64,000 nt of DNA from Muriicola jejuensis (GTDB lineage Bacteria; Bacteroidota; Bacteroidia; Flavobacteriales; Flavobacteriaceae), in assembly GCF_010671595.1 (NCBI RefSeq), contig NZ_JAABOP010000001.1:1116001-1180000 (forward strand), written 5' to 3'. The notes beneath the pieces were generated by a model. It did no database searches. It was given only the letters and a program-made list of their open reading frames with translations, and had not been told where the DNA came from. The position numbers and the translations under genes are program-made. Positions within the stretch are counted from its first letter, which is position 1. Each line of letters begins with the position of its first letter. Of this stretch, positions 1 through 64,000 are shown one piece after another.

Positions 1-24
1 ATGGGCTAACGACCCGAAAACTAA

Positions 25-60
25 TAAAAAAAGGAGTAAAACCTGAGATTTTACTCCTTT
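25..60 (-). terminator. Rho-independent terminator, perfect 12-bp stem
   Basis: The arms AAAGGAGTAAAA (30-41) and TTTTACTCCTTT (49-60) are perfectly complementary around a 7-nt loop. On the minus strand the stem runs into seven T residues (31-25), so it should end transcripts coming from scoB or from the small ORF at 103-225. On the plus strand the stem is followed only by a mixed pyrimidine stretch, so plus-strand termination would be weaker. Confidence 0.75.
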
Positions 61-102
61 CTTCCTTCATGTCCTTTTCTCAGAACATAAAGAGTTTCTT
101 TG

Positions 103-225
103 CTAATTGCAAAATGCCGTGGTAAAAATCGTTTCTGTAGACTTGTACCTTTTCATCAGAGGGCGTCTGATTAGTTTGAGTGTCCATAGCTTCTTGGGGT
201 TAAGATTAGGTTTAAGTTCTTTCAT
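103..225 (-). CDS. Possible 40-residue basic peptide, unproven
   Basis: A 40-codon ORF starts with ATG at 225 and stops with TAG at 103. The peptide begins MKELKPNLNPKKLW and is rich in Lys and Arg, with no signal peptide and no motif that I recognise. Support is positional only: it is on the same strand as scoB, about 100 nt downstream of it, and is followed by a strong minus-strand terminator. A G-rich stretch (AGGGCCC) lies 8-14 nt upstream, but this is not a clear ribosome-binding site. It may equally be chance coding or part of a 3' UTR. Confidence 0.2.
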   Translation of the reverse strand: MKELKPNLNPKKLWTLKLIRRPLMKRYKSTETIFTTAFCN

Positions 226-323
226 TTTCAAAGGGCCCTCAAAATACTAATAGAACGAAAAAAAAGCACAATAATTGTTGTTAAAATAAAGACAAAAGTT
301 GTGAACAAAGAAAAATGAGAAGT

Positions 324-977
324 CTATAAAATCATTTCGGGGATCTCACCCTCCACGATAAGGTTTCCTTCGGTGGCTTTCACTATATCCTCTACCGAGA
401 TCCCTGGAGCCCTTTCCATCAATTTAAAACCTTTGGGGACTATTTCCAGGACTGCCAGGTTGGTGACGATCTTTTTTACACAACCCACCCCGGTCAGAGG
501 CAGTGTACAACGCTTTAGCAACTTGGATTCTCCCGCCTTGTTCGTGTGCATCATGGCGACGATAATGTTCTCCGCAGAAGCCACCAGGTCCATGGCTCCT
601 CCCATTCCCTTGACCATTTTCCCGGGTATCTTCCAGTTGGCGATGTCCCCGTTCTCTGCGACTTCCATGGCCCCGAGGATGGTGAGGTCTACGTGTTTCC
701 CCCTGATCATGGAGAAACTGAGTGCAGAGTCAAAAAAGGATGCCCCTGGAAGGGTGGTAATGGTCTGTTTTCCGGCGTTGATGATATCAGCATCTTCTTC
801 TCCTTCAAAGGGGAAAGGCCCCATGCCCAGAACGCCGTTCTCACTCTGAAATTCAACGTGTATATCGCTGCGGACAAAGTTGGCCACCAGCGTCGGTATC
901 CCGATACCCAGGTTGACGTAATAGCCGTCCCTGACTTCCTTGGCGATCCTTTTTGCTATTCCATTCTTATCGAGCAT
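324..977 (-). CDS. scoB: Succinyl-CoA:3-ketoacid CoA-transferase subunit B
   Basis: Beta subunit (217 aa) of the cytoplasmic 3-oxoacid CoA-transferase, which moves CoA from succinyl-CoA to acetoacetate and so feeds ketone bodies and branched-chain breakdown products into the TCA cycle. The N-terminal [15 protein letters not shown] stretch and the ENGVLGMGP motif, whose Glu is the covalent thioester-forming residue of the family, are intact, and length is normal. The start at 977 ([10 protein letters not shown]) matches the family. The open frame extends upstream to 1049, but that extension lies inside scoA and has no family counterpart. It overlaps the end of scoA by 11 nt, the usual sign of translational coupling between the two subunits. 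Confidence 0.95.
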
Positions 978-1677
978 CTTCGCGGGTTCTAACGGTTCGT
1001 TGTTCAATTCTTTTCTCGTATTTCTCGCCCTGGAAGATCCTTTGTACAAAGATCCCCGGGATATGGATCTCGTTCGGGTCGAGAGAGCCGGCAGGTAGCA
1101 GCTCCTCTACCTCAGCCACAGTGATCCCGGCCGCTCCGCACATGCAGGGGTTAAAATTCCTGGCGGTTCCTTTAAAAATAAGGTTGCCTGCTTCATCCCC
1201 TTTCCATGCTTTCACAAAGGAAAAATCGGCCTTGTAGGCGTATTCGAGCACGTACATCTTCCCATTGAATTCCCTCGTTTCTTTTCCCTCAGCCACCTCG
1301 GTCCCATAGCCCGCCGGTGTGTAAAATGCAGGGAATCCGGCCTGGGCTGCCCGGCATTTCTCTGCCAGGGTTCCCTGAGGGGTCAGTTCCACCTCCAATT
1401 CTCCACTGAGCATTTGGCGCTCAAATTCGTCATTCTCACCCACGTAAGAGGAGATCATTTTACGGATCTGGTGTTTTTGCAATAACAACCCAAGGCCAAA
1501 GTCGTCCACCCCGGCATTGTTGCTGATGCAGGTGAGGTCCTTCACGCCCCGCCTTACCAGTTCGGCTATGGCGTTCTCCGGGATGCCGCAAAGTCCGAAT
1601 CCTCCCAGCATCAAGGTCATACCGTCCTTAACTCCTTCCAGTGCTTCTTTTGGCCCTTTGACCGTTTTTGGGATCAT
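967..1677 (-). CDS. scoA: Succinyl-CoA:3-ketoacid CoA-transferase subunit A
   Basis: Alpha subunit (236 aa) of the heteromeric succinyl-CoA:3-ketoacid CoA-transferase. The glycine-rich [10 protein letters not shown] motif near residue 25 and the [14 protein letters not shown] stretch are hallmarks of the family 1 CoA-transferase A chain. ATG at 1677 (MIPKTVKG) fits the usual N-terminus; the open frame continues to 1743 but that part overlaps the penicillin-binding protein gene in another frame. It starts 16 nt after the PBP1A stop, so it may be read from the ricT-gldH-PBP1A transcript as well as from its own promoter. The functional link between CoA transfer and wall synthesis is not obvious. 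Confidence 0.95.
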
Positions 1678-1693
1678 AACGAGTGTACTTGTA

Positions 1694-4039
1694 TTAAAAA
1701 TCGAGATCGTCCAGGTCGTCCTCCAGGTCGTCTTCTTCGCCAACGTTTTGCGTTGCCCTGGAACAATCCAGGTTTATGGTCATATTCTCCGGTTTGGGGA
1801 ACTCTTCCTTTGACACTCCGAGTTCCTCCTCTTCGTAATTCTTTTTCATATAGAGAGCCCAGATAGGCAAGGCCATAGATGCCCCCTGTCCGTAATTGAT
1901 CGTCTTGAAATGGGTAGCTCGGTCCTCCCCGCCTACCCATACACCGGTGACCAGGTTGGGAACCATACCCATGAACCAGCCGTCACTCTGGTTTTGTGTC
2001 GTTCCCGTCTTTCCGGCAATCGGATTCGTAAATCCGTAGGGGTATCCGGTGATGATCTCTTTGTACAAGGCATCTTCCTTGTTATAGTTGTGCCTAAGAC
2101 GCGTTCCGGATCCTCCTTCGGTCACCCCTTCGAGCAAGTTGATCATGGCATAAGCCACTTCCTTGCTCAATACATCTTTCGTCTCAGGGACGTACTCATA
2201 AAGCACGGTTCCGTTCTTGTCTTCGATACGGGTGACCATGACAGGTTTTACGTATACTCCCTGATTCGCAAAAGTACCATAGGCCCCCACCATTTCATAG
2301 ACATTGAAATCCGGTGTGCCCAGGGCGATGGAAGGCACTTCCGGGATCTCCCTCGTAAGACCGAGATTTTTTACGATGGAGACCACGGGCTTCGGTCCTA
2401 CCTTATCGATAAGCTGTGCGGTTACTGTATTCACAGAATTCGCCAGTGCCCGTTTAAGAGTGTACATTTCCCCTGAATACCTTCCGTCGGAATTTTTAGG
2501 ACACCAGGGTTCCGGGTTTCCGTGTTTACCGGCCTCAATACAGTACTGGCTGTCAGGCAGCTGATCACAGGGTGACATCCTCAGCTGGTCTATTGCAGCT
2601 GCATAGACAAAGGGCTTAAAGGTAGATCCTGCCTGCCTTGCTCCCTGTATTACATTGTCATACTGAAAGTGCTTGTAGTTGATCCCGCCTACCCATGCCT
2701 TTACGTGACCCGTCTGAGGTTCCATGGACATCATGGCCGTTCTCAGGATGGTCTTGTAGTAGCGGATGGAATCCATGGGAGTCATCACTGTATCCTTCTC
2801 CTTAGTCTCACTGTTCCAGTCGAATACCGTCATTTCCGTTTTCTGATTGAAGGATTCCCGGATCTCTTTTTCCGTCTTTCCCTCTGCCTTCATGGTCCTC
2901 CATCGGTCAGAATTCTTCATTGCCCGCTCCATGATCCCCCGGATCTCTTCCCTCTCCAGTTCGAGAAATGGAGTGGTCGGGTTCCGTTGGGGTGTATTCT
3001 GATGAAAGAACTCGGCCTGAAGTCGTTTCATGTGCTCAGCTACTGCATCCTCCGCATTTTTTTGCATCCTGGAATCGATGGTCGTATATACCTTCAGTCC
3101 GTCGAGGTAAAGATTCCATGTTTCCCTTTCGCCTTCTGCCGTGATGGGTTTTGGGTTTTTTTTGAGCCAGTCATTTAAAAAGCCCTGCAAATACATCCTG
3201 AAATAGGTGGCCAGGCCTTCCCGATGGGACTCCGGACTGAAATTGATATCCATTCTGAGTGCCTGGAGAGAATCCTTTTCCTCCTCGGTGATATAACCGT
3301 ATTTCTCCATTTGGGAAAGGACCGTATTTCTCCTGTCGAGCACTAGTTGTTCTCTTCGTATGGGGTTGTAAAGGGAGGAGTTTTTGAGCATCCCGACCAA
3401 CACAGCAGATTCCTCCGTCTTCAGGTCCCGGGGTTCCTTTCCGAAATAGATCCTGGAGGCAGAGCGGATACCGTCTGCGTTATACCCGAAATCATAGATA
3501 TTCATGTACATGGCTATGATCTCCTGTTTGGTATAGCTGCGCTCCAGTCGGGTAGCTATCACCCATTCCTTGATCTTCTGGGTAACGGCCTGGAAGAGGT
3601 TCTTGGATCTTACGCCCACGAATAATTGCCGGGCTAACTGCTGGGAAATGGTACTGGCACCTCCCCTTTGTCCCAGGAAGACAAAAGCCCTCAGCGTCCC
3701 TATCCCATCAATACCGGAATGATCATAATAACGGGCATCTTCTGTTGCCACCAGGGCATTGATGAGATTATCCGGCAGGTCTTCATAGGCAACCGGGGTC
3801 CTGTTGTCATCAAGATAGAATTTGCCCAGGGTGGCCCCGTCAGAAGAAATGATCTCGGTGGCGAGATTGGTTTGTGGATTCTCAAGCCTTTCAAAGGTTG
3901 GCATCTCCCCGAATACTCCCCATGCAGCCAACAGGAAGATGAGGAATACCCCCAGTACCCCGCTGAGGAGCAGGATCCAAAACCATTTTATAAATGGGTA
4001 AAAAGCTTTGTTGTCAGGTTTTTTTTTCGTCTTTGCCAT
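1694..4039 (-). CDS. mrcA: Class A penicillin-binding protein 1A
   Basis: Bifunctional peptidoglycan synthase (781 aa): glycosyltransferase family 51 plus a transpeptidase, anchored in the inner membrane by one helix (about residues 16-42). GT51 motifs are visible near residue 100 ([10 protein letters not shown], catalytic Glu) and near 125 ([13 protein letters not shown]). Transpeptidase motifs are STFK (about 470), SVN (about 540) and KTGTT (about 675), all intact. The C-terminus is acidic. I take ATG at 4039 (MAKTKKK), 4 nt after the gldH stop, with AAAGG about 10 nt upstream. An in-frame ATG at 4057 would overlap gldH by 14 nt. Context with gldH and ricT is typical of flavobacteria. Confidence 0.95.
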
Positions 4040-4043
4040 GGGT

Positions 4044-4526
4044 TTAATGCCTTTCAATTTCCAGGCCTACATCGGTGATCCCCTGAAGTTCTGATAGACC
4101 TTCAACGTTCCCGTTCTTTCTCATAGCCTGTTCTATTCGTATGGTATATACGCCTGAAACGGGCAAATTGATGTTTTCCTTATACCAGAGCTTGTTTTCT
4201 TTTATACTTCCATACCCTTTTCCCAGCCAGGTACCGTCTGCTTCCGCCATGACGTATTCCAAGGTGTCCCGTACCGTCTCCCCTTCCGGAGACTCCAACT
4301 CGGTGATCAGGAACAGGTTACTGTAAGGGAAACTATGGTCATTCCTGATATTGATATACATATCATAGGACTGTTCAGCATTCAACTCGGGAGTTTTAAA
4401 CTCCTTGACATCGTCCCTTGCCCAACGACCATTCTCCAGGGGGCGGAATTCAGAGAATTCTATGTGGTTGCCACATCCCAGAAGGAAAAGGCTTGAAAGA
4501 AAAATAAGTAAAATTCCTCTATGCAT
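4044..4526 (-). CDS. gldH: Gliding motility lipoprotein GldH
   Basis: Small lipoprotein (160 aa) required in Flavobacterium for gliding and for stability of the type IX secretion/gliding apparatus. A hydrophobic signal peptide ends in the lipobox LLGC, so the mature protein begins at Cys18 and is expected in the membrane facing the periplasm. The body (FRPLENGRWARDDVKEF; later INLPVSGVYTIRIEQAMR) matches the GldH family. ATG at 4526 overlaps the ricT stop as ATGCATAG (8 nt), which decides the start; upstream in-frame codons to 4604 lie inside ricT. PBP1A follows after 4 nt, so the three genes form a tight operon. Confidence 0.92.
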   Translation of the reverse strand: MHRGILLIFLSSLFLLGCGNHIEFSEFRPLENGRWARDDVKEFKTPELNAEQSYDMYINIRNDHSFPYSNLFLITELESPEGETVRDTLEYVMAEADGTWLGKGYGSIKENKLWYKENINLPVSGVYTIRIEQAMRKNGNVEGLSELQGITDVGLEIERH

Positions 4527-5685
4527 TTTTCTTGGAAGATTTTGAGGGATTCCTCCTCCTTTTTTTATTCTTTTTCCTTCGGTTGTTGTTCTTGGGTCTG
4601 TCAAAACGCGTCAGGCTGTCCTGTCCCGCGGGATTCTCAAAAAGAGTAGCTTCCCTTTCCACATTATCTGTGGCGTACATCTCCAGGCTGGCCACCTTTT
4701 CTTTTGCCTGGTTCTTTTGAATGATCTCTTGTACCTGATCTTTGGTCAGGGTATGCCAGTGGGAAGGTTCGTCCTTGTATGAAAACCAGAGCAATCCCTT
4801 GAAAATATCCGTTTTCTGGCAAAATGCAGTACCCTTTTCTGTATAAAGTTTACTGTCCTGGGAAGGAAAATCCTTAAGCGCCTCCAGATACATATCGAGT
4901 TCGTAATTGAGGCAGCACTTCAGTTTGCCGCATTGCCCGGCCAGTTTTTGAGGATTGAGGGAGAGTTGTTGATATCTGGCGGCTGAGGTGCTGACAGACC
5001 GGAAATCGGTTAACCAGGTAGAGCAACACAATTCTCGGCCACAGGAGCCAATCCCCCCCAGTCTTTGTGCTTCCTGTCGGTAGCCGATCTGCCTCATCTC
5101 GATCCTGATCCCGAAGGCCTTTGCCATATCCTTGATAAGCTGTCGGAAATCAACCCTGTCGTCTGCGGTGTAATAGAAAGTCGCTTTGGACCCATCACCC
5201 TGGAATTCCACATCGGAGATCTTCATCTGGAGTCTGAGCAAGATGGCCATTTCCCTTGCCCTCTTCTTGATCTCATCTTCCTTTCCCCTGCATTTCTGCC
5301 ATTTATCTATGTCCTTTTGTGTGGCCTTCCTGTAGATCTTGGGTAGCTCACTATCGTCATAAGCCACCTTTTTCTTTTTCATCTGGATTCGGACGAGTTC
5401 CCCCATAAGTGTCACGATGCCCACATCGTGTCCCGATTTGGCCTGGGTAGCTACTACATCCCCTATGGACAGTGAAATGTCTTCAGGGACCCTGAAAAAT
5501 TCCTTCCTGCTATTTTTAAACCGGACCTCAACACAGTCAAAAGGCTTCTCTCCATTGGGAAGCGACATGTTGGCAAGCCAGTCAAATACCGTTAATTTAT
5601 TACAACCATCCGTACCGCAAGTACCATTGTTCTTGCATCCCCTAGGTTGTCCATCCTTGACGGTTGAACAACTGCTACAACCCAT
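4519..5685 (-). CDS. ricT: PSP1 domain regulatory iron-sulfur type protein, RicT family
   Basis: A 388-residue cytoplasmic protein of the PSP1/RicT (YaaT) family. In Bacillus, RicT works in a complex carrying iron-sulfur clusters that affects RNase Y and mRNA maturation; the flavobacterial role is not established. Cysteines cluster at the N-terminus (CSSC, CGTDGC) and in two conserved blocks, CGRELCC and CGKLKCC, suitable for metal or Fe-S binding. The C-terminus is a very basic tail (KNNNRRKKNKKRRR), longer than in Firmicutes and possibly RNA-binding. The gene overlaps gldH and leads the gldH-PBP1A operon, the usual flavobacterial arrangement. The symbol follows the family, not proven function. 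Confidence 0.85.
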   Translation of the reverse strand: MGCSSCSTVKDGQPRGCKNNGTCGTDGCNKLTVFDWLANMSLPNGEKPFDCVEVRFKNSRKEFFRVPEDISLSIGDVVATQAKSGHDVGIVTLMGELVRIQMKKKKVAYDDSELPKIYRKATQKDIDKWQKCRGKEDEIKKRAREMAILLRLQMKISDVEFQGDGSKATFYYTADDRVDFRQLIKDMAKAFGIRIEMRQIGYRQEAQRLGGIGSCGRELCCSTWLTDFRSVSTSAARYQQLSLNPQKLAGQCGKLKCCLNYELDMYLEALKDFPSQDSKLYTEKGTAFCQKTDIFKGLLWFSYKDEPSHWHTLTKDQVQEIIQKNQAKEKVASLEMYATDNVEREATLFENPAGQDSLTRFDRPKNNNRRKKNKKRRRNPSKSSKKNA

Positions 5686-5773
5686 AATTTTTTATCTTGA
5701 TTTGGACCAGGACTACTGAGTCTGTGACCAAAAAAGGTTCATAAAAATTCTTACAGGTAAAGATACTATTTTT

Positions 5774-6844
5774 TTAATGTGAAGTAAAAATGGTCCTGGC
5801 CGACTCTTCCGGTGTCTTTTTGTAAAGCAATGCCTCAGAGCGCCCTTTTTTGAAGATCTTGTTGCTTTTGGATTTGCCCTTTCTGAGTTCCTTTTGAACC
5901 TCCTCCGGCAAGGCATGGATCTCCTTGCATTCCGCGGAACAACACTGATCCATCTTCTCTGCACAGGATTCGCACTGAATAAATAGCAGGTGACACGCCT
6001 CATTGGCACAGTTCACATGGGTGTCGCAGGGTTGTCCGCACTGATGGCAATTAGAGATGATATCCTCGGAGATTCGCTCACTTCTTCTCTGGTCGAAAAC
6101 GAAGTTTTTCCCCATGAATTTGTTTTCCAGCCCTTTGGCCATAACCTGCCGGGTGTAATCAATGATACCCCCTTCTAGCTGATAGACCTGTTTGAATCCC
6201 TTGTGCTTGTAATACGCACTTGCCTTTTCACACCGGATACCGCCGGTGCAATACATCACCAGTTTTTTGTCTTCTTTGAACTCCGAGAGCTGTTCTTCTA
6301 TAATATCCAGGGAGTCCCTGAAAGTATCCACATCAGGAGTGATGGCATTCTTGAAATGACCGATCTCGCTCTCGTAATGATTGCGCATGTCTACCAGAAG
6401 GGTGTTGGGGTCCTCAATGAGCTCATTAAATTGCTCTGCCCCTACGTGAATCCCCTTGTTAGTAACATCAAAAGTGGCATCGTTTAACCCGTCTGCCACG
6501 ATCTTGTCACGCACCTTGATCTTAAGTTTCAGGAAGGATTTGTTATCCTGTTCAATGGCGATGTTCAACCGTACATTTTCGAGGAATGTAATACTGTCCA
6601 GATGCGCCTTCAGGGCGTCGAAGTTCTCAGCCGGAACAGAGAGTTGCGCGTTGATACCTTCATGGGCCACATAGATCCTGCCCAGGACTTCCAGGGCATC
6701 CCAGGCCAGAAAGATATGGTTCCGAAAGATCTGAGGGTTCCCGATGTGTGCGTACTTGTAAAAGGAGATGGTGAGTCGGTCTTTGCCGGCCTCTTCAATG
6801 AGACCTTCCCTTTCCTTCGCACTTAATGTATTGTACAGTTGCAT
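5774..6844 (-). CDS. trhO: tRNA uridine(34) hydroxylase TrhO, rhodanese family
   Basis: TrhO (YceA family, 356 aa) makes 5-hydroxyuridine at wobble position 34 of tRNAs, an oxygen-dependent step towards cmo5U/mcmo5U. An N-terminal acylphosphatase-like domain (about 25-120) precedes a rhodanese domain (about 135-240) with the catalytic cysteine in MYCTGGIRCEKASAYY. A cysteine-rich tail (CHQCGQPC; CANEACH; CESC) looks like a zinc site, which occurs in many members. It begins with ATG at 6844 and has its own promoter (6880-6907). The gap to ricT is 88 nt, so readthrough into ricT is possible. Confidence 0.93.
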   Translation of the reverse strand: MQLYNTLSAKEREGLIEEAGKDRLTISFYKYAHIGNPQIFRNHIFLAWDALEVLGRIYVAHEGINAQLSVPAENFDALKAHLDSITFLENVRLNIAIEQDNKSFLKLKIKVRDKIVADGLNDATFDVTNKGIHVGAEQFNELIEDPNTLLVDMRNHYESEIGHFKNAITPDVDTFRDSLDIIEEQLSEFKEDKKLVMYCTGGIRCEKASAYYKHKGFKQVYQLEGGIIDYTRQVMAKGLENKFMGKNFVFDQRRSERISEDIISNCHQCGQPCDTHVNCANEACHLLFIQCESCAEKMDQCCSAECKEIHALPEEVQKELRKGKSKSNKIFKKGRSEALLYKKTPEESARTIFTSH

Positions 6845-6879
6845 GCTATACCGTAATTAAGGTGAATGAAACTAAAGGA

Positions 6880-6907
6880 CAAAAATACAACTTTTAACAG
6901 CAATCAA
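6880..6907 (-). promoter_or_regulatory. Bacteroidota-type promoter for trhO
   Basis: On the minus strand, TTG (6907-6905) is followed after 17 nt by TATTTTTG (6887-6880), a perfect match to the -7 consensus TAnnTTTG. Transcription would begin roughly 30 nt before the trhO start at 6844. The -33 TTG sits immediately after the T-tract of the upstream terminator. Confidence 0.6.
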
Positions 6908-6938
6908 ATAAAAAAGGGCCCTGAATATCAGGACCCTT
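6908..6938 (-). terminator. Orphan rho-independent terminator upstream of trhO
   Basis: Arms at 6914-6924 and 6928-6938 pair over 11 positions with one mismatch around a 3-nt loop. On the minus strand the hairpin is followed by a run of six T residues. No recognisable minus-strand gene lies between this point and recA, so the terminator must end a short transcript or insulate trhO from antisense transcription of recA. Confidence 0.65.
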
Positions 6939-7053
6939 AGTGATCACTTTAAGGAAATTCTCTTTTCCATAGTAGTCAAAACCAATAAAGTGAACAAGAA
7001 TGAATAATGCTTTTTGAGTAGATGTGATAATTTCAAAAAGGTTGCTTTTCTGA

Positions 7054-7084
7054 TTGTTATATGCAAAAAGAAGTGGTAATTTAG
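7054..7084 (+). promoter_or_regulatory. Candidate recA promoter
   Basis: TTG (7054-7056) is followed after 20 nt by TAATTTAG (7077-7084), one mismatch from TAnnTTTG, and ends 29 nt before the recA ATG. I see no LexA-type palindrome nearby, consistent with many Bacteroidota lacking the classical SOS box. The match is imperfect, so confidence is low. Confidence 0.3.
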
Positions 7085-7113
7085 TCACCCTTTTAATACA
7101 AGAAACAGAAGAC

Positions 7114-8121
7114 ATGAGCAGTGAGAAAGAAGCCAAGTTAAAAGCCCTGAAATTGACCCTGGACAAACTCGATAAGACCTATGGGAAGGGGGCTGTGATG
7201 AAGATGGGAGATCATGTGGTAGCGGATGTAGAGGTAATTCCCTCCGGCTCGCTCGGTCTCGACATTGCCCTGGGAGTTGGTGGTTATCCAAGGGGCAGGG
7301 TCATCGAGATATACGGCCCTGAATCATCGGGAAAGACCACCCTGACGTTGCATGCGATCGCAGAAGCTCAGAAGAACGGCGGAATCGCGGCCTTTATAGA
7401 TGCCGAACACGCCTTTGACCGTTTTTATGCCCAAAAACTGGGGGTGGATATAGACAACCTCATTATTTCACAGCCCGATCACGGGGAACAGGCACTGGAG
7501 ATCGCAGACAACCTGATTCGTTCAGGAGCTATTGACATCGTGATCATAGATTCTGTGGCAGCCCTTACCCCAAAGAGCGAGATAGAAGGGGAAATGGGGG
7601 ATTCCAAGATGGGACTGCACGCCCGACTCATGTCCCAGGCCCTCAGGAAACTGACGGCATCTATAAGCAAGACCCACTGTACGGTGATCTTTATCAACCA
7701 GTTGAGGGAGAAGATCGGGGTTATGTTCGGTAATCCAGAGACAACCACAGGAGGTAATGCCCTTAAATTTTACGCCTCCGTCAGGCTCGACATCCGCCGG
7801 TCTACCCAGATTAAGGATACCGACGGAAATGTTCAGGGGAATAAGACCCGGGTAAAAGTGGTCAAGAACAAGGTCGCACCTCCTTTCAAGACCGCGGAAT
7901 TCGATATCATGTACGGGGAGGGAATCTCCAAGATAGGGGAAATACTCGATCTGGGCGTGGAATTCGAAATCATCAAAAAGAGCGGTTCCTGGTTCAGCTA
8001 CGGTGACACCAAGCTGGGACAGGGCAGGGATGCGGTGAAGGTCCTCTTACAGGACAACCCGGAACTGCTGGAGGAACTCGAGGACAAGATCAAAGAGGCC
8101 ATCACCGCCATAAAGGTCTAA
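7114..8121 (+). CDS. recA: Recombinase RecA
   Basis: RecA (335 aa) is the ATP-dependent strand-exchange protein of homologous recombination and repair. Walker A (GPESSGKTT, about residues 69-77), the conserved FIDAEHAFD segment, Walker B-like [10 protein letters not shown], the L2 region [20 protein letters not shown] and the [15 protein letters not shown] C-terminal signature are all present. The start ATG at 7114 (MSSEKEAK) fits the family. The open frame extends to 7054 but that part has no family counterpart. No clear Shine-Dalgarno sequence is present; the upstream sequence is A-rich, as is common in this phylum. The acidic C-terminal tail is short. Confidence 0.98.
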
Positions 8122-8188
8122 GCCTTTCCCTCAGAGCACAAAGCAACCCTTATCCCTTTATTTCATCTTAAGGAAAACCTGTAATGAG

Positions 8189-8608
8189 ATGAGCTTAAAG
8201 AAATCCATACCCTTGTTGCTTTGCTTCGTTGTATTCGGGCTTTCTTCCTGTAAGCTGGAAGATGACCGTGTCAATTTCAGATTTGTCCCTTTGCAAATTT
8301 TAAGCGCTGACGTTCCTGAGGCCTTCGAACTCAATGAGACCTATGAGATCAGGGTACGATACCTGCGCCCCAGCGCCTGTGTGTTTTTTGAGGGATTTGA
8401 TATCACCAAAGAAGGAGTTACCACCAGAAATGTAGTGGCAATTGGCACCGATTTCTACGATGAAGTTTGTACCCAGGCCGTGGAAGAACAAGAAGCGTCC
8501 TTCAATTTTATCTGCCTCTATGAGGATACCTACCTGTTCCGATTCTGGACCGGGGAAGACGAAAACGGAAATCAACAGTATTTAGAGGTGGAAGTCCCCG
8601 TGAACTGA
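8189..8608 (+). CDS. Small lipoprotein of unknown function
   Basis: A 139-residue protein with a signal peptide ending in the lipobox LSSC (Cys21), so probably anchored to a membrane facing the periplasm. The mature part is acidic and contains four cysteines beyond the lipid Cys (PSACVFF, DEVCTQ, NFICLY regions), which may form disulfides. Its pattern of alternating hydrophobic residues suggests a beta-sandwich. I do not recognise the family. It lies 67 nt after recA and 40 nt before the sigma factor gene, so it probably belongs with the sigma factor and barrel gene as an envelope-related group rather than with recA. Confidence 0.8.
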   Translation: MSLKKSIPLLLCFVVFGLSSCKLEDDRVNFRFVPLQILSADVPEAFELNETYEIRVRYLRPSACVFFEGFDITKEGVTTRNVVAIGTDFYDEVCTQAVEEQEASFNFICLYEDTYLFRFWTGEDENGNQQYLEVEVPVN

Positions 8609-8648
8609 TCCTCATTACGGGCACAGGGATCAAAATCTGACCAACATT

Positions 8649-9179
8649 TTGGATCTGAAAAAGCTCATACATCGTTGCATTAAAGGAGACAGGAAAGCGC
8701 AGGAGCAGCTTTACCGGAAGTATTCCGCTGTCCTTTTTGGACTGTGTTTGAAGTATTCCCGAAATAAAATGGAGGCTGAAGATAACCTACACGACAGTTT
8801 TTTAACCATCTATGACAAAATAGACCAGTTTGAGTTCAAAGGTTCCTTTGAAGGTTGGTTAAAGCGGATCACCGTGAACACGGTTCTGCAGAAATACAGA
8901 AAAGAACAGTATATGAATGTGGTCTCCGAAAACATAAAGGAAGAGGAGGAGTTGGAATATGAATATGCAGACGTCCAACTCTCTACCTTGCTGCAATACG
9001 TACAGGAGTTGCCGACCAAGTACCGCCTGACCTTTAACCTGTACGTACTCGACGGGTACACCCACAAAGAGATCAGTGAACTGCTGGGCACATCCACCGG
9101 GACTTCCAAGTCTAATCTCTCCAGGGCCAAAATGATCCTGAAGGAAAAACTTAAGAAAGAAAACATCAACATTGCTTAA
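8649..9179 (+). CDS. ECF-type RNA polymerase sigma factor, TTG start
   Basis: A 176-residue sigma-70 family factor with region 2 (about 18-85; LYRKYSAVLFGLCLKYSRNKMEAED reads like the core-binding and -10 segments) and region 4 (about 118-168; helix-turn-helix in GYTHKEISELLGTSTGTSKSNLSR). This layout is typical of extracytoplasmic-function factors. No ATG is available before residue 41 and the frame is closed 48 nt upstream by the preceding stop, so TTG at 8649 is the likely start. There is no obvious Shine-Dalgarno sequence. The next gene encodes a one-pass membrane protein that may control it. Confidence 0.9.
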   Translation: MDLKKLIHRCIKGDRKAQEQLYRKYSAVLFGLCLKYSRNKMEAEDNLHDSFLTIYDKIDQFEFKGSFEGWLKRITVNTVLQKYRKEQYMNVVSENIKEEEELEYEYADVQLSTLLQYVQELPTKYRLTFNLYVLDGYTHKEISELLGTSTGTSKSNLSRAKMILKEKLKKENINIA

Positions 9180-9189
9180 TTCCACGGGC

Positions 9190-10641
9190 ATGAAAAAGAA
9201 AGATATAGAAAAGGTATTCCAGGAAAAGCTAAAGGATCACAGTGAGATCCCGGAAGAACAGGTCTGGGAGCGCATATCCGCTTCTCTGGATAACAAAAAG
9301 AACAAACGAAGGATCATTCCCATTTGGTGGCGGATAGCCGGAGTGGCTGCTTTGCTCCTTGCCGGGTTATTCCTCTTCCTCCCTTCCGGGAACCAGACCA
9401 CTTCAGAAGAACCTGTTACCAAGACAACTACAGAATCTCCCGTGGTCCAGGAGCCCGGGAATGTGGTCCCTGAAAAGATGGAAGAGGAAAGTAACTCCAT
9501 CCTTGCCTCTGAAGAGAATTCAGTGAAAGGAAAAGAACCTGAGAATCAGGAAAATGATGCCCCGACTATTGCCAACGAAGAGACCCTTAGGAATTCCCTC
9601 CCTTCTAAAGAGTCGGAATTCGCCAAAAACGATGTGCCTGTAACCCCGGAGCACCCCTTGACAGAGGATCCACTTCAGAAGTATGCCAATAAATCTGATA
9701 TTTCGGATATCGCACAGCTGACACCCACTGTAAAGCAGAATGCGCAAATGGATTCTCAGGCACCTGCACCCACGGAAGATATTTTGGCCCGGAACAGTAA
9801 AAAAGAGCCTGCAGAAGACGAGTCGAATGCAATACAGCTCACGGAAAGCAATAAACCCCCCATCTTGGATGCCATTGCTGCCCAGGAAGAGGAACTTTCA
9901 GAAGAGACCTCGGCCAAACGATGGGAAGTTGGTCCGAGGGTAGCCCCGGTCTACTTCAGCTCCCTGGCCCAGGGATCCCCTATTCACTCCAGTTTCCGGG
10001 ACAATGCGAAATCCGGGAATGTGAATATGAGTTATGGAGTGGCGGTAACCTATGAACTCGGAAAACGATTGAAAGTAAGGTCTGGGGTACACAGGGTCGA
10101 TTTTGGCTATGACACCCAGGATGTCTCTTTTTCTTCCTCCCTCAACGCCAATACGAATGGGATCATCAACAACATCAATTACAACCTGAGTTCCAGGAAT
10201 CTGGTGGTCAGGAGCAACACGAATAGCGGAAAGGTGGACCTGGAAAATGCACAGGATGTGGCGGGTCCTGATCCTTCCCTTAACGGCAAGATGGTGCAGG
10301 AGTTCGGATACCTCGAAGTCCCTTTGGAACTGACCTATGAGATCCTGGACAGAAAGGTGGGAGTAAATCTGGTAGGTGGGGTTAGCTCACTCTTCCTCAC
10401 GAACAATACGGTGGTTCTTGAGGCCAATGGAAATACTACGGAGATGGGTGAAGCGAACAATATAAACGACCTGAATTTCAGTACCAATTTTGGAGTAGGC
10501 TTCTCCTATCAGATCAATGACCGAATAAAACTCAACCTGGAACCCATGTTCAAATATCAGCTCAATACCTTTTCAGATACCTCTGGAAACTTTCAGCCTT
10601 TTTCCATGGGCATCTATTCCGGTCTTAATTTCAGGTTTTAA
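9190..10641 (+). CDS. Membrane-anchored protein with beta-barrel-like C-terminus
   Basis: This 483-residue protein has three parts. Residues 1-40 are cytoplasmic and charged (KKKDIEKVFQEKLKDH). A single membrane helix (about 43-60; AGVAALLLAGLFLFLP) is followed by a long Glu/Pro/Ser/Thr-rich linker (about 60-245). Residues 250-483 have the alternating pattern of an outer-membrane beta-barrel domain, ending with aromatic NFRF as barrel proteins do. It starts 10 nt after the sigma gene; an in-frame TTG at 9172 would overlap that gene, so ATG at 9190 is preferred. The position of an anti-sigma factor plus this architecture suggests a regulator spanning the periplasm, but no anti-sigma family is recognised. 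Confidence 0.85.
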   Translation: MKKKDIEKVFQEKLKDHSEIPEEQVWERISASLDNKKNKRRIIPIWWRIAGVAALLLAGLFLFLPSGNQTTSEEPVTKTTTESPVVQEPGNVVPEKMEEESNSILASEENSVKGKEPENQENDAPTIANEETLRNSLPSKESEFAKNDVPVTPEHPLTEDPLQKYANKSDISDIAQLTPTVKQNAQMDSQAPAPTEDILARNSKKEPAEDESNAIQLTESNKPPILDAIAAQEEELSEETSAKRWEVGPRVAPVYFSSLAQGSPIHSSFRDNAKSGNVNMSYGVAVTYELGKRLKVRSGVHRVDFGYDTQDVSFSSSLNANTNGIINNINYNLSSRNLVVRSNTNSGKVDLENAQDVAGPDPSLNGKMVQEFGYLEVPLELTYEILDRKVGVNLVGGVSSLFLTNNTVVLEANGNTTEMGEANNINDLNFSTNFGVGFSYQINDRIKLNLEPMFKYQLNTFSDTSGNFQPFSMGIYSGLNFRF

Positions 10642-10683
10642 GAAGTTGGTTAGGTTGGTTGCTGCCTTCTCAGTAACCCTGAG

Positions 10684-10713
10684 GCACCCCGTGACTTTGC
10701 GGGGTGTTTTTTT
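10684..10713 (+). terminator. Rho-independent terminator after the sigma/barrel genes
   Basis: The stem GCACCCCG (10684-10691) pairs with CGGGGTGT (10700-10707) around an 8-nt loop and runs into a plus-strand T-tract to 10713. It separates the plus-strand sigma/barrel unit from the convergent plsC gene. Confidence 0.85.
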
Positions 10714-10736
10714 ACAGGGTATTTGTTTTGAAAAGC

Positions 10737-11477
10737 TCATGCACCCTGCTTTAATTTTTTCAGCATAAACTCCCTCGTTGAATCCCTTAAAGGGATCGCC
10801 TGCTTTTCTGTCAGGGTTTCGGTCTGGATAAAAGGGTATACGGTTACCTTCAACCTTCCGGGTCCTCCTTTGTTCAATGAGAAAGGGAAACGTTTTTTGG
10901 CATCAAAGAATATCATGGGGACGATGGGTATTTTATGTGAGATCCCTAATTTAAACGCTCCGTCCTTGAACTGGTCGAGGATCACATCCTCTGGCGGTAC
11001 CCCTCCTTCGGGGAAGATACAGATGCTCAAACCCTGGTCAAGCCTGCGCTGAGCCCTGCGGTAAACCCCCATCCTGCTATTGCTGTTATCCCGATCTACC
11101 ATGATACAGACCCTTTTGTAAAAGAATCCGAAAATTGGGATGTTCACCAGTTCTTTTTTTCCAACGAAGACGAATGGGTTTCTGCTCACCTTCAGCATGA
11201 GCATGATATCGAGCATGCTGGTATGGTTAGCGATCAACATATAGCTTTTCCCTCTGATGAGCTTATCTTCATAGCGTATGTTCGGGAAACAGCCCATGCC
11301 ATACAGGATCAGGTTGGCCCAGATGTTCCTGGCCAGCCAGAAGAACTGCGGATAGGTTCGTTCCGAAAGGGTGAAGGCAACAAGAATGGGAAAAAAGACT
11401 ATTATGGGGATGGCCACCAGTACATAAAACCAAATGCGATACAGCAATCGACCGGCGCTGAGGATTCCCTTTACCAT
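10737..11477 (-). CDS. plsC: 1-acyl-sn-glycerol-3-phosphate acyltransferase
   Basis: Membrane acyltransferase (246 aa) that acylates lysophosphatidic acid to phosphatidic acid in phospholipid synthesis. A hydrophobic N-terminal helix (about 13-37) is followed by the catalytic NHTSMLD motif (NHxxxxD, about residue 84), the FVGKKELVNIPIFG block and the FPEGG substrate motif (about 155). It is a normal length for PlsC. ATG at 11477 is preceded by a perfect -7 element ending only 5 nt upstream, so the mRNA may have almost no leader. It diverges from trpS. Confidence 0.93.
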   Translation of the reverse strand: MVKGILSAGRLLYRIWFYVLVAIPIIVFFPILVAFTLSERTYPQFFWLARNIWANLILYGMGCFPNIRYEDKLIRGKSYMLIANHTSMLDIMLMLKVSRNPFVFVGKKELVNIPIFGFFYKRVCIMVDRDNSNSRMGVYRRAQRRLDQGLSICIFPEGGVPPEDVILDQFKDGAFKLGISHKIPIVPMIFFDAKKRFPFSLNKGGPGRLKVTVYPFIQTETLTEKQAIPLRDSTREFMLKKLKQGA

Positions 11478-11482
11478 AGAAT

Positions 11483-11490
11483 CAAAAATA
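11483..11490 (-). promoter_or_regulatory. -7 promoter element for plsC
   Basis: The minus strand reads TATTTTTG, a perfect TAnnTTTG, with its last G five bases before the plsC ATG. I do not see a well-spaced -33 TTG. If used, the transcript would begin at or near the start codon. Confidence 0.4.
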
Positions 11491-11520
11491 ACAATTTTAG
11501 CAGGGTTCTAGGATTTCTTT

Positions 11521-11528
11521 TACTTTTG
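11521..11528 (+). promoter_or_regulatory. -7 promoter element for trpS
   Basis: TACTTTTG matches TAnnTTTG exactly and lies 21 nt upstream of the trpS ATG. No convincing -33 TTG is seen at the expected distance. Confidence 0.45.
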
Positions 11529-11549
11529 TCATTCCTTACCGGAAGGCGT

Positions 11550-12518
11550 ATGGCAAGAATATTAACAGGCATTCAGAGCACAGGCACACCGCACCTGGGA
11601 AACCTCCTGGGAGCTATCATCCCCGCTATTGAAATGGCAGGGGATGCCGAGAATGAATCCTTCCTCTTTATCGCAGATATGCATTCGCTCACCCAGATCA
11701 AGAACGGGGAGGAATTGAGGATGAATACATATGCCACCGCAGCGGCCTGGTTGGCTTTTGGCCTTGACGTGAATAAAACCGTTTTTTATCGGCAGAGCGA
11801 TGTCCCTCAGGTCACGGAATTGGCCTGGTACCTGAGTTGTTTCTTTCCCTACCAGCGCCTGACTCTGGCTCATTCCTTCAAGGATAAGGCAGACCGACTG
11901 GGAGATGTCAATGCAGGTTTATTTACCTATCCCATGCTGATGGCGGCAGACATTCTGCTTTACGACGCAGATATTGTACCTGTGGGCAAGGATCAGCTGC
12001 AGCATCTGGAAATGACCAGGGACGTTGCAGCTCGCTTTCACACACAGCTGGGGGAAACCTTTGTGATGCCTGAGGCCAGAGTAAAGGAAGAGACCATGTA
12101 TATCCCGGGTACGGACGGGGAAAAAATGAGCAAAAGCAAGGGAAATCTCATCGATATCTTCCTCCCTGAAAAACAGCTGAAGAAACAGATCATGGGGATA
12201 CAGACAGACAGTACCCCACTGGAAGATCCCAAGGATCCGGACAAGGACACCGTTTACACCCTGTATTCCCTCCTGGCGTCCCCTTCTGAAGTAAAGGAGA
12301 TGCGGGAAAACTACCTTCGTGGGAATTATGGGTACGGCCACGCTAAAAAGGCGCTTTTCGAATGTATTCTTACCAAATTTGAGGCTCCGCGAAAAAAATT
12401 CACTTACTACATGGAGCACCTCTCTGAGATAGACGAATTACTTCATCTCGGTTCACAAAAGGCACAGGGAGTAGCAAATGGCGTCCTGCTCAGGGTTAGA
12501 GAGAAACTGGGGTACTGA
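11550..12518 (+). CDS. trpS: Tryptophan--tRNA ligase
   Basis: Class I aminoacyl-tRNA synthetase (322 aa) charging tRNA-Trp. The HIGH-type motif appears as TPHLGNLLGA near residue 13 and the KMSKS loop as GEKMSKSKGN near residue 195; DADIVPVGKDQLQHLEMTRD is the usual Trp-recognition region. Start ATG at 11550 (MARILTGIQ) fits TrpS and has a clear ribosome-binding site, GGAAGG, 3-8 nt upstream. The frame is open back to 11223, but that upstream part is antisense to plsC and is not coding here. It converges on dprA with a 24-nt gap. Confidence 0.97.
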   Translation: MARILTGIQSTGTPHLGNLLGAIIPAIEMAGDAENESFLFIADMHSLTQIKNGEELRMNTYATAAAWLAFGLDVNKTVFYRQSDVPQVTELAWYLSCFFPYQRLTLAHSFKDKADRLGDVNAGLFTYPMLMAADILLYDADIVPVGKDQLQHLEMTRDVAARFHTQLGETFVMPEARVKEETMYIPGTDGEKMSKSKGNLIDIFLPEKQLKKQIMGIQTDSTPLEDPKDPDKDTVYTLYSLLASPSEVKEMRENYLRGNYGYGHAKKALFECILTKFEAPRKKFTYYMEHLSEIDELLHLGSQKAQGVANGVLLRVREKLGY

Positions 12519-12542
12519 TCCTAACAGTCGGTTCCTCACAGC

Positions 12543-13646
12543 TCATATAGGTTCAAAATATTTTCCAGGCAAAGGACGAACCACCCCTTTCATTTCAAGG
12601 GAGAGCAGGACCGAAGCCGTCCGGCCTACGGCCAGGCCACTTTTCATAGCGATGTCATCCAGTTTTGACTTTCCGGCTCTTTCCAATTCGGCTAATACCT
12701 TCTGTTCGGTACTATCTAATTGTACAAATAGCTTTTTCTGTATTCCGGAAGGAGGAGATTCCTCAAGATCCCAGTTGAGGTGGTAGATCAGGTCAGCGGC
12801 AGAGGTCAGCAGATGGGCTTTTTGCGTCCTGATTAAATGGTTGGTCCCCGTACTGAATTGATCTTCCGGCCTGCCGGGAACGGCGAAGACATCCCTGTTA
12901 TATCCGTTTGCCATTTCTGCCGTGACCAGACTTCCCCCTTTTTCCGCCGACTCAATGACCACGGTGGCAGCACTCATCCCCGCAATGATGCGGTTCCTCT
13001 TCAAAAAATTGTTCTTCTCCGGTTTGCTGTCACTCCAGAACTCTGTGAGGAAACCCCCGTTCTTTTCCATAGACCTGCAATATCTCTCATGTGCCCTCGG
13101 GTATATCTGATTGAGACCATGTGCCAGGCAGGCTATGGTCTGCAGCCCGGATTCAACAGCTGCCCTGTGCACGCTGATGTCCACTCCATACGCAAAACCG
13201 CTTACGATCACTGGATCAAGGGACTTTAACTCTTGGACGATCCTCCTGCAGAAGTCGCCCCCTTGTCTGGTCATATTCCTGGTGCCCACAATACTGATGA
13301 CCTTTTTCCCCTTAAGGTCGATATGGCCCCTGGTAAAAAGTATCAAAGGTGCATCGGGACAGTGATTGAGATATGGGGGGTACCGGTCATCCGAAAAAGG
13401 GATCACCTCAATCCCCTGCTCGGACGCAAAACGCAACTCTTTTTCTGCCATTCTTTGGTATCGCGAGTCATACAGGTGATGGGTGATGGTCTTCCCAATT
13501 CCCTTGAGCTTCAGCAATGTGCTCCTTTTCTCCCCAAAAACTTCTTCTGCACTACCGCATCGAAGGATGAGTTTCCTCGCTGAGATCTCACCTATATTGG
13601 GTATGGCCTGCAGCCTGAGCAAAGAAATTACCTCCTCATTCCTCAT
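12543..13646 (-). CDS. dprA: DNA-processing protein DprA (Smf)
   Basis: DprA (367 aa) protects incoming single-stranded DNA and loads RecA during natural transformation; it is also conserved in non-competent bacteria. An N-terminal helix-hairpin-helix-like region (AIPNIGEISARKLI; LKGIGKT) precedes the Rossmann-like DprA domain (about 80-290) with SIVGTRNMTRQG and VSGFAYGVDISVHRAA, and a C-terminal winged-helix-like domain (about 305-360; KLDDIAMKSGLAVGRTASVL). All parts appear intact. It is transcribed divergently from the HU/SPOR gene. Confidence 0.95.
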   Translation of the reverse strand: MRNEEVISLLRLQAIPNIGEISARKLILRCGSAEEVFGEKRSTLLKLKGIGKTITHHLYDSRYQRMAEKELRFASEQGIEVIPFSDDRYPPYLNHCPDAPLILFTRGHIDLKGKKVISIVGTRNMTRQGGDFCRRIVQELKSLDPVIVSGFAYGVDISVHRAAVESGLQTIACLAHGLNQIYPRAHERYCRSMEKNGGFLTEFWSDSKPEKNNFLKRNRIIAGMSAATVVIESAEKGGSLVTAEMANGYNRDVFAVPGRPEDQFSTGTNHLIRTQKAHLLTSAADLIYHLNWDLEESPPSGIQKKLFVQLDSTEQKVLAELERAGKSKLDDIAMKSGLAVGRTASVLLSLEMKGVVRPLPGKYFEPI

Positions 13647-13714
13647 CTCGCATCTTCAATTTCTCATTTAAAAAATAGTCTAAAAGTAATGTTGATAAAA
13701 AGTGATGCCCCATT

Positions 13715-13744
13715 TTGAAGCAGGTCTATTTTTTTCCATCTTTG
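13715..13744 (+). promoter_or_regulatory. Promoter for the HU/SPOR gene
   Basis: TTG (13715-13717), a 19-nt spacer and CATCTTTG (13737-13744; one mismatch to TAnnTTTG) form a well-spaced Bacteroidota promoter. The element ends 5 nt before the ATG at 13750, predicting a near-leaderless transcript. Confidence 0.5.
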
Positions 13745-13749
13745 TCCTG

Positions 13750-14694
13750 ATGAGTGCTGCTGAATACATACAGGAACTTCTTTACAGGTATAATTGCGTT
13801 GTTATTCCGGAATTCGGAGCCCTGCTAACGCATGTAAAACCAGCCTTCATCGATAGCTCAACTAATACCATCTATCCCCCTTCTAAAGTATTGTCCTTCA
13901 ATAGTCAGTTAAAGACCAATGACGGATTGCTCATCTCCTATATGGCTGAAGCGGAGAAAACGTCCTATGAGGAGGTTCAGAAAAAATTAGCCGTAAAGGT
14001 AGAAGGCTGGAAAGCACAATTAAAGCAGGGACAACCATTGGTTCTCGAAAATATCGGATCCTTTAAGCCTACGAAGGAAGCAAAACTGATATTTCAGCCT
14101 GCCAGAAATACCAATTATCTCACTTCCTCCTTTGGTCTGAGTTCGATAATCAGCAAACCCGTATTAAGGGAAGTTCTCAAACAGGAGGTCGAGGAACTCG
14201 AAGAGAAAGTGCCCTTTATAATTACCCGGGAAGAAAGACAAAAGAGCCAATTCAGACCACTGCTCAAATATGCAGCCATCATTTTCATTGCTTTGTCTGC
14301 GGGATTTAGCGGATACCTTACCTACGATCAGGCCCGGTTCAATTCAGCTCTTTCCCAGCAAAAGGCTCAGGAAATCATTTCCAACAGCATTCAGGAAGCT
14401 ACCTTTTTCGACACTAAACCCCTGGAATTACCCGTATTCCGTATTGAGGTTGAAAAGAATGTAAGAAAACATCACCATATCATCGCCGGGGCCTTCAGGG
14501 AGAAAGACAATGCAGACAGAAAAATTCGCCAGCTCAGGGATAAGGGTTACGACGCTTTCTATGTTGGGCAGAATAAATTCGGTCTTTACCAGGTGGCCTT
14601 TGAAAGCCATGACGACCCCAGGGAAGCCCTTGAAGCCCTGAAGAGGATACGGGCGGCCGAATCCAGGGATGCCTGGCTCCTTTCGGTAAAATAA
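13750..14694 (+). CDS. HU-domain and SPOR-domain membrane protein
   Basis: A 314-residue protein with a cytoplasmic N-terminal region (about 1-150) of the bacterial CCDC81-like HU type (MSAAEYIQELLYRY then CVVIPEFGALL; VLENIGSF), one membrane helix (about 175-195; YAAIIFIALSAGFSGYL) and a C-terminal SPOR domain (about 240-314; HHIIAGAFREKDNADRKI, GLYQVAFESH). SPOR domains bind septal peptidoglycan stripped of peptide stems, so it is probably periplasmic-facing at division sites, while the HU part may touch DNA. Start at 13750 matches relatives; the frame is open to 13702 but that segment covers the promoter. Confidence 0.9.
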   Translation: MSAAEYIQELLYRYNCVVIPEFGALLTHVKPAFIDSSTNTIYPPSKVLSFNSQLKTNDGLLISYMAEAEKTSYEEVQKKLAVKVEGWKAQLKQGQPLVLENIGSFKPTKEAKLIFQPARNTNYLTSSFGLSSIISKPVLREVLKQEVEELEEKVPFIITREERQKSQFRPLLKYAAIIFIALSAGFSGYLTYDQARFNSALSQQKAQEIISNSIQEATFFDTKPLELPVFRIEVEKNVRKHHHIIAGAFREKDNADRKIRQLRDKGYDAFYVGQNKFGLYQVAFESHDDPREALEALKRIRAAESRDAWLLSVK

Positions 14695-14727
14695 ATTTCT
14701 GTCCTTTTCCTGCCTATCTTTAGCTCG

Positions 14728-14735
14728 TATCTTTG
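14728..14735 (+). promoter_or_regulatory. -7 promoter element for the thioesterase gene
   Basis: TATCTTTG matches TAnnTTTG exactly, 15 nt before the ATG at 14751. The -33 region shows TTTTCC rather than TTG. Confidence 0.45.
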
Positions 14736-14750
14736 CCAAAAGCTAATTTC

Positions 14751-15260
14751 ATGAATCCTAAGACGCCCAGTGATTCCAGGACCGTTATGACTGACCTGGT
14801 CCTTCCCAGTGAAACCAACCCTCTAAATAACCTCTTCGGAGGCGAATTGCTGGCCAGGATGGACAGGGCAGCCAGTATCACTGCAAGGAGGCACAGCCGG
14901 AGAGTGGCTGTAACGGCTTCCGTAAATCACGTGGCCTTTAACAGGTCCGTGCCCCTCGGGAGTGTCGTCACACTTGAAGCGGCCATTTCCCGAACTTTCA
15001 GGACCTCCATGGAGGTGTATATAGACGTGTGGATGGAAGATCGGGTCAGTGGCGAAAGGACCAAGGCCAACGAGGCCATTTATACTTTCGTGGCCGTAGA
15101 TGAAACGGGAAAACCGACCCTGGTACCGCCGATCGTTCCGGAGACGGAAATAGAAAAGGCCCGATTCGACGGGGCTTTGAGGAGAAAGCAACTCAGCCTG
15201 GTCCTCGCCGGGAAAATGAAACCCCACGATGCAACGGAACTCAAAGCCTTATTTGTTTAA
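14751..15260 (+). CDS. Acyl-CoA thioesterase, hotdog fold
   Basis: A 169-residue hotdog-fold thioesterase of the YciA/BACH-like family, which hydrolyses acyl-CoA to free fatty acid and CoA in the cytoplasm. The typical segment NPLNNLFGGELLARMD (catalytic Asp region) lies near residue 24, followed by the second strand with VTASVNHVAFNRSVPLGSVV and ERTKANEAIYTFVAVD. ATG at 14751 is preferred; the frame extends 18 nt further to a TTG, but that lies within the -7 element. Its stop overlaps the convergent aldo/keto reductase gene by 12 nt. Confidence 0.92.
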   Translation: MNPKTPSDSRTVMTDLVLPSETNPLNNLFGGELLARMDRAASITARRHSRRVAVTASVNHVAFNRSVPLGSVVTLEAAISRTFRTSMEVYIDVWMEDRVSGERTKANEAIYTFVAVDETGKPTLVPPIVPETEIEKARFDGALRRKQLSLVLAGKMKPHDATELKALFV

Positions 15261-16136
15261 TTGCCTGATACAAAAATTCCAGCCTTTTCTTATTATGGAG
15301 GGAAAATCCATGGCCCTCGGATGGGGGCCAAATCGTTTTTTCCTGTCCAGACCATCCAGATAATTGAGGTCATCCGTAGTTAGTTCAAAATCGAATACCT
15401 GAGCATTGGCAATGATCCTTTCCTTATTCCTGGATTTAGGTATGGTCACCACCCCTTTCTGAATATCCCATCGCAAAACGATCTGCGAAACGGTCTTGCC
15501 GTACTTTTTTGCCATTTCCTGAAGTTCAGGGATCTGAAAAATGCGTCCCTGCATCAGAGGAGACCAGGCTTCGTATTGTATTTGGTTATCCCGGCAAAAA
15601 TCGACCAAATCCTGTTGAACCAGATAGGGATGAAACTCCATTTGATTAACCATGGGCGTGATGGAGGAGCTATCCAGGAGGTTTTCGAGGTGATGTTTCA
15701 GAAAATTACTCACTCCTATAGCCCTGACCTTCTTTTCGCGATAAAGTGTCTCTAAAGCCTTCCAGGTATCTTTGTACTTGCCCCGGACGGGCCAGTGGAT
15801 GAGGTAAAGATCCAGATAGTTGGTATCCAGCTTTTTTAAACTGCTTTCGAACGCCCGCATGGTCGCATCATGTCCCTGGTCGGCGTTCCAAACCTTACTT
15901 ACGAGAAAGACCTCTTCCCTGGGAACACCACTAGCCTTTATTCCGGTGCCCACGCCATCTTCGTTCTGATAGATCGACGCCGTGTCTATGTGTCTGTATC
16001 CGGCCTCCAGGGCCCATTTAACAGCGTTGATCACCTCATCCCCATCCCGGGTTTGCCATACTCCCAGGCCGAGGTAAGGCATCTTTACTCCATTGTGGAG
16101 CGTGAACCCTCCTTTGATGTCCGTGATATTCTTCAT
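15249..16136 (-). CDS. Aldo/keto reductase
   Basis: NADPH-dependent oxidoreductase (295 aa) of the AKR superfamily, closest in layout to the 2,5-diketo-gluconate reductase/prostaglandin F synthase-like group. The catalytic tetrad is visible: Asp and Tyr in HIDTASIYQNED, Lys in LVSKVW and His in LIHWP. The cofactor-binding end reads TIPKSRNKERI. The substrate cannot be predicted. ATG at 16136 (MKNITDIKGGF) is chosen; the frame continues to 16190 but overlaps the preceding gene. It starts 10 nt after the EnvC-like gene and probably shares its transcript. Confidence 0.93.
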   Translation of the reverse strand: MKNITDIKGGFTLHNGVKMPYLGLGVWQTRDGDEVINAVKWALEAGYRHIDTASIYQNEDGVGTGIKASGVPREEVFLVSKVWNADQGHDATMRAFESSLKKLDTNYLDLYLIHWPVRGKYKDTWKALETLYREKKVRAIGVSNFLKHHLENLLDSSSITPMVNQMEFHPYLVQQDLVDFCRDNQIQYEAWSPLMQGRIFQIPELQEMAKKYGKTVSQIVLRWDIQKGVVTIPKSRNKERIIANAQVFDFELTTDDLNYLDGLDRKKRFGPHPRAMDFPSIIRKGWNFCIRQLNK

Positions 16137-16146
16137 GCCTTCTATT

Positions 16147-17376
16147 TTAAAGCTGATAGATCCATTCCTCAGGGTTAAGTCTGGCAGCATCCCTGTACAA
16201 ATAGAACTTCAATTGTGTTAGTCCGTTCAGCTTGTTGGTAAAGATCTCCCCCAGTTCTTCCTTTGCAGTTACCTTATCCCCTTTTTTGACATAGAGATTG
16301 CCCAGGTTGTAATAAACACTTATATAGTTTCCGTGTTTTACCTGAACCCCTTTGCCCCCGCCGGGGACAGCCATGATAGCGATCACTTCCCCTTCAAATA
16401 CAGCCCTGGCCTTAGCTCCTTCCTCCGTTGCGATGATGACTCCGTTGTTCTGGTGCTTTATCCCCGGATAGACCGCATCACTGTAGATACCGAAGCCTTG
16501 TCTCTTGATCCCTTTTTCCACCGGCCATATCAGTCGGCCTTTGTTCGCCGAGAAATTATTGGCGATAATTGCAGCTTCAGGGGTAAGTACAAACTTGCTG
16601 GTGTTAGACGTATTGCCCGCTTCCTTATTTGAGGCAGCGATCGCGCTTCGGATCAACCTTTCGATCTGCTCATCTATCTTTTTAGCCTCCGCTTTTTTCT
16701 TGTTGATGGCCGCAGCGTAGTTACTCTCATTTTGCCGGATGGTTTTAAGCAATCCTTTTTGCTCGTCCATCTCTTCAAAGAGTTCCTTCCTGGCCGCTTT
16801 GTTCTCCGCGATCAGGACCTCCTTTTCTTTGCGTTGCTCAGTGAGTTCATTATTCAAGGCGATGAGGTCATCCGTTTTTTTAGCTATCTGCAATCCCTGC
16901 TCTTTCCTGTACTGTGTGTATTGTTTCAGGTATTGAAGCCGTTTAAAGACCTGGTAAAAGCTCTGGGAGGAAAGGAGGAACATCAATCTGCTTTGCTGAG
17001 ATCTATTTCGATAGGACTTTCGGATCATTTGTGCATATTCATCCTTGAGGATCTCCAGGTCCTCACGCAGCTTGGCAATATTCCTGATATTGGCATTGAT
17101 CTGTCTGCTCAGCAGGTTGGATTGCTGATTGGTGACCCTGATCAGTTGTTGCCTTACGTTGATCTTCTGGTCTAACAATTCCAGCTGATCCAGTACCGTG
17201 CCCCTCTGTTTTCGCTCAGCGAAGAGCAGGCGGTTCATCTCGCTGATCTCTCGCTGCAGTTGTTCTCTCTTGGCCTCCAGGGCCTTTTGCTCATTGGTCT
17301 GAGACCAAGCCGAGGAGATCGAGAAGGCGAGAAAGGCGAAGAGGATAAAAAGCCGGTGTGCTGTAAACGTCCTCAT
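16147..17376 (-). CDS. EnvC-like factor with degenerate LytM (M23) domain
   Basis: A 409-residue exported protein: signal peptide (1-25, ending SSAWSQ), a long coiled coil (about 28-250) and a C-terminal LytM domain (about 290-409). The zinc-binding residues of active M23 peptidases are missing: the first motif reads KHQNNGVII where HxxxD is expected and the second reads LTQLKFYLY instead of HxH. This is the EnvC/NlpD pattern, in which a dead LytM domain activates amidases that split septal peptidoglycan. It is therefore probably a regulator rather than a peptidase. It sits with a DUF4292 lipoprotein and a TPR protein in an envelope operon. Confidence 0.9.
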   Translation of the reverse strand: MRTFTAHRLFILFAFLAFSISSAWSQTNEQKALEAKREQLQREISEMNRLLFAERKQRGTVLDQLELLDQKINVRQQLIRVTNQQSNLLSRQINANIRNIAKLREDLEILKDEYAQMIRKSYRNRSQQSRLMFLLSSQSFYQVFKRLQYLKQYTQYRKEQGLQIAKKTDDLIALNNELTEQRKEKEVLIAENKAARKELFEEMDEQKGLLKTIRQNESNYAAAINKKKAEAKKIDEQIERLIRSAIAASNKEAGNTSNTSKFVLTPEAAIIANNFSANKGRLIWPVEKGIKRQGFGIYSDAVYPGIKHQNNGVIIATEEGAKARAVFEGEVIAIMAVPGGGKGVQVKHGNYISVYYNLGNLYVKKGDKVTAKEELGEIFTNKLNGLTQLKFYLYRDAARLNPEEWIYQL

Positions 17377-17377
17377 A

Positions 17378-18166
17378 TCAATTCAACACGATCTTTTCAT
17401 ATCCACTTGGGATCTTGTACGGAAAACTGACTTTGGTATTGAATTCGATATTGCGATATTCTATATCGATCACATTCCGCTGATCGTTGTCTATCGCCAC
17501 TATGCCGACAGTATTGGGTACTATCTTCTTGTTCTTTTCCTGGTAATCCTTGTATCTGATCTCGAGGAGCCTTTTTTGCAGGGGCTGGGAGATCTGCTGG
17601 GAGGCCAACTTGAAGTTGTTCGGATTCACGGTAAAGAGGATTTTGAAAAGGTCGAGACTCCTGACCGGCTTCAGTTCGTATGTCGATGTATTAGTAGAAA
17701 CTTCGTACTTCTCATCCCGAAGGTCATATAAGGCTTCCCCCAGCAGGAGGTTTTGAACTTTTTTAAAATCCAGTTCGGTCCCTAGCAACTTGCTCAGGTA
17801 TTCAAAACTGCCATCGAAATAGTTGTTTTCCAACTTGTTGTAGAAAGACACACGTCCCGGAGTGATGATCGCCTTGACAACCCCCAGGGGAGCGCTCAAC
17901 CAAATGGCCTTGTCTTTCTCCATTCTCAGGCTCACGCCCAGAGTCTGGCTGGATTCACCATCTGAATACGATATCCTCAATTTCCCGGTCAGCGTACGGA
18001 AATCAACCTGGTTCTTGTAGTGATTCCGGATGATCGTCCTGGCCGTGAGGTTTTCATCGAATGTCTTATCAGTAAGCAGTTTAGTCGACTTACATGAAGA
18101 CATGGCCGCTATTAGCAGCAGCCCGTATCCGGCCATGGCAGCAAATCTGTACGCCTTCTTCATCAT
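17378..18166 (-). CDS. DUF4292 lipoprotein
   Basis: A 262-residue lipoprotein with a signal peptide ending MSSC, followed by a LolA/LolB-like beta-rich domain of the DUF4292 family (LTGKLRISYSDGESSQTLG; IWLSAPLGVVKAIITP; later FPYKIPSGYEKI). The family is common in Bacteroidota and resembles lipoprotein-handling folds, but its function is unproven. ATG at 18166 comes one base after the TAA of the TPR gene (TAAGATG). An alternative ATG at 18178 would overlap it by 11 nt. Its stop is next to the EnvC-like start, so the genes are co-translated. Confidence 0.87.
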   Translation of the reverse strand: MMKKAYRFAAMAGYGLLLIAAMSSCKSTKLLTDKTFDENLTARTIIRNHYKNQVDFRTLTGKLRISYSDGESSQTLGVSLRMEKDKAIWLSAPLGVVKAIITPGRVSFYNKLENNYFDGSFEYLSKLLGTELDFKKVQNLLLGEALYDLRDEKYEVSTNTSTYELKPVRSLDLFKILFTVNPNNFKLASQQISQPLQKRLLEIRYKDYQEKNKKIVPNTVGIVAIDNDQRNVIDIEYRNIEFNTKVSFPYKIPSGYEKIVLN

Positions 18167-18167
18167 C

Positions 18168-19082
18168 TTAAGATCCATTCTTTAACTTGCTAAGATACAT
18201 ATTTGCTTTATCGGTATCCCCCAGCCCCTGGTAGGCAAGGACGAGTTCTTTGTAGAACTTATTTTTCAGATCCTCATCATTCGTCAAAAAATCCAACCCC
18301 ATTAGAAGATATTCTTCTGCAGATCGAAATTGCCCGAGCCCGTTCAGGGCAACGCCCTTTGTAAAATAGAAAAAGGGTTGAAGCGGATAAGCCTCAAGAA
18401 CCTCAGTCGATCTTATCTCCAATTGGCTGTACTGTCCTTTGTCGAGAAGACCCTGTAATTCTCCTACCAATTCGAGGTAGGGATTATCCTTTGCCTTTTC
18501 CCCATCAACGGACTCTGTATCTAAATTGTTGTCCTTCATGGCGAGAGAATCTGCGATTCGAGCTTGAAGACCTCTGGTCAGCTCGTTCTTTTGAAGATCC
18601 TTGAGGAGGCTGTTAGCCAGATCGTATTCCCCTTTATCGACCAGGATACGGGCCAGGTTCTCTCTCAGTTCAGTATGTTCATAGGGCAATTGTCTTTTCA
18701 TAGCATCCAGGTCCAGGGAACGGTAATATATCATGCTAACGTACGTATTGAGATACCAGAGATTTGCCGGTTGTTTTCTCAAGGCCTCCAGGGCAAACTC
18801 CTGTGCGATCCCCATCTGGTTGTTGAGCTGGTACATTTTAGCCAATTCATGGTCCACCACAGGGCTCTCAGGGTCCATTTCCTTGCATTTCAACAGGGCG
18901 TTGATCGCTTTGTCATAATTCTCGATCCCTTTCTGTTTAAGGGCCTCGAAAAAGTATTCCTGAAATTCGTCCGTGTAGTCCTCCAGGAATATTTCGGCAC
19001 TTTCTTCCTCCTGAGCAATACCCGGTAGGGGTAGCCATAGGCATAAGAACACGAAATATTTGATGAGTCTAACCCATTTCAT
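18168..19082 (-). CDS. Exported tetratricopeptide-repeat protein
   Basis: A 304-residue protein with a signal peptide (1-23) and an all-helical body with several TPR-like units (for example YDKAINALLKCKEMDPESPVV and FFYFTKGVALNGLGQFRSAEEY segments, the last near residues 240-260). It is probably periplasmic and serves as a protein-binding scaffold. It starts 30 nt after dut and ends next to the DUF4292 lipoprotein gene, an order common in flavobacteria. The partner is unknown; an outer-membrane assembly role is possible given the neighbours. Confidence 0.87.
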   Translation of the reverse strand: MKWVRLIKYFVFLCLWLPLPGIAQEEESAEIFLEDYTDEFQEYFFEALKQKGIENYDKAINALLKCKEMDPESPVVDHELAKMYQLNNQMGIAQEFALEALRKQPANLWYLNTYVSMIYYRSLDLDAMKRQLPYEHTELRENLARILVDKGEYDLANSLLKDLQKNELTRGLQARIADSLAMKDNNLDTESVDGEKAKDNPYLELVGELQGLLDKGQYSQLEIRSTEVLEAYPLQPFFYFTKGVALNGLGQFRSAEEYLLMGLDFLTNDEDLKNKFYKELVLAYQGLGDTDKANMYLSKLKNGS

Positions 19083-19112
19083 AGCAGTAGCGATTCTGTC
19101 CTTTCCAGATGA

Positions 19113-19547
19113 TCAGCGAGTCCCGGTACTTCCGAAGCCTCCCGAACCCCTGCTTGTCTGGGACAATTCCTCAACCTCGACCCAACTGGCGCGTTCGTGC
19201 CTGGCGATGACCATCTGTGCGATACGTTCCCCATCTTCAACGACGAACGCCTCCTGGGATAGGTTTACAAGAATCACGCCAATTTCCCCCCGATAATCGG
19301 CATCAATGGTCCCCGGAGTATTGAGCACGGATATCCCGTGTTTGGCAGCCAATCCACTTCTGGGCCTTATCTGAGCTTCGTATCCTAAAGGCAATTCCAG
19401 GAATAATCCCGTTTTGATCACCTTCCTTTCCAGTGGCTCCAGCCGAACAGGCTGATCGATATTCGCCCTGATATCCATCCCTGCAGAGGAATCGGTCTCA
19501 TATCCGGGTAAGGGATGGCGGGATGTATTAATGATCTTAATCTTCAT
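19113..19547 (-). CDS. dut: Deoxyuridine 5'-triphosphate nucleotidohydrolase
   Basis: Trimeric dUTPase (144 aa) that hydrolyses dUTP to dUMP and pyrophosphate, keeping uracil out of DNA and supplying dTMP synthesis. All five motifs are present: [33 protein letters not shown] and the C-terminal [10 protein letters not shown], whose Phe stacks on the uracil base. Length is standard. It overlaps the flippase gene by 11 nt, so it is translationally coupled to an envelope gene, an arrangement common in Flavobacteriaceae. Confidence 0.97.
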
Positions 19548-21003
19548 TTCCGATAAATATTCTTCTTAGGAAAGCGTACTCCATCCTGTAAACCAAGAGT
19601 AAAAATACTAAAAGGAAAATGGATCCGATCAGGATATTCCGATTAAAAACATAGAATGAGAGGCCTGAAAAGAGTATTGAAATCCCCAAATAGAAACAGA
19701 TCTTCCTGAAATTGTAAGGTATGGGATAATACTTTTTCCCCAGGTAATAGGAAAGGAGCATCATACTCGCATAAGCCGCCAGGGTGGCATAAGCAGAAGC
19801 GTAATACCCAATTGTGGGAATAAAGAGGTAATTGATGGCGATGGTAATGATGGCACCTGCTATTGAAATATAGGCTCCAAAACGCGTCCGGTCCGTAACT
19901 TTATACCAGACGGACAAATTGTGATAGATCCCCAGGCAAAAACTCGCCAGAATGATAACGGGAACCACGGGCATCGCTTCCCAATAATCCGAATTCCTGA
20001 CGATTAGAACTTTGAGGGGATCGGCAAAAACGACCACCGCAAGCAGGATCACACTGCCCAGGACCACGAAGTAATTCGTTATCTGTGCGTATGCCCTCTG
20101 GGGGTTTTCGGATTTGGAATGGCTGAAGAAAAAAGGCTCTATCCCCAGCCTGAATGCTGTGGCGAACAAGGTCATGAACAAAGCGATCTTGTAACAGGCC
20201 GAATACTTGCCAATCTCACTTTTGGCAATACCTGCAGGAAGCAATTCAGAGAGCATGATACGGTCAAAGACCTCATTGATCGTAAAAGCAATTCCGGCGA
20301 TCATCACAGGCAGGCCATACCTTATCATCCGGGACCAAAGGGCTTTGTCAAAAGTATAGGCTCGCAATCGGTAGCTGGGGAACATCAGTGCCAGGGTAAG
20401 GGCGCTGGCGATCAGGTTGGATATGAATATGTAGGAGATCTGAAAATCCTCTACGTATATACTTCCGAAAAATCCATCAGGACGGTCCTTGGATAAACCT
20501 GGCAGGATGAGTAAAAAGAACACATTGAGTCCGAGATTGACGGCCACGTTCAGGATCTTGATCACCGCATAACGCTGCGGTTTTTGCATGGCGCGCAACA
20601 TAGCAAAAGGGATAATGGCGAGGGCATCCAGGGCGAGGATCAGGATCACATAAGTAATATACTGTGGCTCGATGTTCAGCCAAATGGCCATTTGTTCCCT
20701 GATGAGAAGCGCTAAAATGGTAAAGGTGGCCGTGGTTCCCCCTAGGGAGATCAGGGCGGTAGAGGTGACACGTGCGGGTTTCTCATCACTGTTATAAAAT
20801 CTGAAGAAGGCCGTTTCCATCCCATAGGCCAGTACCACATTGAAAATAGCGAACCAGGCAAATATCAGGGTAACCTCACCGTATGACCCCGTAGGCATTA
20901 CCTCGGTGTAAAGCGGAACCAGTATGAAAGACAACATCCTGGGTAAGACCGTAGCCAATCCGTAGATAAAGGTTTGCTTGAATAACTTTTGAAACAGACT
21001 CAA
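19537..21003 (-). CDS. Oligosaccharide flippase family protein
   Basis: A 488-residue inner-membrane protein with about 14 predicted helices, of the polysaccharide/lipid flippase group of the MOP superfamily (Wzx/MurJ-related). The N-terminal region ([19 protein letters not shown]) is typical. It would move a lipid-linked saccharide across the inner membrane. It is far from the polysaccharide locus at 44-60 kb, which has its own Wzx, so it serves another substrate, perhaps a lipid-linked wall or glycoprotein precursor. A -7 element TAACTTTG lies about 50 nt upstream. Confidence 0.88.
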
Positions 21004-21053
21004 CCGCTGGGATGTTAGGTAAGGTTTAAATTTAGGTAATTCGAGTCTGCCTG

Positions 21054-21061
21054 CAAAGTTA
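21054..21061 (-). promoter_or_regulatory. -7 promoter element for the flippase-dut unit
   Basis: The minus strand reads TAACTTTG, a perfect TAnnTTTG, at the very end of the upstream lipoprotein gene and about 50 nt before the flippase ATG. No clear -33 TTG is visible. Confidence 0.35.
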
Positions 21062-21577
21062 GTTTTGCGGTCTCGATGGATATTGCCTGGGCGTTTTTTC
21101 TTTGATCCCGCTGATTTTATAGTAACGTGACTTCCTTTTCCCTTCCAGCCTGTATTCGAGTACAGCCTCGTCTCCTTTTAATTCGAATGGGAATTCTTCT
21201 CCTTTCTCCTTCAGTAAAGCAGGAGGTTGATTACCCACTTCTTCCATTGGATCTGCATGCATAATAATATCCTTAGATGCCGGAGGGATGTTTCTTTGGT
21301 ATTCACAGATCAATACTGTACTTCCATTTTCTACTTTGTTATGAGGGATCATTTGATGCCCCCTGAAATAGACTTTTTCAAAATGGATGTCAGAAGGCAG
21401 CCCGTCTACTGGGATCTCAAGGGTAAACCCGGAACCTCCTTCCGGTCTGCCGGCAGCGAATTCCTGGCAGGTTGGATTCTTTATGGTAAATGGAGCTTGT
21501 TCCACCAATTTTTTCTGGGAAGAACAACCAAATAAACCTAAAATGAGAACGATAGTGTACAAAGGCAATTTCTTCAT
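21059..21577 (-). CDS. Small lipoprotein of unknown function
   Basis: A 172-residue protein with a short signal peptide ending in the lipobox LFGC, hence probably membrane-anchored on the periplasmic side. The mature part contains CQEFAAGRPEGGSG and a second Cys in VLICEYQR, which might pair. It ends in a basic tail. I recognise no characterised family. ATG at 21577 (MKKLPLY) gives a standard signal peptide; upstream codons to 21619 add a sequence without membrane character. Its own -7 element lies about 40 nt upstream. Confidence 0.8.
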   Translation of the reverse strand: MKKLPLYTIVLILGLFGCSSQKKLVEQAPFTIKNPTCQEFAAGRPEGGSGFTLEIPVDGLPSDIHFEKVYFRGHQMIPHNKVENGSTVLICEYQRNIPPASKDIIMHADPMEEVGNQPPALLKEKGEEFPFELKGDEAVLEYRLEGKRKSRYYKISGIKEKTPRQYPSRPQN

Positions 21578-21616
21578 AAGACAGTCCTTTTTTAAAACAG
21601 TATTCAATAGTAATGC

Positions 21617-21624
21617 CAAAAGTA
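21617..21624 (-). promoter_or_regulatory. -7 promoter element for the small lipoprotein
   Basis: The minus strand reads TACTTTTG, matching TAnnTTTG exactly, about 40 nt before the ATG at 21577. It lies just downstream of the atp operon terminator, consistent with a new transcription unit. Confidence 0.45.
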
Positions 21625-21643
21625 GGTATTCCCGGGATTGGAA

Positions 21644-21670
21644 AAAAAGAAACCCCGGAAAGGTCCGGGG
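21644..21670 (-). terminator. Rho-independent terminator of the atp operon
   Basis: CCCCGGA (21653-21659) pairs perfectly with TCCGGGG (21664-21670) around a 4-nt loop. On the minus strand the stem is followed by TTTCTTTTTTT. It lies 27 nt after the atpG stop and ends the long sprE-to-atpG block. Confidence 0.9.
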
Positions 21671-21696
21671 TAATGTTTTATATTGAGCAGCAATCC

Positions 21697-22557
21697 TTAC
21701 GCGTTCAAGGCCTCTGCACCCCCTACGATCTCCAGGATCTCGTTGGTAATGGCTGCCTGACGTGCTTTGTTGTAAGTCAGTTTTAACTGGTCCCTGAGCT
21801 CTGATGCATTGTCAGTGGCCTTGTGCATGGCGGTCATACGGGCACCGTGCTCACTGGCAAATGAATCCCTTACCGCCTTGTACAACTGGGTTTTAAGCGA
21901 CTTAGGGATGAGTTCCATGACGATCTTCTCCTTTTCCGGTTCAAAGATATAATCCGTAGAACTCCTGTTTTCTGAAGTCACAGGAACGATAGGGAGAAAT
22001 TGCTCCGTCATCAGGATCTGAGTGGCCGCATTCTTGAATTTATTGTAGACCAGCACGATCTTATCATAAGATCCGCTGATAAAATGCTCCATCAGTTCTT
22101 CGGCGATCTGCGCAATATGGTCGAACGTAAGATCATCATATACCTTACTGTGATCCGCAACTACCGTATTTTTCTTTTTCAACTGGTCAAAACCTTTCTT
22201 CCCAACCGTCAAAAAATGAACTTCCTGATCTACGAATGTATTGGATTTCAATGAAATGCTCTCCTTGATAACATTCGAATTGAAAGCGCCGCACAATCCC
22301 CTGTTTGAGGTAATGGTTACGATCAATACCTTCCTGACCGGCCGTTCCTCGGCAAAGGAACTCCCTGTATCTGCATCCAGGCTTCCGCTGAGATTCTGAA
22401 GGAGTTCTGTGAGTTTATCGGCATACGGGCGCATGGCCGTAATGGCATCCTGAGCCTTTTTCAACTTTGCAGCCGACACCATTTTCATGGCGCTGGTGAT
22501 CTGCATGGTAGAGGATACCGAGGCTATTCTGTTCCGTATTTCCTTTAGGTTTGCCAT
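21697..22557 (-). CDS. atpG: ATP synthase F1 subunit gamma
   Basis: Central rotor shaft (286 aa) of F1, turning within the alpha/beta ring to couple proton flow to ATP synthesis. The N-terminal coiled coil (MANLKEIRNRIASV then TMQITSAMKMVSAAKL) and the C-terminal helix (TDNASELRDQLKLTYNKARQ, ending EILEIVGGAEAL) are characteristic. It is the last gene of the operon, 19 nt after atpA, and is followed by a strong terminator. atpD (beta) and atpC (epsilon) do not follow, as expected for Bacteroidota, where they form a separate unit. Confidence 0.98.
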   Translation of the reverse strand: MANLKEIRNRIASVSSTMQITSAMKMVSAAKLKKAQDAITAMRPYADKLTELLQNLSGSLDADTGSSFAEERPVRKVLIVTITSNRGLCGAFNSNVIKESISLKSNTFVDQEVHFLTVGKKGFDQLKKKNTVVADHSKVYDDLTFDHIAQIAEELMEHFISGSYDKIVLVYNKFKNAATQILMTEQFLPIVPVTSENRSSTDYIFEPEKEKIVMELIPKSLKTQLYKAVRDSFASEHGARMTAMHKATDNASELRDQLKLTYNKARQAAITNEILEIVGGAEALNA

Positions 22558-22576
22558 AATTCAGACTACTGCTTTC

Positions 22577-24157
22577 TTATCCTTTGTACTTCTTTACCAG
22601 ATCCTTGCAGACAGCGGTCAACGTCTCGGTCACCTCATCGGTAAGTTTGCCTGCCTTCAGGGTGTCCAGTACATCCCTGTGCTTGGCGTTCAGTATTTCC
22701 AGGTAGTCCTGTTCAAATTGCTTTACTTTTTCAACCGGCACGTCCCTGAGCAGGTTTTTGGAACCTGCGAAGATGATCGCCACCTGATCTTCTACAGTAA
22801 AAGGATCGTTCTGGGCCTGCTTCAGGATCTCCACGTTCCTTCTTCCTTTTTCGATCACGTTCAGGGTTGCTGCATCCAGGTCTGAACCGAACTTGGCAAA
22901 TGCCTCCAGTTCGCGGAACTGGGCCTGGTCAAGTTTCAGTGTTCCTGCCACTTTTTTCATGGACTTGATCTGGGCAGATCCTCCAACCCTCGAAACCGAG
23001 ATACCCACGTTGATCGCTGGTCTTACTCCCTGGTTGAAAAGGTCTTGCTCCAGGAATATCTGGCCATCCGTAATGGAGATCACGTTTGTGGGGATATAGG
23101 CAGAAACGTCACCAGCCTGTGTCTCAATAACGGGAAGTGCGGTCAAAGACCCTCCTCCTTTTACCATAGGCTTCAGGACGTCCGGAAGGTCATTCATATT
23201 CTTGGCGATAGAGTCGTCATTGATAACCTTGGCAGCTCGCTCCAGCAACCTCGAGTGGAGGTAGAAAACGTCTCCCGGATATGCTTCTCGCCCCGGTGGA
23301 CGCCTGAGCAAAAGGGAAACCTCGCGGTAAGCCACCGCTTGTTTCGACAAGTCGTCGTAAATGATCAGAGCAGGTCGGCCTGTGTCACGGAAATACTCAC
23401 CGATCGCAGCTCCGGCAAAAGGTGCGTATACCTGCATAGGTGCAGGGTCAGATGCATTTGCTGCCACAATGGTCGTATAGGCAAGTGCTCCTTTGTCCTC
23501 CAGGGTTTTTGCGATGTTCGCAACCGTGGAAGCTTTTTGCCCGATGGCCACATAGATACAATATACAGGATTACCAGCGTCGTAGAATTCCTTCTGGTTG
23601 ATGATGGTATCGATACAGACGGTTGTCTTTCCGGTCTGACGGTCACCGATCACAAGCTCCCTCTGACCGCGTCCGATCGGGATCATGGCGTCTATAGCTT
23701 TTATACCGGTCTGAAGGGGTTCGTTTACAGGCTGGCGGAAGATAACACCGGGTGCTTTTCGCTCCAGAGGCATCTCATAGGTCTTCCCTGATACAGGACC
23801 TTTTCCGTCAATAGGATTTCCGAGGGTATCCACTACCCGGCCTACGATGCCTTCACCTACGTTGATGGAAGCGATACGCTGAGTCCTTTTTACGGTAGTA
23901 CCTTCCTTGATCTCTCTGGAAGGTCCCAGTAAGACCACCCCAACGTTATCCTCTTCCAGGTTCAGAACGATCCCTTCAAGGCCGCCTTCGAATTCGACCA
24001 ATTCGCCGTATTGAGCATTGGAAAGGCCGTATACGCGTGCAATACCGTCACCGACCTGAAGGACGGTTCCTATTTCATCCAAAGTTGCCTCGGCCTGAAA
24101 GCCAGATAATTGCTTCTTCAAGATTGCTGATACCTCAGCGGCTTTAACTCCTGCCAT
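22577..24157 (-). CDS. atpA: ATP synthase F1 subunit alpha
   Basis: Regulatory nucleotide-binding subunit (526 aa) of the F1 hexamer. The P-loop [10 protein letters not shown] lies near residue 170, and the alpha-specific [16 protein letters not shown] segment near 375. The beta-barrel, nucleotide-binding and helical C-terminal domains are all complete. It follows atpH after 60 nt. The gene shows no unusual features and gives a good reference for the base composition of the conserved part of this chromosome. Confidence 0.99.
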
Positions 24158-24217
24158 ATGTTTCTAAATATCTGTCGGAGCCTTTGGAAATTATTTTCCC
24201 GGGTCCGAAATTAAAAT

Positions 24218-24757
24218 TTATACGCTTTTTGTAAACTCTCTTTTAATGGTATTCAACTTGTTGGCAATACTCGCATCGTATTGCAGGTCGCCGATCCGAA
24301 GGATGAATCCCCCCACGATCGTCTCATCAATTTTATTCTTTAGTATGACCTTGTTCCCTGTAAGTTTAGTAACCTCTTTCAAAACCCTTTTTTCAAGGTC
24401 ACCGGATAAGGGAACAGCCGTTGTCACAAATGCCACCCCTTCACCCTTCAGGTCTTCATTTAGAATGATATATTTCAGGGCTACTTCATTGAGGAGGTTG
24501 ATCCTCCTGTTCTGGAACAAGAGATCAAAAAGGCCTGCTGTGATCGTGTCGCACCCTTTAAAAATAGCCAGCAATGCATTTTTCTTAACCTCGGCTTTCA
24601 ATACCGGGCTGCTCAGCATCTCCCTCAGTTCCTTGCTCCCGCCAATGGTTTCGACAATAGACCTCATATCCCCTTCGAGGACGTCCGTCTTCTTTTTCTC
24701 CACGGCAAAGTCAAGGACCGCCTTGGCGTAGCGCGCTGCTGCTCTTGCTTCGTTCAT
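24218..24757 (-). CDS. atpH: ATP synthase F1 subunit delta
   Basis: Delta/OSCP subunit (179 aa) that ties the F1 head to the peripheral stalk. The N-terminal helical bundle (ARAAARYAKAVLDFAVEK) and the C-terminal region with the conserved KIDETIVGGFILRIGDLQYDAS type segment are typical, and length is normal. It starts 4 nt after the atpF stop, consistent with coordinated production of the stalk components. Confidence 0.97.
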   Translation of the reverse strand: MNEARAAARYAKAVLDFAVEKKKTDVLEGDMRSIVETIGGSKELREMLSSPVLKAEVKKNALLAIFKGCDTITAGLFDLLFQNRRINLLNEVALKYIILNEDLKGEGVAFVTTAVPLSGDLEKRVLKEVTKLTGNKVILKNKIDETIVGGFILRIGDLQYDASIANKLNTIKREFTKSV

Positions 24758-24761
24758 GTGA

Positions 24762-25262
24762 TTAATTCAGTTTTATATCCCCCAGCATATCATCGACCAG
24801 CTTCAGTTGCTTGTCCTTGTTGGCCAATTGGTCCTTCAGGATTTTCTCCGCAATCTGAACTGACAGGTCGGCGACCTGGCTCTTGATCTCGGCTACGGCT
24901 GCCTTTTTCTCACTTTCGATGGTGGCCTTGGCCTGAGCGATGAGTTTATCTCCTTCCTGCTTGGCCTGATCCCTGGCGTCTGCTACCATCTTTTCTCTGA
25001 TCTCTCGGGCTTCCTTCAACATGGCCTCGCGCTCGCCCCTGGCTTCCTGCAACAGTTTTTCACTGTCTGCTGTAACGTTCTGCATCTCCTTTTTGGCATC
25101 CTCAGCGGCTGCAAGGGCATTTTTGATCCCTTCTTCCCTGTCATTGATCGCATTCAGGATGGGCTTCCAGGCAAATCTGTACAACAGGTAAAGCAGTATC
25201 AAAAAGAGGAGCGTTTGCCATACAAACAGGCCAAACGAAAAATCATTGATCAGTTTTTCCAT
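24762..25262 (-). CDS. atpF: ATP synthase F0 subunit b
   Basis: Peripheral stalk subunit (166 aa). One N-terminal membrane helix (about 8-28; GLFVWQTLLFLILLYLLYRF) is followed by a long charged coiled coil (about 30-150) rich in Ala, Glu and Lys, which dimerises and reaches up to delta. There is a single atpF-type gene, so the stalk should be a homodimer. Order atpE-atpF-atpH is standard. Confidence 0.97.
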   Translation of the reverse strand: MEKLINDFSFGLFVWQTLLFLILLYLLYRFAWKPILNAINDREEGIKNALAAAEDAKKEMQNVTADSEKLLQEARGEREAMLKEAREIREKMVADARDQAKQEGDKLIAQAKATIESEKKAAVAEIKSQVADLSVQIAEKILKDQLANKDKQLKLVDDMLGDIKLN

Positions 25263-25342
25263 GAAATGTTGTTTTTTACATTCAATTTTAAACTAAGGAG
25301 GGCCATAACCAACCGTTATGGCCGCCTCCTTAAGCTGGTGTG

Positions 25343-25534
25343 TTACACGGCAAAAAGGGCCGCGAAACCAATACCTTCAATAAGCGCCGCTACAATAAGC
25401 ATCGCTGTTTGAATCTTACCGTAAGCCTCAGGCTGACGCGCGATCGCCTCCATGGCAGAACCACCGATCCTACCGATGCCGATACCAACGCCGATTACTA
25501 CCAAACCTGCACCTACCATTACTGGAATTTCCAT
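25343..25534 (-). CDS. atpE: ATP synthase F0 subunit c
   Basis: Rotor-ring proteolipid (63 aa) with two hydrophobic helices joined by the polar loop ARQPEAYGKIQ. The first helix carries the glycine repeat GVGIGIGRIGG used for ring packing. The ion-carrying residue is the Glu in ALIEGIGFA (about residue 54); it is followed by Gly, not by the Ser/Thr that Na+-type rings need, so a proton-driven enzyme is likely. The protein is short but within the range for this phylum. Confidence 0.97.
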   Translation of the reverse strand: MEIPVMVGAGLVVIGVGIGIGRIGGSAMEAIARQPEAYGKIQTAMLIVAALIEGIGFAALFAV

Positions 25535-25595
25535 ACTCTATCTAGTTTAAAATTAAAATTCAATTCACTTAATAAATTCTTTTGCCGATCGTCCC

Positions 25596-26723
25596 TTACA
25601 GATGGGCCAACTCGGGTTCTTCTTCATGATCGTGCTCCTCAGAGGCAAAGCCAAAGTAGAGTGAGGACAACATGGTGAAGATATATGCCTGTAGCAAAGC
25701 GACCAGAACTTCTATAAGGGTAATCGCAAATGCCAGGAAAAATGACAGTGGACTGCCTATCCAACTCTTAAAAATGAACATCAACCCGATCAGGCTCATC
25801 AAAACGATGTGTCCTGCCTGCATATTGGCATACAAACGGATCAGGAGGGCGAAGGGCTTGATGATAAGTCCAAGTAATTCTATGGGGACCAATATGATAT
25901 AGATGGGGATTTTCCCATACCAGGGCATGGCGTCTCCCAGGGGATCCACCAGGTGCTTCCAGTAATCCTTGGTGCCGGTGAAATTGGTGATCAGGAAGGT
26001 CAGCAGGGCCAGGCCAAAGGTTATGGCGATATTTCCGGTAACGTTGATCCCGAGCGGTGTAAGCCCGAACATATTGAGGAACCAGATAAAAAAGAAAATG
26101 GTCAGCAAAAAAGGCATATACTTCCTGTACCTTTTTTCCCCTATGGTAGGCCTGGCAATATCGTCCCGGATATAGATCACAATGGGTTCAAAAAACCTGC
26201 CGGCCCCTGTTGGCACTCCGTTGTTCTTAGCGTAGGACCTGGCCAGGCTGGAAAACAGCCAGAGCATCAACGCCCCGGTGATGATCATCATTACCACATT
26301 CTTGGTAATCGAAAAGTCAATAGGTTTGGCGTTGGTGACATGCCCTTCCTCATCGTGGTTAAGATTCCCTTCAGCATCTGTCTTGTAAATCTTACCGTGT
26401 TCGAGCGCGTAGTAGTTTCCGCCTGCCTCTGCTATAGTTTCTCCATGGTGGAATTTGGAAGAGGAAAAGACTTTCAAACCTTCGTCCCAAAGGATGACAG
26501 GAAGTGGAATGCCCACATACACGTGTTCCCCGTTATCCTCAGTATAAGAAAAGATGGAGAAGTCATGGGAGTCCTTGAGGTGGTGATCGATGTATTCCTT
26601 GATCTCTGTCTTGATGTCCTTCTTTGAACCCTCAGGGGATTCCTCCTTGGCAGACACTTCAAATCCTGAAACGGACAAAAAGGTGCAGAGCAGTAAAATT
26701 TTAAGAGTAAAAATGGTTCTCAT
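25596..26723 (-). CDS. atpB: ATP synthase F0 subunit a, with signal peptide and N-terminal extension
   Basis: Stator proton-channel subunit (375 aa), longer than the roughly 270 aa of E. coli. The extra part is a cleavable-looking signal peptide (1-25) and a polar periplasmic domain (about 26-145), a known feature of Bacteroidota. The membrane core follows, with the essential Arg in FALLIRLYANMQAGH and the last helices around ALLQAYIFTMLSSLY. The C-terminus is acidic and His-containing (EEHDHEEEPE). A promoter element TACATTTG lies upstream, so atpB-E-F-H-A-G may have its own start besides readthrough from sprE. Confidence 0.97.
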   Translation of the reverse strand: MRTIFTLKILLLCTFLSVSGFEVSAKEESPEGSKKDIKTEIKEYIDHHLKDSHDFSIFSYTEDNGEHVYVGIPLPVILWDEGLKVFSSSKFHHGETIAEAGGNYYALEHGKIYKTDAEGNLNHDEEGHVTNAKPIDFSITKNVVMMIITGALMLWLFSSLARSYAKNNGVPTGAGRFFEPIVIYIRDDIARPTIGEKRYRKYMPFLLTIFFFIWFLNMFGLTPLGINVTGNIAITFGLALLTFLITNFTGTKDYWKHLVDPLGDAMPWYGKIPIYIILVPIELLGLIIKPFALLIRLYANMQAGHIVLMSLIGLMFIFKSWIGSPLSFFLAFAITLIEVLVALLQAYIFTMLSSLYFGFASEEHDHEEEPELAHL

Positions 26724-26757
26724 AGGGCCGTAAAATGCGGGTCTCTAAAAATCGGTG

Positions 26758-26765
26758 CAAATGTA
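26758..26765 (-). promoter_or_regulatory. -7 promoter element for atpBEFHAG
   Basis: The minus strand reads TACATTTG (TAnnTTTG), about 35 nt before the atpB ATG and within the 114-nt gap after the preceding gene. No well-placed -33 TTG is seen. Confidence 0.45.
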
Positions 26766-26837
26766 AGCTATTCTCCCAAAAAGAAAAAAGCATTTGTCCG
26801 TTTATTTTAGACCCCGCCAACAGGGGCCTGAAGCCCG

Positions 26838-27236
26838 TTATTCCTTTGGCGAACTGAGAAGTATTTTAGAGGCATAGGCGGTTTCAAAAATCAAGCAGAT
26901 AAGGTAGGGGATAAAGAAGGCTCCGAACTCCGATCGCGTAACGATTCCGTCTGTTCGATATTCAGGATAGAAGACGATGAAGAAGACGAGAAATTTTATA
27001 AGGCTTCCCCCCATATAGAGAAATCCGATCTGGTTCTTGTACTTTTCTCGCAACCCGTAAAGGAGCAAAAAAATCCCGGCTGCGAGGAGGAAATTCACGT
27101 AATAGGAGGTGAATAGCATGTCTGAACCCCTCTCGATGTTTGCGTAGTCCTGCCAAAGTAGATGCAGCCAGAAGGAAAGGAGAAGGACAGAAATTAAAAG
27201 GGTCAAAAACGCGATGACCAATCCGGGAAGCCTCAT
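26838..27236 (-). CDS. AtpI-like four-helix membrane protein
   Basis: A 132-residue protein with four predicted membrane helices (about 7-28, 42-60, 70-88, 100-122), placed between atpZ and atpB. Flavobacteria have a poorly described membrane protein here (DUF6168-like); by position it may stand in for AtpI, which helps assemble the c-ring. I infer this from location and topology, not from sequence motifs. ATG at 27236 overlaps the atpZ stop by one base (TGATG), so it is translationally coupled; a TTG at 27239 is an alternative. Confidence 0.8.
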   Translation of the reverse strand: MRLPGLVIAFLTLLISVLLLSFWLHLLWQDYANIERGSDMLFTSYYVNFLLAAGIFLLLYGLREKYKNQIGFLYMGGSLIKFLVFFIVFYPEYRTDGIVTRSEFGAFFIPYLICLIFETAYASKILLSSPKE

Positions 27237-27466
27237 CAATATTTTATTCGTTTAAGCTGAAGTAGGACCACATAAATAGCGATGGCCACCCCGAGGATGG
27301 TCGCTATGGCAGTAAAAATCCTTTTTTCCGTCTGGTAATGCTCGTCCAGCCATATACCCCCCTGTGCCGCCAGGTATATGATCAGGCCCATTTCGATCCC
27401 GATACCGGATAAAACAGCTATATTCTTGAGCGGATTATTCCCCTTAGGAGGCTTTTGCTGGTTCAT
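27236..27466 (-). CDS. atpZ: AtpZ/AtpI family protein
   Basis: A 76-residue membrane protein with two helices (about 14-34 and 46-66) and the family pattern GIEMGLIIYLAAQGGIWLDE, then TAIATILGVAIAIYVV. AtpZ/AtpI proteins lie at the head of atp operons and aid c-ring assembly or Mg2+/Ca2+ handling. It overlaps the bactofilin gene by 23 nt in another frame and its stop overlaps the next start, giving a continuous coupled series from bactofilin into the ATP synthase genes. Confidence 0.88.
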   Translation of the reverse strand: MNQQKPPKGNNPLKNIAVLSGIGIEMGLIIYLAAQGGIWLDEHYQTEKRIFTAIATILGVAIAIYVVLLQLKRIKY

Positions 27467-27908
27467 TCTTACTTTGGACTGCCGTCGCTTTAAAAGCGGA
27501 AGTGGAAGTACCCCCTGACTCTGTTCCCGCCGTGGTATTCACGCCACCTTTCCCCTTCATGGAACAGGAAGCATTGAATGTAGCCCCCGGCTCAACAGCC
27601 AGTTTGGCCACCGTAACTGTCCCTTCGATCAGGGCAGAGGATTTGAGGGTAAGGAGTTCAGAGACGAGCAATTCCCCATTGAAATTGCCTTCGATGTCAG
27701 CATTGAGACATTCTACCTTTCCGTTGATGTAGCCGTCCTTTCCGATGACTACTTTTCCGGAGGTCTTCAGGTTTCCGTTGAGTTTGCCATCGATCCTGAA
27801 ATCAGCCTCAGAGACGATGTCTCCTTTGATCTTGGTATGTTTTTCTATTCTGTTGGGTTGTCCTCCTGTTTCTGTCATAGCTTTAGGTTTTTTGTTATCT
27901 GAAAACAT
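27444..27908 (-). CDS. Bactofilin family cytoskeletal protein
   Basis: A 154-residue bactofilin: a central beta-helix built from short repeats (about 20-115; KGDIVSEADFRIDGKLNGNL, then IGKDGYINGKVECLNADIEG) flanked by disordered ends. Bactofilins polymerise without nucleotide and help position wall enzymes or shape the cell. It starts 5 nt after the sprE/porW stop and overlaps atpZ. An in-frame Met at 27878 is an alternative start. This linkage of a T9SS gene, a cytoskeletal protein and the ATP synthase genes recurs in flavobacteria, though the reason is not known. Confidence 0.9.
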   Translation of the reverse strand: MFSDNKKPKAMTETGGQPNRIEKHTKIKGDIVSEADFRIDGKLNGNLKTSGKVVIGKDGYINGKVECLNADIEGNFNGELLVSELLTLKSSALIEGTVTVAKLAVEPGATFNASCSMKGKGGVNTTAGTESGGTSTSAFKATAVQSKNEPAKAS

Positions 27909-27913
27909 GGATT

Positions 27914-30466
27914 CTAGGGTTTTGGGGTTAAATTGAGTCTTCTGTAATCTTCAAGATTCTTGTGTATTTGTACGGTTTTATAGTTCGCAGCTAAAATTAC
28001 GAAATTCTCATGACGGATCCGGTAATCTTTGTTGTTTTTTAGCAGTTCCACATATCCCAAAGCATAGTCCTTTGATCTGAATCCGTGTACCACAACGAAT
28101 TCATCTTCAAGGTTATAGATGTCCTTGGAAACCTTGTTAGAATATCTTAGGTCTTTCATGGATTCCTTTAGCCGGTTCATGAGTTTTACAGCGGCTTCGT
28201 CATTACTTCTTTTGAACGGAAAGACCACTTTCCAATTACCACCGGTATCATCGATACCCGAAACAAACCCGTTGGGTTCCAGTTTGGGCAATTGTTCGGC
28301 AACCATCTCCTGGGCCTTTTTACCTTCAGCCTGGTTGGGATAGTTAAGGGCCACGTAATTGAGGGCTTCCCTAAATTCCTTGAATCCCTGCAGCCTTCCA
28401 ATGGCCGTTGCCTTGAGCATCTCGAGTTTAGGTACGATCGGGTCTCCAGTAAACCGGTTGATGGATTCTTCTGCTCCAGTGATCACCCTGAGGAATTCCT
28501 GTTGTTCGAAAAGTTCGAACAACCTCGCGTATTGGGCTTCCGGACTGTCCTCGGACGCTTCCAGGACCGCCCTGGGGTTCAGAAGGATCTCCGCGTATCG
28601 CGAACTGGGATGGTTGGTAATGATGTTGTCTTTCATCCCCGCCGCAAGCGGACTTTCAACTTCCTCGTAGATCTTGTATAAATTATATTTGGATGGGAGG
28701 ATCAATCGCTCTTCTGGATCAGAGCTCAGCACTCTTTCAAGTTTAACGGCTGCCAGCAGATTCTCCTTGAATTTCTCCTTGTAAATAAGCCCCAGCTGAT
28801 AATTGGCGAAATTCCTTTCCCTCTGGAGGCTATCGATAATTTCAACATCCGTAGGTACTTTGCTCAGGTAATATTCCAGAGAATATTTCTGGTCCTCCGT
28901 CAATGAACTTATGGATTCATTGCCTCCAATAGCCTCTGTAGAAACGATCTCCGAAGCTTGACCGGAAGCCCTGTTGCTCCATCTCCAGTTGTCCTCCAGG
29001 GTCCTGTTGCCCCATCGTCGCTTGAATTCGGTCTTCCCATACCCAAGGCTGGAAATATTGTAAAAATAGAATTTGCCTTTATTCTCCTTGCCCCCTTTGG
29101 AAGCGCCAAAAGCCGCAAACCCGGCCTCCAGTGTGGCTTCCTCCTTCGCAATTTTCTCCTCAGCCTGTGCTTTTAATTGGTCTATATACTCCTGAAAGAA
29201 GGTTTCCCTTTGGGAGGGTGACATCTTATAAAGGGCGATCACACTGTCTGCATACTGAACCGTGCCTTCATAGGTGATTACATCCTCCAGATTGTTCCGC
29301 TTCTTGAGAATTGCCCGGTATTTCTTGGTGTTTTCCGGCAGATTGGGCAGCACGCTGTCATAATAAGCCCCGGCTGTATTGTATTCGCTTCTATCAAAGT
29401 GGTACTCTGCCATATCTTCGTAATTCAAAGCGAGCAGTTGCAGAGAATTCCTGGCGATCCTCAGGGATTTGTTATAGTACGCCAGGGAGAGGCTGTCCTG
29501 GTTTAGCGTATTGTGATAGACGGCGATCTGCCTGTAGATCTTGTCGAGGAAAGGGCGATTCTCACGATCTTCTTCCAACCAGGTGAGGTATTCCAGCAAT
29601 TCCTCCCTGTTGTGATCCGTGATCTCCGTATTCATCAGTTTCTGAAGATGAGCGTTTACCCAATAAACCCTGGGGGTGCTTCGCTTCAGTCTGATGATCT
29701 GGTCAAAGGCCAGATTAGCGCTGTCTTTATACCCCAGCTGATTGTAAAGCTGGCCTATGATAAAGAAATATCTTCCCTTTTCCGAGTTTTTTCCGGTATA
29801 TGCCGTGGCAATCTTCAGCTGTTGGACGGCAGTGTCAGGTGCCTTGAGGTTGATATAGGCCTGTGCCATCATCGCCCTGGCATCAGCGTATTCCTGGTCC
29901 TTCAGGCGTTCGAGCCTCATCAATCGCTTCAAATTCTTTATGGCGAGTTCTTCATTGGAAAGCCGGATATTGGTCTTTTCGCGCCAGATGGTTGCTTCAT
30001 TCAGTTTGTCGCTGTCCGAGTATTTCTGTAATACATAGTTAAAGGCTTCCAGGGCAGGCACATATCGCTGGTCAAAATAGCGGGCTTTTCCAAGCAATAG
30101 AAAGGCTTCGTCTGTCTGAGGATTGCGCTCCTCCCCCCCGATTTCCATACTGTGTTTTTGTATGGCTTTTGTGGCTTTATCTTCTGCCCTTTCAAAATTC
30201 GGGTTGTTATCCTCAGAATCGAGTTTGATATCATCGGTAACCTCCAAACGCTCTACTGGAAGTACCTCCCAGTAGTTGTCCCGATAAGATTCGTTGAGTT
30301 GCTCCCTTCCTTCCTCAAAAGCCAGGTTGCCATTGTAGAGCACATTGTATTTGGTATTCAGGGCATGCCAGTTCCTGTTCACAAAGGCGTCCTTTTTGGT
30401 GGAGCAGGAACTCACCAAAACGATCCCTGCGAGGCAAAGGGCGTGAAAAGTATTTCGAAGCTTCAA
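27914..30466 (-). CDS. sprE: Type IX secretion / gliding lipoprotein SprE (PorW), TTG start
   Basis: An 850-residue TPR lipoprotein of the SprE/PorW family, needed for type IX secretion and gliding; PorW links the PorL-PorM motor side to the outer-membrane translocon. The signal peptide ends in VSSC (Cys21) and is followed by CSTKKDAFVNRNWHALNTKY, typical of the family, then many helical repeats. The C-terminus (DLRYSNKVSKDIYN; HGFRSKDYALGY) forms a separate domain. No ATG lies before the lipobox and the frame is closed by TAG at 30487-30485, so TTG at 30466 is the start. Confidence 0.92.
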   Translation of the reverse strand: MKLRNTFHALCLAGIVLVSSCSTKKDAFVNRNWHALNTKYNVLYNGNLAFEEGREQLNESYRDNYWEVLPVERLEVTDDIKLDSEDNNPNFERAEDKATKAIQKHSMEIGGEERNPQTDEAFLLLGKARYFDQRYVPALEAFNYVLQKYSDSDKLNEATIWREKTNIRLSNEELAIKNLKRLMRLERLKDQEYADARAMMAQAYINLKAPDTAVQQLKIATAYTGKNSEKGRYFFIIGQLYNQLGYKDSANLAFDQIIRLKRSTPRVYWVNAHLQKLMNTEITDHNREELLEYLTWLEEDRENRPFLDKIYRQIAVYHNTLNQDSLSLAYYNKSLRIARNSLQLLALNYEDMAEYHFDRSEYNTAGAYYDSVLPNLPENTKKYRAILKKRNNLEDVITYEGTVQYADSVIALYKMSPSQRETFFQEYIDQLKAQAEEKIAKEEATLEAGFAAFGASKGGKENKGKFYFYNISSLGYGKTEFKRRWGNRTLEDNWRWSNRASGQASEIVSTEAIGGNESISSLTEDQKYSLEYYLSKVPTDVEIIDSLQRERNFANYQLGLIYKEKFKENLLAAVKLERVLSSDPEERLILPSKYNLYKIYEEVESPLAAGMKDNIITNHPSSRYAEILLNPRAVLEASEDSPEAQYARLFELFEQQEFLRVITGAEESINRFTGDPIVPKLEMLKATAIGRLQGFKEFREALNYVALNYPNQAEGKKAQEMVAEQLPKLEPNGFVSGIDDTGGNWKVVFPFKRSNDEAAVKLMNRLKESMKDLRYSNKVSKDIYNLEDEFVVVHGFRSKDYALGYVELLKNNKDYRIRHENFVILAANYKTVQIHKNLEDYRRLNLTPKP

Positions 30467-30593
30467 ATTTCGCGATGTTCGTCCCTATTGTAAACTCCAA
30501 AAGCACCCGTTTAGTATGTCCCTTCTCGATTAAATGCACCTCAAGGTAGAACGGATATGTGAAGCGCATTCTCCCCAGTTCAAATAGGTGTTA

Positions 30594-31289
30594 TCAGCCT
30601 GCGAAAAAGGATTCCAGCTCTTTGAGTGTTTGGGGGGAGGTCTGAATGTCACGGACGATCTCCCCTTTGTTCAATACTACGATCCTCTCACAAACTTCCG
30701 TCACGTGAATGAGATCGTGACTCGAAACGAGCACGGTTACATCCTTGTTGGAGGCCAGGTCCTTGATGATCTGTTTTAAACGGATCTGGGTCGTGGGATC
30801 CAGGTTCGCAAAGGGTTCATCGAGTATGACCACCTCAGGGCTGCCTATAAAGGAAGCGACGATGCCCACCTTTTTCTGATTCCCTTTGGAGAGATCCCTG
30901 AGATACTTCTTCTGTCCCAGGATCTCCCCGTGAAAGAAGTTCTCGAAACCTCCTATCAGGGCATCCACGTCGGCCTTATTCTGCCCTCTTAATTCCCCTA
31001 TAAAATAGAAATATTCCTCAGGCGTGAGATATCCGATAAGGAAGGTCTCATCGATAAAGGCAGAAGTAAAGGGCTTCCATGCCTCGCTTACATCCACCTG
31101 TACCTCATTGTTGAGGATCTTGCCGGAGGAGGGCTGGATCAGGTCGAGGAGCAGGCTAAAAAATGTGGTCTTTCCTGCCCCGTTGTTGCCTACCAACCCA
31201 AAACTCTGCCCTTTCGGGATTTCCAGATGAGGGATATTGAGGACGGTTTGGGATCCGTATGTCTTAGTGATGTCGTGAACTGAAATCAT
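30594..31289 (-). CDS. ABC transporter ATP-binding protein
   Basis: ATPase subunit (231 aa) of an ABC exporter, pairing with the membrane protein encoded just upstream at 31305-32786. Walker A is GNNGAGKTT (about 33-41), the signature is LSKGNQKKV (a variant of LSGGQ), Walker B is VVILDEPFANLDP and the switch His is in SSHDL. The short Q-loop region and overall form resemble ABC-2-type exporter ATPases. The start is 15 nt after the permease stop. The substrate is unknown. Confidence 0.93.
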   Translation of the reverse strand: MISVHDITKTYGSQTVLNIPHLEIPKGQSFGLVGNNGAGKTTFFSLLLDLIQPSSGKILNNEVQVDVSEAWKPFTSAFIDETFLIGYLTPEEYFYFIGELRGQNKADVDALIGGFENFFHGEILGQKKYLRDLSKGNQKKVGIVASFIGSPEVVILDEPFANLDPTTQIRLKQIIKDLASNKDVTVLVSSHDLIHVTEVCERIVVLNKGEIVRDIQTSPQTLKELESFFAG

Positions 31290-31304
31290 ATGAATAAGCA
31301 GATT

Positions 31305-32786
31305 TTATGAGGTTTCTTTATAAGCCAGCAAGGTCTTGTATTTTTCTTTTTTATAGATCTTCTCGATCAATTTGAACACTTGTTCTTTGAACACATAGCC
31401 CAGGATCCCGGACAGTGCAACAGCCAGGTAGCCGGCAACCGGACTTATGAGATAATACCCGGCGGCGAACACAAGCAAGGGAAGGGCCAGTTTGGGAATG
31501 GTGAGCAACATGGTCTTAACGTTAAAGGCCTGCTTGTCCCCGAAAGCTTTTTTGTTGGAGGTCAGATCAATGGGGGTCTTGATATAGGCACCTCCCCAAA
31601 GCACCAGATAGGAATTCACTCCAATATTGTAAATGGCGCCAACGACTATGGCCAAATATGCCTGCCATCCGAAGTACAGGTAAAAAGAGGAGAGGAGGGT
31701 GGTAATGACCGTTGCAAAGACGATCAGGTACCATTTAGAGGAAAGGTAATCCCTGTATTGAATATTCTGGCTCATCATCAGGGGGTAGTAGGAACTGTCC
31801 CAACTGGGAACAAATTGACCGAAACTGAAGAGAAATCCCCCGGAAACGAAGATCCCCGCAAAGATCCCCCAAGTGGGACCCTCATAGACTTCCATACTCC
31901 CTGTAAAAAAGAGCAGCCCGTAGAGGATAAAAAGAAAGCCCATAATGACAGAGGTCCTGGACCGTTTGTTCCTCTTGATGAGCTTGATATCGTTCTTGAG
32001 GAAGGTGCCGAGGTTCCCGAACCGGTTTAGCCAGGTAAAATCCTCTGTCTTCGCTTCCTCGTGTTTGGTGGCCAGACCACCGTCCAGATACATATGCTTC
32101 CGGAAATACCTGAAGGAGGCGATGATCAGTACAATCAACAACAAACAGGGAATGACGGCGTACACAGGTCCGTACGGGAGGTCGAAGAAGGCATCAAATA
32201 CAGGGGCCGTGTAGGTCGTAATATCGAACCACCCTTTGTATTGCAAGATCCCAAATACCGCCAAAAGGGCCACCACAGGATAAAATACTTTATCCAGGTT
32301 GTTCATCATGATGTTCAGGAAGTTGTTGCAATAAAAAAGCGCCATCACGGCAATGTGCCAGCTGATTACGGCAAGGGGGTCGTAGTCCTGGGTGAGCAGG
32401 ACGATGGAAAAAGGCACGAAGAAAAAGGCGTGCATCCAGTTGAAAAAGGAGAATACCGTTTTCCCCAGAGAATATTTCACCACCTCACTCTTTTTAAAGG
32501 GCATATACAAGAGCGGCTTGATGTTCAGGATGGGCATTTTCTGGAACATATAACGAACGTAGAGGTCGATTACCAGATAATAGATCATAAAACGGTTTAC
32601 TACCCTTAGGGGATCACCCAGTCCTTGCTTTTTTATGATGAAATAAGAACCTACTCCCAGAGAGAGGAAGACCAGGATAAAATAAAGCGCCATAAAGATC
32701 ATCAGGATCTTAAAGGCAAGATTCGTTTTAAAGGAGGCTGCTCGGAAAAAGGATTTCCATTGAAGGGTAAAAAAATGCTTTAGCAT
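31305..32786 (-). CDS. ABC transporter membrane subunit, DUF5687 family
   Basis: A 493-residue inner-membrane protein with about 12 hydrophobic segments, matching the DUF5687 family of Bacteroidota ABC-2-like permeases (starting MLKHFFTLQWKSFFRA, then KILMIFMALYFILVFL). It forms an exporter with the ATPase encoded next. ATG at 32786 agrees with the family; the frame continues to 32825 but that part is the leader. A perfect -7 element lies about 35 nt upstream. The family has no established substrate. Confidence 0.87.
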   Translation of the reverse strand: MLKHFFTLQWKSFFRAASFKTNLAFKILMIFMALYFILVFLSLGVGSYFIIKKQGLGDPLRVVNRFMIYYLVIDLYVRYMFQKMPILNIKPLLYMPFKKSEVVKYSLGKTVFSFFNWMHAFFFVPFSIVLLTQDYDPLAVISWHIAVMALFYCNNFLNIMMNNLDKVFYPVVALLAVFGILQYKGWFDITTYTAPVFDAFFDLPYGPVYAVIPCLLLIVLIIASFRYFRKHMYLDGGLATKHEEAKTEDFTWLNRFGNLGTFLKNDIKLIKRNKRSRTSVIMGFLFILYGLLFFTGSMEVYEGPTWGIFAGIFVSGGFLFSFGQFVPSWDSSYYPLMMSQNIQYRDYLSSKWYLIVFATVITTLLSSFYLYFGWQAYLAIVVGAIYNIGVNSYLVLWGGAYIKTPIDLTSNKKAFGDKQAFNVKTMLLTIPKLALPLLVFAAGYYLISPVAGYLAVALSGILGYVFKEQVFKLIEKIYKKEKYKTLLAYKETS

Positions 32787-32822
32787 AGAGGTTGGATCAT
32801 GAATTCCTTTGTGTTTGTAGGG

Positions 32823-32830
32823 CAAATATA
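32823..32830 (-). promoter_or_regulatory. -7 promoter element for the ABC exporter genes
   Basis: The minus strand reads TATATTTG, matching TAnnTTTG, about 36 nt before the permease ATG. It separates the exporter pair from the HAAS-like genes upstream. Confidence 0.45.
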
Positions 32831-32847
32831 GATTTTGTTACACTAAA

Positions 32848-33540
32848 TCATCCCATTTTGTATTCCGGATAGGTCTTGATTAAAAATTCTTCTGTTCGGG
32901 GTGGGATCACGTAGACCATGACATAGAACAAAAGAACCATGGCAGTGAGAAGGAAGGCCATAACAAATGCTCCTATTGGATGCAACACCACTTCTTTGAG
33001 GATCATAGGATTAATACAAACCTGTAACCCTAAGTTCACGAAGGCAAGGGAAGTACCGTGGTTGAGGATCATATCCTCCATCAACCACTTTTTAGAATTG
33101 TTCTTAAGCCTTTTGCGATTTTTAATAGCTTTGACGAAGATCACACTCATTACCCCTAAAAACAGAAAAGAAATAAAGTACCCCTTGCTTTCATATGTCA
33201 GGACACCCATCGAGGTATAGACCACAAGTGTCATAATAATCAACATCAATATCCTGGGAAGTTTGAAATAAGTCTTGTAGAAGGACCAGAGGATTTTCCA
33301 ATATCTTTTCTCCATGGCTTTGGTCTTTTCGCTGATCACATCGTGAAAGCCAAAAACACCAAATTTACTGAATTCTGCCTGTAAAGCTTCCTGAAAGGGA
33401 ATATTTGGATCTACAGCCCATTGTTGTTCAATCCCGTTGGCCAGATGGTCTACCAGTTCCGTTTGCACATCGTAATGCTCCACGAAATGACGCCTCGTGA
33501 AATCGTACAGATCTTGTATTTGACTTTGAGTAAGTTTCAA
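32848..33540 (-). CDS. HAAS-like membrane protein 2, TTG start
   Basis: A 230-residue protein with a cytoplasmic N-terminal helical segment (1-75) and four predicted membrane helices (about 92-112, 118-135, 155-180, 190-215). The N-terminus (YDFTRRHFVEHYDVQTELVD then HLANGIEQQW) resembles the HAAS (DUF1700-type) domain often paired with PadR regulators. Its only plausible start is TTG at 33540, overlapping the preceding stop as TTGA, which implies translational coupling. It is a paralogue of the next gene upstream. Function is unknown; such proteins are thought to pass signals through PadR or membrane partners. Confidence 0.75.
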   Translation of the reverse strand: MKLTQSQIQDLYDFTRRHFVEHYDVQTELVDHLANGIEQQWAVDPNIPFQEALQAEFSKFGVFGFHDVISEKTKAMEKRYWKILWSFYKTYFKLPRILMLIIMTLVVYTSMGVLTYESKGYFISFLFLGVMSVIFVKAIKNRKRLKNNSKKWLMEDMILNHGTSLAFVNLGLQVCINPMILKEVVLHPIGAFVMAFLLTAMVLLFYVMVYVIPPRTEEFLIKTYPEYKMG

Positions 33541-34178
33541 TAGACAAGGAATTGTGTTCGTTTGCGATAATTAATATATAACTCAAGAAACCGAATGGAA
33601 TAGGCCAGGCTCAAACCAACATAAAGGGCATAGAAAAACCCAACCACCAATGGGTATTTATTCAGAAAAAATGTAGGCCTCAGCATATGCGTTAGGATTA
33701 AGGCAAATTGCTGAAAGAAAACCATAAAGAATGCCATTCGTTCTAAACTTGAATACCTATCCTTACCTACTCTCCAATAGCAAAATCCCGAGATCAATAG
33801 TAGGATACCAAAAAGAATCGCAATGGAATATAACCACAGGTTATAGGATTGCTCGTATGCCGAAAAACTATAATACGAGTAATAACAAAGTAGAAACAGC
33901 CCCAACATCACGGGTTTAACTAGTAAGGTTGACATTCGTTGAATGTTTTGCTTGTCCAGGTCTTTCTGAAAGATCTTGTGATTGGCTAACAGTTCCTTTT
34001 TATTTTCGATCATATAGGCTTTAAAGGCATCGTAGAAGGATTCATTTCCTATGGCCATACGATGTTGAACAGCCTCGGCAACATGATCTGTCATTTCAGA
34101 GCGTACATCAGCGTACCGAATGTCACTGTTTTTGAGATAGTTATCTATAAACCTTATGTTTACTGCAGCTAGGGCCAA
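33537..34178 (-). CDS. HAAS-like membrane protein 1, TTG start
   Basis: A 213-residue protein with an N-terminal HAAS-like domain (about 8-60; FIDNYLKNSD, then VRSEMTDHVAEAVQHRM) and four predicted membrane helices (about 85-105, 110-127, 143-165, 170-195). The frame upstream is closed by TGA after 33 nt and contains no ATG, so TTG at 34178 is the likely start. A decayed copy of the same domain sits between this gene and padR. Conserved Glu, Asp and His in the N-terminal segment are shared with its neighbour. Role unknown, probably under PadR control. Confidence 0.75.
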   Translation of the reverse strand: MALAAVNIRFIDNYLKNSDIRYADVRSEMTDHVAEAVQHRMAIGNESFYDAFKAYMIENKKELLANHKIFQKDLDKQNIQRMSTLLVKPVMLGLFLLCYYSYYSFSAYEQSYNLWLYSIAILFGILLLISGFCYWRVGKDRYSSLERMAFFMVFFQQFALILTHMLRPTFFLNKYPLVVGFFYALYVGLSLAYSIRFLELYINYRKRTQFLVY

Positions 34179-34231
34179 TTTTATATGATGTTTACATTGA
34201 GAAATGGTTCAATGATCAATTTACTGTGTTT

Positions 34232-34407
34232 TTAATTTGATAGAGGGAAGGCTATATTCATGGCCTTTTCGGGCGAGATTAGCACATTTTCTTCTCAACA
34301 GCCATTGCCATATGGCCGAGTAATTCCATCCTCATGTTCCAATAATTAACCTTATTCCCAATCAAGTACTCAATGATAAATTTTTCTTCACTTTTGGATA
34401 AATGCAT
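34232..34407 (-). pseudogene. Decayed, frameshifted third HAAS-like gene
   Basis: A 42-codon ORF (ATG 34407, TAA 34281-34279) aligns without gaps to the N-terminus of the neighbouring HAAS-like protein: FIIEYLIG against FIDNYLKN and ELLGHMAMAVEKKM against EMTDHVAEAVQHRM, about 12 identities in 32. After the stop, the frame shifted by one base continues as SPEKAMNIAF (to a TAA at 34234-34232), which fits the next block of the two intact copies (NIPFQEALQAEF). No membrane helices follow. I read this as a truncated, frameshifted paralogue. An intact 42-residue peptide gene is the alternative. It begins 9 nt after padR. Confidence 0.6.
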
Positions 34408-34416
34408 GGCGAAAAA

Positions 34417-34755
34417 TCAAGAAATATTCCACTTGGGATTCACCAATTGCTGCATGCTTCTGATAAAATCCTCCAATTCTGAAAGCCGATCACCTGTTTC
34501 TTTTACACCTTTCTTTGTTAACTTGTAATACTTTCGAATTCGATTGTCGACTTTGGCTACTTCAACATCGAGCAGCCCTTCTGCTTCCAATTTGTGAAGA
34601 GCGGGGTATAATGCTCCTTCAGTTATTTTTAATTCCCCTTTGGTCAGTTCCTTTACCTTTTGGGTAATTTCATACCCATACATTTTCCCCTGCTCTTCCA
34701 GCAGTTTTAAAATGATGGTATTCAGACTTCCCTTGTACAGTTTAGAATTTCCCAT
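34417..34755 (-). CDS. PadR family transcriptional regulator
   Basis: A 112-residue winged-helix repressor of the PadR family. The N-terminal domain has the standard pattern (KGSLNTIILKLLEEQGKMYGYEI; then ITEGALYPALHKLEAEGLL) followed by a C-terminal dimerisation helix. ATG at 34755 (MGNSKLYKG) fits the family; the frame is open to 34800 but that part covers the operator. An inverted repeat in the divergent intergenic region is a likely autoregulatory site. It heads a unit with HAAS-like genes, a pairing well known from Firmicutes and Bacteroidota. Confidence 0.93.
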   Translation of the reverse strand: MGNSKLYKGSLNTIILKLLEEQGKMYGYEITQKVKELTKGELKITEGALYPALHKLEAEGLLDVEVAKVDNRIRKYYKLTKKGVKETGDRLSELEDFIRSMQQLVNPKWNIS

Positions 34756-34776
34756 GGAGTTTAAATACTTTCGCAA

Positions 34777-34803
34777 TATATACATAATTTTCTTATGCAT
34801 ATA
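34777..34803. promoter_or_regulatory. Putative PadR operator palindrome
   Basis: TATATACATAA (34777-34787) and TTATGCATATA (34793-34803) are inverted repeats matching at 10 of 11 positions around a 5-nt spacer. It lies 21 nt upstream of the padR start and about 75 nt from the divergent oxidoreductase gene, so it could control both. PadR proteins typically bind AT-rich dyads such as ATGT-N8-ACAT; assignment to this PadR is by location. Confidence 0.5.
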
Positions 34804-34855
34804 GTCTTTAGGTATAAAATTCTTGATTTGTGTTTTTTAACGGGATCCCATTCAT

Positions 34856-34863
34856 TAATTTTG
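34856..34863 (+). promoter_or_regulatory. -7 promoter element for the ferredoxin-reductase-like gene
   Basis: TAATTTTG matches TAnnTTTG exactly and ends 14 nt before the ATG at 34878. The nearest TTG upstream is spaced 25 nt away, longer than ideal. Confidence 0.45.
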
Positions 34864-34877
34864 CAAAAAATTGCAGA

Positions 34878-35921
34878 ATGAGCACATTTTATTCCCTAAA
34901 GGTAGCTGAAGTGAAGCCTTTAACGCCGAATTCGGTTGCTATCTCGCTTCAGGTCCCGCAAGACCTAAAAGAAAAATTCAGGTTTCAGGCCGGACAGCAT
35001 CTCACCATCAAACAGAAGATCGATGGAAAAGAGGTTAGACGGTCCTATTCCATATCGAGCGATCCAAAAGAAGATGCGCTTACCATCGGCATTAAAAAAG
35101 TGGAGGATGGGGTGTTTTCGACCTGGGCCAACGAGCATATCAAGGTCGGCAACTCCCTCGAAGTGATGCCTCCAACCGGCCATTTTATCTATCCGCCAAA
35201 AGGGAATTCTAAACATATAGCTGCTTTTGCGGCCGGAAGCGGAATCACTCCCATTATGAGTATTGCGGTAAGTGTGCTGGATGCGGATCCTGGTAACACC
35301 TTTGTGCTGGTCTATGGGAACCAATCTCCTGAAGAAACCATGTATCTGGAGGATATACAGGCCCTGATCAGTAAATATACTAATCGGTTTTTTACTCAAT
35401 TTCTATATAGCAGAACGCGGGAAGACGATGCCCTGTTCGGCAGGATCGACGGGTCTATTGTAAACCTGATCACCAAAAATAAATTCAAGGATCGCTCCTT
35501 CGACCATTTCTACCTCTGTGGTCCCGAAGATATGATCAATACTGTGAAGGAAACCCTCAAAGAGAATGGGGTAGAGCAGGAAAAAATACATTTCGAGTTG
35601 TTTACCACCAGTCAGGAAGAGGACATCTCCGATCTCGAAGGACAAACCCAGGTGGAGGTCACCCTGGATGATGAGGTTTTTTCTCTTGTGATGGACAAAA
35701 AGAAGCTGGTCCTCGACGCCGTTCTGGAAGCAGATATCGATGCCCCCTACTCCTGCCAGGGCGGGGTCTGTAGTACCTGCATTGCGAGGGTTATCGAGGG
35801 CAAGGCTGAAATGGTAAAGAACCAGATCCTGACAGACAGCGAGATCGAAGAGGGATTTATCCTCACCTGCCAGTCGCACCCCCTGACCCCTACTTTGAAG
35901 ATCGATTACGATGATGTTTAA
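34878..35921 (+). CDS. PaaE-like ferredoxin reductase with C-terminal 2Fe-2S domain
   Basis: A 347-residue flavo-iron-sulfur oxidoreductase: FAD domain (about 1-105; RSYSISS flavin motif), NAD(P)H domain (about 110-230; AAGSGITPIMS and FYLCGPEDMI) and a plant-type 2Fe-2S ferredoxin domain (about 258-347) with cysteines in SCQGGVCSTC and LTCQS. It passes electrons from NAD(P)H to an oxygenase or similar partner. PaaE of the phenylacetyl-CoA epoxidase has this layout, but no paaABCD genes are near, so the partner is unknown. Start ATG at 34878 follows a good -7 element. Confidence 0.9.
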   Translation: MSTFYSLKVAEVKPLTPNSVAISLQVPQDLKEKFRFQAGQHLTIKQKIDGKEVRRSYSISSDPKEDALTIGIKKVEDGVFSTWANEHIKVGNSLEVMPPTGHFIYPPKGNSKHIAAFAAGSGITPIMSIAVSVLDADPGNTFVLVYGNQSPEETMYLEDIQALISKYTNRFFTQFLYSRTREDDALFGRIDGSIVNLITKNKFKDRSFDHFYLCGPEDMINTVKETLKENGVEQEKIHFELFTTSQEEDISDLEGQTQVEVTLDDEVFSLVMDKKKLVLDAVLEADIDAPYSCQGGVCSTCIARVIEGKAEMVKNQILTDSEIEEGFILTCQSHPLTPTLKIDYDDV

Positions 35922-35939
35922 AGGGAAGAGGGCCTGCCT

Positions 35940-36722
35940 TTAGTTCGCCAAATGGCTGTCGAGCACCCGGGAAGCGTGGTCATACCCGATCGTATAAGCC
36001 TTTTCAATGGCCTTCTTATCAAATACCCCTATGTGCTCCAACTCTACGGGCTCAAAAATGATGTCACAGCTTCTGATCTTCTGCCGGTTGATGGCATAGA
36101 CCATCAAACTAGTGGTTCTTGCAGCCAATTGCAAAGAAGAGCTTATTTCCTTTTTGGATACTTCTCTTACCAGGGACACATTGCTGCCAATGATGAAGTC
36201 GGCTTTCCCTTTCAGCGGTTCTGATGGAAAATTATTCATGATTCCCCCGTCTGCGTAAAGCATTTTGTTCATCTCAACCGGACTGAATACCGGAGGAAGG
36301 GCAGCCGAAGCGAGCAATGGCATGATCAGCTCCCCTTTCGAGAATACTTCTTCGACACCTTTCTGCAAATTCGTGGCAATTACATATAATTCCTTGTGGA
36401 GGGATTCAAAATCCGCAAAGGGGATGTATTCCTTAAAAATGGGGTAGTAACGCTCTGTATCTACCAACCCCGGTTTATTAATGGTCAGGAAGTTGTATTT
36501 GAAAAGGGGAGTCTCCTTAAAGAAGGCAAGCATGTCCTTCAGGTCGCTCTTACCGGCATAAAGGGCTCCCACAAGGGCCCCTACACTGCTGCCGGAAATC
36601 ACAGATGCCTCAATCCCGCGCTCTTCCAGGGCTTTGAGCATTCCAATATGACCCATACCCCTAACCCCGCCCCCGGAGAGGACCATGCCTACGGTCTTGT
36701 TGTTTAAATCGGACAGAATCAT
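35940..36722 (-). CDS. Patatin-like phospholipase family protein
   Basis: A 260-residue Ser/Asp-dyad lipid acyl hydrolase of the patatin family. The oxyanion motif GGGVRGMGHIG (about 16-26), nucleophile elbow GSSVG (about 44-48) and the dyad Asp in DGGIMNNFP (about 155) are intact. There is no signal peptide, so it is probably cytoplasmic and acts on membrane lipids or acyl chains. ATG at 36722 is used; TTG at 36725 is in frame just before it. It has a -7 element TAGCTTTG, and a palindrome resembling the TetR operator lies about 60 nt further upstream. Confidence 0.92.
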   Translation of the reverse strand: MILSDLNNKTVGMVLSGGGVRGMGHIGMLKALEERGIEASVISGSSVGALVGALYAGKSDLKDMLAFFKETPLFKYNFLTINKPGLVDTERYYPIFKEYIPFADFESLHKELYVIATNLQKGVEEVFSKGELIMPLLASAALPPVFSPVEMNKMLYADGGIMNNFPSEPLKGKADFIIGSNVSLVREVSKKEISSSLQLAARTTSLMVYAINRQKIRSCDIIFEPVELEHIGVFDKKAIEKAYTIGYDHASRVLDSHLAN

Positions 36723-36736
36723 CAAAATATGCTATT

Positions 36737-36744
36737 CAAAGCTA
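36737..36744 (-). promoter_or_regulatory. -7 promoter element for the patatin gene
   Basis: The minus strand reads TAGCTTTG, an exact TAnnTTTG, 14 nt before the patatin ATG. The nearest TTG is too close (11-nt spacer) to be a normal -33 element. Confidence 0.4.
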
Positions 36745-36783
36745 CACATTAAAGTCAATTTTCTCCCATAGGAACTTCGCCTT

Positions 36784-36803
36784 AACCGACTGTCTGGTCT
36801 GTT
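36784..36803. promoter_or_regulatory. Operator-like dyad A (TetR type)
   Basis: AACCGACT-GTCT-GGTCTGTT shares the pattern AACNGACN-N4-GGTNNGTN with the strong palindrome upstream of tetR at 38676-38695 (7 of 8 matches in the left arm, 6 of 8 in the right). It lies about 60 nt upstream of the patatin start. Assignment to the TetR regulator is inference. Confidence 0.3.
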
Positions 36804-36908
36804 TAATGAAACGGAAGTAGACACATGCATCCCAAAAATTACCCTTTACCTGATTATCTGATCATTCGTCAGCTATTAAACTTCCAGCCTTTTCAAAATT
36901 AAATGTAA

Positions 36909-36928
36909 AACTGACCGGCTGGTTGGTT
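36909..36928. promoter_or_regulatory. Operator-like dyad B (TetR type)
   Basis: AACTGACC-GGCT-GGTTGGTT matches the tetR-proximal palindrome at 7 of 8 left-arm and 6 of 8 right-arm positions. It lies in the long leader region of the AhpD-like and arsS genes, about 230 nt upstream. Confidence 0.3.
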
Positions 36929-37160
36929 CTCCCCACTGATTCATAGACCTGCAAATCTTATAAGATCCTCTTCCTGATTTAATATAAATTGACCTGCCTA
37001 CCTGATCATTTCGTTGTAAGTTTGGCAAATTTCGTCGACGAAACAGATACCTTTGAAAAGTCATTGAAGTTCCTTTGGGGATCTTTCATCCTTTAAGACG
37101 GAATGACAATGAGAATCATGGAATTCATTATTTAGAAGAGATTTAATTTAAGTGTACCTA

Positions 37161-37496
37161 ATGGCAAATTCTTACTACGACCCGGCGGACCTGAGAAAGT
37201 TCGGAAAGATCACGGAATGGAGCGAAGAACTGGGGACCAAGTTCTTTGATTACTACAATAAGGTATTTGAGGAAGGGGCGCTTTCCGCCAGGGAAAAATC
37301 CCTGATCGCCCTGGCCGTGGCCCATGTGGTTAAATGCCCGTATTGTATCGATGCCTATACAAAGGACGGCCTTCAGCGAGGTATTACCAAGGAGGAGATG
37401 ATGGAGGCCGTTCACGCAGGTGCGGCTATAGAAAGTGGTGCCACCCTTGTTCATGGGGTACAAATGATGAACAAATACAATAAGTTGAGTATGTAA
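37161..37496 (+). CDS. Arsenosugar biosynthesis-associated AhpD-like protein
   Basis: A 111-residue carboxymuconolactone decarboxylase/AhpD-fold protein with the redox motif CPYCIDAY (about residues 58-65) preceded by the conserved His in AVAHVVK. Proteins of this subgroup sit directly before arsS in arsenosugar loci and are annotated as peroxidase-like. The reaction is unknown; the CxxC pair suggests thiol-disulfide chemistry on peroxides or arsenicals. ATG at 37161 (MANSYYDP) is preferred to a GTG at 37152. arsS follows after 49 nt containing a hairpin. Confidence 0.88.
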   Translation: MANSYYDPADLRKFGKITEWSEELGTKFFDYYNKVFEEGALSAREKSLIALAVAHVVKCPYCIDAYTKDGLQRGITKEEMMEAVHAGAAIESGATLVHGVQMMNKYNKLSM

Positions 37497-37497
37497 G

Positions 37498-37529
37498 CAG
37501 GATTTCGGCCATAAATTGGCCTCTTCCTG
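37498..37529 (+). other. Intercistronic hairpin between the AhpD-like gene and arsS
   Basis: GGCC (37507-37510) pairs with GGCC (37518-37521), and outside it CAGGA (37498-37502) pairs with TCCTG (37525-37529) across small internal loops. There is no T-tract, so it is not a standard terminator. It may act as an RNA-processing or stability element between the two cistrons. Confidence 0.3.
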
Positions 37530-37545
37530 TCATGAAATCAGATGA

Positions 37546-38601
37546 ATGGCTACGAAATCATTAAAAGCCAGGCATAAAGCCCTGGCGGATAATCACAGGC
37601 AACTGGAAATTCTGAACGGAGGAATTTTTGATGAAGGACTTTTGCCTTATTTCAAGGACAAGATCGCAGAGACGGGGCAGTTTCCCCTCAAACCCAAACG
37701 GCTCGAGATCCTTCAGATAAATGTAGGATACATGTGCAACCAGGTCTGTGAGCATTGTCATGTGGATGCTGGACCGGACCGAAAGGAGATCATGACCCGG
37801 GAAACCATGGGCTTATGTCTGGAAGTGATCAGGAATACGGGGGCACATACCCTTGACCTCACCGGCGGAGCTCCCGAAATGAATCCCGATTTTCGCTGGT
37901 TTGTGGAAGAAGCCGCCAAAGCGGGCATTCAGGATTTTATTGTAAGATCCAACCTGACCATCATCAAGGCCAATAAGAAATATCACGACCTGCCTGAGTT
38001 CTTTAAAAAATACAATATACACGTCGTGTCTTCCATGCCCCATTATACAAGGGGTAAAACCGACAAGCAAAGGGGGAATGGGGTTTTTGACAAATCCATT
38101 TCTGCCTTGCAGGAACTGAACGCAGTAGGGTACGGCATGCCGGACAGTCCACTGAGGCTCGATCTGGTCTACAACCCATCAGGAGCTTACCTGCCTGCAG
38201 ACCAGGCAGCTTTGGAAAGGGATTTTAAGAAAGCCCTGCGGGAGGACTTTAACATTTATTTCCACAACCTTTTTGCCATCACTAATTTGCCTATATCCCG
38301 TTTCCTCGATTATCTGATCGCCTCAGAAAATTACGAGGATTACATGTATTCACTGGTGGAGGCGTATAATCCGGCAGCGGTACAGAATGTGATGTGCACC
38401 AATACCATATCGGTAAGCTGGGATGGATGGCTGTATGATTGCGATTTTAACCAGATGCTAGATCTTAAGGTGGCCAGCAAGGTCAAACACATACGCGACT
38501 ACAATGAGGATCTCCTCAATGATCGCAAGATCGTTATTTCCCAGCACTGTTATGGTTGTACGGCTGGTGCTGGCAGTAGTTGTCAGGGAGTGGTCGCATA
38601 A
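37546..38601 (+). CDS. arsS: Arsenosugar biosynthesis radical SAM protein ArsS
   Basis: A 351-residue radical SAM enzyme. The 4Fe-4S motif CxxxCxxC reads CNQVCEHCH (about 63-71), followed by DLTGGAPEMNP (GGE-like SAM-binding region), and a Cys-rich C-terminus CYGCTAGAGSSC. ArsS joins the 5'-deoxyadenosyl group to dimethylated arsenic on the way to oxo-arsenosugars; its substrate is normally made by the methyltransferase ArsM, which is not in this window. Adjacent cysteines MCTNTISVSWDGWLYDCDF near 285 fit an auxiliary site. Start ATG 37546; another ATG 4 nt upstream is out of frame. Confidence 0.92.
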   Translation: MATKSLKARHKALADNHRQLEILNGGIFDEGLLPYFKDKIAETGQFPLKPKRLEILQINVGYMCNQVCEHCHVDAGPDRKEIMTRETMGLCLEVIRNTGAHTLDLTGGAPEMNPDFRWFVEEAAKAGIQDFIVRSNLTIIKANKKYHDLPEFFKKYNIHVVSSMPHYTRGKTDKQRGNGVFDKSISALQELNAVGYGMPDSPLRLDLVYNPSGAYLPADQAALERDFKKALREDFNIYFHNLFAITNLPISRFLDYLIASENYEDYMYSLVEAYNPAAVQNVMCTNTISVSWDGWLYDCDFNQMLDLKVASKVKHIRDYNEDLLNDRKIVISQHCYGCTAGAGSSCQGVVA

Positions 38602-38675
38602 GGCCATCCTTTATTCAGGATGATATGTCCTCATGGGGTCTTTAAAGCTCCTTTTTACCCTTCATCGAGAAAAAA

Positions 38676-38695
38676 AACCGACCAAGTGGTCGGTC
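38676..38695. promoter_or_regulatory. TetR-type operator C (strong palindrome)
   Basis: ACCGACCA-AG-TGGTCGGT (38677-38694) is a perfect 8-bp inverted repeat with a 2-nt centre, the kind of site bound by many TetR family dimers. It lies 150 nt upstream of the tetR start and 75 nt after arsS. Confidence 0.65.
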
Positions 38696-38803
38696 AGCTA
38701 TTGCCAAATTCGGGTATTTCATCCGTTTTTTGACTTCTTATCGATTTTTTAGGGGGCTTCACCCTATACTCCTAAGTAAAAATGAGGTTCGGGGGTTCTT
38801 TGT

Positions 38804-38823
38804 AACAGACCACAAGGTCTTTT
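38804..38823. promoter_or_regulatory. Operator-like dyad D near the tetR start
   Basis: AACAGACC-ACAA-GGTCTTTT carries the same GACC-N4-GGTC core as operator C, with an inner perfect inverted repeat AGACC/GGTCT. It is 20 nt before the tetR ATG, a good place for autorepression. Confidence 0.45.
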
Positions 38824-38843
38824 TACCCCTAAACCCAAATCTT

Positions 38844-39458
38844 ATGGACAAGAATCTCAAACGCATGGCTACCATGCACCGGATGCAGGCAAAAGGCCTG
38901 GAATTATTTTACAAAAAAGGATTTTATAACACCAGTATTGATGACATCTTGAAAGAACTCTCCCTGTCTAAAGGGGCTTTCTATTATCACTTCCAATCCA
39001 AAGAGGATTTTTTTATTAGTATCATTCAAAACCTGATAGTCAGGAAGGTTTACAGTATGCTCATCGAACCCATTGAGGGTGAATCAGATCCCTTAGTAGC
39101 CATAGAGCATTGTTTTGAGAATGCCTTGTCGACCGCCGAACACAACGAATTCGATTACGGTTTTGTTCTGGGGAATTTCATCAACGAGTTCAACGGCAGA
39201 AATGACGAAATCTCAAAATATTTAAGGGACATTTATAAAGTTTGGGAAGTGAACCTGGTTACTACACTGCAAAAGGGTAAAACGGACGGTTTCGTGCCAA
39301 GGCATTTAGACAGTGAAGGGGTTGCAGCCTATCTCATCTCTTCTTATATGGGGATACGTATGCTGATGGTGGAGGGTAACAATAAAAACTTGTCCTACCA
39401 TTTTATGCAGCAGACAAGACAGTACCTGAAATCCCTTGCAGTAACCAGGCTGGTGTAG
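38844..39458 (+). CDS. TetR/AcrR family transcriptional regulator
   Basis: A 204-residue repressor. The N-terminal helix-turn-helix (about 15-55; GLELFYKKGFYNTSIDDILKEL then SLSKGAFYYHFQSKEDFF) is standard TetR; the C-terminal ligand-binding domain is unassigned. ATG at 38844 (MDKNLKRMATMHRM) fits; the frame is open to 38730, but that part overlaps the operator region. Operators C and D upstream indicate autoregulation, and related dyads near the patatin and arsenosugar genes suggest wider local targets. The inducer is unknown. It converges with the GT9 gene at a 2-nt gap. Confidence 0.92.
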   Translation: MDKNLKRMATMHRMQAKGLELFYKKGFYNTSIDDILKELSLSKGAFYYHFQSKEDFFISIIQNLIVRKVYSMLIEPIEGESDPLVAIEHCFENALSTAEHNEFDYGFVLGNFINEFNGRNDEISKYLRDIYKVWEVNLVTTLQKGKTDGFVPRHLDSEGVAAYLISSYMGIRMLMVEGNNKNLSYHFMQQTRQYLKSLAVTRLV

Positions 39459-39460
39459 AC

Positions 39461-40507
39461 CTACTCGCCCATTAAGGCTGTGATCCGATTAATAACAATT
39501 TCAGGCTCGATGGTTTGCATGACTTGTTCATAACCCTTTGGATACTTGTTCCCATACACAGAAGTTGGAATCATGGGATATTTACCTCTGTCTGCCATGA
39601 TACTGTTCTCCATAGGTTGCCCATAAGGAGTAAACCCTGCATAAGGATGTGTGATACCCCATAAGGTCAGGGTAGGAATCCCGAACATGGCAGCCAGATG
39701 ACCATTTCCACTGTCCATGGATACCATGAGGTCTAAATGGGAGATCAGTTCGAGTTCCTGCTCAAAGGAAAGACGGCCTGCAGGAGAAGAACAATGCTCG
39801 AAATGCGACTCAAACTCCTCTAAATGAGCGATCTCTTCAGAGCCACCGCCGAAAAGCAATATTTTATACTTATTGGTATTATTTAAATATTCCAGGACCT
39901 GTTCCATGAGGTCTAGAGGATACATCTTACCTTGAAATGCCGCGAAAGGTGCTATACCGATCAGTTTTTTACTTTCTTTGAACGCGTACTCTTCAGCCGC
40001 TTTCGAAGCACTGCGCCTTGCCAGTGTGTCTACCGGTTTTAATTCAACGGAATATCCCATCTTGCGGAAAACGTCGGCATATCGTTCGTGGGTCGACTTT
40101 AGAGGGGATATATCCTTCTCCTTCCAGCGGGTCAGGTTCCTTTTTTCCTTCCTTCCCTTGTTGAGCTGAATAAAAGGAAGGCCGGTCCCGAAAAAGAAAA
40201 GCCGCAAGATCTTTGTTCGTAACACATTGTGCAGGTCGGCAATTCCGGAAATGGAGTCTTTTTTAAGCGTTTTAGCAAGCCTGTAAATTCCGGGGATTCC
40301 TCTGTGCTTATTCTTTAGGTCGGCCGCAATCACCTCTATATTAGGTATATCCTTAAAGATGGGTGTAAAAAAAGGCCTTGTCAGGATCCGAAGTTTGAGT
40401 TGGGGATTCAGGCGCAGCAGAGACAGCAAGACAGGTACGGTCATAGCGACATCGCCCATGGCTGATAGTCTGATCACCAGAAGGGTATCACCCTTGTTTT
40501 TGTCCAC
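39461..40507 (-). CDS. Glycosyltransferase family 9 (heptosyltransferase-like)
   Basis: A 348-residue GT9 enzyme, the family of ADP-heptose:LPS heptosyltransferases, acting at the cytoplasmic face of the inner membrane on lipid A-core. The opening LLVIRLSAMGDVAMTVPVL and the C-terminal SMDSGNGHLAAMFGIPTLTLWG (split here as SMDSGNGHLAAM and FGIPTLTLWG) are diagnostic. It overlaps the upstream DUF4254 gene by 20 nt, a pairing frequent in Bacteroidota and indicating a shared role in lipopolysaccharide core synthesis. Confidence 0.92.
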   Translation of the reverse strand: MDKNKGDTLLVIRLSAMGDVAMTVPVLLSLLRLNPQLKLRILTRPFFTPIFKDIPNIEVIAADLKNKHRGIPGIYRLAKTLKKDSISGIADLHNVLRTKILRLFFFGTGLPFIQLNKGRKEKRNLTRWKEKDISPLKSTHERYADVFRKMGYSVELKPVDTLARRSASKAAEEYAFKESKKLIGIAPFAAFQGKMYPLDLMEQVLEYLNNTNKYKILLFGGGSEEIAHLEEFESHFEHCSSPAGRLSFEQELELISHLDLMVSMDSGNGHLAAMFGIPTLTLWGITHPYAGFTPYGQPMENSIMADRGKYPMIPTSVYGNKYPKGYEQVMQTIEPEIVINRITALMGE

Positions 40508-41096
40508 GTAGAACAGGGTTTAGCTCGTCATCGTTGTACATCTTCATCTGTTTATATACCTTCATGTATTTCCTTCCGGCCTCGATATCCGCTAAAAGTT
40601 GGTCTATTGCTGTAGACAAATCTTTTTTCTGTTCGAGGAGAACAGCGAGTTTCTGTCTGCACGCCTGCAAATGTTCCTCCTTCGCATCTTTTCTTTGCGT
40701 TTCCTCTTTCATGTGATAGATCTTTAGGGCGAGGATAGAAAGGCGATCTATAGCCCAGGCAGGGGATTCCGTGTTGATCGTGGCATCCTCCTTTACTTCG
40801 ACCTTCGCATACTTCTGGAGGAAATAGCTGTCTATGTACTCCACCAGATCCGTCCTTTCCTGGTTGCTAGCATCGATCTTGCGTTTGAGTACCAGGGCAG
40901 CTCCTGGTTCAATATCCGGATCCCTTATCAGGTCCTCATAATGCCACTGAACCGTGTCTATCCAATTTTTTCGGTAGAGGAGGTGAGCGATCTCGCCTGC
41001 GGTATACGGGTTGATGAATTCCTGATCCACCCGGTCCTTCACGTGGTATTTAACAATACTTTCCTCAAATATCCTGAAAGCCTCTTTACTGAACAT
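40488..41096 (-). CDS. DUF4254 family protein
   Basis: A 202-residue soluble, mainly helical protein of the DUF4254 family (INPYTAGEIAHLLYRKNWID; VQWHYEDLIRDP). No catalytic motif is evident and function is unknown. Members are usually next to heptosyltransferase-type genes, and here the end overlaps a GT9 gene by 20 nt, so a role in lipopolysaccharide assembly is a fair guess. ATG at 41096 is preferred to an in-frame TTG at 41114. Confidence 0.85.
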   Translation of the reverse strand: MFSKEAFRIFEESIVKYHVKDRVDQEFINPYTAGEIAHLLYRKNWIDTVQWHYEDLIRDPDIEPGAALVLKRKIDASNQERTDLVEYIDSYFLQKYAKVEVKEDATINTESPAWAIDRLSILALKIYHMKEETQRKDAKEEHLQACRQKLAVLLEQKKDLSTAIDQLLADIEAGRKYMKVYKQMKMYNDDELNPVLRGQKQG

Positions 41097-41123
41097 AGGC
41101 GTGCTTTTTTGCAAAGGTATCCT

Positions 41124-42062
41124 TTATTTAGAAAGTAGCTCGAGGGTAAAAATGAAAAATGCACTAAGTATAGCGCCCGCCAGCACCATTTCCCGAATGT
41201 TTTCCCGCTTGATCATCTCTATATATTTCCCCAGGAAAACGGCAGCAGGGAAGAATGTGATCAGTACGGGAAATTTATCTGATGTCAGGGACAACAAGAC
41301 AACGATGATGCTCAAAAGGAAGTAAATAGAGACAACCCTCAGATTAATGATCCTGCCCAGACCCAGTTTGCCGGATTTCAGGAATACTGCCATCGCCGTA
41401 ATCGAAATCACCAGTACGAAAATGATCAGCTTTGTATTTCTTGTCCAGTCGCGTAACAGAAGGTCCCATTCCCCAATACGGAAGTTGTAGTGCTTAGAAA
41501 AAAACCCTTCGGTATTACTGAGGATGAGTATAGCTTTCCAGATCAATAAAAAAGCGATGGCGCCGGCGATTGGGACAAACCAGTTCTTTAGATTCTTAGG
41601 TTCGTATATATAGATGGCGATATAGACCAGGAAGAGGAAAATAGCAGCCCATCCAAAGAAGATACTGGAGGCCAGCACCCATAGGGTGGCATCGAGGATC
41701 TTGAGTTTTATATTCTTGAGGGTGCGCATGCTGATGAGCCTTCTGCATGCCAGGACGAGGAAGAAATTACACCCAATGGCATTGGTGTCTCTTACAGAGG
41801 CAGGAAATAGAAAAACTAAAATGACAAAAAAGAGGGCCACATAGGCATTGGTGTTCGAAATCTGGTTTCTGTTTACCACAAAATCGATCACCAGGACCGA
41901 AAACAAGAACAGAAGAAGGATAAAAATCTGGTAAACCCAATCCGACGGATCAGAGGATCTTCCTTCCGTCGAAAAAAAGACAATTCCGTAAAGGAGAGAG
42001 AGCAGGCCGAGGAGAATTACGTAGTTTATAGGTTTTGTTTTGCCAAAAATGCCTGAAATCAT
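41124..42062 (-). CDS. DUF6427 multi-pass membrane protein
   Basis: A 312-residue inner-membrane protein with about nine to ten hydrophobic helices, of the DUF6427 family found in flavobacteria. It opens MISGIFGKTKPINYVILL and has few charged residues. No function is known. Its topology resembles O-antigen polymerase or mannosyltransferase-like proteins, and the neighbouring DUF4254 and GT9 genes point to envelope glycan synthesis. It is divergent from the DUF6341 gene. Confidence 0.83.
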   Translation of the reverse strand: MISGIFGKTKPINYVILLGLLSLLYGIVFFSTEGRSSDPSDWVYQIFILLLFLFSVLVIDFVVNRNQISNTNAYVALFFVILVFLFPASVRDTNAIGCNFFLVLACRRLISMRTLKNIKLKILDATLWVLASSIFFGWAAIFLFLVYIAIYIYEPKNLKNWFVPIAGAIAFLLIWKAILILSNTEGFFSKHYNFRIGEWDLLLRDWTRNTKLIIFVLVISITAMAVFLKSGKLGLGRIINLRVVSIYFLLSIIVVLLSLTSDKFPVLITFFPAAVFLGKYIEMIKRENIREMVLAGAILSAFFIFTLELLSK

Positions 42063-42074
42063 CCCCGGATTTTA

Positions 42075-42082
42075 TATTTTTG
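42075..42082 (+). promoter_or_regulatory. -7 promoter element for DUF6341
   Basis: TATTTTTG matches TAnnTTTG exactly, 20 nt before the ATG at 42103 and only 12 nt from the divergent DUF6427 start. No -33 TTG is visible at normal spacing. Confidence 0.45.
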
Positions 42083-42102
42083 TCCTCGTAAATATAACCA
42101 AG

Positions 42103-42324
42103 ATGAGCTCATTTTTTTACGGCATAGAAGATTTATTCGTCAACCACCTGTTCTGGCCTTACGATTTTTTCAGGTTCATGCAGAACTGGTGGACCTCCAA
42201 TACCGTCAACTGGTTATTTATGGCTATAGGGCTGGTTGCCATGGTATACTGGCTGTTACAATTGAAGAAATTCAATGACAATCAGGAAGAGGATAAGACC
42301 ATCACCTCCCATTCCTACTTATAG
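42103..42324 (+). CDS. DUF6341 small membrane protein
   Basis: A 73-residue protein with one clear membrane helix (about 38-56; NWLFMAIGLVAMVYWLLQL) and a conserved N-terminus MSSFFYGIEDLFVNHLF. This matches the flavobacterial DUF6341 family, which databases have sometimes labelled uracil phosphoribosyltransferase; the sequence is far too short for that and has no nucleotide-binding motif. Start ATG at 42103; the frame extends to 42040 but that part covers the promoter and the divergent gene. It overlaps the purD stop by 6 nt. Confidence 0.85.
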   Translation: MSSFFYGIEDLFVNHLFWPYDFFRFMQNWWTSNTVNWLFMAIGLVAMVYWLLQLKKFNDNQEEDKTITSHSYL

Positions 42325-43590
42325 ATCGAACCCCAGATCTTTGCGGTAATACATCCCGTCAAAACGGATCTTTTCCATATTGCGGTACGAATCCTTCAGT
42401 GCTTTTCGGAAGTCTTCCCCATAGGAAGTGACTGCGAGGACTCGCCCTCCTTTGGTCACCAGCGTACCCTTTTCATTTCGCGTCCCTGCGTGGAACACCA
42501 CAGAATCCCTGACGTCTTCCAGGCCTATGATCTCCTTGCCTTTAGCATATGAACCTGGATACCCTCCGGAGACGGCCATTACGGTCACGGCGCAGCGCCT
42601 GTCGATCTCCAGGTGGATGCGATCTAATTCTCCTTTTGCTACGGCTTCGAAAACCTCAACCAGGTCGTTTTGTATCCTTGGGAGAACCACCTCGGTTTCA
42701 GGATCCCCGAGCCGGACATTGTATTCGATCACATAAGGATCCTCACCTACCTTGATCAATCCTATGAATATAAAGCCTTTATAAGGTAATTGGTCTTTTT
42801 TTAGCCCAATGACAGTAGGAAGGATGATCCTTTCCTTAACCTTTTCCATAAAGGGTCCATCTGCAAAGGGAACGGGGGAAATGGCCCCCATGCCCCCAGT
42901 GTTAAGCCCGGTATCCCCTTCCCCTATACGCTTGTAGTCTTTGGCGGTGGGAAGGATCTTAAAATGATCTCCGTCTGTGAGGACAAAGCAGCTCAATTCA
43001 ATGCCGCTGAGAAATTCTTCGATCACCACAGTGGTACTGGCCTCCCCGAACTTGGAATCGAGCAGCATACGGCTCAGTTCGGCCCTTGCCTCGTCCAGAT
43101 TATCCAGGATCACAACCCCCTTCCCAGCGGCCAGACCATCCGCCTTCAGCACATAGGGGGGGTTCAGGGTGCCGAGGAAATTAAATCCTTCTTGCAGGGT
43201 TTCAGCAGTAAAGCTTCGGTATGCCGCGGTTGGTATACCATGACGCATCATAAATTGCTTGGCGAAATCCTTGCTGCCTTCCAGGGCTGCGGCTTTTTTT
43301 TCCGGCCCGATGACAGGAATGTGGTCTAAATCAGGGTTCTGACGGAAATAATCTGCTATCCCGCGAACAAGGGGGTCTTCCGGTCCAACCACCACCATGT
43401 CGATCTTATGTTCGATCGCAGCAGCCTTAACAGCCACAAAATCGTTCGGATCTATGGGAAGATTGGTTGCAACTCCTTCAGTGCCGGCGTTCCCGGGTGC
43501 TACGAAGAGCTTTTCCAATCTTTTACTTTGCTTGAGTTTCCAGGCCAGGGTGTGTTCCCGACCTCCGGATCCCAGGAGGAGGATGTTCAT
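42319..43590 (-). CDS. purD: Phosphoribosylamine--glycine ligase
   Basis: GAR synthetase (423 aa), the second step of de novo purine synthesis: phosphoribosylamine + glycine + ATP to glycinamide ribonucleotide. The N-terminal LLLGSGGREHTLAWKL, the ATP-grasp stretch VLKADGLAAGKGVVI and the metal-binding region EYNVRLGDPETEVVLPR are intact and length is standard. It has its own -7 element and is not part of a pur cluster here; it lies just beyond the polysaccharide locus. Confidence 0.98.
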   Translation of the reverse strand: MNILLLGSGGREHTLAWKLKQSKRLEKLFVAPGNAGTEGVATNLPIDPNDFVAVKAAAIEHKIDMVVVGPEDPLVRGIADYFRQNPDLDHIPVIGPEKKAAALEGSKDFAKQFMMRHGIPTAAYRSFTAETLQEGFNFLGTLNPPYVLKADGLAAGKGVVILDNLDEARAELSRMLLDSKFGEASTTVVIEEFLSGIELSCFVLTDGDHFKILPTAKDYKRIGEGDTGLNTGGMGAISPVPFADGPFMEKVKERIILPTVIGLKKDQLPYKGFIFIGLIKVGEDPYVIEYNVRLGDPETEVVLPRIQNDLVEVFEAVAKGELDRIHLEIDRRCAVTVMAVSGGYPGSYAKGKEIIGLEDVRDSVVFHAGTRNEKGTLVTKGGRVLAVTSYGEDFRKALKDSYRNMEKIRFDGMYYRKDLGFDL

Positions 43591-43607
43591 TTTTATGTTG
43601 CTTTGAG

Positions 43608-43615
43608 CAAAAATA
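43608..43615 (-). promoter_or_regulatory. -7 promoter element for purD
   Basis: The minus strand reads TATTTTTG (TAnnTTTG), 17 nt before the purD ATG and 20 nt after the uxs stop, so purD probably has a separate promoter from the polysaccharide operon. Confidence 0.45.
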
Positions 43616-43634
43616 AGTTATGGCAGAGAAAGTA

Positions 43635-44630
43635 TCAGGATATACCTGAGAAATCCCGGTGTTCTTTCTGTCTTAATTCCTCTGGTGAAAGAGATCGGAA
43701 ATATTCATAGACCTTTTTTAGCCCTTCCTTTCGTTCAACCTTGGGTTCCCAGCCAAGGATCTCTTTGGCCCGGGTGATGTCCGGTTGTCTTTGTAATGGA
43801 TCATCCTTGGGCAAGGGTTTGTAGACGATCTTCTGGTCCTTGCCTGTGAGCTCCAGGATCTCCCTGGCAAATTCATTGATAGTGGTCTCATCGGGGTTAC
43901 CGATGTTGATAGGATCGGAGTAATCGCTCATCAGGAGACGGTAGATCCCTTCGACCTGATCGTCGATATAGCAGAAAGAGCGCGTCTGTGTCCCATCCCC
44001 AAATACGGTAAGGTTTTCTCCTCTGAGCGCCTGGCCCATAAAAGCCGGTACTACCCTTCCGTCGTTCAATCGCATCCTGGATCCATAAGTATTAAAGATC
44101 CGGGCGATCCGGGTATCCAGCCCGTGAAAACGGTGATAGGCCATGGTGATGGATTCCATAAAGCGCTTGGCCTCGTCGTATACTCCTCTAGGCCCAACCG
44201 GGGAAACGTTACCATAGTAATCTTCATTTTGCGGATGCACCAGGGGATCACCATATACCTCAGAAGTGGAGGCCACTAAAATAGTTGCATTCTTTTCCTT
44301 GGCCAGGCCCAGGCAATTCAAAGTGCCCATAGACCCCACTTTCAGGGTCTCAATAGGGATCTTGAGGTAATCAATGGGGCTTGCCGGGGATGCAAAATGA
44401 AGGATATAGTCCAGTTTCCCAGGAATATGAACAAATTTGGTAACATCGTGGTGGTAGAATTCGAAGTGTTCCAGAGGAAATAGATGTTCGATGTTCTTCA
44501 GGTCTCCTGTAATCAGGTTATCCATCCCTATCACGTGGTATCCTTCAGCGATAAACCGGTCGCAGAGATGGGATCCCAGGAATCCCGCTGCGCCGGTGAT
44601 TAGTACTTTTTTTAGTGCCGAGTTAGCCAT
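43635..44630 (-). CDS. uxs: UDP-glucuronic acid decarboxylase
   Basis: An extended short-chain dehydrogenase (331 aa) of the UXS type, converting UDP-glucuronate to UDP-xylose with internal NAD+ recycling. The NAD motif is [10 protein letters not shown], the catalytic Tyr-Lys appear in YDEAKR, and [11 protein letters not shown] is typical of UXS. It is the last gene of the polysaccharide unit and overlaps wecA by one base (TAATG). No UDP-glucose dehydrogenase lies nearby, so its UDP-GlcA must come from elsewhere. This end of the locus is back to the higher GC of the flanks. Confidence 0.9.
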
Positions 44631-45775
44631 TAACTATCGTTATCAGACCCTTTTTTTTTGATCTTTTTAGACATTCCTTTAATTTTTCTCTTCAGCATGA
44701 TCTTTTGCTTAAGAGTAGTAAAATTGTAATTGTACTTGAAAAAAATATAAGCCAGGATTATAACGGACCCAACTAGAAGAAGCATCATTGAAAGATTTTT
44801 CGCTGTACTCCCCAGAACTACGAACAATAAAACAAATAGCAAGTTAAAGCAACCTATTAGAAAACTCGCCTGTTTATGACTTAGCCCCCAGAAATCAATA
44901 AGAACATGATGTACATGATTTCGATCCGGTGAAAAAGGTCCTCGTTTATTAGCTATACGAATCGTAAAAACCCGTGCAGTGTCGAAAAGGGGAACAATTA
45001 GGATGGCTATTGCAATAAGCGGAGCATTTTCTAATAGAAAAGGGAGTTCGGAATATACATAGGGTTTTAAAGAAAGAAATTTTATTGTTAAGATGCTTAT
45101 AATAAAACCTACTAACAATGAGCCTGTATCGCCCATAAATATTTTTCTGTTAGAAGAAATATTAAAACCAAAAAATGCCATGAGACATGCATTCATAGTA
45201 ATGCTGATCAAAGCAAAAAAGTACTCTTTGGTAAGATAAAAAATAGTCGTGTAAATAATCATGATGACTATCCCAACTACGGAAGCCAGTCCGTCTATTC
45301 CATCGATAAGATTATAAGAATTTATGATGGTCAACATCATAAATGTCCCTATTGCAAAATACAAGTAATAGGGGATCTCATTGATATTTAGAAAGCCATT
45401 TAGGGAGTGTATTGTGAAACTATCATTTATAAGAACAAAAGACACAGCTATAAACTGAGCTATCAATTTTGATCCCGGCGAGAGCACTACTAAATCATCT
45501 TTTAATCCGACGATAAATAGAATAGTAAGACCTGGAATAAGATAAATGGCCTCATCGAAAGTATCCCGCCCATGAATAAAAAAAAGAGCAAAAATTAAGG
45601 TGTAGAAAAAAGCAATCCCCCCTAATGTAGGTGTTTTCTGAGTATGAGAGCTTCTCTGATTTGGATCATCCATAAGCCGCCTGTATTCAACAACTCCAAT
45701 AATCTTTGGAATTGTCAGATACGTTAATAGGAATGCTCCAATAAAGAGGGCAACTGCCGTTTCGAGAAAATACAA
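44630..45775 (-). CDS. wecA: WecA-like undecaprenyl-phosphate sugar-1-phosphate transferase
   Basis: A 381-residue MraY/WecA family membrane enzyme with about 11 helices. It starts glycan assembly by placing a HexNAc-1-phosphate (usually GlcNAc) on undecaprenyl phosphate. Visible motifs are [26 protein letters not shown], the catalytic [13 protein letters not shown] and the loop motif [12 protein letters not shown]. The C-terminus is strongly basic ([15 protein letters not shown]). Base composition is AT-rich. It follows wecG by 11 nt. Precise sugar is inferred from the wecG/wecB/wecC company. Confidence 0.92.
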
Positions 45776-45786
45776 TTTTTACAGAA

Positions 45787-46485
45787 TTATAGTCTATCAA
45801 ATATAATTCTAAAAAAGAACTTAATTAAACTTCGCTGCCTGCCAAACCTTGTCGGCTCGTTCAATAATCTATACAACCACTCTAGCCCAAATTTTTGATA
45901 TCCTTTTGGCGCTCTTTTCTTCTTACCTGAATAGACATCAAAACTTCCTCCTAGGCCCATATATAAGGCAGAATGGTATTTCATTAATCTTTCCATTAGA
46001 AACTCCTGTTTTGGGCTTCCCATGGCTATGAATACGATGTCTGGCTTATGAAGTTTCAATTCTGATTCTATCTTTTCTATATCTCCTTCTAACAGATATC
46101 CATTTCGATAACCCTTTAAACATAATTCCGAAAACTCTGATCTAAGTTTCTGAACAGTTTGATCAATAACCTCTTGTGAAGATCCTATTAAATAAAAGGA
46201 TTTTGAATCTTTAAATTGCTTTATAATGTCTAGCCAGAATTCAGCACCCGCAATTTTAACAGCTCTTATTCCTTTTCTTTTTAAAGCCCACACCGCACCT
46301 ATTCCATCAGGATATCCAATATTTTCATTAATGATTTTATCAAGCTTAGGGTCACTTTTGTTGAGTTTCTCTGCGTTCAGGGCAATTAGAATCTTATGTT
46401 TATTTCTAATAAAACTCAAGAATTCCTTCTTAGAAGTAAATGCGTATATTTTTTTTTTATTTAATACATGAGTCTTTATCTCCAT
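45787..46485 (-). CDS. wecG: WecG/TagA/CpsF family glycosyltransferase (GT26)
   Basis: A 232-residue GT26 enzyme. The family adds the second sugar to undecaprenyl-PP-GlcNAc: WecG transfers ManNAcA in enterobacterial common antigen, TagA transfers ManNAc in teichoic acid. Motifs include NADG-like YPDGIGAVWA, the nucleotide region FYLIGSS and the C-terminal IAMGSPKQEFLM, then GLGGSFDVYSGKKKRAP. Since wecB and wecC are in the same operon, ManNAcA transfer is the best prediction. AT-rich; it lies between the ligase and wecA genes. Confidence 0.9.
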   Translation of the reverse strand: MEIKTHVLNKKKIYAFTSKKEFLSFIRNKHKILIALNAEKLNKSDPKLDKIINENIGYPDGIGAVWALKRKGIRAVKIAGAEFWLDIIKQFKDSKSFYLIGSSQEVIDQTVQKLRSEFSELCLKGYRNGYLLEGDIEKIESELKLHKPDIVFIAMGSPKQEFLMERLMKYHSALYMGLGGSFDVYSGKKKRAPKGYQKFGLEWLYRLLNEPTRFGRQRSLIKFFFRIIFDRL

Positions 46486-46525
46486 AATGAATTAAATCTA
46501 AATTAATCCGAAAACTTCCGATAAA

Positions 46526-47794
46526 TCAACTACTTCTCTTTTGATAAGTCGTGATTCGATTACTAAATAGAAATACAGTTCCAAAAAATGAAACGAAGAT
46601 AATTGCTGCGTTTCTGATTAAATAATTCTCAAAAAGACAGACAAAAGCGATGAATACAAAAAATAAAATACCAATATGATCATGATTTCGGACTCCAAAA
46701 TATATATTGGTACCAAGCACATGAAATAGTAGTATCAATGCTAAAAGGCCTGCCTCCAGGGCAAATCCTAAATATTGATTATGTGCATTGTATTCATACT
46801 TTGCAGCGGAGGTCATTCCACTTTTTCGATATTCAGCCGCCAAAATTGTTGACTCATTTCCCGCCCCATATCCGATTAATGGGGACTTAGAAATCTGCTC
46901 AACCGCTATTGCCCACCGTGCCAATCTAGAATCCCCTTTGCCTGATGAATTATAATTAGTTCCAACTTCATAGGACAACTCCCAGATTGATTCTGTAGTG
47001 AGTCTTTGATAGAGGTAGGTATTCTTGAAAAATGAAAAAAACCCAACGCTAAATATTGTAAACATTAAGGCAAAGGCTACAAAAGCTCTTCTGTCTTGCT
47101 TAAAATATTTCTTAAGATTCCTTAAGATGTAAAATAGTATTGTGAGAACAAAAAGAGCCAAGATAATTCTAGAGCCAACGAAGAAAATTGAAAGCGTAAT
47201 AATACCTATAGAAGCTCCTCTAAAAATTTTATACCAGGAACCCGGGTCATGCAATAGTCCAACTAATGCTAACAGCAAGTACATTCCATAGTAGGTGGGA
47301 TGGATGTCGATAATTTCAGTATAGTTTTTATTCGTGTAGTAATAATTAAAAAGATCTTTATCTATTGTCCATAGAGGTTTTTGCTGATAATATTCAAAGA
47401 AATTGATGGATATAAGCAAAAGAGACGAAAATATGGCCCCATATATGAGCCCCAATAATGCCTTCTTTCTTAATAAAAGAACCTCATTAGTTCTTAGAAA
47501 TAAGAAAAAGAATGGAATCGCTAAATAGGTGATTCTTTTGCCAGTTATATTTAGATTGTGAAATATCTCCTCTGCAAAAATAAAGGTCGTCAAAGTGGGG
47601 ATAAACAACAAAACAGTAGAATATTTCAACAAGCCTATGTTTCTGGACTCGAAAACTCTTTTTCGCAGAAAAAGTTGTATTAAAATGACAACACAAAATA
47701 AAAGTAGACTAATATTTCCCGCCTTCGTGCTAAAAGGCAATACCAGTCCAAATATAAATGCTGAGCTATAAAGACTATTTTGAAGTTTTGTCAT
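46526..47794 (-). CDS. O-antigen ligase/polymerase family membrane protein (WaaL-like)
   Basis: A 422-residue protein with about 12 membrane helices and a large periplasmic loop near the C-terminal end, the Wzy_C/O-antigen ligase architecture. The loop carries LIGYGAGNES and EYNAHNQYLG, whose His is characteristic of ligases. It either attaches the finished polymer to lipid A-core (WaaL) or polymerises repeats (Wzy); the NAHNQYLG signature slightly favours ligase. It overlaps the other polymerase-like gene by 20 nt. Composition is strongly AT-rich. Confidence 0.85.
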   Translation of the reverse strand: MTKLQNSLYSSAFIFGLVLPFSTKAGNISLLLFCVVILIQLFLRKRVFESRNIGLLKYSTVLLFIPTLTTFIFAEEIFHNLNITGKRITYLAIPFFFLFLRTNEVLLLRKKALLGLIYGAIFSSLLLISINFFEYYQQKPLWTIDKDLFNYYYTNKNYTEIIDIHPTYYGMYLLLALVGLLHDPGSWYKIFRGASIGIITLSIFFVGSRIILALFVLTILFYILRNLKKYFKQDRRAFVAFALMFTIFSVGFFSFFKNTYLYQRLTTESIWELSYEVGTNYNSSGKGDSRLARWAIAVEQISKSPLIGYGAGNESTILAAEYRKSGMTSAAKYEYNAHNQYLGFALEAGLLALILLFHVLGTNIYFGVRNHDHIGILFFVFIAFVCLFENYLIRNAAIIFVSFFGTVFLFSNRITTYQKRSS

Positions 47795-49016
47795 CTAGCT
47801 TAAGGTACATTAAACTGATGAGTAATCCGATAAATATTCCTGCCATACCTGAACTAAATACATGACCCGCCATGGTAGATATTGATAGTAAAACAAGTAC
47901 CATAAGAAAGACAAAATTGGCGAAGTAAAAGGCGCTATATCTTCTAAGTCTTAACAATTGAATCCACAAAACATACGTCAAAAACAGAAATAAAATTAAT
48001 CCAAAGATACCATAGGCAAAAAAGATATCTGCCACGTCCATTTCAACTATCTTCCCTTGATTCAGTGCCTCATATTTAGACTGTCCTACTCCAATAAACT
48101 TTTCGATCAAATTATAGTTTTCTTTATAGTTTTCATATGCTCTTCCAAAAAATTTATTTCGGCTCGACAACACAAATGTCCAGAAATCAAGTTTGTCCCA
48201 AAAGAAACTGAATCGATCGAATATTGGCGAGTTTTTTATAATCCGCCACGTAACAAGTAGGCCTAAAGGCAGAGCGATAATTGATGTAATAATGACTCCT
48301 TTTAACTTTTTAAGGCCAAATTTCCGGGTGGGTTTTTTTATTGGAATCAACAGAAAAATCAATCCAATGCCTATCAACCCAGTCTTGGAGCTTACCATAA
48401 CTCCGACCATTATATTTAAGATTAGAAAAAGGATATACAAGCCCCTTCTTTTTCTTAACCACAAATCAAAAGCGATTATGGAGGCTAGTATGATCAGTAA
48501 AACAGAAATCTCATTTCCAGCAAAGAAATAACCTTTGCTTCCAATATTCCCTTCTTCATACATGGGATAACCCAAGCCAAAGAGCTTTAATAGAATATTG
48601 CCTACCAAAATGATATATGAGAATTTAACAAGATTAAAAAGCATTCTTATTATACTCTGGTCCTTACGACGAATGATGGGTATAAAAAAAAGTAAGCTAA
48701 AAAGGGGAAGAAGATATCTTGATACTTTAACGATATCAAATAAAAAAGAAGAGTTTTCAGAGTTGATTACCAGTTGATAAAAGGAGGGAATTAAAAGCAG
48801 AAAGAATAGAAATATGCTAATTATCAGGTACTTAACAGAAAATAGAAATCTTACAAAGATTAGGATCAGTACTAGAGTCTTAAATATTTGACCAATAGAT
48901 ACTGGTAACACGTTGTTACTTTTCAACAGTATTCCATTAATCATATCTACCGGCAGTGATGCAAATAGAATTGTGACAATTAAAGAGTCTAGATGTCGTA
49001 ATTTAAACATCTCCAT
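47775..49016 (-). CDS. O-antigen polymerase-like membrane protein (Wzy candidate)
   Basis: A 413-residue, very hydrophobic protein with about 11-12 helices and a periplasmic loop (about 275-335; FIGVGQSKYEALNQGKI). It resembles Wzy/O-antigen polymerases, which link Wzx-flipped repeats, but these proteins share little sequence. With a second ligase-like gene next door, this one is the better Wzy candidate. Starts are ambiguous: ATG 49016 (14-nt overlap with the GT4 gene) or ATG 49010 (8-nt overlap, ATGTTTAA). I report the longer. Very AT-rich. Confidence 0.78.
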   Translation of the reverse strand: MEMFKLRHLDSLIVTILFASLPVDMINGILLKSNNVLPVSIGQIFKTLVLILIFVRFLFSVKYLIISIFLFFLLLIPSFYQLVINSENSSFLFDIVKVSRYLLPLFSLLFFIPIIRRKDQSIIRMLFNLVKFSYIILVGNILLKLFGLGYPMYEEGNIGSKGYFFAGNEISVLLIILASIIAFDLWLRKRRGLYILFLILNIMVGVMVSSKTGLIGIGLIFLLIPIKKPTRKFGLKKLKGVIITSIIALPLGLLVTWRIIKNSPIFDRFSFFWDKLDFWTFVLSSRNKFFGRAYENYKENYNLIEKFIGVGQSKYEALNQGKIVEMDVADIFFAYGIFGLILFLFLTYVLWIQLLRLRRYSAFYFANFVFLMVLVLLSISTMAGHVFSSGMAGIFIGLLISLMYLKLDDKTSK

Positions 49017-50142
49017 TTGATAATAAAGACGACAAGACCTCAATTTCTTTTTTCATCGTCTTTTTTAGTTCTATCTGTTCTATCTGATTGCTACCATTCA
49101 GGGTTATTTTTCTGTACTTTTCCAAATCACTAGTCACCTCAATTATCCCCTCAAATAATTCCTTTTCATCAATACCCAAAATCCCGCTCTTCATATTTTC
49201 TATAAACTCACCTTTAGATGAGTTCTTTGTTGTAGCGACTAATAAGCCTCGAGACATAGCTTCCATCATGGTTATTCCTTGTGAATCTATCCGTGTGGTT
49301 GAAATGAATACCCCAAATTGATCAAATACCTCTAGCATTTCTATTCTACTAAGAAATTGCTCGATTATTTTTATTCTATGTTGAAGTCCTAAGGCTTTAA
49401 TTCTTCGATCATAACTCCTTTTATATTTCCCTTTACCATAAATAACCAAACTGTATTTTTCGGGCAACAAATTAATTGTGTCAATAGTCTGTTCAATATT
49501 ATATACTTTCTGAGATAGAGATCTTATGGTAAGTATTTTAAATCTCTTTTCCTCGAGTGATCGATATTTAAATAACGCTGTATCAATACCGTTTGGAATA
49601 ATAAAAAACTTATCAATTTTTAGGTTTAAATTTTCCTCAGTATTATTCCTCATCCACTTCGAAGGAAAAATATATGCACTATTTTCGATGTCTTTGGTCG
49701 CCCTTATAAATCTTCTCATTTTCGGAATTACAAAAAGATCCTTTTTTATCCACTTTAAAACTTCGCTTATTCTGAAATTGAATTCATAAAATCTGGAAGA
49801 GTATTTTTGGACCTCATTCCCATGCACGTAGATGGCAAATGGAATCTTTGTTCTTAGGATATGCTTATAAATTGGCCAACCATTCGCTTTACTAAATGGG
49901 TAAATGTTTAGGAGGTGAAGATAAAGAAGATCATATTTTGAGATTTCCTTTATTATTTCTGAATATCCTATTTTATGTATTGGAATTTCCTCGTGTTCGT
50001 AATAGTGGCGACTAATAGAGGGAACATAAACGATTGTTGAAATCCCAATTCTCAGCATCTCTTTAGCTCTCATATGAACAAACATATGGTTGTAAGGGTT
50101 GTCCTTACTGGGGTACCTGGATGTGATAATGGCGACTTTCAT
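49003..50142 (-). CDS. Glycosyltransferase family 4
   Basis: A 379-residue GT-B glycosyltransferase. The N-terminal VAIITSRYPSKDNPYNHMFVH acceptor domain precedes the nucleotide-sugar domain with IPNGIDTALFKYRS and the acidic EX7E-type region GVFISTTRIDSQGITMMEAMSRGL. It probably adds the third sugar of the repeat on the cytoplasmic side, with rhamnose from the RmlABCD pathway the simplest guess. It is the only ordinary glycosyltransferase in the operon besides WecA and WecG. It overlaps wzx by 4 nt and the polymerase-like gene at its end. Confidence 0.9.
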   Translation of the reverse strand: MKVAIITSRYPSKDNPYNHMFVHMRAKEMLRIGISTIVYVPSISRHYYEHEEIPIHKIGYSEIIKEISKYDLLYLHLLNIYPFSKANGWPIYKHILRTKIPFAIYVHGNEVQKYSSRFYEFNFRISEVLKWIKKDLFVIPKMRRFIRATKDIENSAYIFPSKWMRNNTEENLNLKIDKFFIIPNGIDTALFKYRSLEEKRFKILTIRSLSQKVYNIEQTIDTINLLPEKYSLVIYGKGKYKRSYDRRIKALGLQHRIKIIEQFLSRIEMLEVFDQFGVFISTTRIDSQGITMMEAMSRGLLVATTKNSSKGEFIENMKSGILGIDEKELFEGIIEVTSDLEKYRKITLNGSNQIEQIELKKTMKKEIEVLSSLLSNGDV

Positions 50143-51380
50143 TTCTTGAGTGATCTAATTTTCTGTTCAGAAATCATAACAAGACCAAGGAGTACTATAA
50201 AATAAGATATTGCATTTGTGGTAACCGCACCCACTAATCCGAATCTTGGTAAAAGCACAAAAATGGCTGAGATGCCAATAAAGGCGGCAATCGCCATTAT
50301 GACAAAACGTTGTTTTTGCATATCATATACGACTAACAACATTTCATAATTAGAAAAAATAAAGCGCATTAAAGTAATCGCGACAATGATAATAAAGGAG
50401 AGATTTGATACATAAGTAATATCTAAATTAATAAATGAGAGGACAACTCTCTTCATTAACAATAGCATAATACAGATTGCAATCCCTAATAGAATTGTAT
50501 ATCTCTGAATATTTCTAAAAAGGTTTAGAATATTTGCTTTATTCGAATTAGCAAGGCGATTTAAAATTACCTGCGAGATCGCGACAGTAATCATAAATAA
50601 GGGGGCTACAATAACAAAAAGAGCCCTGTAATACCCATACGTTTTTTCATCGATTATATAAAAGAGAATTAGTAAGCCTGCTTGAGTATAAATAGCAGTC
50701 ACAATATCTTGAAAACCAAAATACTTTCTCTTATTGAGACCATGCAAAATCTGTTTAATACTAATCTGCCTTAACTCTATTGAAATACTCATTCTTTCTC
50801 TTAATTCCGAAAACAGATACGTATATGCGATAATGGTGGCATTCAATCCTATTAACACCAAGAAGATAATTCGAATATCCGCTAAATCTTTGGACATGAA
50901 ATAAAAGTATCCCGTAAACATCAAAATACCGGCTGCAAATATTGAGTACGCCTTCAATTCTTGTGTGAATTGTCCAAGCCCTTTAAAATAGGAGAAAGAC
51001 AGCAGATTGAGAGACAGGAAATAACTTAAAATAATACCATAGATAGCATAATCCCATCCATTCAAGACATTGAAAAAAGGAGTAAGCACAAAGTAAGATA
51101 TTAACAATAAGAACATTATTGCTGTTGTAATTACAATCGAATGAATTAGTTCTTTTGTTCCTAATTTATCAGCTTTTCCATTGGCTATCAAATACGTTGA
51201 ACTGCCAAAAGGTAAAACGGAAAGCAAAATGTTTGACAATGAATAAATAAAAGAAAATAGTGCATAGGATTCAATATCCAGCAGCGCAATAAGGGCAAGG
51301 TTAAATATCCATCTCGATCCAAATTGAAGTCCCTGAGAAAGGTTGTTTAGAACAATATCTTTAAGAAAGGATTTTGACAT
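50139..51380 (-). CDS. wzx: Wzx-type flippase
   Basis: A 413-residue inner-membrane protein with about 12 helices of the polysaccharide transporter family, starting LNNLSQGLQFGSRWIFNLALI, a typical Wzx opening. It would flip the lipid-linked repeat unit to the periplasmic face for the Wzy polymerase. It is distinct from the flippase at 19.5 kb. It overlaps the GT4 gene by 4 nt (ATGA type) and follows the epimerase-like gene by 23 nt. Strongly AT-rich codon use. Confidence 0.88.
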   Translation of the reverse strand: MSKSFLKDIVLNNLSQGLQFGSRWIFNLALIALLDIESYALFSFIYSLSNILLSVLPFGSSTYLIANGKADKLGTKELIHSIVITTAIMFLLLISYFVLTPFFNVLNGWDYAIYGIILSYFLSLNLLSFSYFKGLGQFTQELKAYSIFAAGILMFTGYFYFMSKDLADIRIIFLVLIGLNATIIAYTYLFSELRERMSISIELRQISIKQILHGLNKRKYFGFQDIVTAIYTQAGLLILFYIIDEKTYGYYRALFVIVAPLFMITVAISQVILNRLANSNKANILNLFRNIQRYTILLGIAICIMLLLMKRVVLSFINLDITYVSNLSFIIIVAITLMRFIFSNYEMLLVVYDMQKQRFVIMAIAAFIGISAIFVLLPRFGLVGAVTTNAISYFIVLLGLVMISEQKIRSLKK

Positions 51381-51403
51381 TAGTTCGACCAGTGCGTCAT
51401 AAT

Positions 51404-52801
51404 CTAATTGAGTTTCTCTCTGATTTCTACGAGCTTTAAAAGGTCCATGAGAATGTCTCTTCTGTCAAAAATGACATTTATTTCCCTTAACGCGACCATG
51501 TCATTGTTTCCACTTAAGAATTTAATCACGACCTCAGATCCCTTAGGTTTCCCTTCGATGTAGTATCCTTGAATAAATGTTTCGTATTTTCCTGTTTTGT
51601 AGGTCTTTAAATAAGAGTTTTTGACCTCCTCGCTATCCAGTATCAACTCACAATCTCCGTTAGTTTTGCAAGTATAAATTGCAAAATTTTGAGGCAGCGT
51701 ATTTTCTGAAGTGGAATAAAATACAATTTGAGAAATATTTTTTTCTTCTTTTGGAAAAAGAATGCGGAGATCTGTTGGAAATTTATTTGTGCTCCAATAC
51801 TTCCCCCAGCTCCACAACTCATCATTTAAATGGCCTGTGCCATAATTCAAAGGATCAATTGCATATGAAGCAGTAATTTCACTGAATTTATCCTCGTTAT
51901 AATAATCCGTAACTTCTCCGGTATCATACTTCAGAAATTTATGGGCGTACTCCATAAATATTCCCTCTTGAGTCCAGACGTATAAGGTTAATAATTGGTA
52001 TATCACTAATTCATGATAATGATCAGGGTCTTCGTTTTTTGCAGAGGCGTATTGATATCCCCCTTTTTGTAATTTGCTGTAATATGAAGTAAACTCTGCA
52101 TCATACTCATTTATTTTTATTTTTAAAGTTTCAATACCTTTATCAAAAAGGTCTTTTGATTCTTTGGTGTTTAATACTTTATGGAAATAGTATAATCCTG
52201 CTAACGAATAAATAAATCCATTAAGAACTTTAGATTTTTCATCAGCGTATTCTTCATAGAAGTCATAACCATCCCAATAACTCTTTATACCTTTTTCGGA
52301 TATTTGATAATTGTAAGCATTTATAGCTTTTTTTGCAGTTTCGAGATACTTTTCTTCCCCAGTTAGATTATATGCTTCAAGCATGATACCTATACCATAC
52401 CCTTGCGACATGGCTGAGGCCCAAGGAATTGGCAACTCGTATCCCGTAATTTCTTCACTGCATTCCCAAACTGAAAAGTCTTTATAATGGGTAATTGCAT
52501 CCTGAATAAATTTTGCCTGTCTTAAAAAGTCTCTTTTGACAATTTCATTTCCCGTCTCTAAATAATTTGCATAATAGTGTAGGGCTATTTGGGTGTATTG
52601 AATAGGGTAATGAAATGTCTTATCGTTATACGCCAACATGGGAATCCCGTTGCTGTCCCTAGGCACATCTTTAAACTGTTCAATATTTGAATTTACAAAA
52701 GGAAATTTGGGTAATGAATTCTTACTTTTTTGACTGAATATGACCAAAGGTAGAAATACCAAACAAAAGACATTGCAACTCCTGCATACATACTTGTTCA
52801 T
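51404..52801 (-). CDS. Exported D-glucuronyl C5-epimerase-like protein with beta-sandwich tail
   Basis: A 465-residue protein with a signal peptide (1-24), a helical domain (about 45-330) like the C-terminal catalytic domain of glucuronyl C5-epimerases (YPIQYTQIALHYYANYLETG; PWASAMSQGYGIGIMLEAYN; YEEYADEKSKVLNGFIYSLA) and a C-terminal beta-sandwich (about 335-450), perhaps discoidin-like. The family inverts C5 of uronic acids within polymers (heparosan, and by analogy alginate). Being exported, it should act on the polymer in the periplasm or outside. It sits between wecC and wzx, so ManNAcA is the likely substrate. A lyase or binding protein is the alternative. Confidence 0.75.
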   Translation of the reverse strand: MNKYVCRSCNVFCLVFLPLVIFSQKSKNSLPKFPFVNSNIEQFKDVPRDSNGIPMLAYNDKTFHYPIQYTQIALHYYANYLETGNEIVKRDFLRQAKFIQDAITHYKDFSVWECSEEITGYELPIPWASAMSQGYGIGIMLEAYNLTGEEKYLETAKKAINAYNYQISEKGIKSYWDGYDFYEEYADEKSKVLNGFIYSLAGLYYFHKVLNTKESKDLFDKGIETLKIKINEYDAEFTSYYSKLQKGGYQYASAKNEDPDHYHELVIYQLLTLYVWTQEGIFMEYAHKFLKYDTGEVTDYYNEDKFSEITASYAIDPLNYGTGHLNDELWSWGKYWSTNKFPTDLRILFPKEEKNISQIVFYSTSENTLPQNFAIYTCKTNGDCELILDSEEVKNSYLKTYKTGKYETFIQGYYIEGKPKGSEVVIKFLSGNNDMVALREINVIFDRRDILMDLLKLVEIREKLN

Positions 52802-52881
52802 TCTGATGTATTATAGACGAGATTTGTAAAAAGACTACTCTTATTGGTTTGCTTCTATGAAGCCAACCATTGTCCTGAATA

Positions 52882-54093
52882 CTAATTCAACACCCCACAG
52901 AAATCCAGGACCTTCACATGCTCAGGTATTTCCTGATTTTTGAATTCTTTATGTGCTACCAGAAAAGCCAAAATGTCAGCATTTTTAAAGGCCTTTTTGT
53001 GATCTGTCAATTTAAATACTTTGTGAACCTTAATGTTGGGTTCAACAATGTAATACTCTTCATCGTTCGCATTTTGAAGAACTTTCTGTACAATATACTT
53101 GGCCGGAGATTCTCTGAGATCATCAATGTCTGGTTTAAATGCCAATCCCATGAGTGCAATCCTAGGTTTGCGTCCATGTTCAAGTTCAAACTCTAATTTT
53201 GCATTCTGGATCTTTTCGGCGCACCAAAATGATTTGTAATTATTTATTTCCCTGGCCGTTCCGATTATTTTGGATTCCATGGGGTAGTCCGATACTATAA
53301 AATAAGGATCAACCGCAATACAGTGACCCCCTACTCCGCATCCAGGATTTAAAATATTTACCCTTGGATGCTTGTTGGCCAAAGCTATCAATTCCCAAAC
53401 ATTAATATCTGCCTTGTCACAAATGAGTGACAACTCATTGGCAAAAGCAATTTGAACATCCCTCGATGAGTTTTCAACCAACTTGCACATCTCAGCCGTT
53501 CTGGCGTTGGTCTTATGCAATTCACCTTTGACATATTTACGGTAGAACTCAACCGCCTTTTCTGTGGATTTCTGGTCAACTCCACCTATCACCCTGTCAT
53601 TATGAACTAATTCAAACATAACATTCCCAGGTAATACTCTCTCCGGACAGTAGGCAATATGCAGTTTCCCTATCAGTTCTGGCCTCTGCGAAAAAATTAG
53701 TTTTTGCATTTTGTCCGTTGTTCCTATGGGAGACGTAGATTCTATAATGTATAGGTCTCCTTCTTTTAGCAGAGGAACAATGGCTTTTGTTGCCGCTTCC
53801 ACAAATGAAATGTCCGGTTCATTTTTTCCTTTGAACGGGGTCGGTACTACAATCAAATACGCATCAGCTTGAACTGGTTGGGTGGAAGCGCTTAGCAAGC
53901 CTTTACTTACTGCGATGGAAACCTCCTCCTTTAAACTTGGTTCAACAATATGGATTTGGCCTTTATTAATGGTGTCCACAACTTGTTGATTGACATCTAC
54001 ACCATGGACCTTACTTCCGTTTTTGGCGATTAGGGCTGCTGTGGGAAGACCTATATATCCCAAACCCATCATGACTACGTCTATTTTAAGCAT
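52882..54093 (-). CDS. wecC: UDP-N-acetyl-D-mannosamine dehydrogenase
   Basis: A 403-residue NAD-dependent dehydrogenase oxidising UDP-ManNAc at C6 to UDP-ManNAcA in two steps. The Rossmann motif is GLGYIGLPTAALIA, the catalytic Cys lies in NPGCGVGGHCIAVDPYF and the three-domain layout (NAD, linker helix, UDP domain) is complete. WecC identity is supported by wecB immediately downstream (1-nt gap) on the same transcript and by wecG. A UDP-glucose or other UDP-HexNAc dehydrogenase is possible but less consistent with neighbours. Confidence 0.93.
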   Translation of the reverse strand: MLKIDVVMMGLGYIGLPTAALIAKNGSKVHGVDVNQQVVDTINKGQIHIVEPSLKEEVSIAVSKGLLSASTQPVQADAYLIVVPTPFKGKNEPDISFVEAATKAIVPLLKEGDLYIIESTSPIGTTDKMQKLIFSQRPELIGKLHIAYCPERVLPGNVMFELVHNDRVIGGVDQKSTEKAVEFYRKYVKGELHKTNARTAEMCKLVENSSRDVQIAFANELSLICDKADINVWELIALANKHPRVNILNPGCGVGGHCIAVDPYFIVSDYPMESKIIGTAREINNYKSFWCAEKIQNAKLEFELEHGRKPRIALMGLAFKPDIDDLRESPAKYIVQKVLQNANDEEYYIVEPNIKVHKVFKLTDHKKAFKNADILAFLVAHKEFKNQEIPEHVKVLDFCGVLN

Positions 54094-54094
54094 A

Positions 54095-55225
54095 TTATAC
54101 CAGATTATCCATAAACTTTACTATTCTATCACAGGCCGTTCCATCTCCATAAGGATTGTGCTTAGCACTCATTTCATTATAGTGATTAAAATCTCTGAGC
54201 AAACGCTCAGTTTCGCTTGTGATTTTAGAAACATCTGTGCCCACTAATATTACGGTGCCTGCTTCAACGGCCTCTGGTCTTTCCGTAGTGTCGCGCATAA
54301 CAAGAACAGGTTTGCCTAAACTAGGTGCTTCTTCCTGGACGCCTCCGCTATCTGTGATGATCAGATAGGATTTAGTCATCAACCACACAAAAGCGGGATA
54401 CGATAGAGGGGCAATAAGTTTAATGTTGGGAATATTGTCTAAAATATCATAGACTGGTTTCTGTACATTAGGATTTAGATGAACAGGATAAACAATCTCA
54501 ACATCTTTATTTGCCTGTGCAATCTTTTTCAATGCATGACAGATGTTTATGAAGCCCTCGCCATGATTCTCTCTCCTGTGCCCCGTGACAAGAATTATTT
54601 TTTTCGCTTGGTCAATGGATTCCATTAAACCAGTAATTTCCTCATTCTTAAAATCACTTCTGTTGACTTTAGAAGAGCTATATTTCAAGGCATCAATTAC
54701 CGTATTGCCAGTTACCAGTATTTGGCTTTCACTCGTGTTCTCCAGTACAAGATTATCTTTTGAGGTTTGGGTGGGTGCGAAATGATAATCGCCAACAGCA
54801 CCCGTTATTCTACGGTTCATTTCTTCAGGAAAAGGAGAATGCTTATCAAATGTTCTCAATCCGGCTTCCACATGACAAACCTTTGCACCCGCGTAAAACG
54901 CAGCTATTGACGTTGCCATTGTCGTGGTTGTATCCCCATGTACATAAACGAAATCCGGTTTGAAATCCTCTAAAATCGGTTTCAAAGATGTTATAATATT
55001 TGACGTTAAGGAGTACAGGTTCTGATCCGGTTGCATCAGATCCAAGTCATAATCGGGTATTATTTCGAAAAATGAAAGTACTTGATCCAACATTTCCCTG
55101 TGTTGTGCTGTTACGCAAACTCTTGTGTCAAATTCTTGTATATTATTTTGGAAAGCTTTTACCAGCGGTGCCATTTTAATAGCTTCTGGTCGGGTTCCAA
55201 AAACGATGAGGTTTCTTTTCTTCAT
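54095..55225 (-). CDS. wecB: UDP-N-acetylglucosamine 2-epimerase (non-hydrolysing)
   Basis: A 376-residue GT-B fold enzyme interconverting UDP-GlcNAc and UDP-ManNAc. Motifs include [34 protein letters not shown] and the C-terminal [19 protein letters not shown], all typical. It makes the substrate of WecC, encoded next on the transcript. It starts 27 nt after the rmlD stop. Base composition starts to drop here relative to the rml genes. Confidence 0.96.
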
Positions 55226-55252
55226 CTAAGAAATTAGGAAGTATGGTTATTG

Positions 55253-56029
55253 CTAATTTAATTTGCTGACCCTTGGTCTACGAGCAAAAGTACGATAATT
55301 CTTTCCCTTCCGAAGTTTCTTTTGATCATTGAAGCCTTCATCGATCAGGATTTTTACGGCAAATTCATACCAGGTCATCGCCTCACCATCTGTAAAATGC
55401 TTTATTCCGTAATCGGTGCTATCTGATTGAATTAGCTCCAGAAGATATCTCACTAAATTTTCAGTATCCGTTGGGCATCCGCGCTGTTGATCGGTCACCG
55501 TTATGGACTCTCCAGCCTTGGCCTTTTCTAGGATCGTTTTATAAAAATTATGCCCGTACTTTTTTGAATACAACCAGGAGGTCCGGACGATAAAATACTT
55601 TTCCAAAGTTTCCTGGATTACTTTTTCTCCTTCCAATTTAGTCTTGCCATATACATTGATAGGGTTCGGTTTATCCCAAGGGAAATAACCTTCTGCTTTG
55701 GTACCATCAAACACGTAATCCGTAGAGATATGTATAAGTATGGTTCGAGTTTGCTGACAGGCCTGAACGAGATGTTTAACGCCTTTTACATTGACATCGT
55801 AAGCAGGTTCAGGCGTCTTTTCGGCCTGATCGACCTGGGTATATGCCGCACAATTGATACAGTATTCCGGCTCAATCTCCTTAAAAACTTTATGTACTTC
55901 CTCAAGATTTGTAATGTCTAAAGTCTCCCGATCCGTAAAATGGAATTCCAAATCCGAATACTTTGGCGCCAACTCCTTCAAGGTCATTCCCAATTGTCCC
56001 TTAGATCCTGTTACCAATATACGCTTCAT
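55253..56029 (-). CDS. rfbD: dTDP-4-dehydrorhamnose reductase
   Basis: Final enzyme of dTDP-L-rhamnose synthesis (258 aa), an NADPH-dependent short-chain reductase. GSKGQLGMTL is the cofactor motif and the catalytic Tyr-Lys are in YGKTKLEGE; CINCAAYTQVDQAE and ISTDYVFDG are characteristic. It is somewhat shorter than the usual 285-300 residues, the difference being in the C-terminal substrate domain; the end RRPRVSKLN is still the normal family ending, so it is probably complete. It overlaps rfbC by 4 nt. Confidence 0.95.
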   Translation of the reverse strand: MKRILVTGSKGQLGMTLKELAPKYSDLEFHFTDRETLDITNLEEVHKVFKEIEPEYCINCAAYTQVDQAEKTPEPAYDVNVKGVKHLVQACQQTRTILIHISTDYVFDGTKAEGYFPWDKPNPINVYGKTKLEGEKVIQETLEKYFIVRTSWLYSKKYGHNFYKTILEKAKAGESITVTDQQRGCPTDTENLVRYLLELIQSDSTDYGIKHFTDGEAMTWYEFAVKILIDEGFNDQKKLRKGKNYRTFARRPRVSKLN

Positions 56030-56580
56030 GGGAAAAGCTCTTTTAAATACTGTAACCTTCTGTCTTTTTCAGAAATGATGAGTTCAGAATCGGGAATACC
56101 CCAATCTATGGCCAGTTCCGGATCGTTATAGATGATGCCTGATTCTGATCCAGGGTAGTAATAGGCATCGCATTTATAAGAAAATACCGTTTGGTCTTCA
56201 AGTGCAAGAAATCCATGTGCTAACCCTCTGGGAATGAACAACTGCAGATTATTGTACTCGGAAAGTTCAATGGTAAAGACCTCCCTGAAACTTTTACTTT
56301 TTTCCCTCAGGTCGACCACCACATCCAAAGCCCTTCCCCTGACCACTCTACCCAATTTTGCCTGAGCATGTTCTCCTTTCTGAAAATGCAATCCCCTTAA
56401 TACATTTCTATTGGAAACCGATTGATTGTCTTGTACAAACTCCAGTGGCCCCCCCAACAGGGTTTCGAGCTTTTTTTTGTGAAAGGTCTCCATAAAGACT
56501 CCCCTGGCATCCCTGCAAATTACCGGTTCAAGTATGTAACATCCCTGTATGTTAGTGCTTTTAATTTCCAAATCTTGCAT
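56026..56580 (-). CDS. rfbC: dTDP-4-dehydrorhamnose 3,5-epimerase
   Basis: Cupin-fold epimerase (184 aa) of the dTDP-L-rhamnose pathway, converting dTDP-4-keto-6-deoxyglucose to the L-lyxo form. The catalytic His is in LRGLHFQKGEHAQ, the base/acid Tyr in SYKCDAYYYP region, with VVRGRALDVVVDLR and PRGLAHGFLALED between. Length is normal. It starts 1 nt after the rfbA stop and overlaps rfbD by 4 nt. Confidence 0.97.
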   Translation of the reverse strand: MQDLEIKSTNIQGCYILEPVICRDARGVFMETFHKKKLETLLGGPLEFVQDNQSVSNRNVLRGLHFQKGEHAQAKLGRVVRGRALDVVVDLREKSKSFREVFTIELSEYNNLQLFIPRGLAHGFLALEDQTVFSYKCDAYYYPGSESGIIYNDPELAIDWGIPDSELIISEKDRRLQYLKELFP

Positions 56581-56581
56581 G

Positions 56582-57442
56582 TTACTTCATCAATCCCAGT
56601 AAATATTCTCCGTACCCACTATTTTTAAGCGGCTCGGCCAGTTTACGCAATTGATCCTCCCCAATATAACCCATGGTATAGGCGACCTCTTCAATAGCGC
56701 CCACCTTCTGTCCTTGTCGGTTCTCTATGACCTCTACAAACTGAGCCGCCTGCATAAGGGAGGAAAATGTGCCTGTGTCTAACCAGGCCGTACCTCTGTC
56801 CAGGATACTGACCTTTAATTTTCCTTTGTTCAAATAGGCCTTATTGATATCGGTAATCTCTAGTTCTCCCCTCTGACTTGGTTGTATGCCTTTCACGATT
56901 TCCACGACCTCATTGTCAAAAAAATAGATCCCGGGAATCGCATAATTCGATTTTGGGTGTGTTGGTTTTTCCTCTATTGAGATTGCTTTACCATTTGTAT
57001 CAAACTCAACTACTCCATATCTCTCGGGGTCCTGGACATGATACCCATAAATGATCCCTCCTTGAGGATCGTTGTTCTGCTGAAGCAATGATGCCAATCC
57101 CGCTCCATAGAAAATGTTGTCCCCGAGGATAAGTGCCACCTTATCCGTCCCTATAAAATCCGCTCCGATCAAAAAGGCCTCTGCGATCCCCTTTGGTTCA
57201 CTCTGTATGGCATACGAAAAATGACATCCCAATTGGGTGCCGTCGCCTAGCAACTCTTTAAAGAGATGTGCGTCATTTGGGTTCGTGATAATCAGGATAT
57301 CCCTAATACCCGCCTCCATCAGCGTAGCCAGAGGATAATAAATCATGGGCTTGTCATAAACCGGCATGAGTTGTTTGCTAACAACACGTGTTATAGGATA
57401 GAGTCGAGTTCCTGAACCTCCGGCAAGGATAATTCCCTTCAT
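56582..57442 (-). CDS. rfbA: Glucose-1-phosphate thymidylyltransferase
   Basis: First enzyme of the dTDP-rhamnose pathway (286 aa), making dTDP-glucose from dTTP and glucose-1-phosphate. The nucleotidyltransferase motif [14 protein letters not shown] opens the protein; [12 protein letters not shown] and [15 protein letters not shown] are diagnostic of RmlA. Length is standard and no residue is obviously missing. It overlaps rfbB by 4 nt. Confidence 0.98.
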
Positions 57443-58530
57443 TTCAAATTCTTTTTGATATGTCGTCTGCCGCTGTACATTGCTTCATAATAGCGCTTGT
57501 AAGATCCGCTGGTAATATTTGCCAACCAATCCGAATGATCTAAATACCATTGAACGGTCTCTTTCAATCCTTTTCGAAATGGTGTATGAGGTTTCCACCC
57601 CAGCTGGCTTGATATTTTTTTAGAGTCAATCGCATACCTTAGATCATGCCCAGGCCTATCAGAAACAAAGTCGATCAGCTTTCTGGAAGTTCCCTTTTCC
57701 CGATCCTGTAAAGAATCCAAGAGATCACATAATTCGCTTACCACATCTATATTGCGCCATTCATTTTTACCTCCAATACAATAGGTCTCTCCCGGTTTCC
57801 CTTTATGGAAAACCAGATCAATGGCATTGACATGGTCTTCAACATACAACCAGTCGCGTATATTTTCCCCTCTGCCGTAAACGGGAATCGGTTCTTGCTT
57901 TAGGATATTATTAATGCATAAGGGGATCAACTTCTCGGGAAACTGGTAAGGACCATAATTGTTGGAACAATTGCTGATCAAAATAGGAAGCCCATAGGTA
58001 GTGCCGTATGCCCTTACAAAGTGGTCGGAAGCAGCTTTTGACGCTGCGTAGGGAGAATTGGGATTATAGGGAGAGTTTTCATTGAATTTGCCGGATGCAA
58101 TGGATCCATAAACTTCGTCCGTGCTGATATGATAAAATCGCTTTTTCTTGAGATCCTTCCCCCAGCTATGTTTGCAGGCATCCAGAAGATTGACTGTCCC
58201 TGCTATATTAGTTCTTAAAAAATCAGAAGCGTCTTTAATGGATCGGTCTACGTGAGACTCCGCAGCGAGGTGGATGACTGCGTCAAAATTGTGTTCTTCA
58301 AAGAGATCTGAGAGCAAGGTTTTGTCGGAGATATCCCCTTTGAGAAATTGGTAATTGTCAAAGAATTCAACGTCCTTTAGGTTTTCCAGGTTGCCTGCAT
58401 AAGTCAGGCAGTCTATGTTGGTAATACGATAGTTGGGGTAGTGATTTACAAGGTGACGGATCACATGAGAGCCAATAAATCCGGCGCCTCCTGTTATCAA
58501 AATATCTCTATGGGATTGCTCCTTCATCAT
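57439..58530 (-). CDS. rfbB: dTDP-glucose 4,6-dehydratase
   Basis: Second enzyme of the pathway (363 aa), an NAD+-dependent extended SDR forming dTDP-4-keto-6-deoxyglucose. [11 protein letters not shown] is the NAD motif, [11 protein letters not shown] the Asp/Glu catalytic region (with STDEVYGS upstream of it) and [10 protein letters not shown] holds the Tyr-Lys pair. It overlaps wzz by 4 nt, so chain-length control and sugar supply are translated together. Confidence 0.98.
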
Positions 58531-59531
58531 TCAAGCTGCATTTCCTTCGCCTTTTGATTCAGATACCTCACAAAAGAGAACAGAAAAAATATACCTATGA
58601 AGCTCAAAGGGACCCAGGCAATTTTCTTCTGAAATAAGGGTTTTTGCACCTTGTGGGGTTTCCCAAAATTAACCACCGTTATTGCGTCTTTACGCTTTTC
58701 GAGTTCAAGCTTTTTAGATTCTGTTTCCTGTATCAGTCGGTTTTTCAAATTGAGCAACGAAGGGATATCCAGGGATTCCTGATTCTCGAGGACCAATCGC
58801 CCCTCAGATGAAGCTTGTTCCCTTAGCATTTTTTGGGTGTAATTTGATATAAGCAAATCGATCTGGGAGATCAGGGAATCATTCCGCTGAATGCGGTTTT
58901 GAGCATTTTCAGTATAGACCTTTAAAAGAGACTGATAGTAGGAATTGGAATTGATGTAATCCAGGATTTTTCGAGCATACTCTTCACCAATACTTGAATC
59001 TTTAAAGTAGAATGTAATTCTATGATCTTTGGTAGTCTTCTCCTCCAATTCGGACCTGACCAAATCCGAAATAGCCTCTGAATTCTCAAAATCCTTTAAC
59101 AGTTCAATAAATTTCATCTCATCTTCTTTCGAAGAACTTCCCTGTACCTTTACCTGGGATATTTCAATTTCAAATCCTTTCATCCGGGCAATTTCCATTC
59201 CCAGCTCAGAGAAAAATACCGTGTCCTTAGACCTGATGTCTGATTGTATTTCAGCTACCACATCATACAGGTAGTTTTTGGTTTCTATATTTGGCGTTAC
59301 GATCACATCCAGTTTTTGCTCCTCCCCTGTTAAAAGCTTAAGACCGAAGCCTCCAAGAGTGCCAACGACGATCAATATGGAAAGGATGATAAGGTTCTTT
59401 TTCAGGTAAAGAAAAATGCTTAAGAAACCTCTGAATAAGCGGTTGAACCCTTTCCCGATCAGCGCAAAGAGCTGACCCAGGTCGATTTCGTCACTGGGCT
59501 CCATTTTTTTTGGTTGAATTTCCTTGGACAT
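58527..59531 (-). CDS. Wzz-like chain-length determinant protein
   Basis: A 334-residue protein with the polysaccharide co-polymerase topology: cytoplasmic N-terminus, helix 1 (about 45-66; LIILSILIVVGTLGGFGLKLL), a large periplasmic domain with coiled coil (about 67-300) and helix 2 (about 305-325). Such proteins set the length of Wzy-dependent polymers. No C-terminal tyrosine-kinase domain is present, which fits an O-antigen-type rather than a capsule-type Wzc. It lies 5 nt after DUF6909 and overlaps rfbB. Confidence 0.85.
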   Translation of the reverse strand: MSKEIQPKKMEPSDEIDLGQLFALIGKGFNRLFRGFLSIFLYLKKNLIILSILIVVGTLGGFGLKLLTGEEQKLDVIVTPNIETKNYLYDVVAEIQSDIRSKDTVFFSELGMEIARMKGFEIEISQVKVQGSSSKEDEMKFIELLKDFENSEAISDLVRSELEEKTTKDHRITFYFKDSSIGEEYARKILDYINSNSYYQSLLKVYTENAQNRIQRNDSLISQIDLLISNYTQKMLREQASSEGRLVLENQESLDIPSLLNLKNRLIQETESKKLELEKRKDAITVVNFGKPHKVQKPLFQKKIAWVPLSFIGIFFLFSFVRYLNQKAKEMQLE

Positions 59532-59536
59532 AGTGG

Positions 59537-61219
59537 TTAGTTAAAAATCTGTTTCAATATCTTATCCGTGATCAAATACGTTGGTTTCACTCCCGTGGTA
59601 CCCAGCCCTCCTGATGCCAAAGTACTTCCTGTTTCCAAGGGATTGTCCGAGGCGTAATAGGCGTATCTCACTTTTACGTCTTCCCGTATGCTCTTCCGGA
59701 TCTTGGAGGCCGACTGAATCGCCTTTTGATAATGCACGCCCTCCATTTCCAGTCCGATCGCGCCCCAGGTTGATTCGTGGAAGAACTTCAAAATATCCTT
59801 GTTCTGTAATGACGTGCCTAAAACCGTCACCATAGTGCCTTCCAGGACCTTCAGGCCATTTCCCCTGAAATCATCGGCTCTGAACTCGTTATCAAATGGA
59901 TAATTGTCTGCTGTTCCCTCAAAGATATGGGCCGTCGGGATCATCAGATCCCCCTTCCCTCCTTCGAGGATCCCGGCTTTACCCATGATGGAAATAGAGG
60001 CCACATCCAGGTACACCGGCTTCTGCCTTTTTCGTTTATAAGGTTTTAACAGCTCATCTATCGTTTCAAAGGCCTGCTCTCCAAAGGCGTAATCCATTAC
60101 GAAGATAACAGGTTTTTTTGCTTCGGGGATATTCTCATCCAATTCATAACAACAGGCGTCCCGGCCCAGTCTTGCCATGTCGAAGATCTGTACGTCTATA
60201 TTTGTGCCGGATCGGTCGTTGATCTCGATCATCCCGTTCTTTCGGGCTGAGGTGAGTACTTTTTCCCTCAACACGCCATTTTTCTCCAGGCTGAGCTGCT
60301 GGAACATCTCCAGTTTCCCTTCTCCCGGAAATTCCTTTCGCAATGCTTTTTTCGCGTACAGGGAGTTCAAAACACTGTGCATGTTGGCACTGATGATGTG
60401 TATGGGCCTTTGCAATAGCCCATGCTTGTGGAGAACCTCCTTGATCTGATCTGCCCATTGTTCGCCGTGAATGTGATGCCCGAGTCGCTCCCTTAACAGG
60501 GTGCTGAAGGTGATGATCCTCTTCTCTCCGCCGGTCTCTTCCTCAAGAGCGAGTTTCCCTAGCCAGTAAATGATCTTCAGGAATCGCTCCGGGTCCTTTT
60601 TGGTGGCGAGTTTCTGATACACTTCCATGGTCTCTACAAAGGACCTGCCGAGAATATTCGCTGTGTGGATCAGGGCGACCTCTTTTTCGGCCTGACTCAA
60701 CTTGTTCTTATTTGCGGCTTCTTCGAGCTTTTGCCAGTCCCTGATGGTCTTGTCCGTATCTTCGATCAGGACTTTTTTGCAGATCTTACCCGATTCGATA
60801 AAAAGAAAGGTGAGGTGGGTTAGGATATCGTAAATATCGGAACGGCCACGGGTGATCTCGATATTCATCTGTTCCGTATCGATCCGGTAACAATTGCGCC
60901 TCCTTTTAGGAGGTATAATCGGATGAAAATGAGATTTGGAATACCCTTCATCTGAAGTGAGGTTGATGAACCGGCACTGTTCTATTCCTTCCGGAAGCCT
61001 CTCAAGAACATAGATCAATCCATTGAGCTCTGATTTTTCTTCGGCTACGGAGCCGTAGATTTCCGGCCTGAGCAACAACAGGGCATTTCTAAGGGTTTCC
61101 CCCGAAACTCCCATGGGCTTATAGAAACCCCTGTTGAACAGGTGACGCATGGTAATATACAGTCGCTCAATGGCGTTCGTAGACTCCTGCGCGCGTGTTG
61201 TATTCTTGATCTTGCTCAT
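59537..61219 (-). CDS. DUF6909 family protein with phosphorylase-like C-terminal half
   Basis: A 560-residue cytoplasmic protein conserved in Bacteroidota as DUF6909, function unknown. The N-terminal half (1-260) is helical; the C-terminal half (about 270-560) contains AGILEGGKGDLMIPTAHIFEG and GLEMEGVHYQKAI. The latter resembles the EMEG segment of nucleoside phosphorylases and nucleosidases, whose Glu binds the ribose, and the former the GDLV-type loop of that fold. This is my reading of motifs, not an established annotation. It lies between GH3 and wzz on the polysaccharide transcript, 5 nt before wzz. Confidence 0.8.
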   Translation of the reverse strand: MSKIKNTTRAQESTNAIERLYITMRHLFNRGFYKPMGVSGETLRNALLLLRPEIYGSVAEEKSELNGLIYVLERLPEGIEQCRFINLTSDEGYSKSHFHPIIPPKRRRNCYRIDTEQMNIEITRGRSDIYDILTHLTFLFIESGKICKKVLIEDTDKTIRDWQKLEEAANKNKLSQAEKEVALIHTANILGRSFVETMEVYQKLATKKDPERFLKIIYWLGKLALEEETGGEKRIITFSTLLRERLGHHIHGEQWADQIKEVLHKHGLLQRPIHIISANMHSVLNSLYAKKALRKEFPGEGKLEMFQQLSLEKNGVLREKVLTSARKNGMIEINDRSGTNIDVQIFDMARLGRDACCYELDENIPEAKKPVIFVMDYAFGEQAFETIDELLKPYKRKRQKPVYLDVASISIMGKAGILEGGKGDLMIPTAHIFEGTADNYPFDNEFRADDFRGNGLKVLEGTMVTVLGTSLQNKDILKFFHESTWGAIGLEMEGVHYQKAIQSASKIRKSIREDVKVRYAYYASDNPLETGSTLASGGLGTTGVKPTYLITDKILKQIFN

Positions 61220-61277
61220 CTTAAGGGCAAAAATACATTATATATCGAAGCCAGCCTTTGCATTTATGGCGGTGTTT

Positions 61278-62777
61278 CTATCCCTGGGACAGTTTTTCCA
61301 GTCCCTCTGCCACCCTCCTGTCATTCGATAATCGCTGCACCTTGTTCTGCCCACCGAGTTTGCCCAAAGATTTCATATACTCCTGAAATCCTGATTTTCT
61401 TACCGGGGTGATCTTTAAGGGTTGCAGTACCTTTCCTTTGATCAGGTCGAAATAATAGCTGTTCTGTTCCTGAAGAGCTTTGTCGAGGATCTGGGCGAAT
61501 GCCTCCATGTCATCGGGTCTCTTTACGAATTCTATGAACCATTCGTGATAAGGCAACTCCTTTCTTTGAGGGGTGATCTGAGGTGCCACAGTGAACTCCT
61601 GTACCTGGGCCCCTGTTTTTTGAATCGCCTCCTGCATGGCGTATTCAACTTCCTTCGCTATCACGTGCTCACCAAAGGCTGAGATAAAATGTTTGATCCT
61701 CCCTGAAACAATGACCCTATAGGGTTTCAGAGAAATAAACTGAACGGTATCTCCAAGATCATACCCCCACAGCCCGGCATTGGTCGAGATCACCATGGCA
61801 TAATTCACTCCGATCTCCACATCCGCGATCGTGAGCCTCTTTGGATTCTCATCATTGTATTCATCTGCCTTGATGAATTCGTAAAAGATACCAGAATCGA
61901 GCAGGAGGAGCATCCCTTTTTCTTTCTGACTGTCCTGATAGGCAAAGAAGCCCTCACTGGCGGGAAAGAGTTCAATACTGGCCACTTTACGCCCGATGAG
62001 CTCCTCAAAAGTGGAACGATAAGGCTCGTAGTTGACCCCGCCATAGATAAAGAGTTCAAAATTCTCAAAAAGGCCCCCTACTTTCTTTCCTGATACTGCA
62101 TTCAACTTCTCAAAATACATCTGAACCCAGGAAGGAATGCCCGCAATGACGGTCATGTCTTCCTCCAGGGTCTCTTCCACTATTTTGTCCACTTTGGTCT
62201 CCCAGTCTTCGATACAATTGGTCTCCCAGCTCGGCAGGCGGTTTTTCTGAAGATAATTGGGCACATAATGGGCGGAAATCCCGGAAAGTCGGCCGAATTT
62301 GATCCCGTTCTTCTCCGAAAGCTCGGGGCTGCCTTGTAGAAAGATCATTTTTCCATCCACAAAGGAGGCTCTTCCGGTCTCATGGATGTAATGCAGGATG
62401 GCATCCCTGGACGCCTCAACCTGATATTTTATGGATTCCCCGGTGATTGGGATGTACTTTGCCCCTGAAGTGGTACCGCTGGTCTTGGCAAAATAATCGG
62501 GCTTGCCAGGCCAAAGGATGTCGCTTTCCCCACCAACGACCCTTTCGATGTATTCCCTTAAGGCCTCGTAATCCCTTACGGGCACTTTCCTGGCGAAATC
62601 CTCATAGGTATGGATGCCGGCAAACCCGTGATCCCTCCCGAATTGCGTATTTTTTGCCTTGCTGAGAAGTGCTTTGAACACCTTTTCCTGAGTCTCCAGG
62701 GGGTCCCTGGCCCATTTCCGGGTCCTACGGTATACTATTTCAGCAAAGATGCGGGCTGCGATTGCTTTAAAAGACAT
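61278..62777 (-). CDS. GH3 auxin-responsive promoter family protein
   Basis: A 499-residue adenylate-forming enzyme of the GH3 family, whose plant members join amino acids to acyl acids such as auxin. The ATP-binding motif TSGTTSGAKYIP (about residue 95) and the later ELFPASEGFFAYQ region are clear, as is SGRIKHFISAFGEHVIAKEVE. Bacterial members are uncharacterised for the most part; an amide- or ester-forming activity on a lipid or acyl acid is plausible. It starts 5 nt after the M23 peptidase gene, upstream of DUF6909 and wzz. Confidence 0.92.
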   Translation of the reverse strand: MSFKAIAARIFAEIVYRRTRKWARDPLETQEKVFKALLSKAKNTQFGRDHGFAGIHTYEDFARKVPVRDYEALREYIERVVGGESDILWPGKPDYFAKTSGTTSGAKYIPITGESIKYQVEASRDAILHYIHETGRASFVDGKMIFLQGSPELSEKNGIKFGRLSGISAHYVPNYLQKNRLPSWETNCIEDWETKVDKIVEETLEEDMTVIAGIPSWVQMYFEKLNAVSGKKVGGLFENFELFIYGGVNYEPYRSTFEELIGRKVASIELFPASEGFFAYQDSQKEKGMLLLLDSGIFYEFIKADEYNDENPKRLTIADVEIGVNYAMVISTNAGLWGYDLGDTVQFISLKPYRVIVSGRIKHFISAFGEHVIAKEVEYAMQEAIQKTGAQVQEFTVAPQITPQRKELPYHEWFIEFVKRPDDMEAFAQILDKALQEQNSYYFDLIKGKVLQPLKITPVRKSGFQEYMKSLGKLGGQNKVQRLSNDRRVAEGLEKLSQG

Positions 62778-62782
62778 AGGAT

Positions 62783-63652
62783 TTAATTGAAGTCAATATA
62801 ATCCGACGGATTTACCGGGCTGCCGTTGTTCCAGAGCTCGAAATGCAGATGCGGACCCGTAGTCAGCTCTCCCGTGTTCCCTACTGAGGCAATGACCTCA
62901 CCTGCCTTAACGATGTCTCCCTGGTCCTTGCTCAGCGATCCATTGTGTTTGTATACCGAAATCAGGCCTTCTTCGTGTTCCATGATAATGACGTAACCCG
63001 TACCCACGGTCCATTCCGAGAAAATGACCGTCCCGTTGGCCACGGCCTTGACCGGAGCATCCCTCTCTGCCGCAATATCCACTGCAAAGTGTTTCTTTTT
63101 GGGGTCATAATCCTGGGAGACCACCCCTGAAACAGGGGAGAACAATACCGGACTACCCCCGTTGATGCTTCTTTGGAAGAGATTGTACTTGTCTTCGAGT
63201 GCTACCTGGGCCCTGAGGATAGAATCTTCCCTTATGGGGGTAAGATCAACCGTTGAGGGATCGATCTTAAACTGAGCAAACAGGGAATCCCTGTTGATCT
63301 CGTTGTTCTCTACATCCCCTCTTAAAACCATGCGAATATTATCTAAATACCGATTGGTATATTGTAAAACATTTACCAGGGAATCGGTCTTGTAGGTGAG
63401 TTCCGTAGCTTGCTGCTTGAGTCGGGTTGACGAATACCCCGGAATATATTCCCTCAAAGGGGTAAAGGCGATGAGTAATGTAGTCAGGGCGATCAGGACA
63501 ATAATGAAAAGCGTGCCTGTAATAAAAACATTCAGCCTGCTTAATTTAAAAGAGATCTTTTCTTCAAAAGTACTCTCATTCAGGATCACCAGGCGGTACT
63601 TGTGCAGCAGCTTGCGCTTGATTTCTTTCCTTTTTTTGCCTTTTTTTTCCAT
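62783..63652 (-). CDS. M23 family metallopeptidase, membrane anchored
   Basis: A 289-residue protein with a basic cytoplasmic start, one membrane helix (about 38-62; VFITGTLFIIVLIALTTLLIAF), a periplasmic coiled coil and a C-terminal LytM domain (about 170-289). Zinc ligands are intact: HFAVDI (HxxxD) and GPHLHFELW (HxH), so it should be an active peptidoglycan endopeptidase, unlike the EnvC-like protein at 16 kb. It heads the long minus-strand unit that includes GH3, DUF6909 and the polysaccharide genes. A -7 element ends 6 nt before its ATG. Confidence 0.93.
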   Translation of the reverse strand: MEKKGKKRKEIKRKLLHKYRLVILNESTFEEKISFKLSRLNVFITGTLFIIVLIALTTLLIAFTPLREYIPGYSSTRLKQQATELTYKTDSLVNVLQYTNRYLDNIRMVLRGDVENNEINRDSLFAQFKIDPSTVDLTPIREDSILRAQVALEDKYNLFQRSINGGSPVLFSPVSGVVSQDYDPKKKHFAVDIAAERDAPVKAVANGTVIFSEWTVGTGYVIIMEHEEGLISVYKHNGSLSKDQGDIVKAGEVIASVGNTGELTTGPHLHFELWNNGSPVNPSDYIDFN

Positions 63653-63658
63653 GAATCA

Positions 63659-63666
63659 CAAAGATA
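63659..63666 (-). promoter_or_regulatory. -7 promoter element for the M23 peptidase
   Basis: The minus strand reads TATCTTTG, an exact TAnnTTTG, with six bases between it and the ATG at 63652. The nearest TTG is 24 nt away. If used, the transcript has almost no leader. Confidence 0.4.
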
Positions 63667-63820
63667 CATTTCGATTTGAATATCAGTCCACAACAATGAT
63701 AAAATTGCAATACCCCTCCGTTGGTCCTTAGATTGAAGACCGAGAAAAAAGTTAACATTTCCAAGCAATTAAACGCACATCTTAACGTTTTATATTCCAT
63801 CAGTCTATCGACTTTTTTAC

Positions 63821-63828
63821 TACCTTTG
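63821..63828 (+). promoter_or_regulatory. -7 promoter element for tatA
   Basis: TACCTTTG matches TAnnTTTG exactly and lies 20 nt before the tatA ATG at 63849. No convincing -33 TTG is seen. Confidence 0.5.
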
Positions 63829-63848
63829 TTTACTAATCTATTCAAGTG

Positions 63849-64000
63849 ATGAACTTAGCAATACCTTTTCTGGCCATAGGCCCCTGGCAAATAGCCGTAG
63901 TCGTAGTCTTAGTGCTCCTTTTATTCGGCGGAAAGAAGATTCCCGAACTCATGAGGGGTCTGGGCAGCGGCATCAAGGAATTTAAAGATGCCTCCAAGGA
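63849..64000 (+). CDS. tatA: Sec-independent translocase subunit TatA (partial, runs off the window)
   Basis: The first 50 codons of a TatA/E family protein. A short N-terminal membrane helix (about 9-26; [20 protein letters not shown]) is followed by the hinge [14 protein letters not shown] and the start of the amphipathic helix ([12 protein letters not shown]). TatA forms the pore through which folded proteins with twin-arginine signals cross the inner membrane. The gene continues past base 64000. It is divergent from the M23 peptidase gene, with about 196 nt between them. Confidence 0.95.

Follow-up and report, generated by a model that had tools for sequence, protein, structure and literature searches.

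A predicted Dma/Reo-type anti-sigma factor encoded near recA in Muriicola jejuensis and other Flavobacteriaceae, with a candidate promoter element and regulon

The window analyzed here is a 64,000-nucleotide stretch of the Muriicola jejuensis genome in which recA is followed, on the same strand, by genes for a small lipoprotein, an ECF sigma factor and a protein of 483 amino acids. The features of the locus are listed below with their positions in the window.

5774..6844, minus strand: trhO, encoding an oxygen-dependent tRNA uridine(34) hydroxylase of the rhodanese family (NCBIfam NF001133, 266 bits, cut-off 170)
7020..7045, minus strand: second copy of the promoter-like element, before trhO and divergent across recA
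ending at 8121, plus strand: recA, first in the row recA, lipoprotein, ECF sigma factor, 483-aa protein
8143..8168, plus strand: predicted ECF-type promoter GCAACC-N15-CATCT of the lipoprotein-sigma-Dma row, with the same element upstream of the row in relatives
8189..8608, plus strand: small lipoprotein of 139 aa, with lipobox Cys21 followed by an acidic run, and an Ig-like beta-sandwich; upstream of the sigma gene in 30/30 best loci
8649..9179, plus strand: ECF sigma factor of 176 aa with a TTG start (Pfam Sigma70_r2, 1.8e-12; Sigma70_r4_2, 1.5e-14)
9190..10641, plus strand: predicted Dma/Reo-type anti-sigma factor of 483 aa with an ATG start (Pfam, family conservation, gene order, AlphaFold2, hhalign)
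9190..9327, plus strand: its cytoplasmic part (residues 1-46), the predicted binding site for the sigma factor (W26 and L33 kept in all 30 aligned proteins)
9334..9390, plus strand: its inner-membrane helix, residues 49-67 (Kyte-Doolittle mean 2.14; AlphaFold2 helix at 45-63)
9391..9921, plus strand: its disordered periplasmic tether, residues 68-244 (AlphaFold2 pLDDT <50 for residues 67-221)
9922..10638, plus strand: its predicted outer-membrane beta-barrel of 8 strands, residues 245-483 (Pfam, AlphaFold2, Foldseek, VIA-align)
10685..10713, plus strand: terminator-like hairpin with arms CACCCCG and CGGGGTG around a loop, then T7 (10676-10722 folds at -26.3 kcal/mol, z -4.8)

The genes behind recA are closely packed, with 40 bases between the lipoprotein and sigma factor genes and 10 bases between the sigma factor gene and the dma homologue, which suggests that the three are made as one transcript. 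The hairpin at 10685..10713 was seen on reading the sequence and is not among the terminators found by the pattern scan. An acyltransferase gene, convergent to the row, lies downstream of it. The first gene of the pair had initially been annotated as a sigma factor, and the two Pfam sigma-70 domains in the open reading frame 8649-9179 on the plus strand confirm this; among the 25 NCBIfam matches listed for the protein, the superfamily model alone exceeds its cut-off. For the 483-aa protein an earlier start at TTG 9172 is possible, but the relatives start at the equivalent of ATG 9190.

The Dma-like protein is present as a single copy in the 3.3 Mb genome of M. jejuensis, and its relatives are widespread in the family. 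In a sample of one Flavobacteriaceae genome per genus, 103 of 120 genomes contain a relative, and 14 of the 17 genomes without a match have a size of 2.2 Mb or less. Gene order was scored in the 30 best loci of the 103 matching genomes. Lipoprotein and sigma factor matches lie upstream of the Dma match in all 30 of these loci, and recA precedes the row in 25, the other five ending before the position of recA. At one of the loci, L029, the tblastn match covered the barrel only and the start of the protein was set separately. Both the number of genomes with a relative and the constant position of the sigma gene upstream of it argue that the pairing of the 483-aa gene with the neighbouring sigma gene is not due to chance. 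Phylum-wide, a match to the full-length profile is found in 70 of 296 genomes, and many of the matches outside the family cover the N-terminal part only.

The first 46 residues of the 483-aa protein are charged and carry an F-P-W-I-L pattern. The helix at residues 49-67 follows, and apart from it no hydrophobic segment of the protein exceeds 1.6 on the Kyte-Doolittle scale. The initial annotation had placed a short cytoplasmic part before one inner-membrane helix, and hydropathy agrees with this. It had also described a linker of roughly 185 residues rich in Pro and Glu, which stands in part: a tether with 10% Pro and 21% Asp+Glu is present, but it measures 177 aa from residue 68 up to the invariant W245. 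Across 30 aligned proteins, including this one, the linker is 164-247 aa long (mean 193) and its Pro content is 1-10%, so that Pro-richness is a trait of this copy and not of the family. Conservation across the 30 proteins is lowest in the tether, with a column identity of 0.26, compared to 0.61 for the barrel and 0.66 for the cytoplasmic segment.

The predicted fold of the C-terminal domain had been set beforehand as a test of the proposed architecture, and for residues 245-483 AlphaFold2, Foldseek and VIA-align all point to a barrel of the membrane type rather than a soluble domain. Pfam OMP_b-brl_2 matches at residues 231-454 (8.4e-8). In the AlphaFold2 model, pLDDT averaged over ten residues is 84-97 from residue 241 onwards, except at residues 311-360 (48-87), and the whole chain has a mean pLDDT of 65.9 and a pTM of 0.51. 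The N-terminal helices have a pLDDT of 54-69, i.e., low confidence. The barrel matches the transmembrane domains of OmpA, NspA, OmpW and OprF, with the best OmpA entry in Foldseek at E 4.6e-8 and VIA-align Z scores of 17.6 (NspA), 17.1 (OprF) and 16.0 (OmpA, 1qjp).

Such a layout is known from gut Bacteroides. In the Dma1-Das1 and Dma2-Das2 pairs of B. thetaiotaomicron, das1 or das2 is set free when dma1 or dma2 is lost, and such a deletion leads to more vesicles through das1 or das2 (PMC13088901). As far as the accessible text of that report describes them, these pairs share with the present one an N-terminal anti-sigma segment, one helix, a long disordered tether, a C-terminal barrel and a gene beside that of an ECF sigma factor. 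The Das sigma factors of Bacteroides are classed as ECF21. In Dma3 the chain begins with a sigma domain (PMC13088901); the tether-and-barrel plan is in common, and the sigma factor is part of one chain there while two genes are found here. A sigma-barrel fusion is found at locus L167 and is not new, as Dma3 has already been described as such a fusion (PMC13088901). Similarly, the equivalent protein of Phocaeicola vulgatus, Reo, spans from the cytoplasm to the surface, and EcfO is set free when Reo is lost. Both the toxin BcpT and the BamA-binding peptide Bd-A induce ecfO-reo, and the EcfO-Reo regulon includes NigD surface lipoproteins (PMC9308784, PMC13114119). In the accessible descriptions, EcfO-Reo of B. 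fragilis and P. vulgatus resembles the pair predicted here in having a sigma factor with an anti-sigma factor that reaches from cytoplasm to cell surface, and surface lipoproteins in the regulon. A lipoprotein gene near the sigma gene is a further shared feature.

Relatives in Bacteroidaceae were gathered via NigD and via the sigma factor. The best 80 of 367 sigma relatives were used and include B. fragilis, B. faecis and B. xylanisolvens; judged by gene order, the B. fragilis loci among them are probably EcfO-Reo itself. Of these 80 Bacteroides-group loci, 77 have a downstream open reading frame of at least 150 aa, and in 70 it is complete with the conserved barrel motif. The remaining three are L102 and L138, which stop at a contig end, and L154, which has no such frame. 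In an hhalign comparison of 30 flavobacterial with 35 Bacteroidaceae proteins, the barrel matched at 98.3% (E 1.6e-14). Residues 10-66, helix included, matched the Bacteroidaceae N-terminus at a probability of 97.2 (E 3.7e-11), and residues 1-46 without the helix at 80.4 (E 1.3e-5). The Bacteroidaceae Dma profile has the 483-aa gene as its sole significant match in the M. jejuensis genome (6.3e-9, next 0.25), covering about residues 8-147. In the reverse direction the matches were weak or absent, and the Dma-type hits of the flavobacterial Dma profile (HMMER) in whole Bacteroidaceae genomes range from 0.005 to 2. The best hit of this profile in these genomes (0.0019) is at an unrelated place.

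The sigma factors are reciprocal best hits, since each profile ranks the Dma-linked sigma factor of the other group first. With the profile of Bacteroidaceae Dma-linked sigma factors, the sigma factor at 8649-9179 is first of 15 in its genome (9.4e-43), and with the flavobacterial profile the Dma-linked sigma factor is top-ranked in 3/3 Bacteroidaceae genomes. The second-best sigma factor of M. jejuensis is close behind the best (4.0e-39). On these comparisons of sequence and on gene order, membership of the 483-aa protein in the Dma/Reo kind of anti-sigma factors is well supported, and binding of the sigma factor is predicted. The proposal of a trans-envelope regulator of the neighbouring sigma factor gains support from this homology and from gene order. 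The novelty that had been claimed for the design does not hold, as two-membrane anti-sigma factors of this type have already been published for Bacteroides and Phocaeicola. Thus, the architecture is known, and what is added here is the conserved flavobacterial locus, the promoter-like element and the predicted lipoprotein/TrhO regulon. No report of a flavobacterial Dma regulon was found in open-licence PMC text, in searches whose queries did not include the letters of the element.

As in FecR/FecA signalling, a signal would here pass from a part in the outer membrane, across the inner membrane, to an ECF sigma factor. However, FecR/FecA are two proteins with a TonB-dependent transporter, whereas one chain is found here. 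The 483-aa protein has no Pfam match to the FecR family up to E 1, and none of the open reading frames listed for 5-16 kb is longer than 9190-10641, so that none next to it has the size of a TonB receptor. FecR/FecA signalling was rejected on these grounds, in line with the initial view that the usual FecA/FecR pair is missing.

The lipoprotein encoded ahead of the sigma factor has three cysteines, C21, C64 and C94, that are invariant in 26 aligned members. In Bacteroidota, an acidic run after the lipoprotein cysteine is a signal for export to the surface. At least two Asp/Glu residues are found within six residues after the Cys in 17 of the 20 lipoproteins checked; for the remaining three, a different Cys had been picked by the script. 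A lipoprotein export signal is also named in the accessible text of PMC12045153. The model of the lipoprotein is an Ig-like sandwich (pLDDT 90). Its five best VIA-align matches include two NigD-like structures, 3k0y (Z 6.3, rmsd 3.0, 89 aligned) and 3qwn (Z 6.1, rmsd 3.6, 93 aligned), and both are tied with complement and other unrelated Ig-like folds. The match of a nigD protein is at 1.7e-24 to 3k0y and at 0.0098 to 3qwn, and 3qwn is itself named NigD-like. Foldseek with the lipoprotein model gave no match at E <=0.001, and a PDB profile search gave one chance-level hit (E 3.9).

We rejected the lipoprotein as a sequence homologue of NigD, as a Pfam search with 26 members gave no NigD family up to E 10; the hhalign match to NigD is confined to the signal-peptide region. 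Because other Ig folds score alike and the sequence profiles do not join, the lipoprotein is regarded as a positional counterpart of NigD and not as a demonstrated homologue. Of the 80 Bacteroides-group loci (best 80 of 367), 69 have a nigD match close to the sigma gene. It is divergent from the sigma gene in 61/61 of these loci where it was delimited, and co-directional as here in L073 only. The locus differs from EcfO-Reo both in the direction of the lipoprotein gene, which is co-directional here, and in the lack of a sequence match to NigD beyond the signal-peptide region.

The promoter-like element GCAACC-N15-YATCT is found before the row in all 25 loci, among the 30 best of 103, whose DNA covers the stretch, and its spacer is always 15 bases. 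In 13 further loci that were not used to find it, the element is present in ten (eight with a 15-base spacer and two with 14 bases) and absent from three. These 13 exclude L049, L050 and L052, which end before the stretch, and L053-L064, which are more distant and have no lipoprotein; in the latter twelve the element is absent from 11, the exception being L062 with a 16-base spacer. At locus L046 the element is found at the row although no recA match adjoins. In the 80 Bacteroides-group loci (best 80 of 367), the element was not found on either strand within 400 bases upstream of the sigma gene, and a scan of 78 loci on the same strand had likewise given none. This sets the present pair apart from Dma-Das and indicates that the promoter type is not common to the flavobacterial and Bacteroides-group pairs.

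A strict scan found 128 sites of the element in 22 genomes, compared to 38 for the reversed pattern (53 and 17, respectively, in a batch of 10 genomes, and 75 and 21 in a batch of 12). The 22 genomes were picked for carrying the sigma/Dma pair, and the element had itself been defined from most of their loci. The site at the row is present in all 22. Autoregulation is usual for ECF sigma factors, and on this basis we assign the element to the neighbouring sigma factor, which would then read GCAACC-N15-YATCT. According to the accessible text of PMC9723704, the list for motif SM6 of Flavobacterium psychrophilum holds a YceA/rhodanese gene and an ECF/anti-sigma pair, and the -10 box is described as CGT. 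This CGT is missing from our element. A tie to the SM6 regulon was considered and left undrawn because the stated -10 box differs.

The minus-strand element at 7020..7045 is 175 bases from the ATG of trhO. A second, divergent site of this kind is found 1.1-1.3 kb off across recA in 14 of the 22 genomes, and in 11 of the 12 whose DNA behind the site was inspected it is followed by a verified trhO. In genome G032, a U32-family protein is encoded behind the divergent site, and its best NCBIfam name, TrhP, is below cut-off.

Another 92 sites are neither at the row nor across recA (36 and 56 in the two genome batches), and 41 of them have a start nearby, defined as an ATG that opens at least 50 aa within 75 bases. 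Lipoproteins account for 27 of these 41 genes (12/18 and 15/23 by batch), and in 25 of the 27 the start follows the element by 14-29 bases. The corresponding number is 98 of 2287 (4%; Fisher 6e-26) for random positions in the same DNA and 32 of 234 (Fisher 1e-11) for non-coding-like positions; the random control was drawn from fetched DNA that is itself rich in these lipoprotein genes. The rule for lipoproteins (lipobox plus hydropathy) was our own. It was drawn up once the pattern had been noticed by eye in the batch of ten genomes, and was used on both batches. It misplaced the Cys in L212 and L306 and missed the lipoprotein-looking L222 and L282. Several of the lipoproteins at these sites are related to each other across genomes, e.g., seven with an 'NNLIENGTY'-like stretch. 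When eight of the site proteins were searched with Pfam, six had no family over cut-off, L238 was assigned to VWA and L226 to fasciclin; the L226 gene starts 135 bases from the element and is outside the 41 counted.

The other 51 of the 92 sites have no start within 75 bases and many are inside open frames, so the strict pattern also picks up chance matches. In M. jejuensis itself the strict element occurs at three sites only, i.e., at the row, at trhO and at one place without a gene, and the lipoprotein regulon therefore rests on the relatives. We predict that an envelope-sensing pair controls surface lipoproteins and TrhO, in parallel to EcfO-Reo and NigD in Bacteroidales.

It is very probable, and the most economical reading, that the locus encodes a Dma/Reo-type pair with a tethered anti-sigma factor that lets go of its sigma factor when the outer membrane or barrel assembly is disturbed, the sigma factor then reading GCAACC-N15-YATCT. 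The N-terminal segment of the Dma homologue would keep the ECF sigma factor encoded beside it bound at the inner membrane, while the tether would cross the periplasm and the small OmpA-like barrel would sit in the outer membrane. When the outer membrane or the assembly of barrels is disturbed, the sigma factor would be freed, probably via proteolysis of the anti-sigma factor. The freed sigma factor would then act on its own lipoprotein-sigma-Dma row, as feedback, and on trhO, and in many relatives it would also switch on a lineage-specific set of small secreted lipoproteins and thereby change the cell surface. Within this scheme, the sigma binding, the signal, the release step and the match of sigma factor and element are the parts that we infer.

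The tether could also be thought to read the separation or tension between both membranes, and not barrel assembly or damage. Its length is kept among the relatives despite the low column identity, as expected of a spacer, but it still varies by half, and the complete barrel-motif proteins of the Bacteroides group are shorter than the flavobacterial ones (392-470 vs 470-552 aa). Moreover, a tether this long and disordered would be expected to hang loose at the width of the periplasm. In the accessible reports, the relative that has been characterised responds to a toxin and to a peptide that binds BamA (PMC9308784, PMC13114119), and because it responds to such agents we favour outer-membrane damage or failed barrel assembly as the signal and regard a distance sensor as unlikely. 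Another reading would be an ordinary outer-membrane porin with an uncleaved signal sequence, co-transcribed with the sigma factor by chance. The barrel does belong to a large small-porin family, OMP_b-brl_2, with five other matches in the same genome. However, the charged 46-residue segment with the invariant W26 and L33 before the helix is conserved as well as the barrel, hhalign finds it homologous to the Bacteroidaceae N-terminus, and a similar segment, judged by eye, is found on a barrel-less protein beside another sigma gene of M. jejuensis. The conserved N-terminal segment with its Bacteroidaceae homologues led us to reject a plain porin, which we regard as highly improbable.

The element might also be read by a different sigma factor, so that the row is merely one of its targets. 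The genome has at least 15 sigma-like loci with the second close to the first in the profile search (4.0e-39), and our assignment leans on the autoregulation that is usual for ECF sigma factors. Against this, the element goes with the row in 25/25 and 10/13 loci, including L046 with no adjoining recA match, and another reader of the element appears rather unlikely.

For a Dma/Reo-type pair that answers to outer-membrane disturbance, a broader role is possible, and we put it forward tentatively and with some doubt: the pair may be a near-universal outer-membrane sensor of Flavobacteriaceae, usually located beside recA, that couples the state of the outer membrane to the surface lipoproteome and, via TrhO, to tRNA modification. 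Dma/Reo systems have been studied in gut Bacteroides, where the signal and the purpose of the lipoproteins that are switched on are open questions. With its readable element and predicted regulon, the widespread and mostly recA-linked flavobacterial copy offers further systems, such as Flavobacterium johnsoniae if the locus is present there, for studying the signal sensed by the barrel and the reason for a response by surface lipoproteins. Should TrhO belong to the regulon, this would tie envelope stress to tRNA modification.

The three genes at the locus of the second-closest sigma factor of the M. jejuensis genome (L162, C11:517400-522400) are possibly a split form of the Dma-type sigma/anti-sigma system:

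2971-3528, minus strand: sigma factor, ranking second in the genome
2229-2954, minus strand: 242-aa protein, next after the sigma gene, with an N-terminal W motif and a helix
1054-2136, minus strand: separate 361-aa protein, after the 242-aa gene, with a signal sequence

The W motif and helix of the 242-aa protein, which is without a barrel, resemble the Dma-type N-terminus on reading by eye. The C-terminus of the 361-aa protein is barrel-like by eye, and a Pfam scan of this protein gave no barrel match.

Within the window, G+C drops from about 0.47 to 0.33-0.40 at 44000-56000, a stretch that is possibly a genomic island.

In other genomes, sigma factor and Dma-type barrel are found in one chain:

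L167:1471-3171, plus strand: sigma-Dma-type fusion, 567 aa, containing regions 2 and 4 of an ECF sigma factor, a helix and a barrel

This chain also occurs at L168-L179, and the helix at residues 173-198 was present in all 12 examined. A single unbroken match spanning nearly all 567 residues was found in 25 of the 151 genomes of the family of L167. The fusion agrees with the description of Dma3 in PMC13088901. Two Bacteroides genomes (L165, L166) hold a further, second Dma-type pair, whose Dma-type proteins are shorter (351-356 aa). The next gene encodes a lipoprotein, DUF4943 (Pfam) at L165 and recognised by eye at L166, and the pairs are alike to the described dma2 operon in outline only.

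The predicted promoter element was also seen beside recA in one relative (G032) and, with a 16-base spacer, outside Flavobacteriaceae:

L236:2-1222, minus strand: U32-family protein behind the divergent element copy beside recA in G032
L062:881, plus strand: GCAACC-N16-CATCT, beginning 82 bases ahead of a sigma match

The U32-family gene occupies the position held by trhO in relatives. Among NCBIfam names TrhP fits it best, at 191 bits and thus under the cut-off of 534; TrhP and TrhO both denote tRNA U34 hydroxylases. At L062, tblastn found no Dma match in the stretch of the locus examined. Because this related sigma gene from outside Flavobacteriaceae has GCAACC-N16-CATCT, the promoter type may predate the family.
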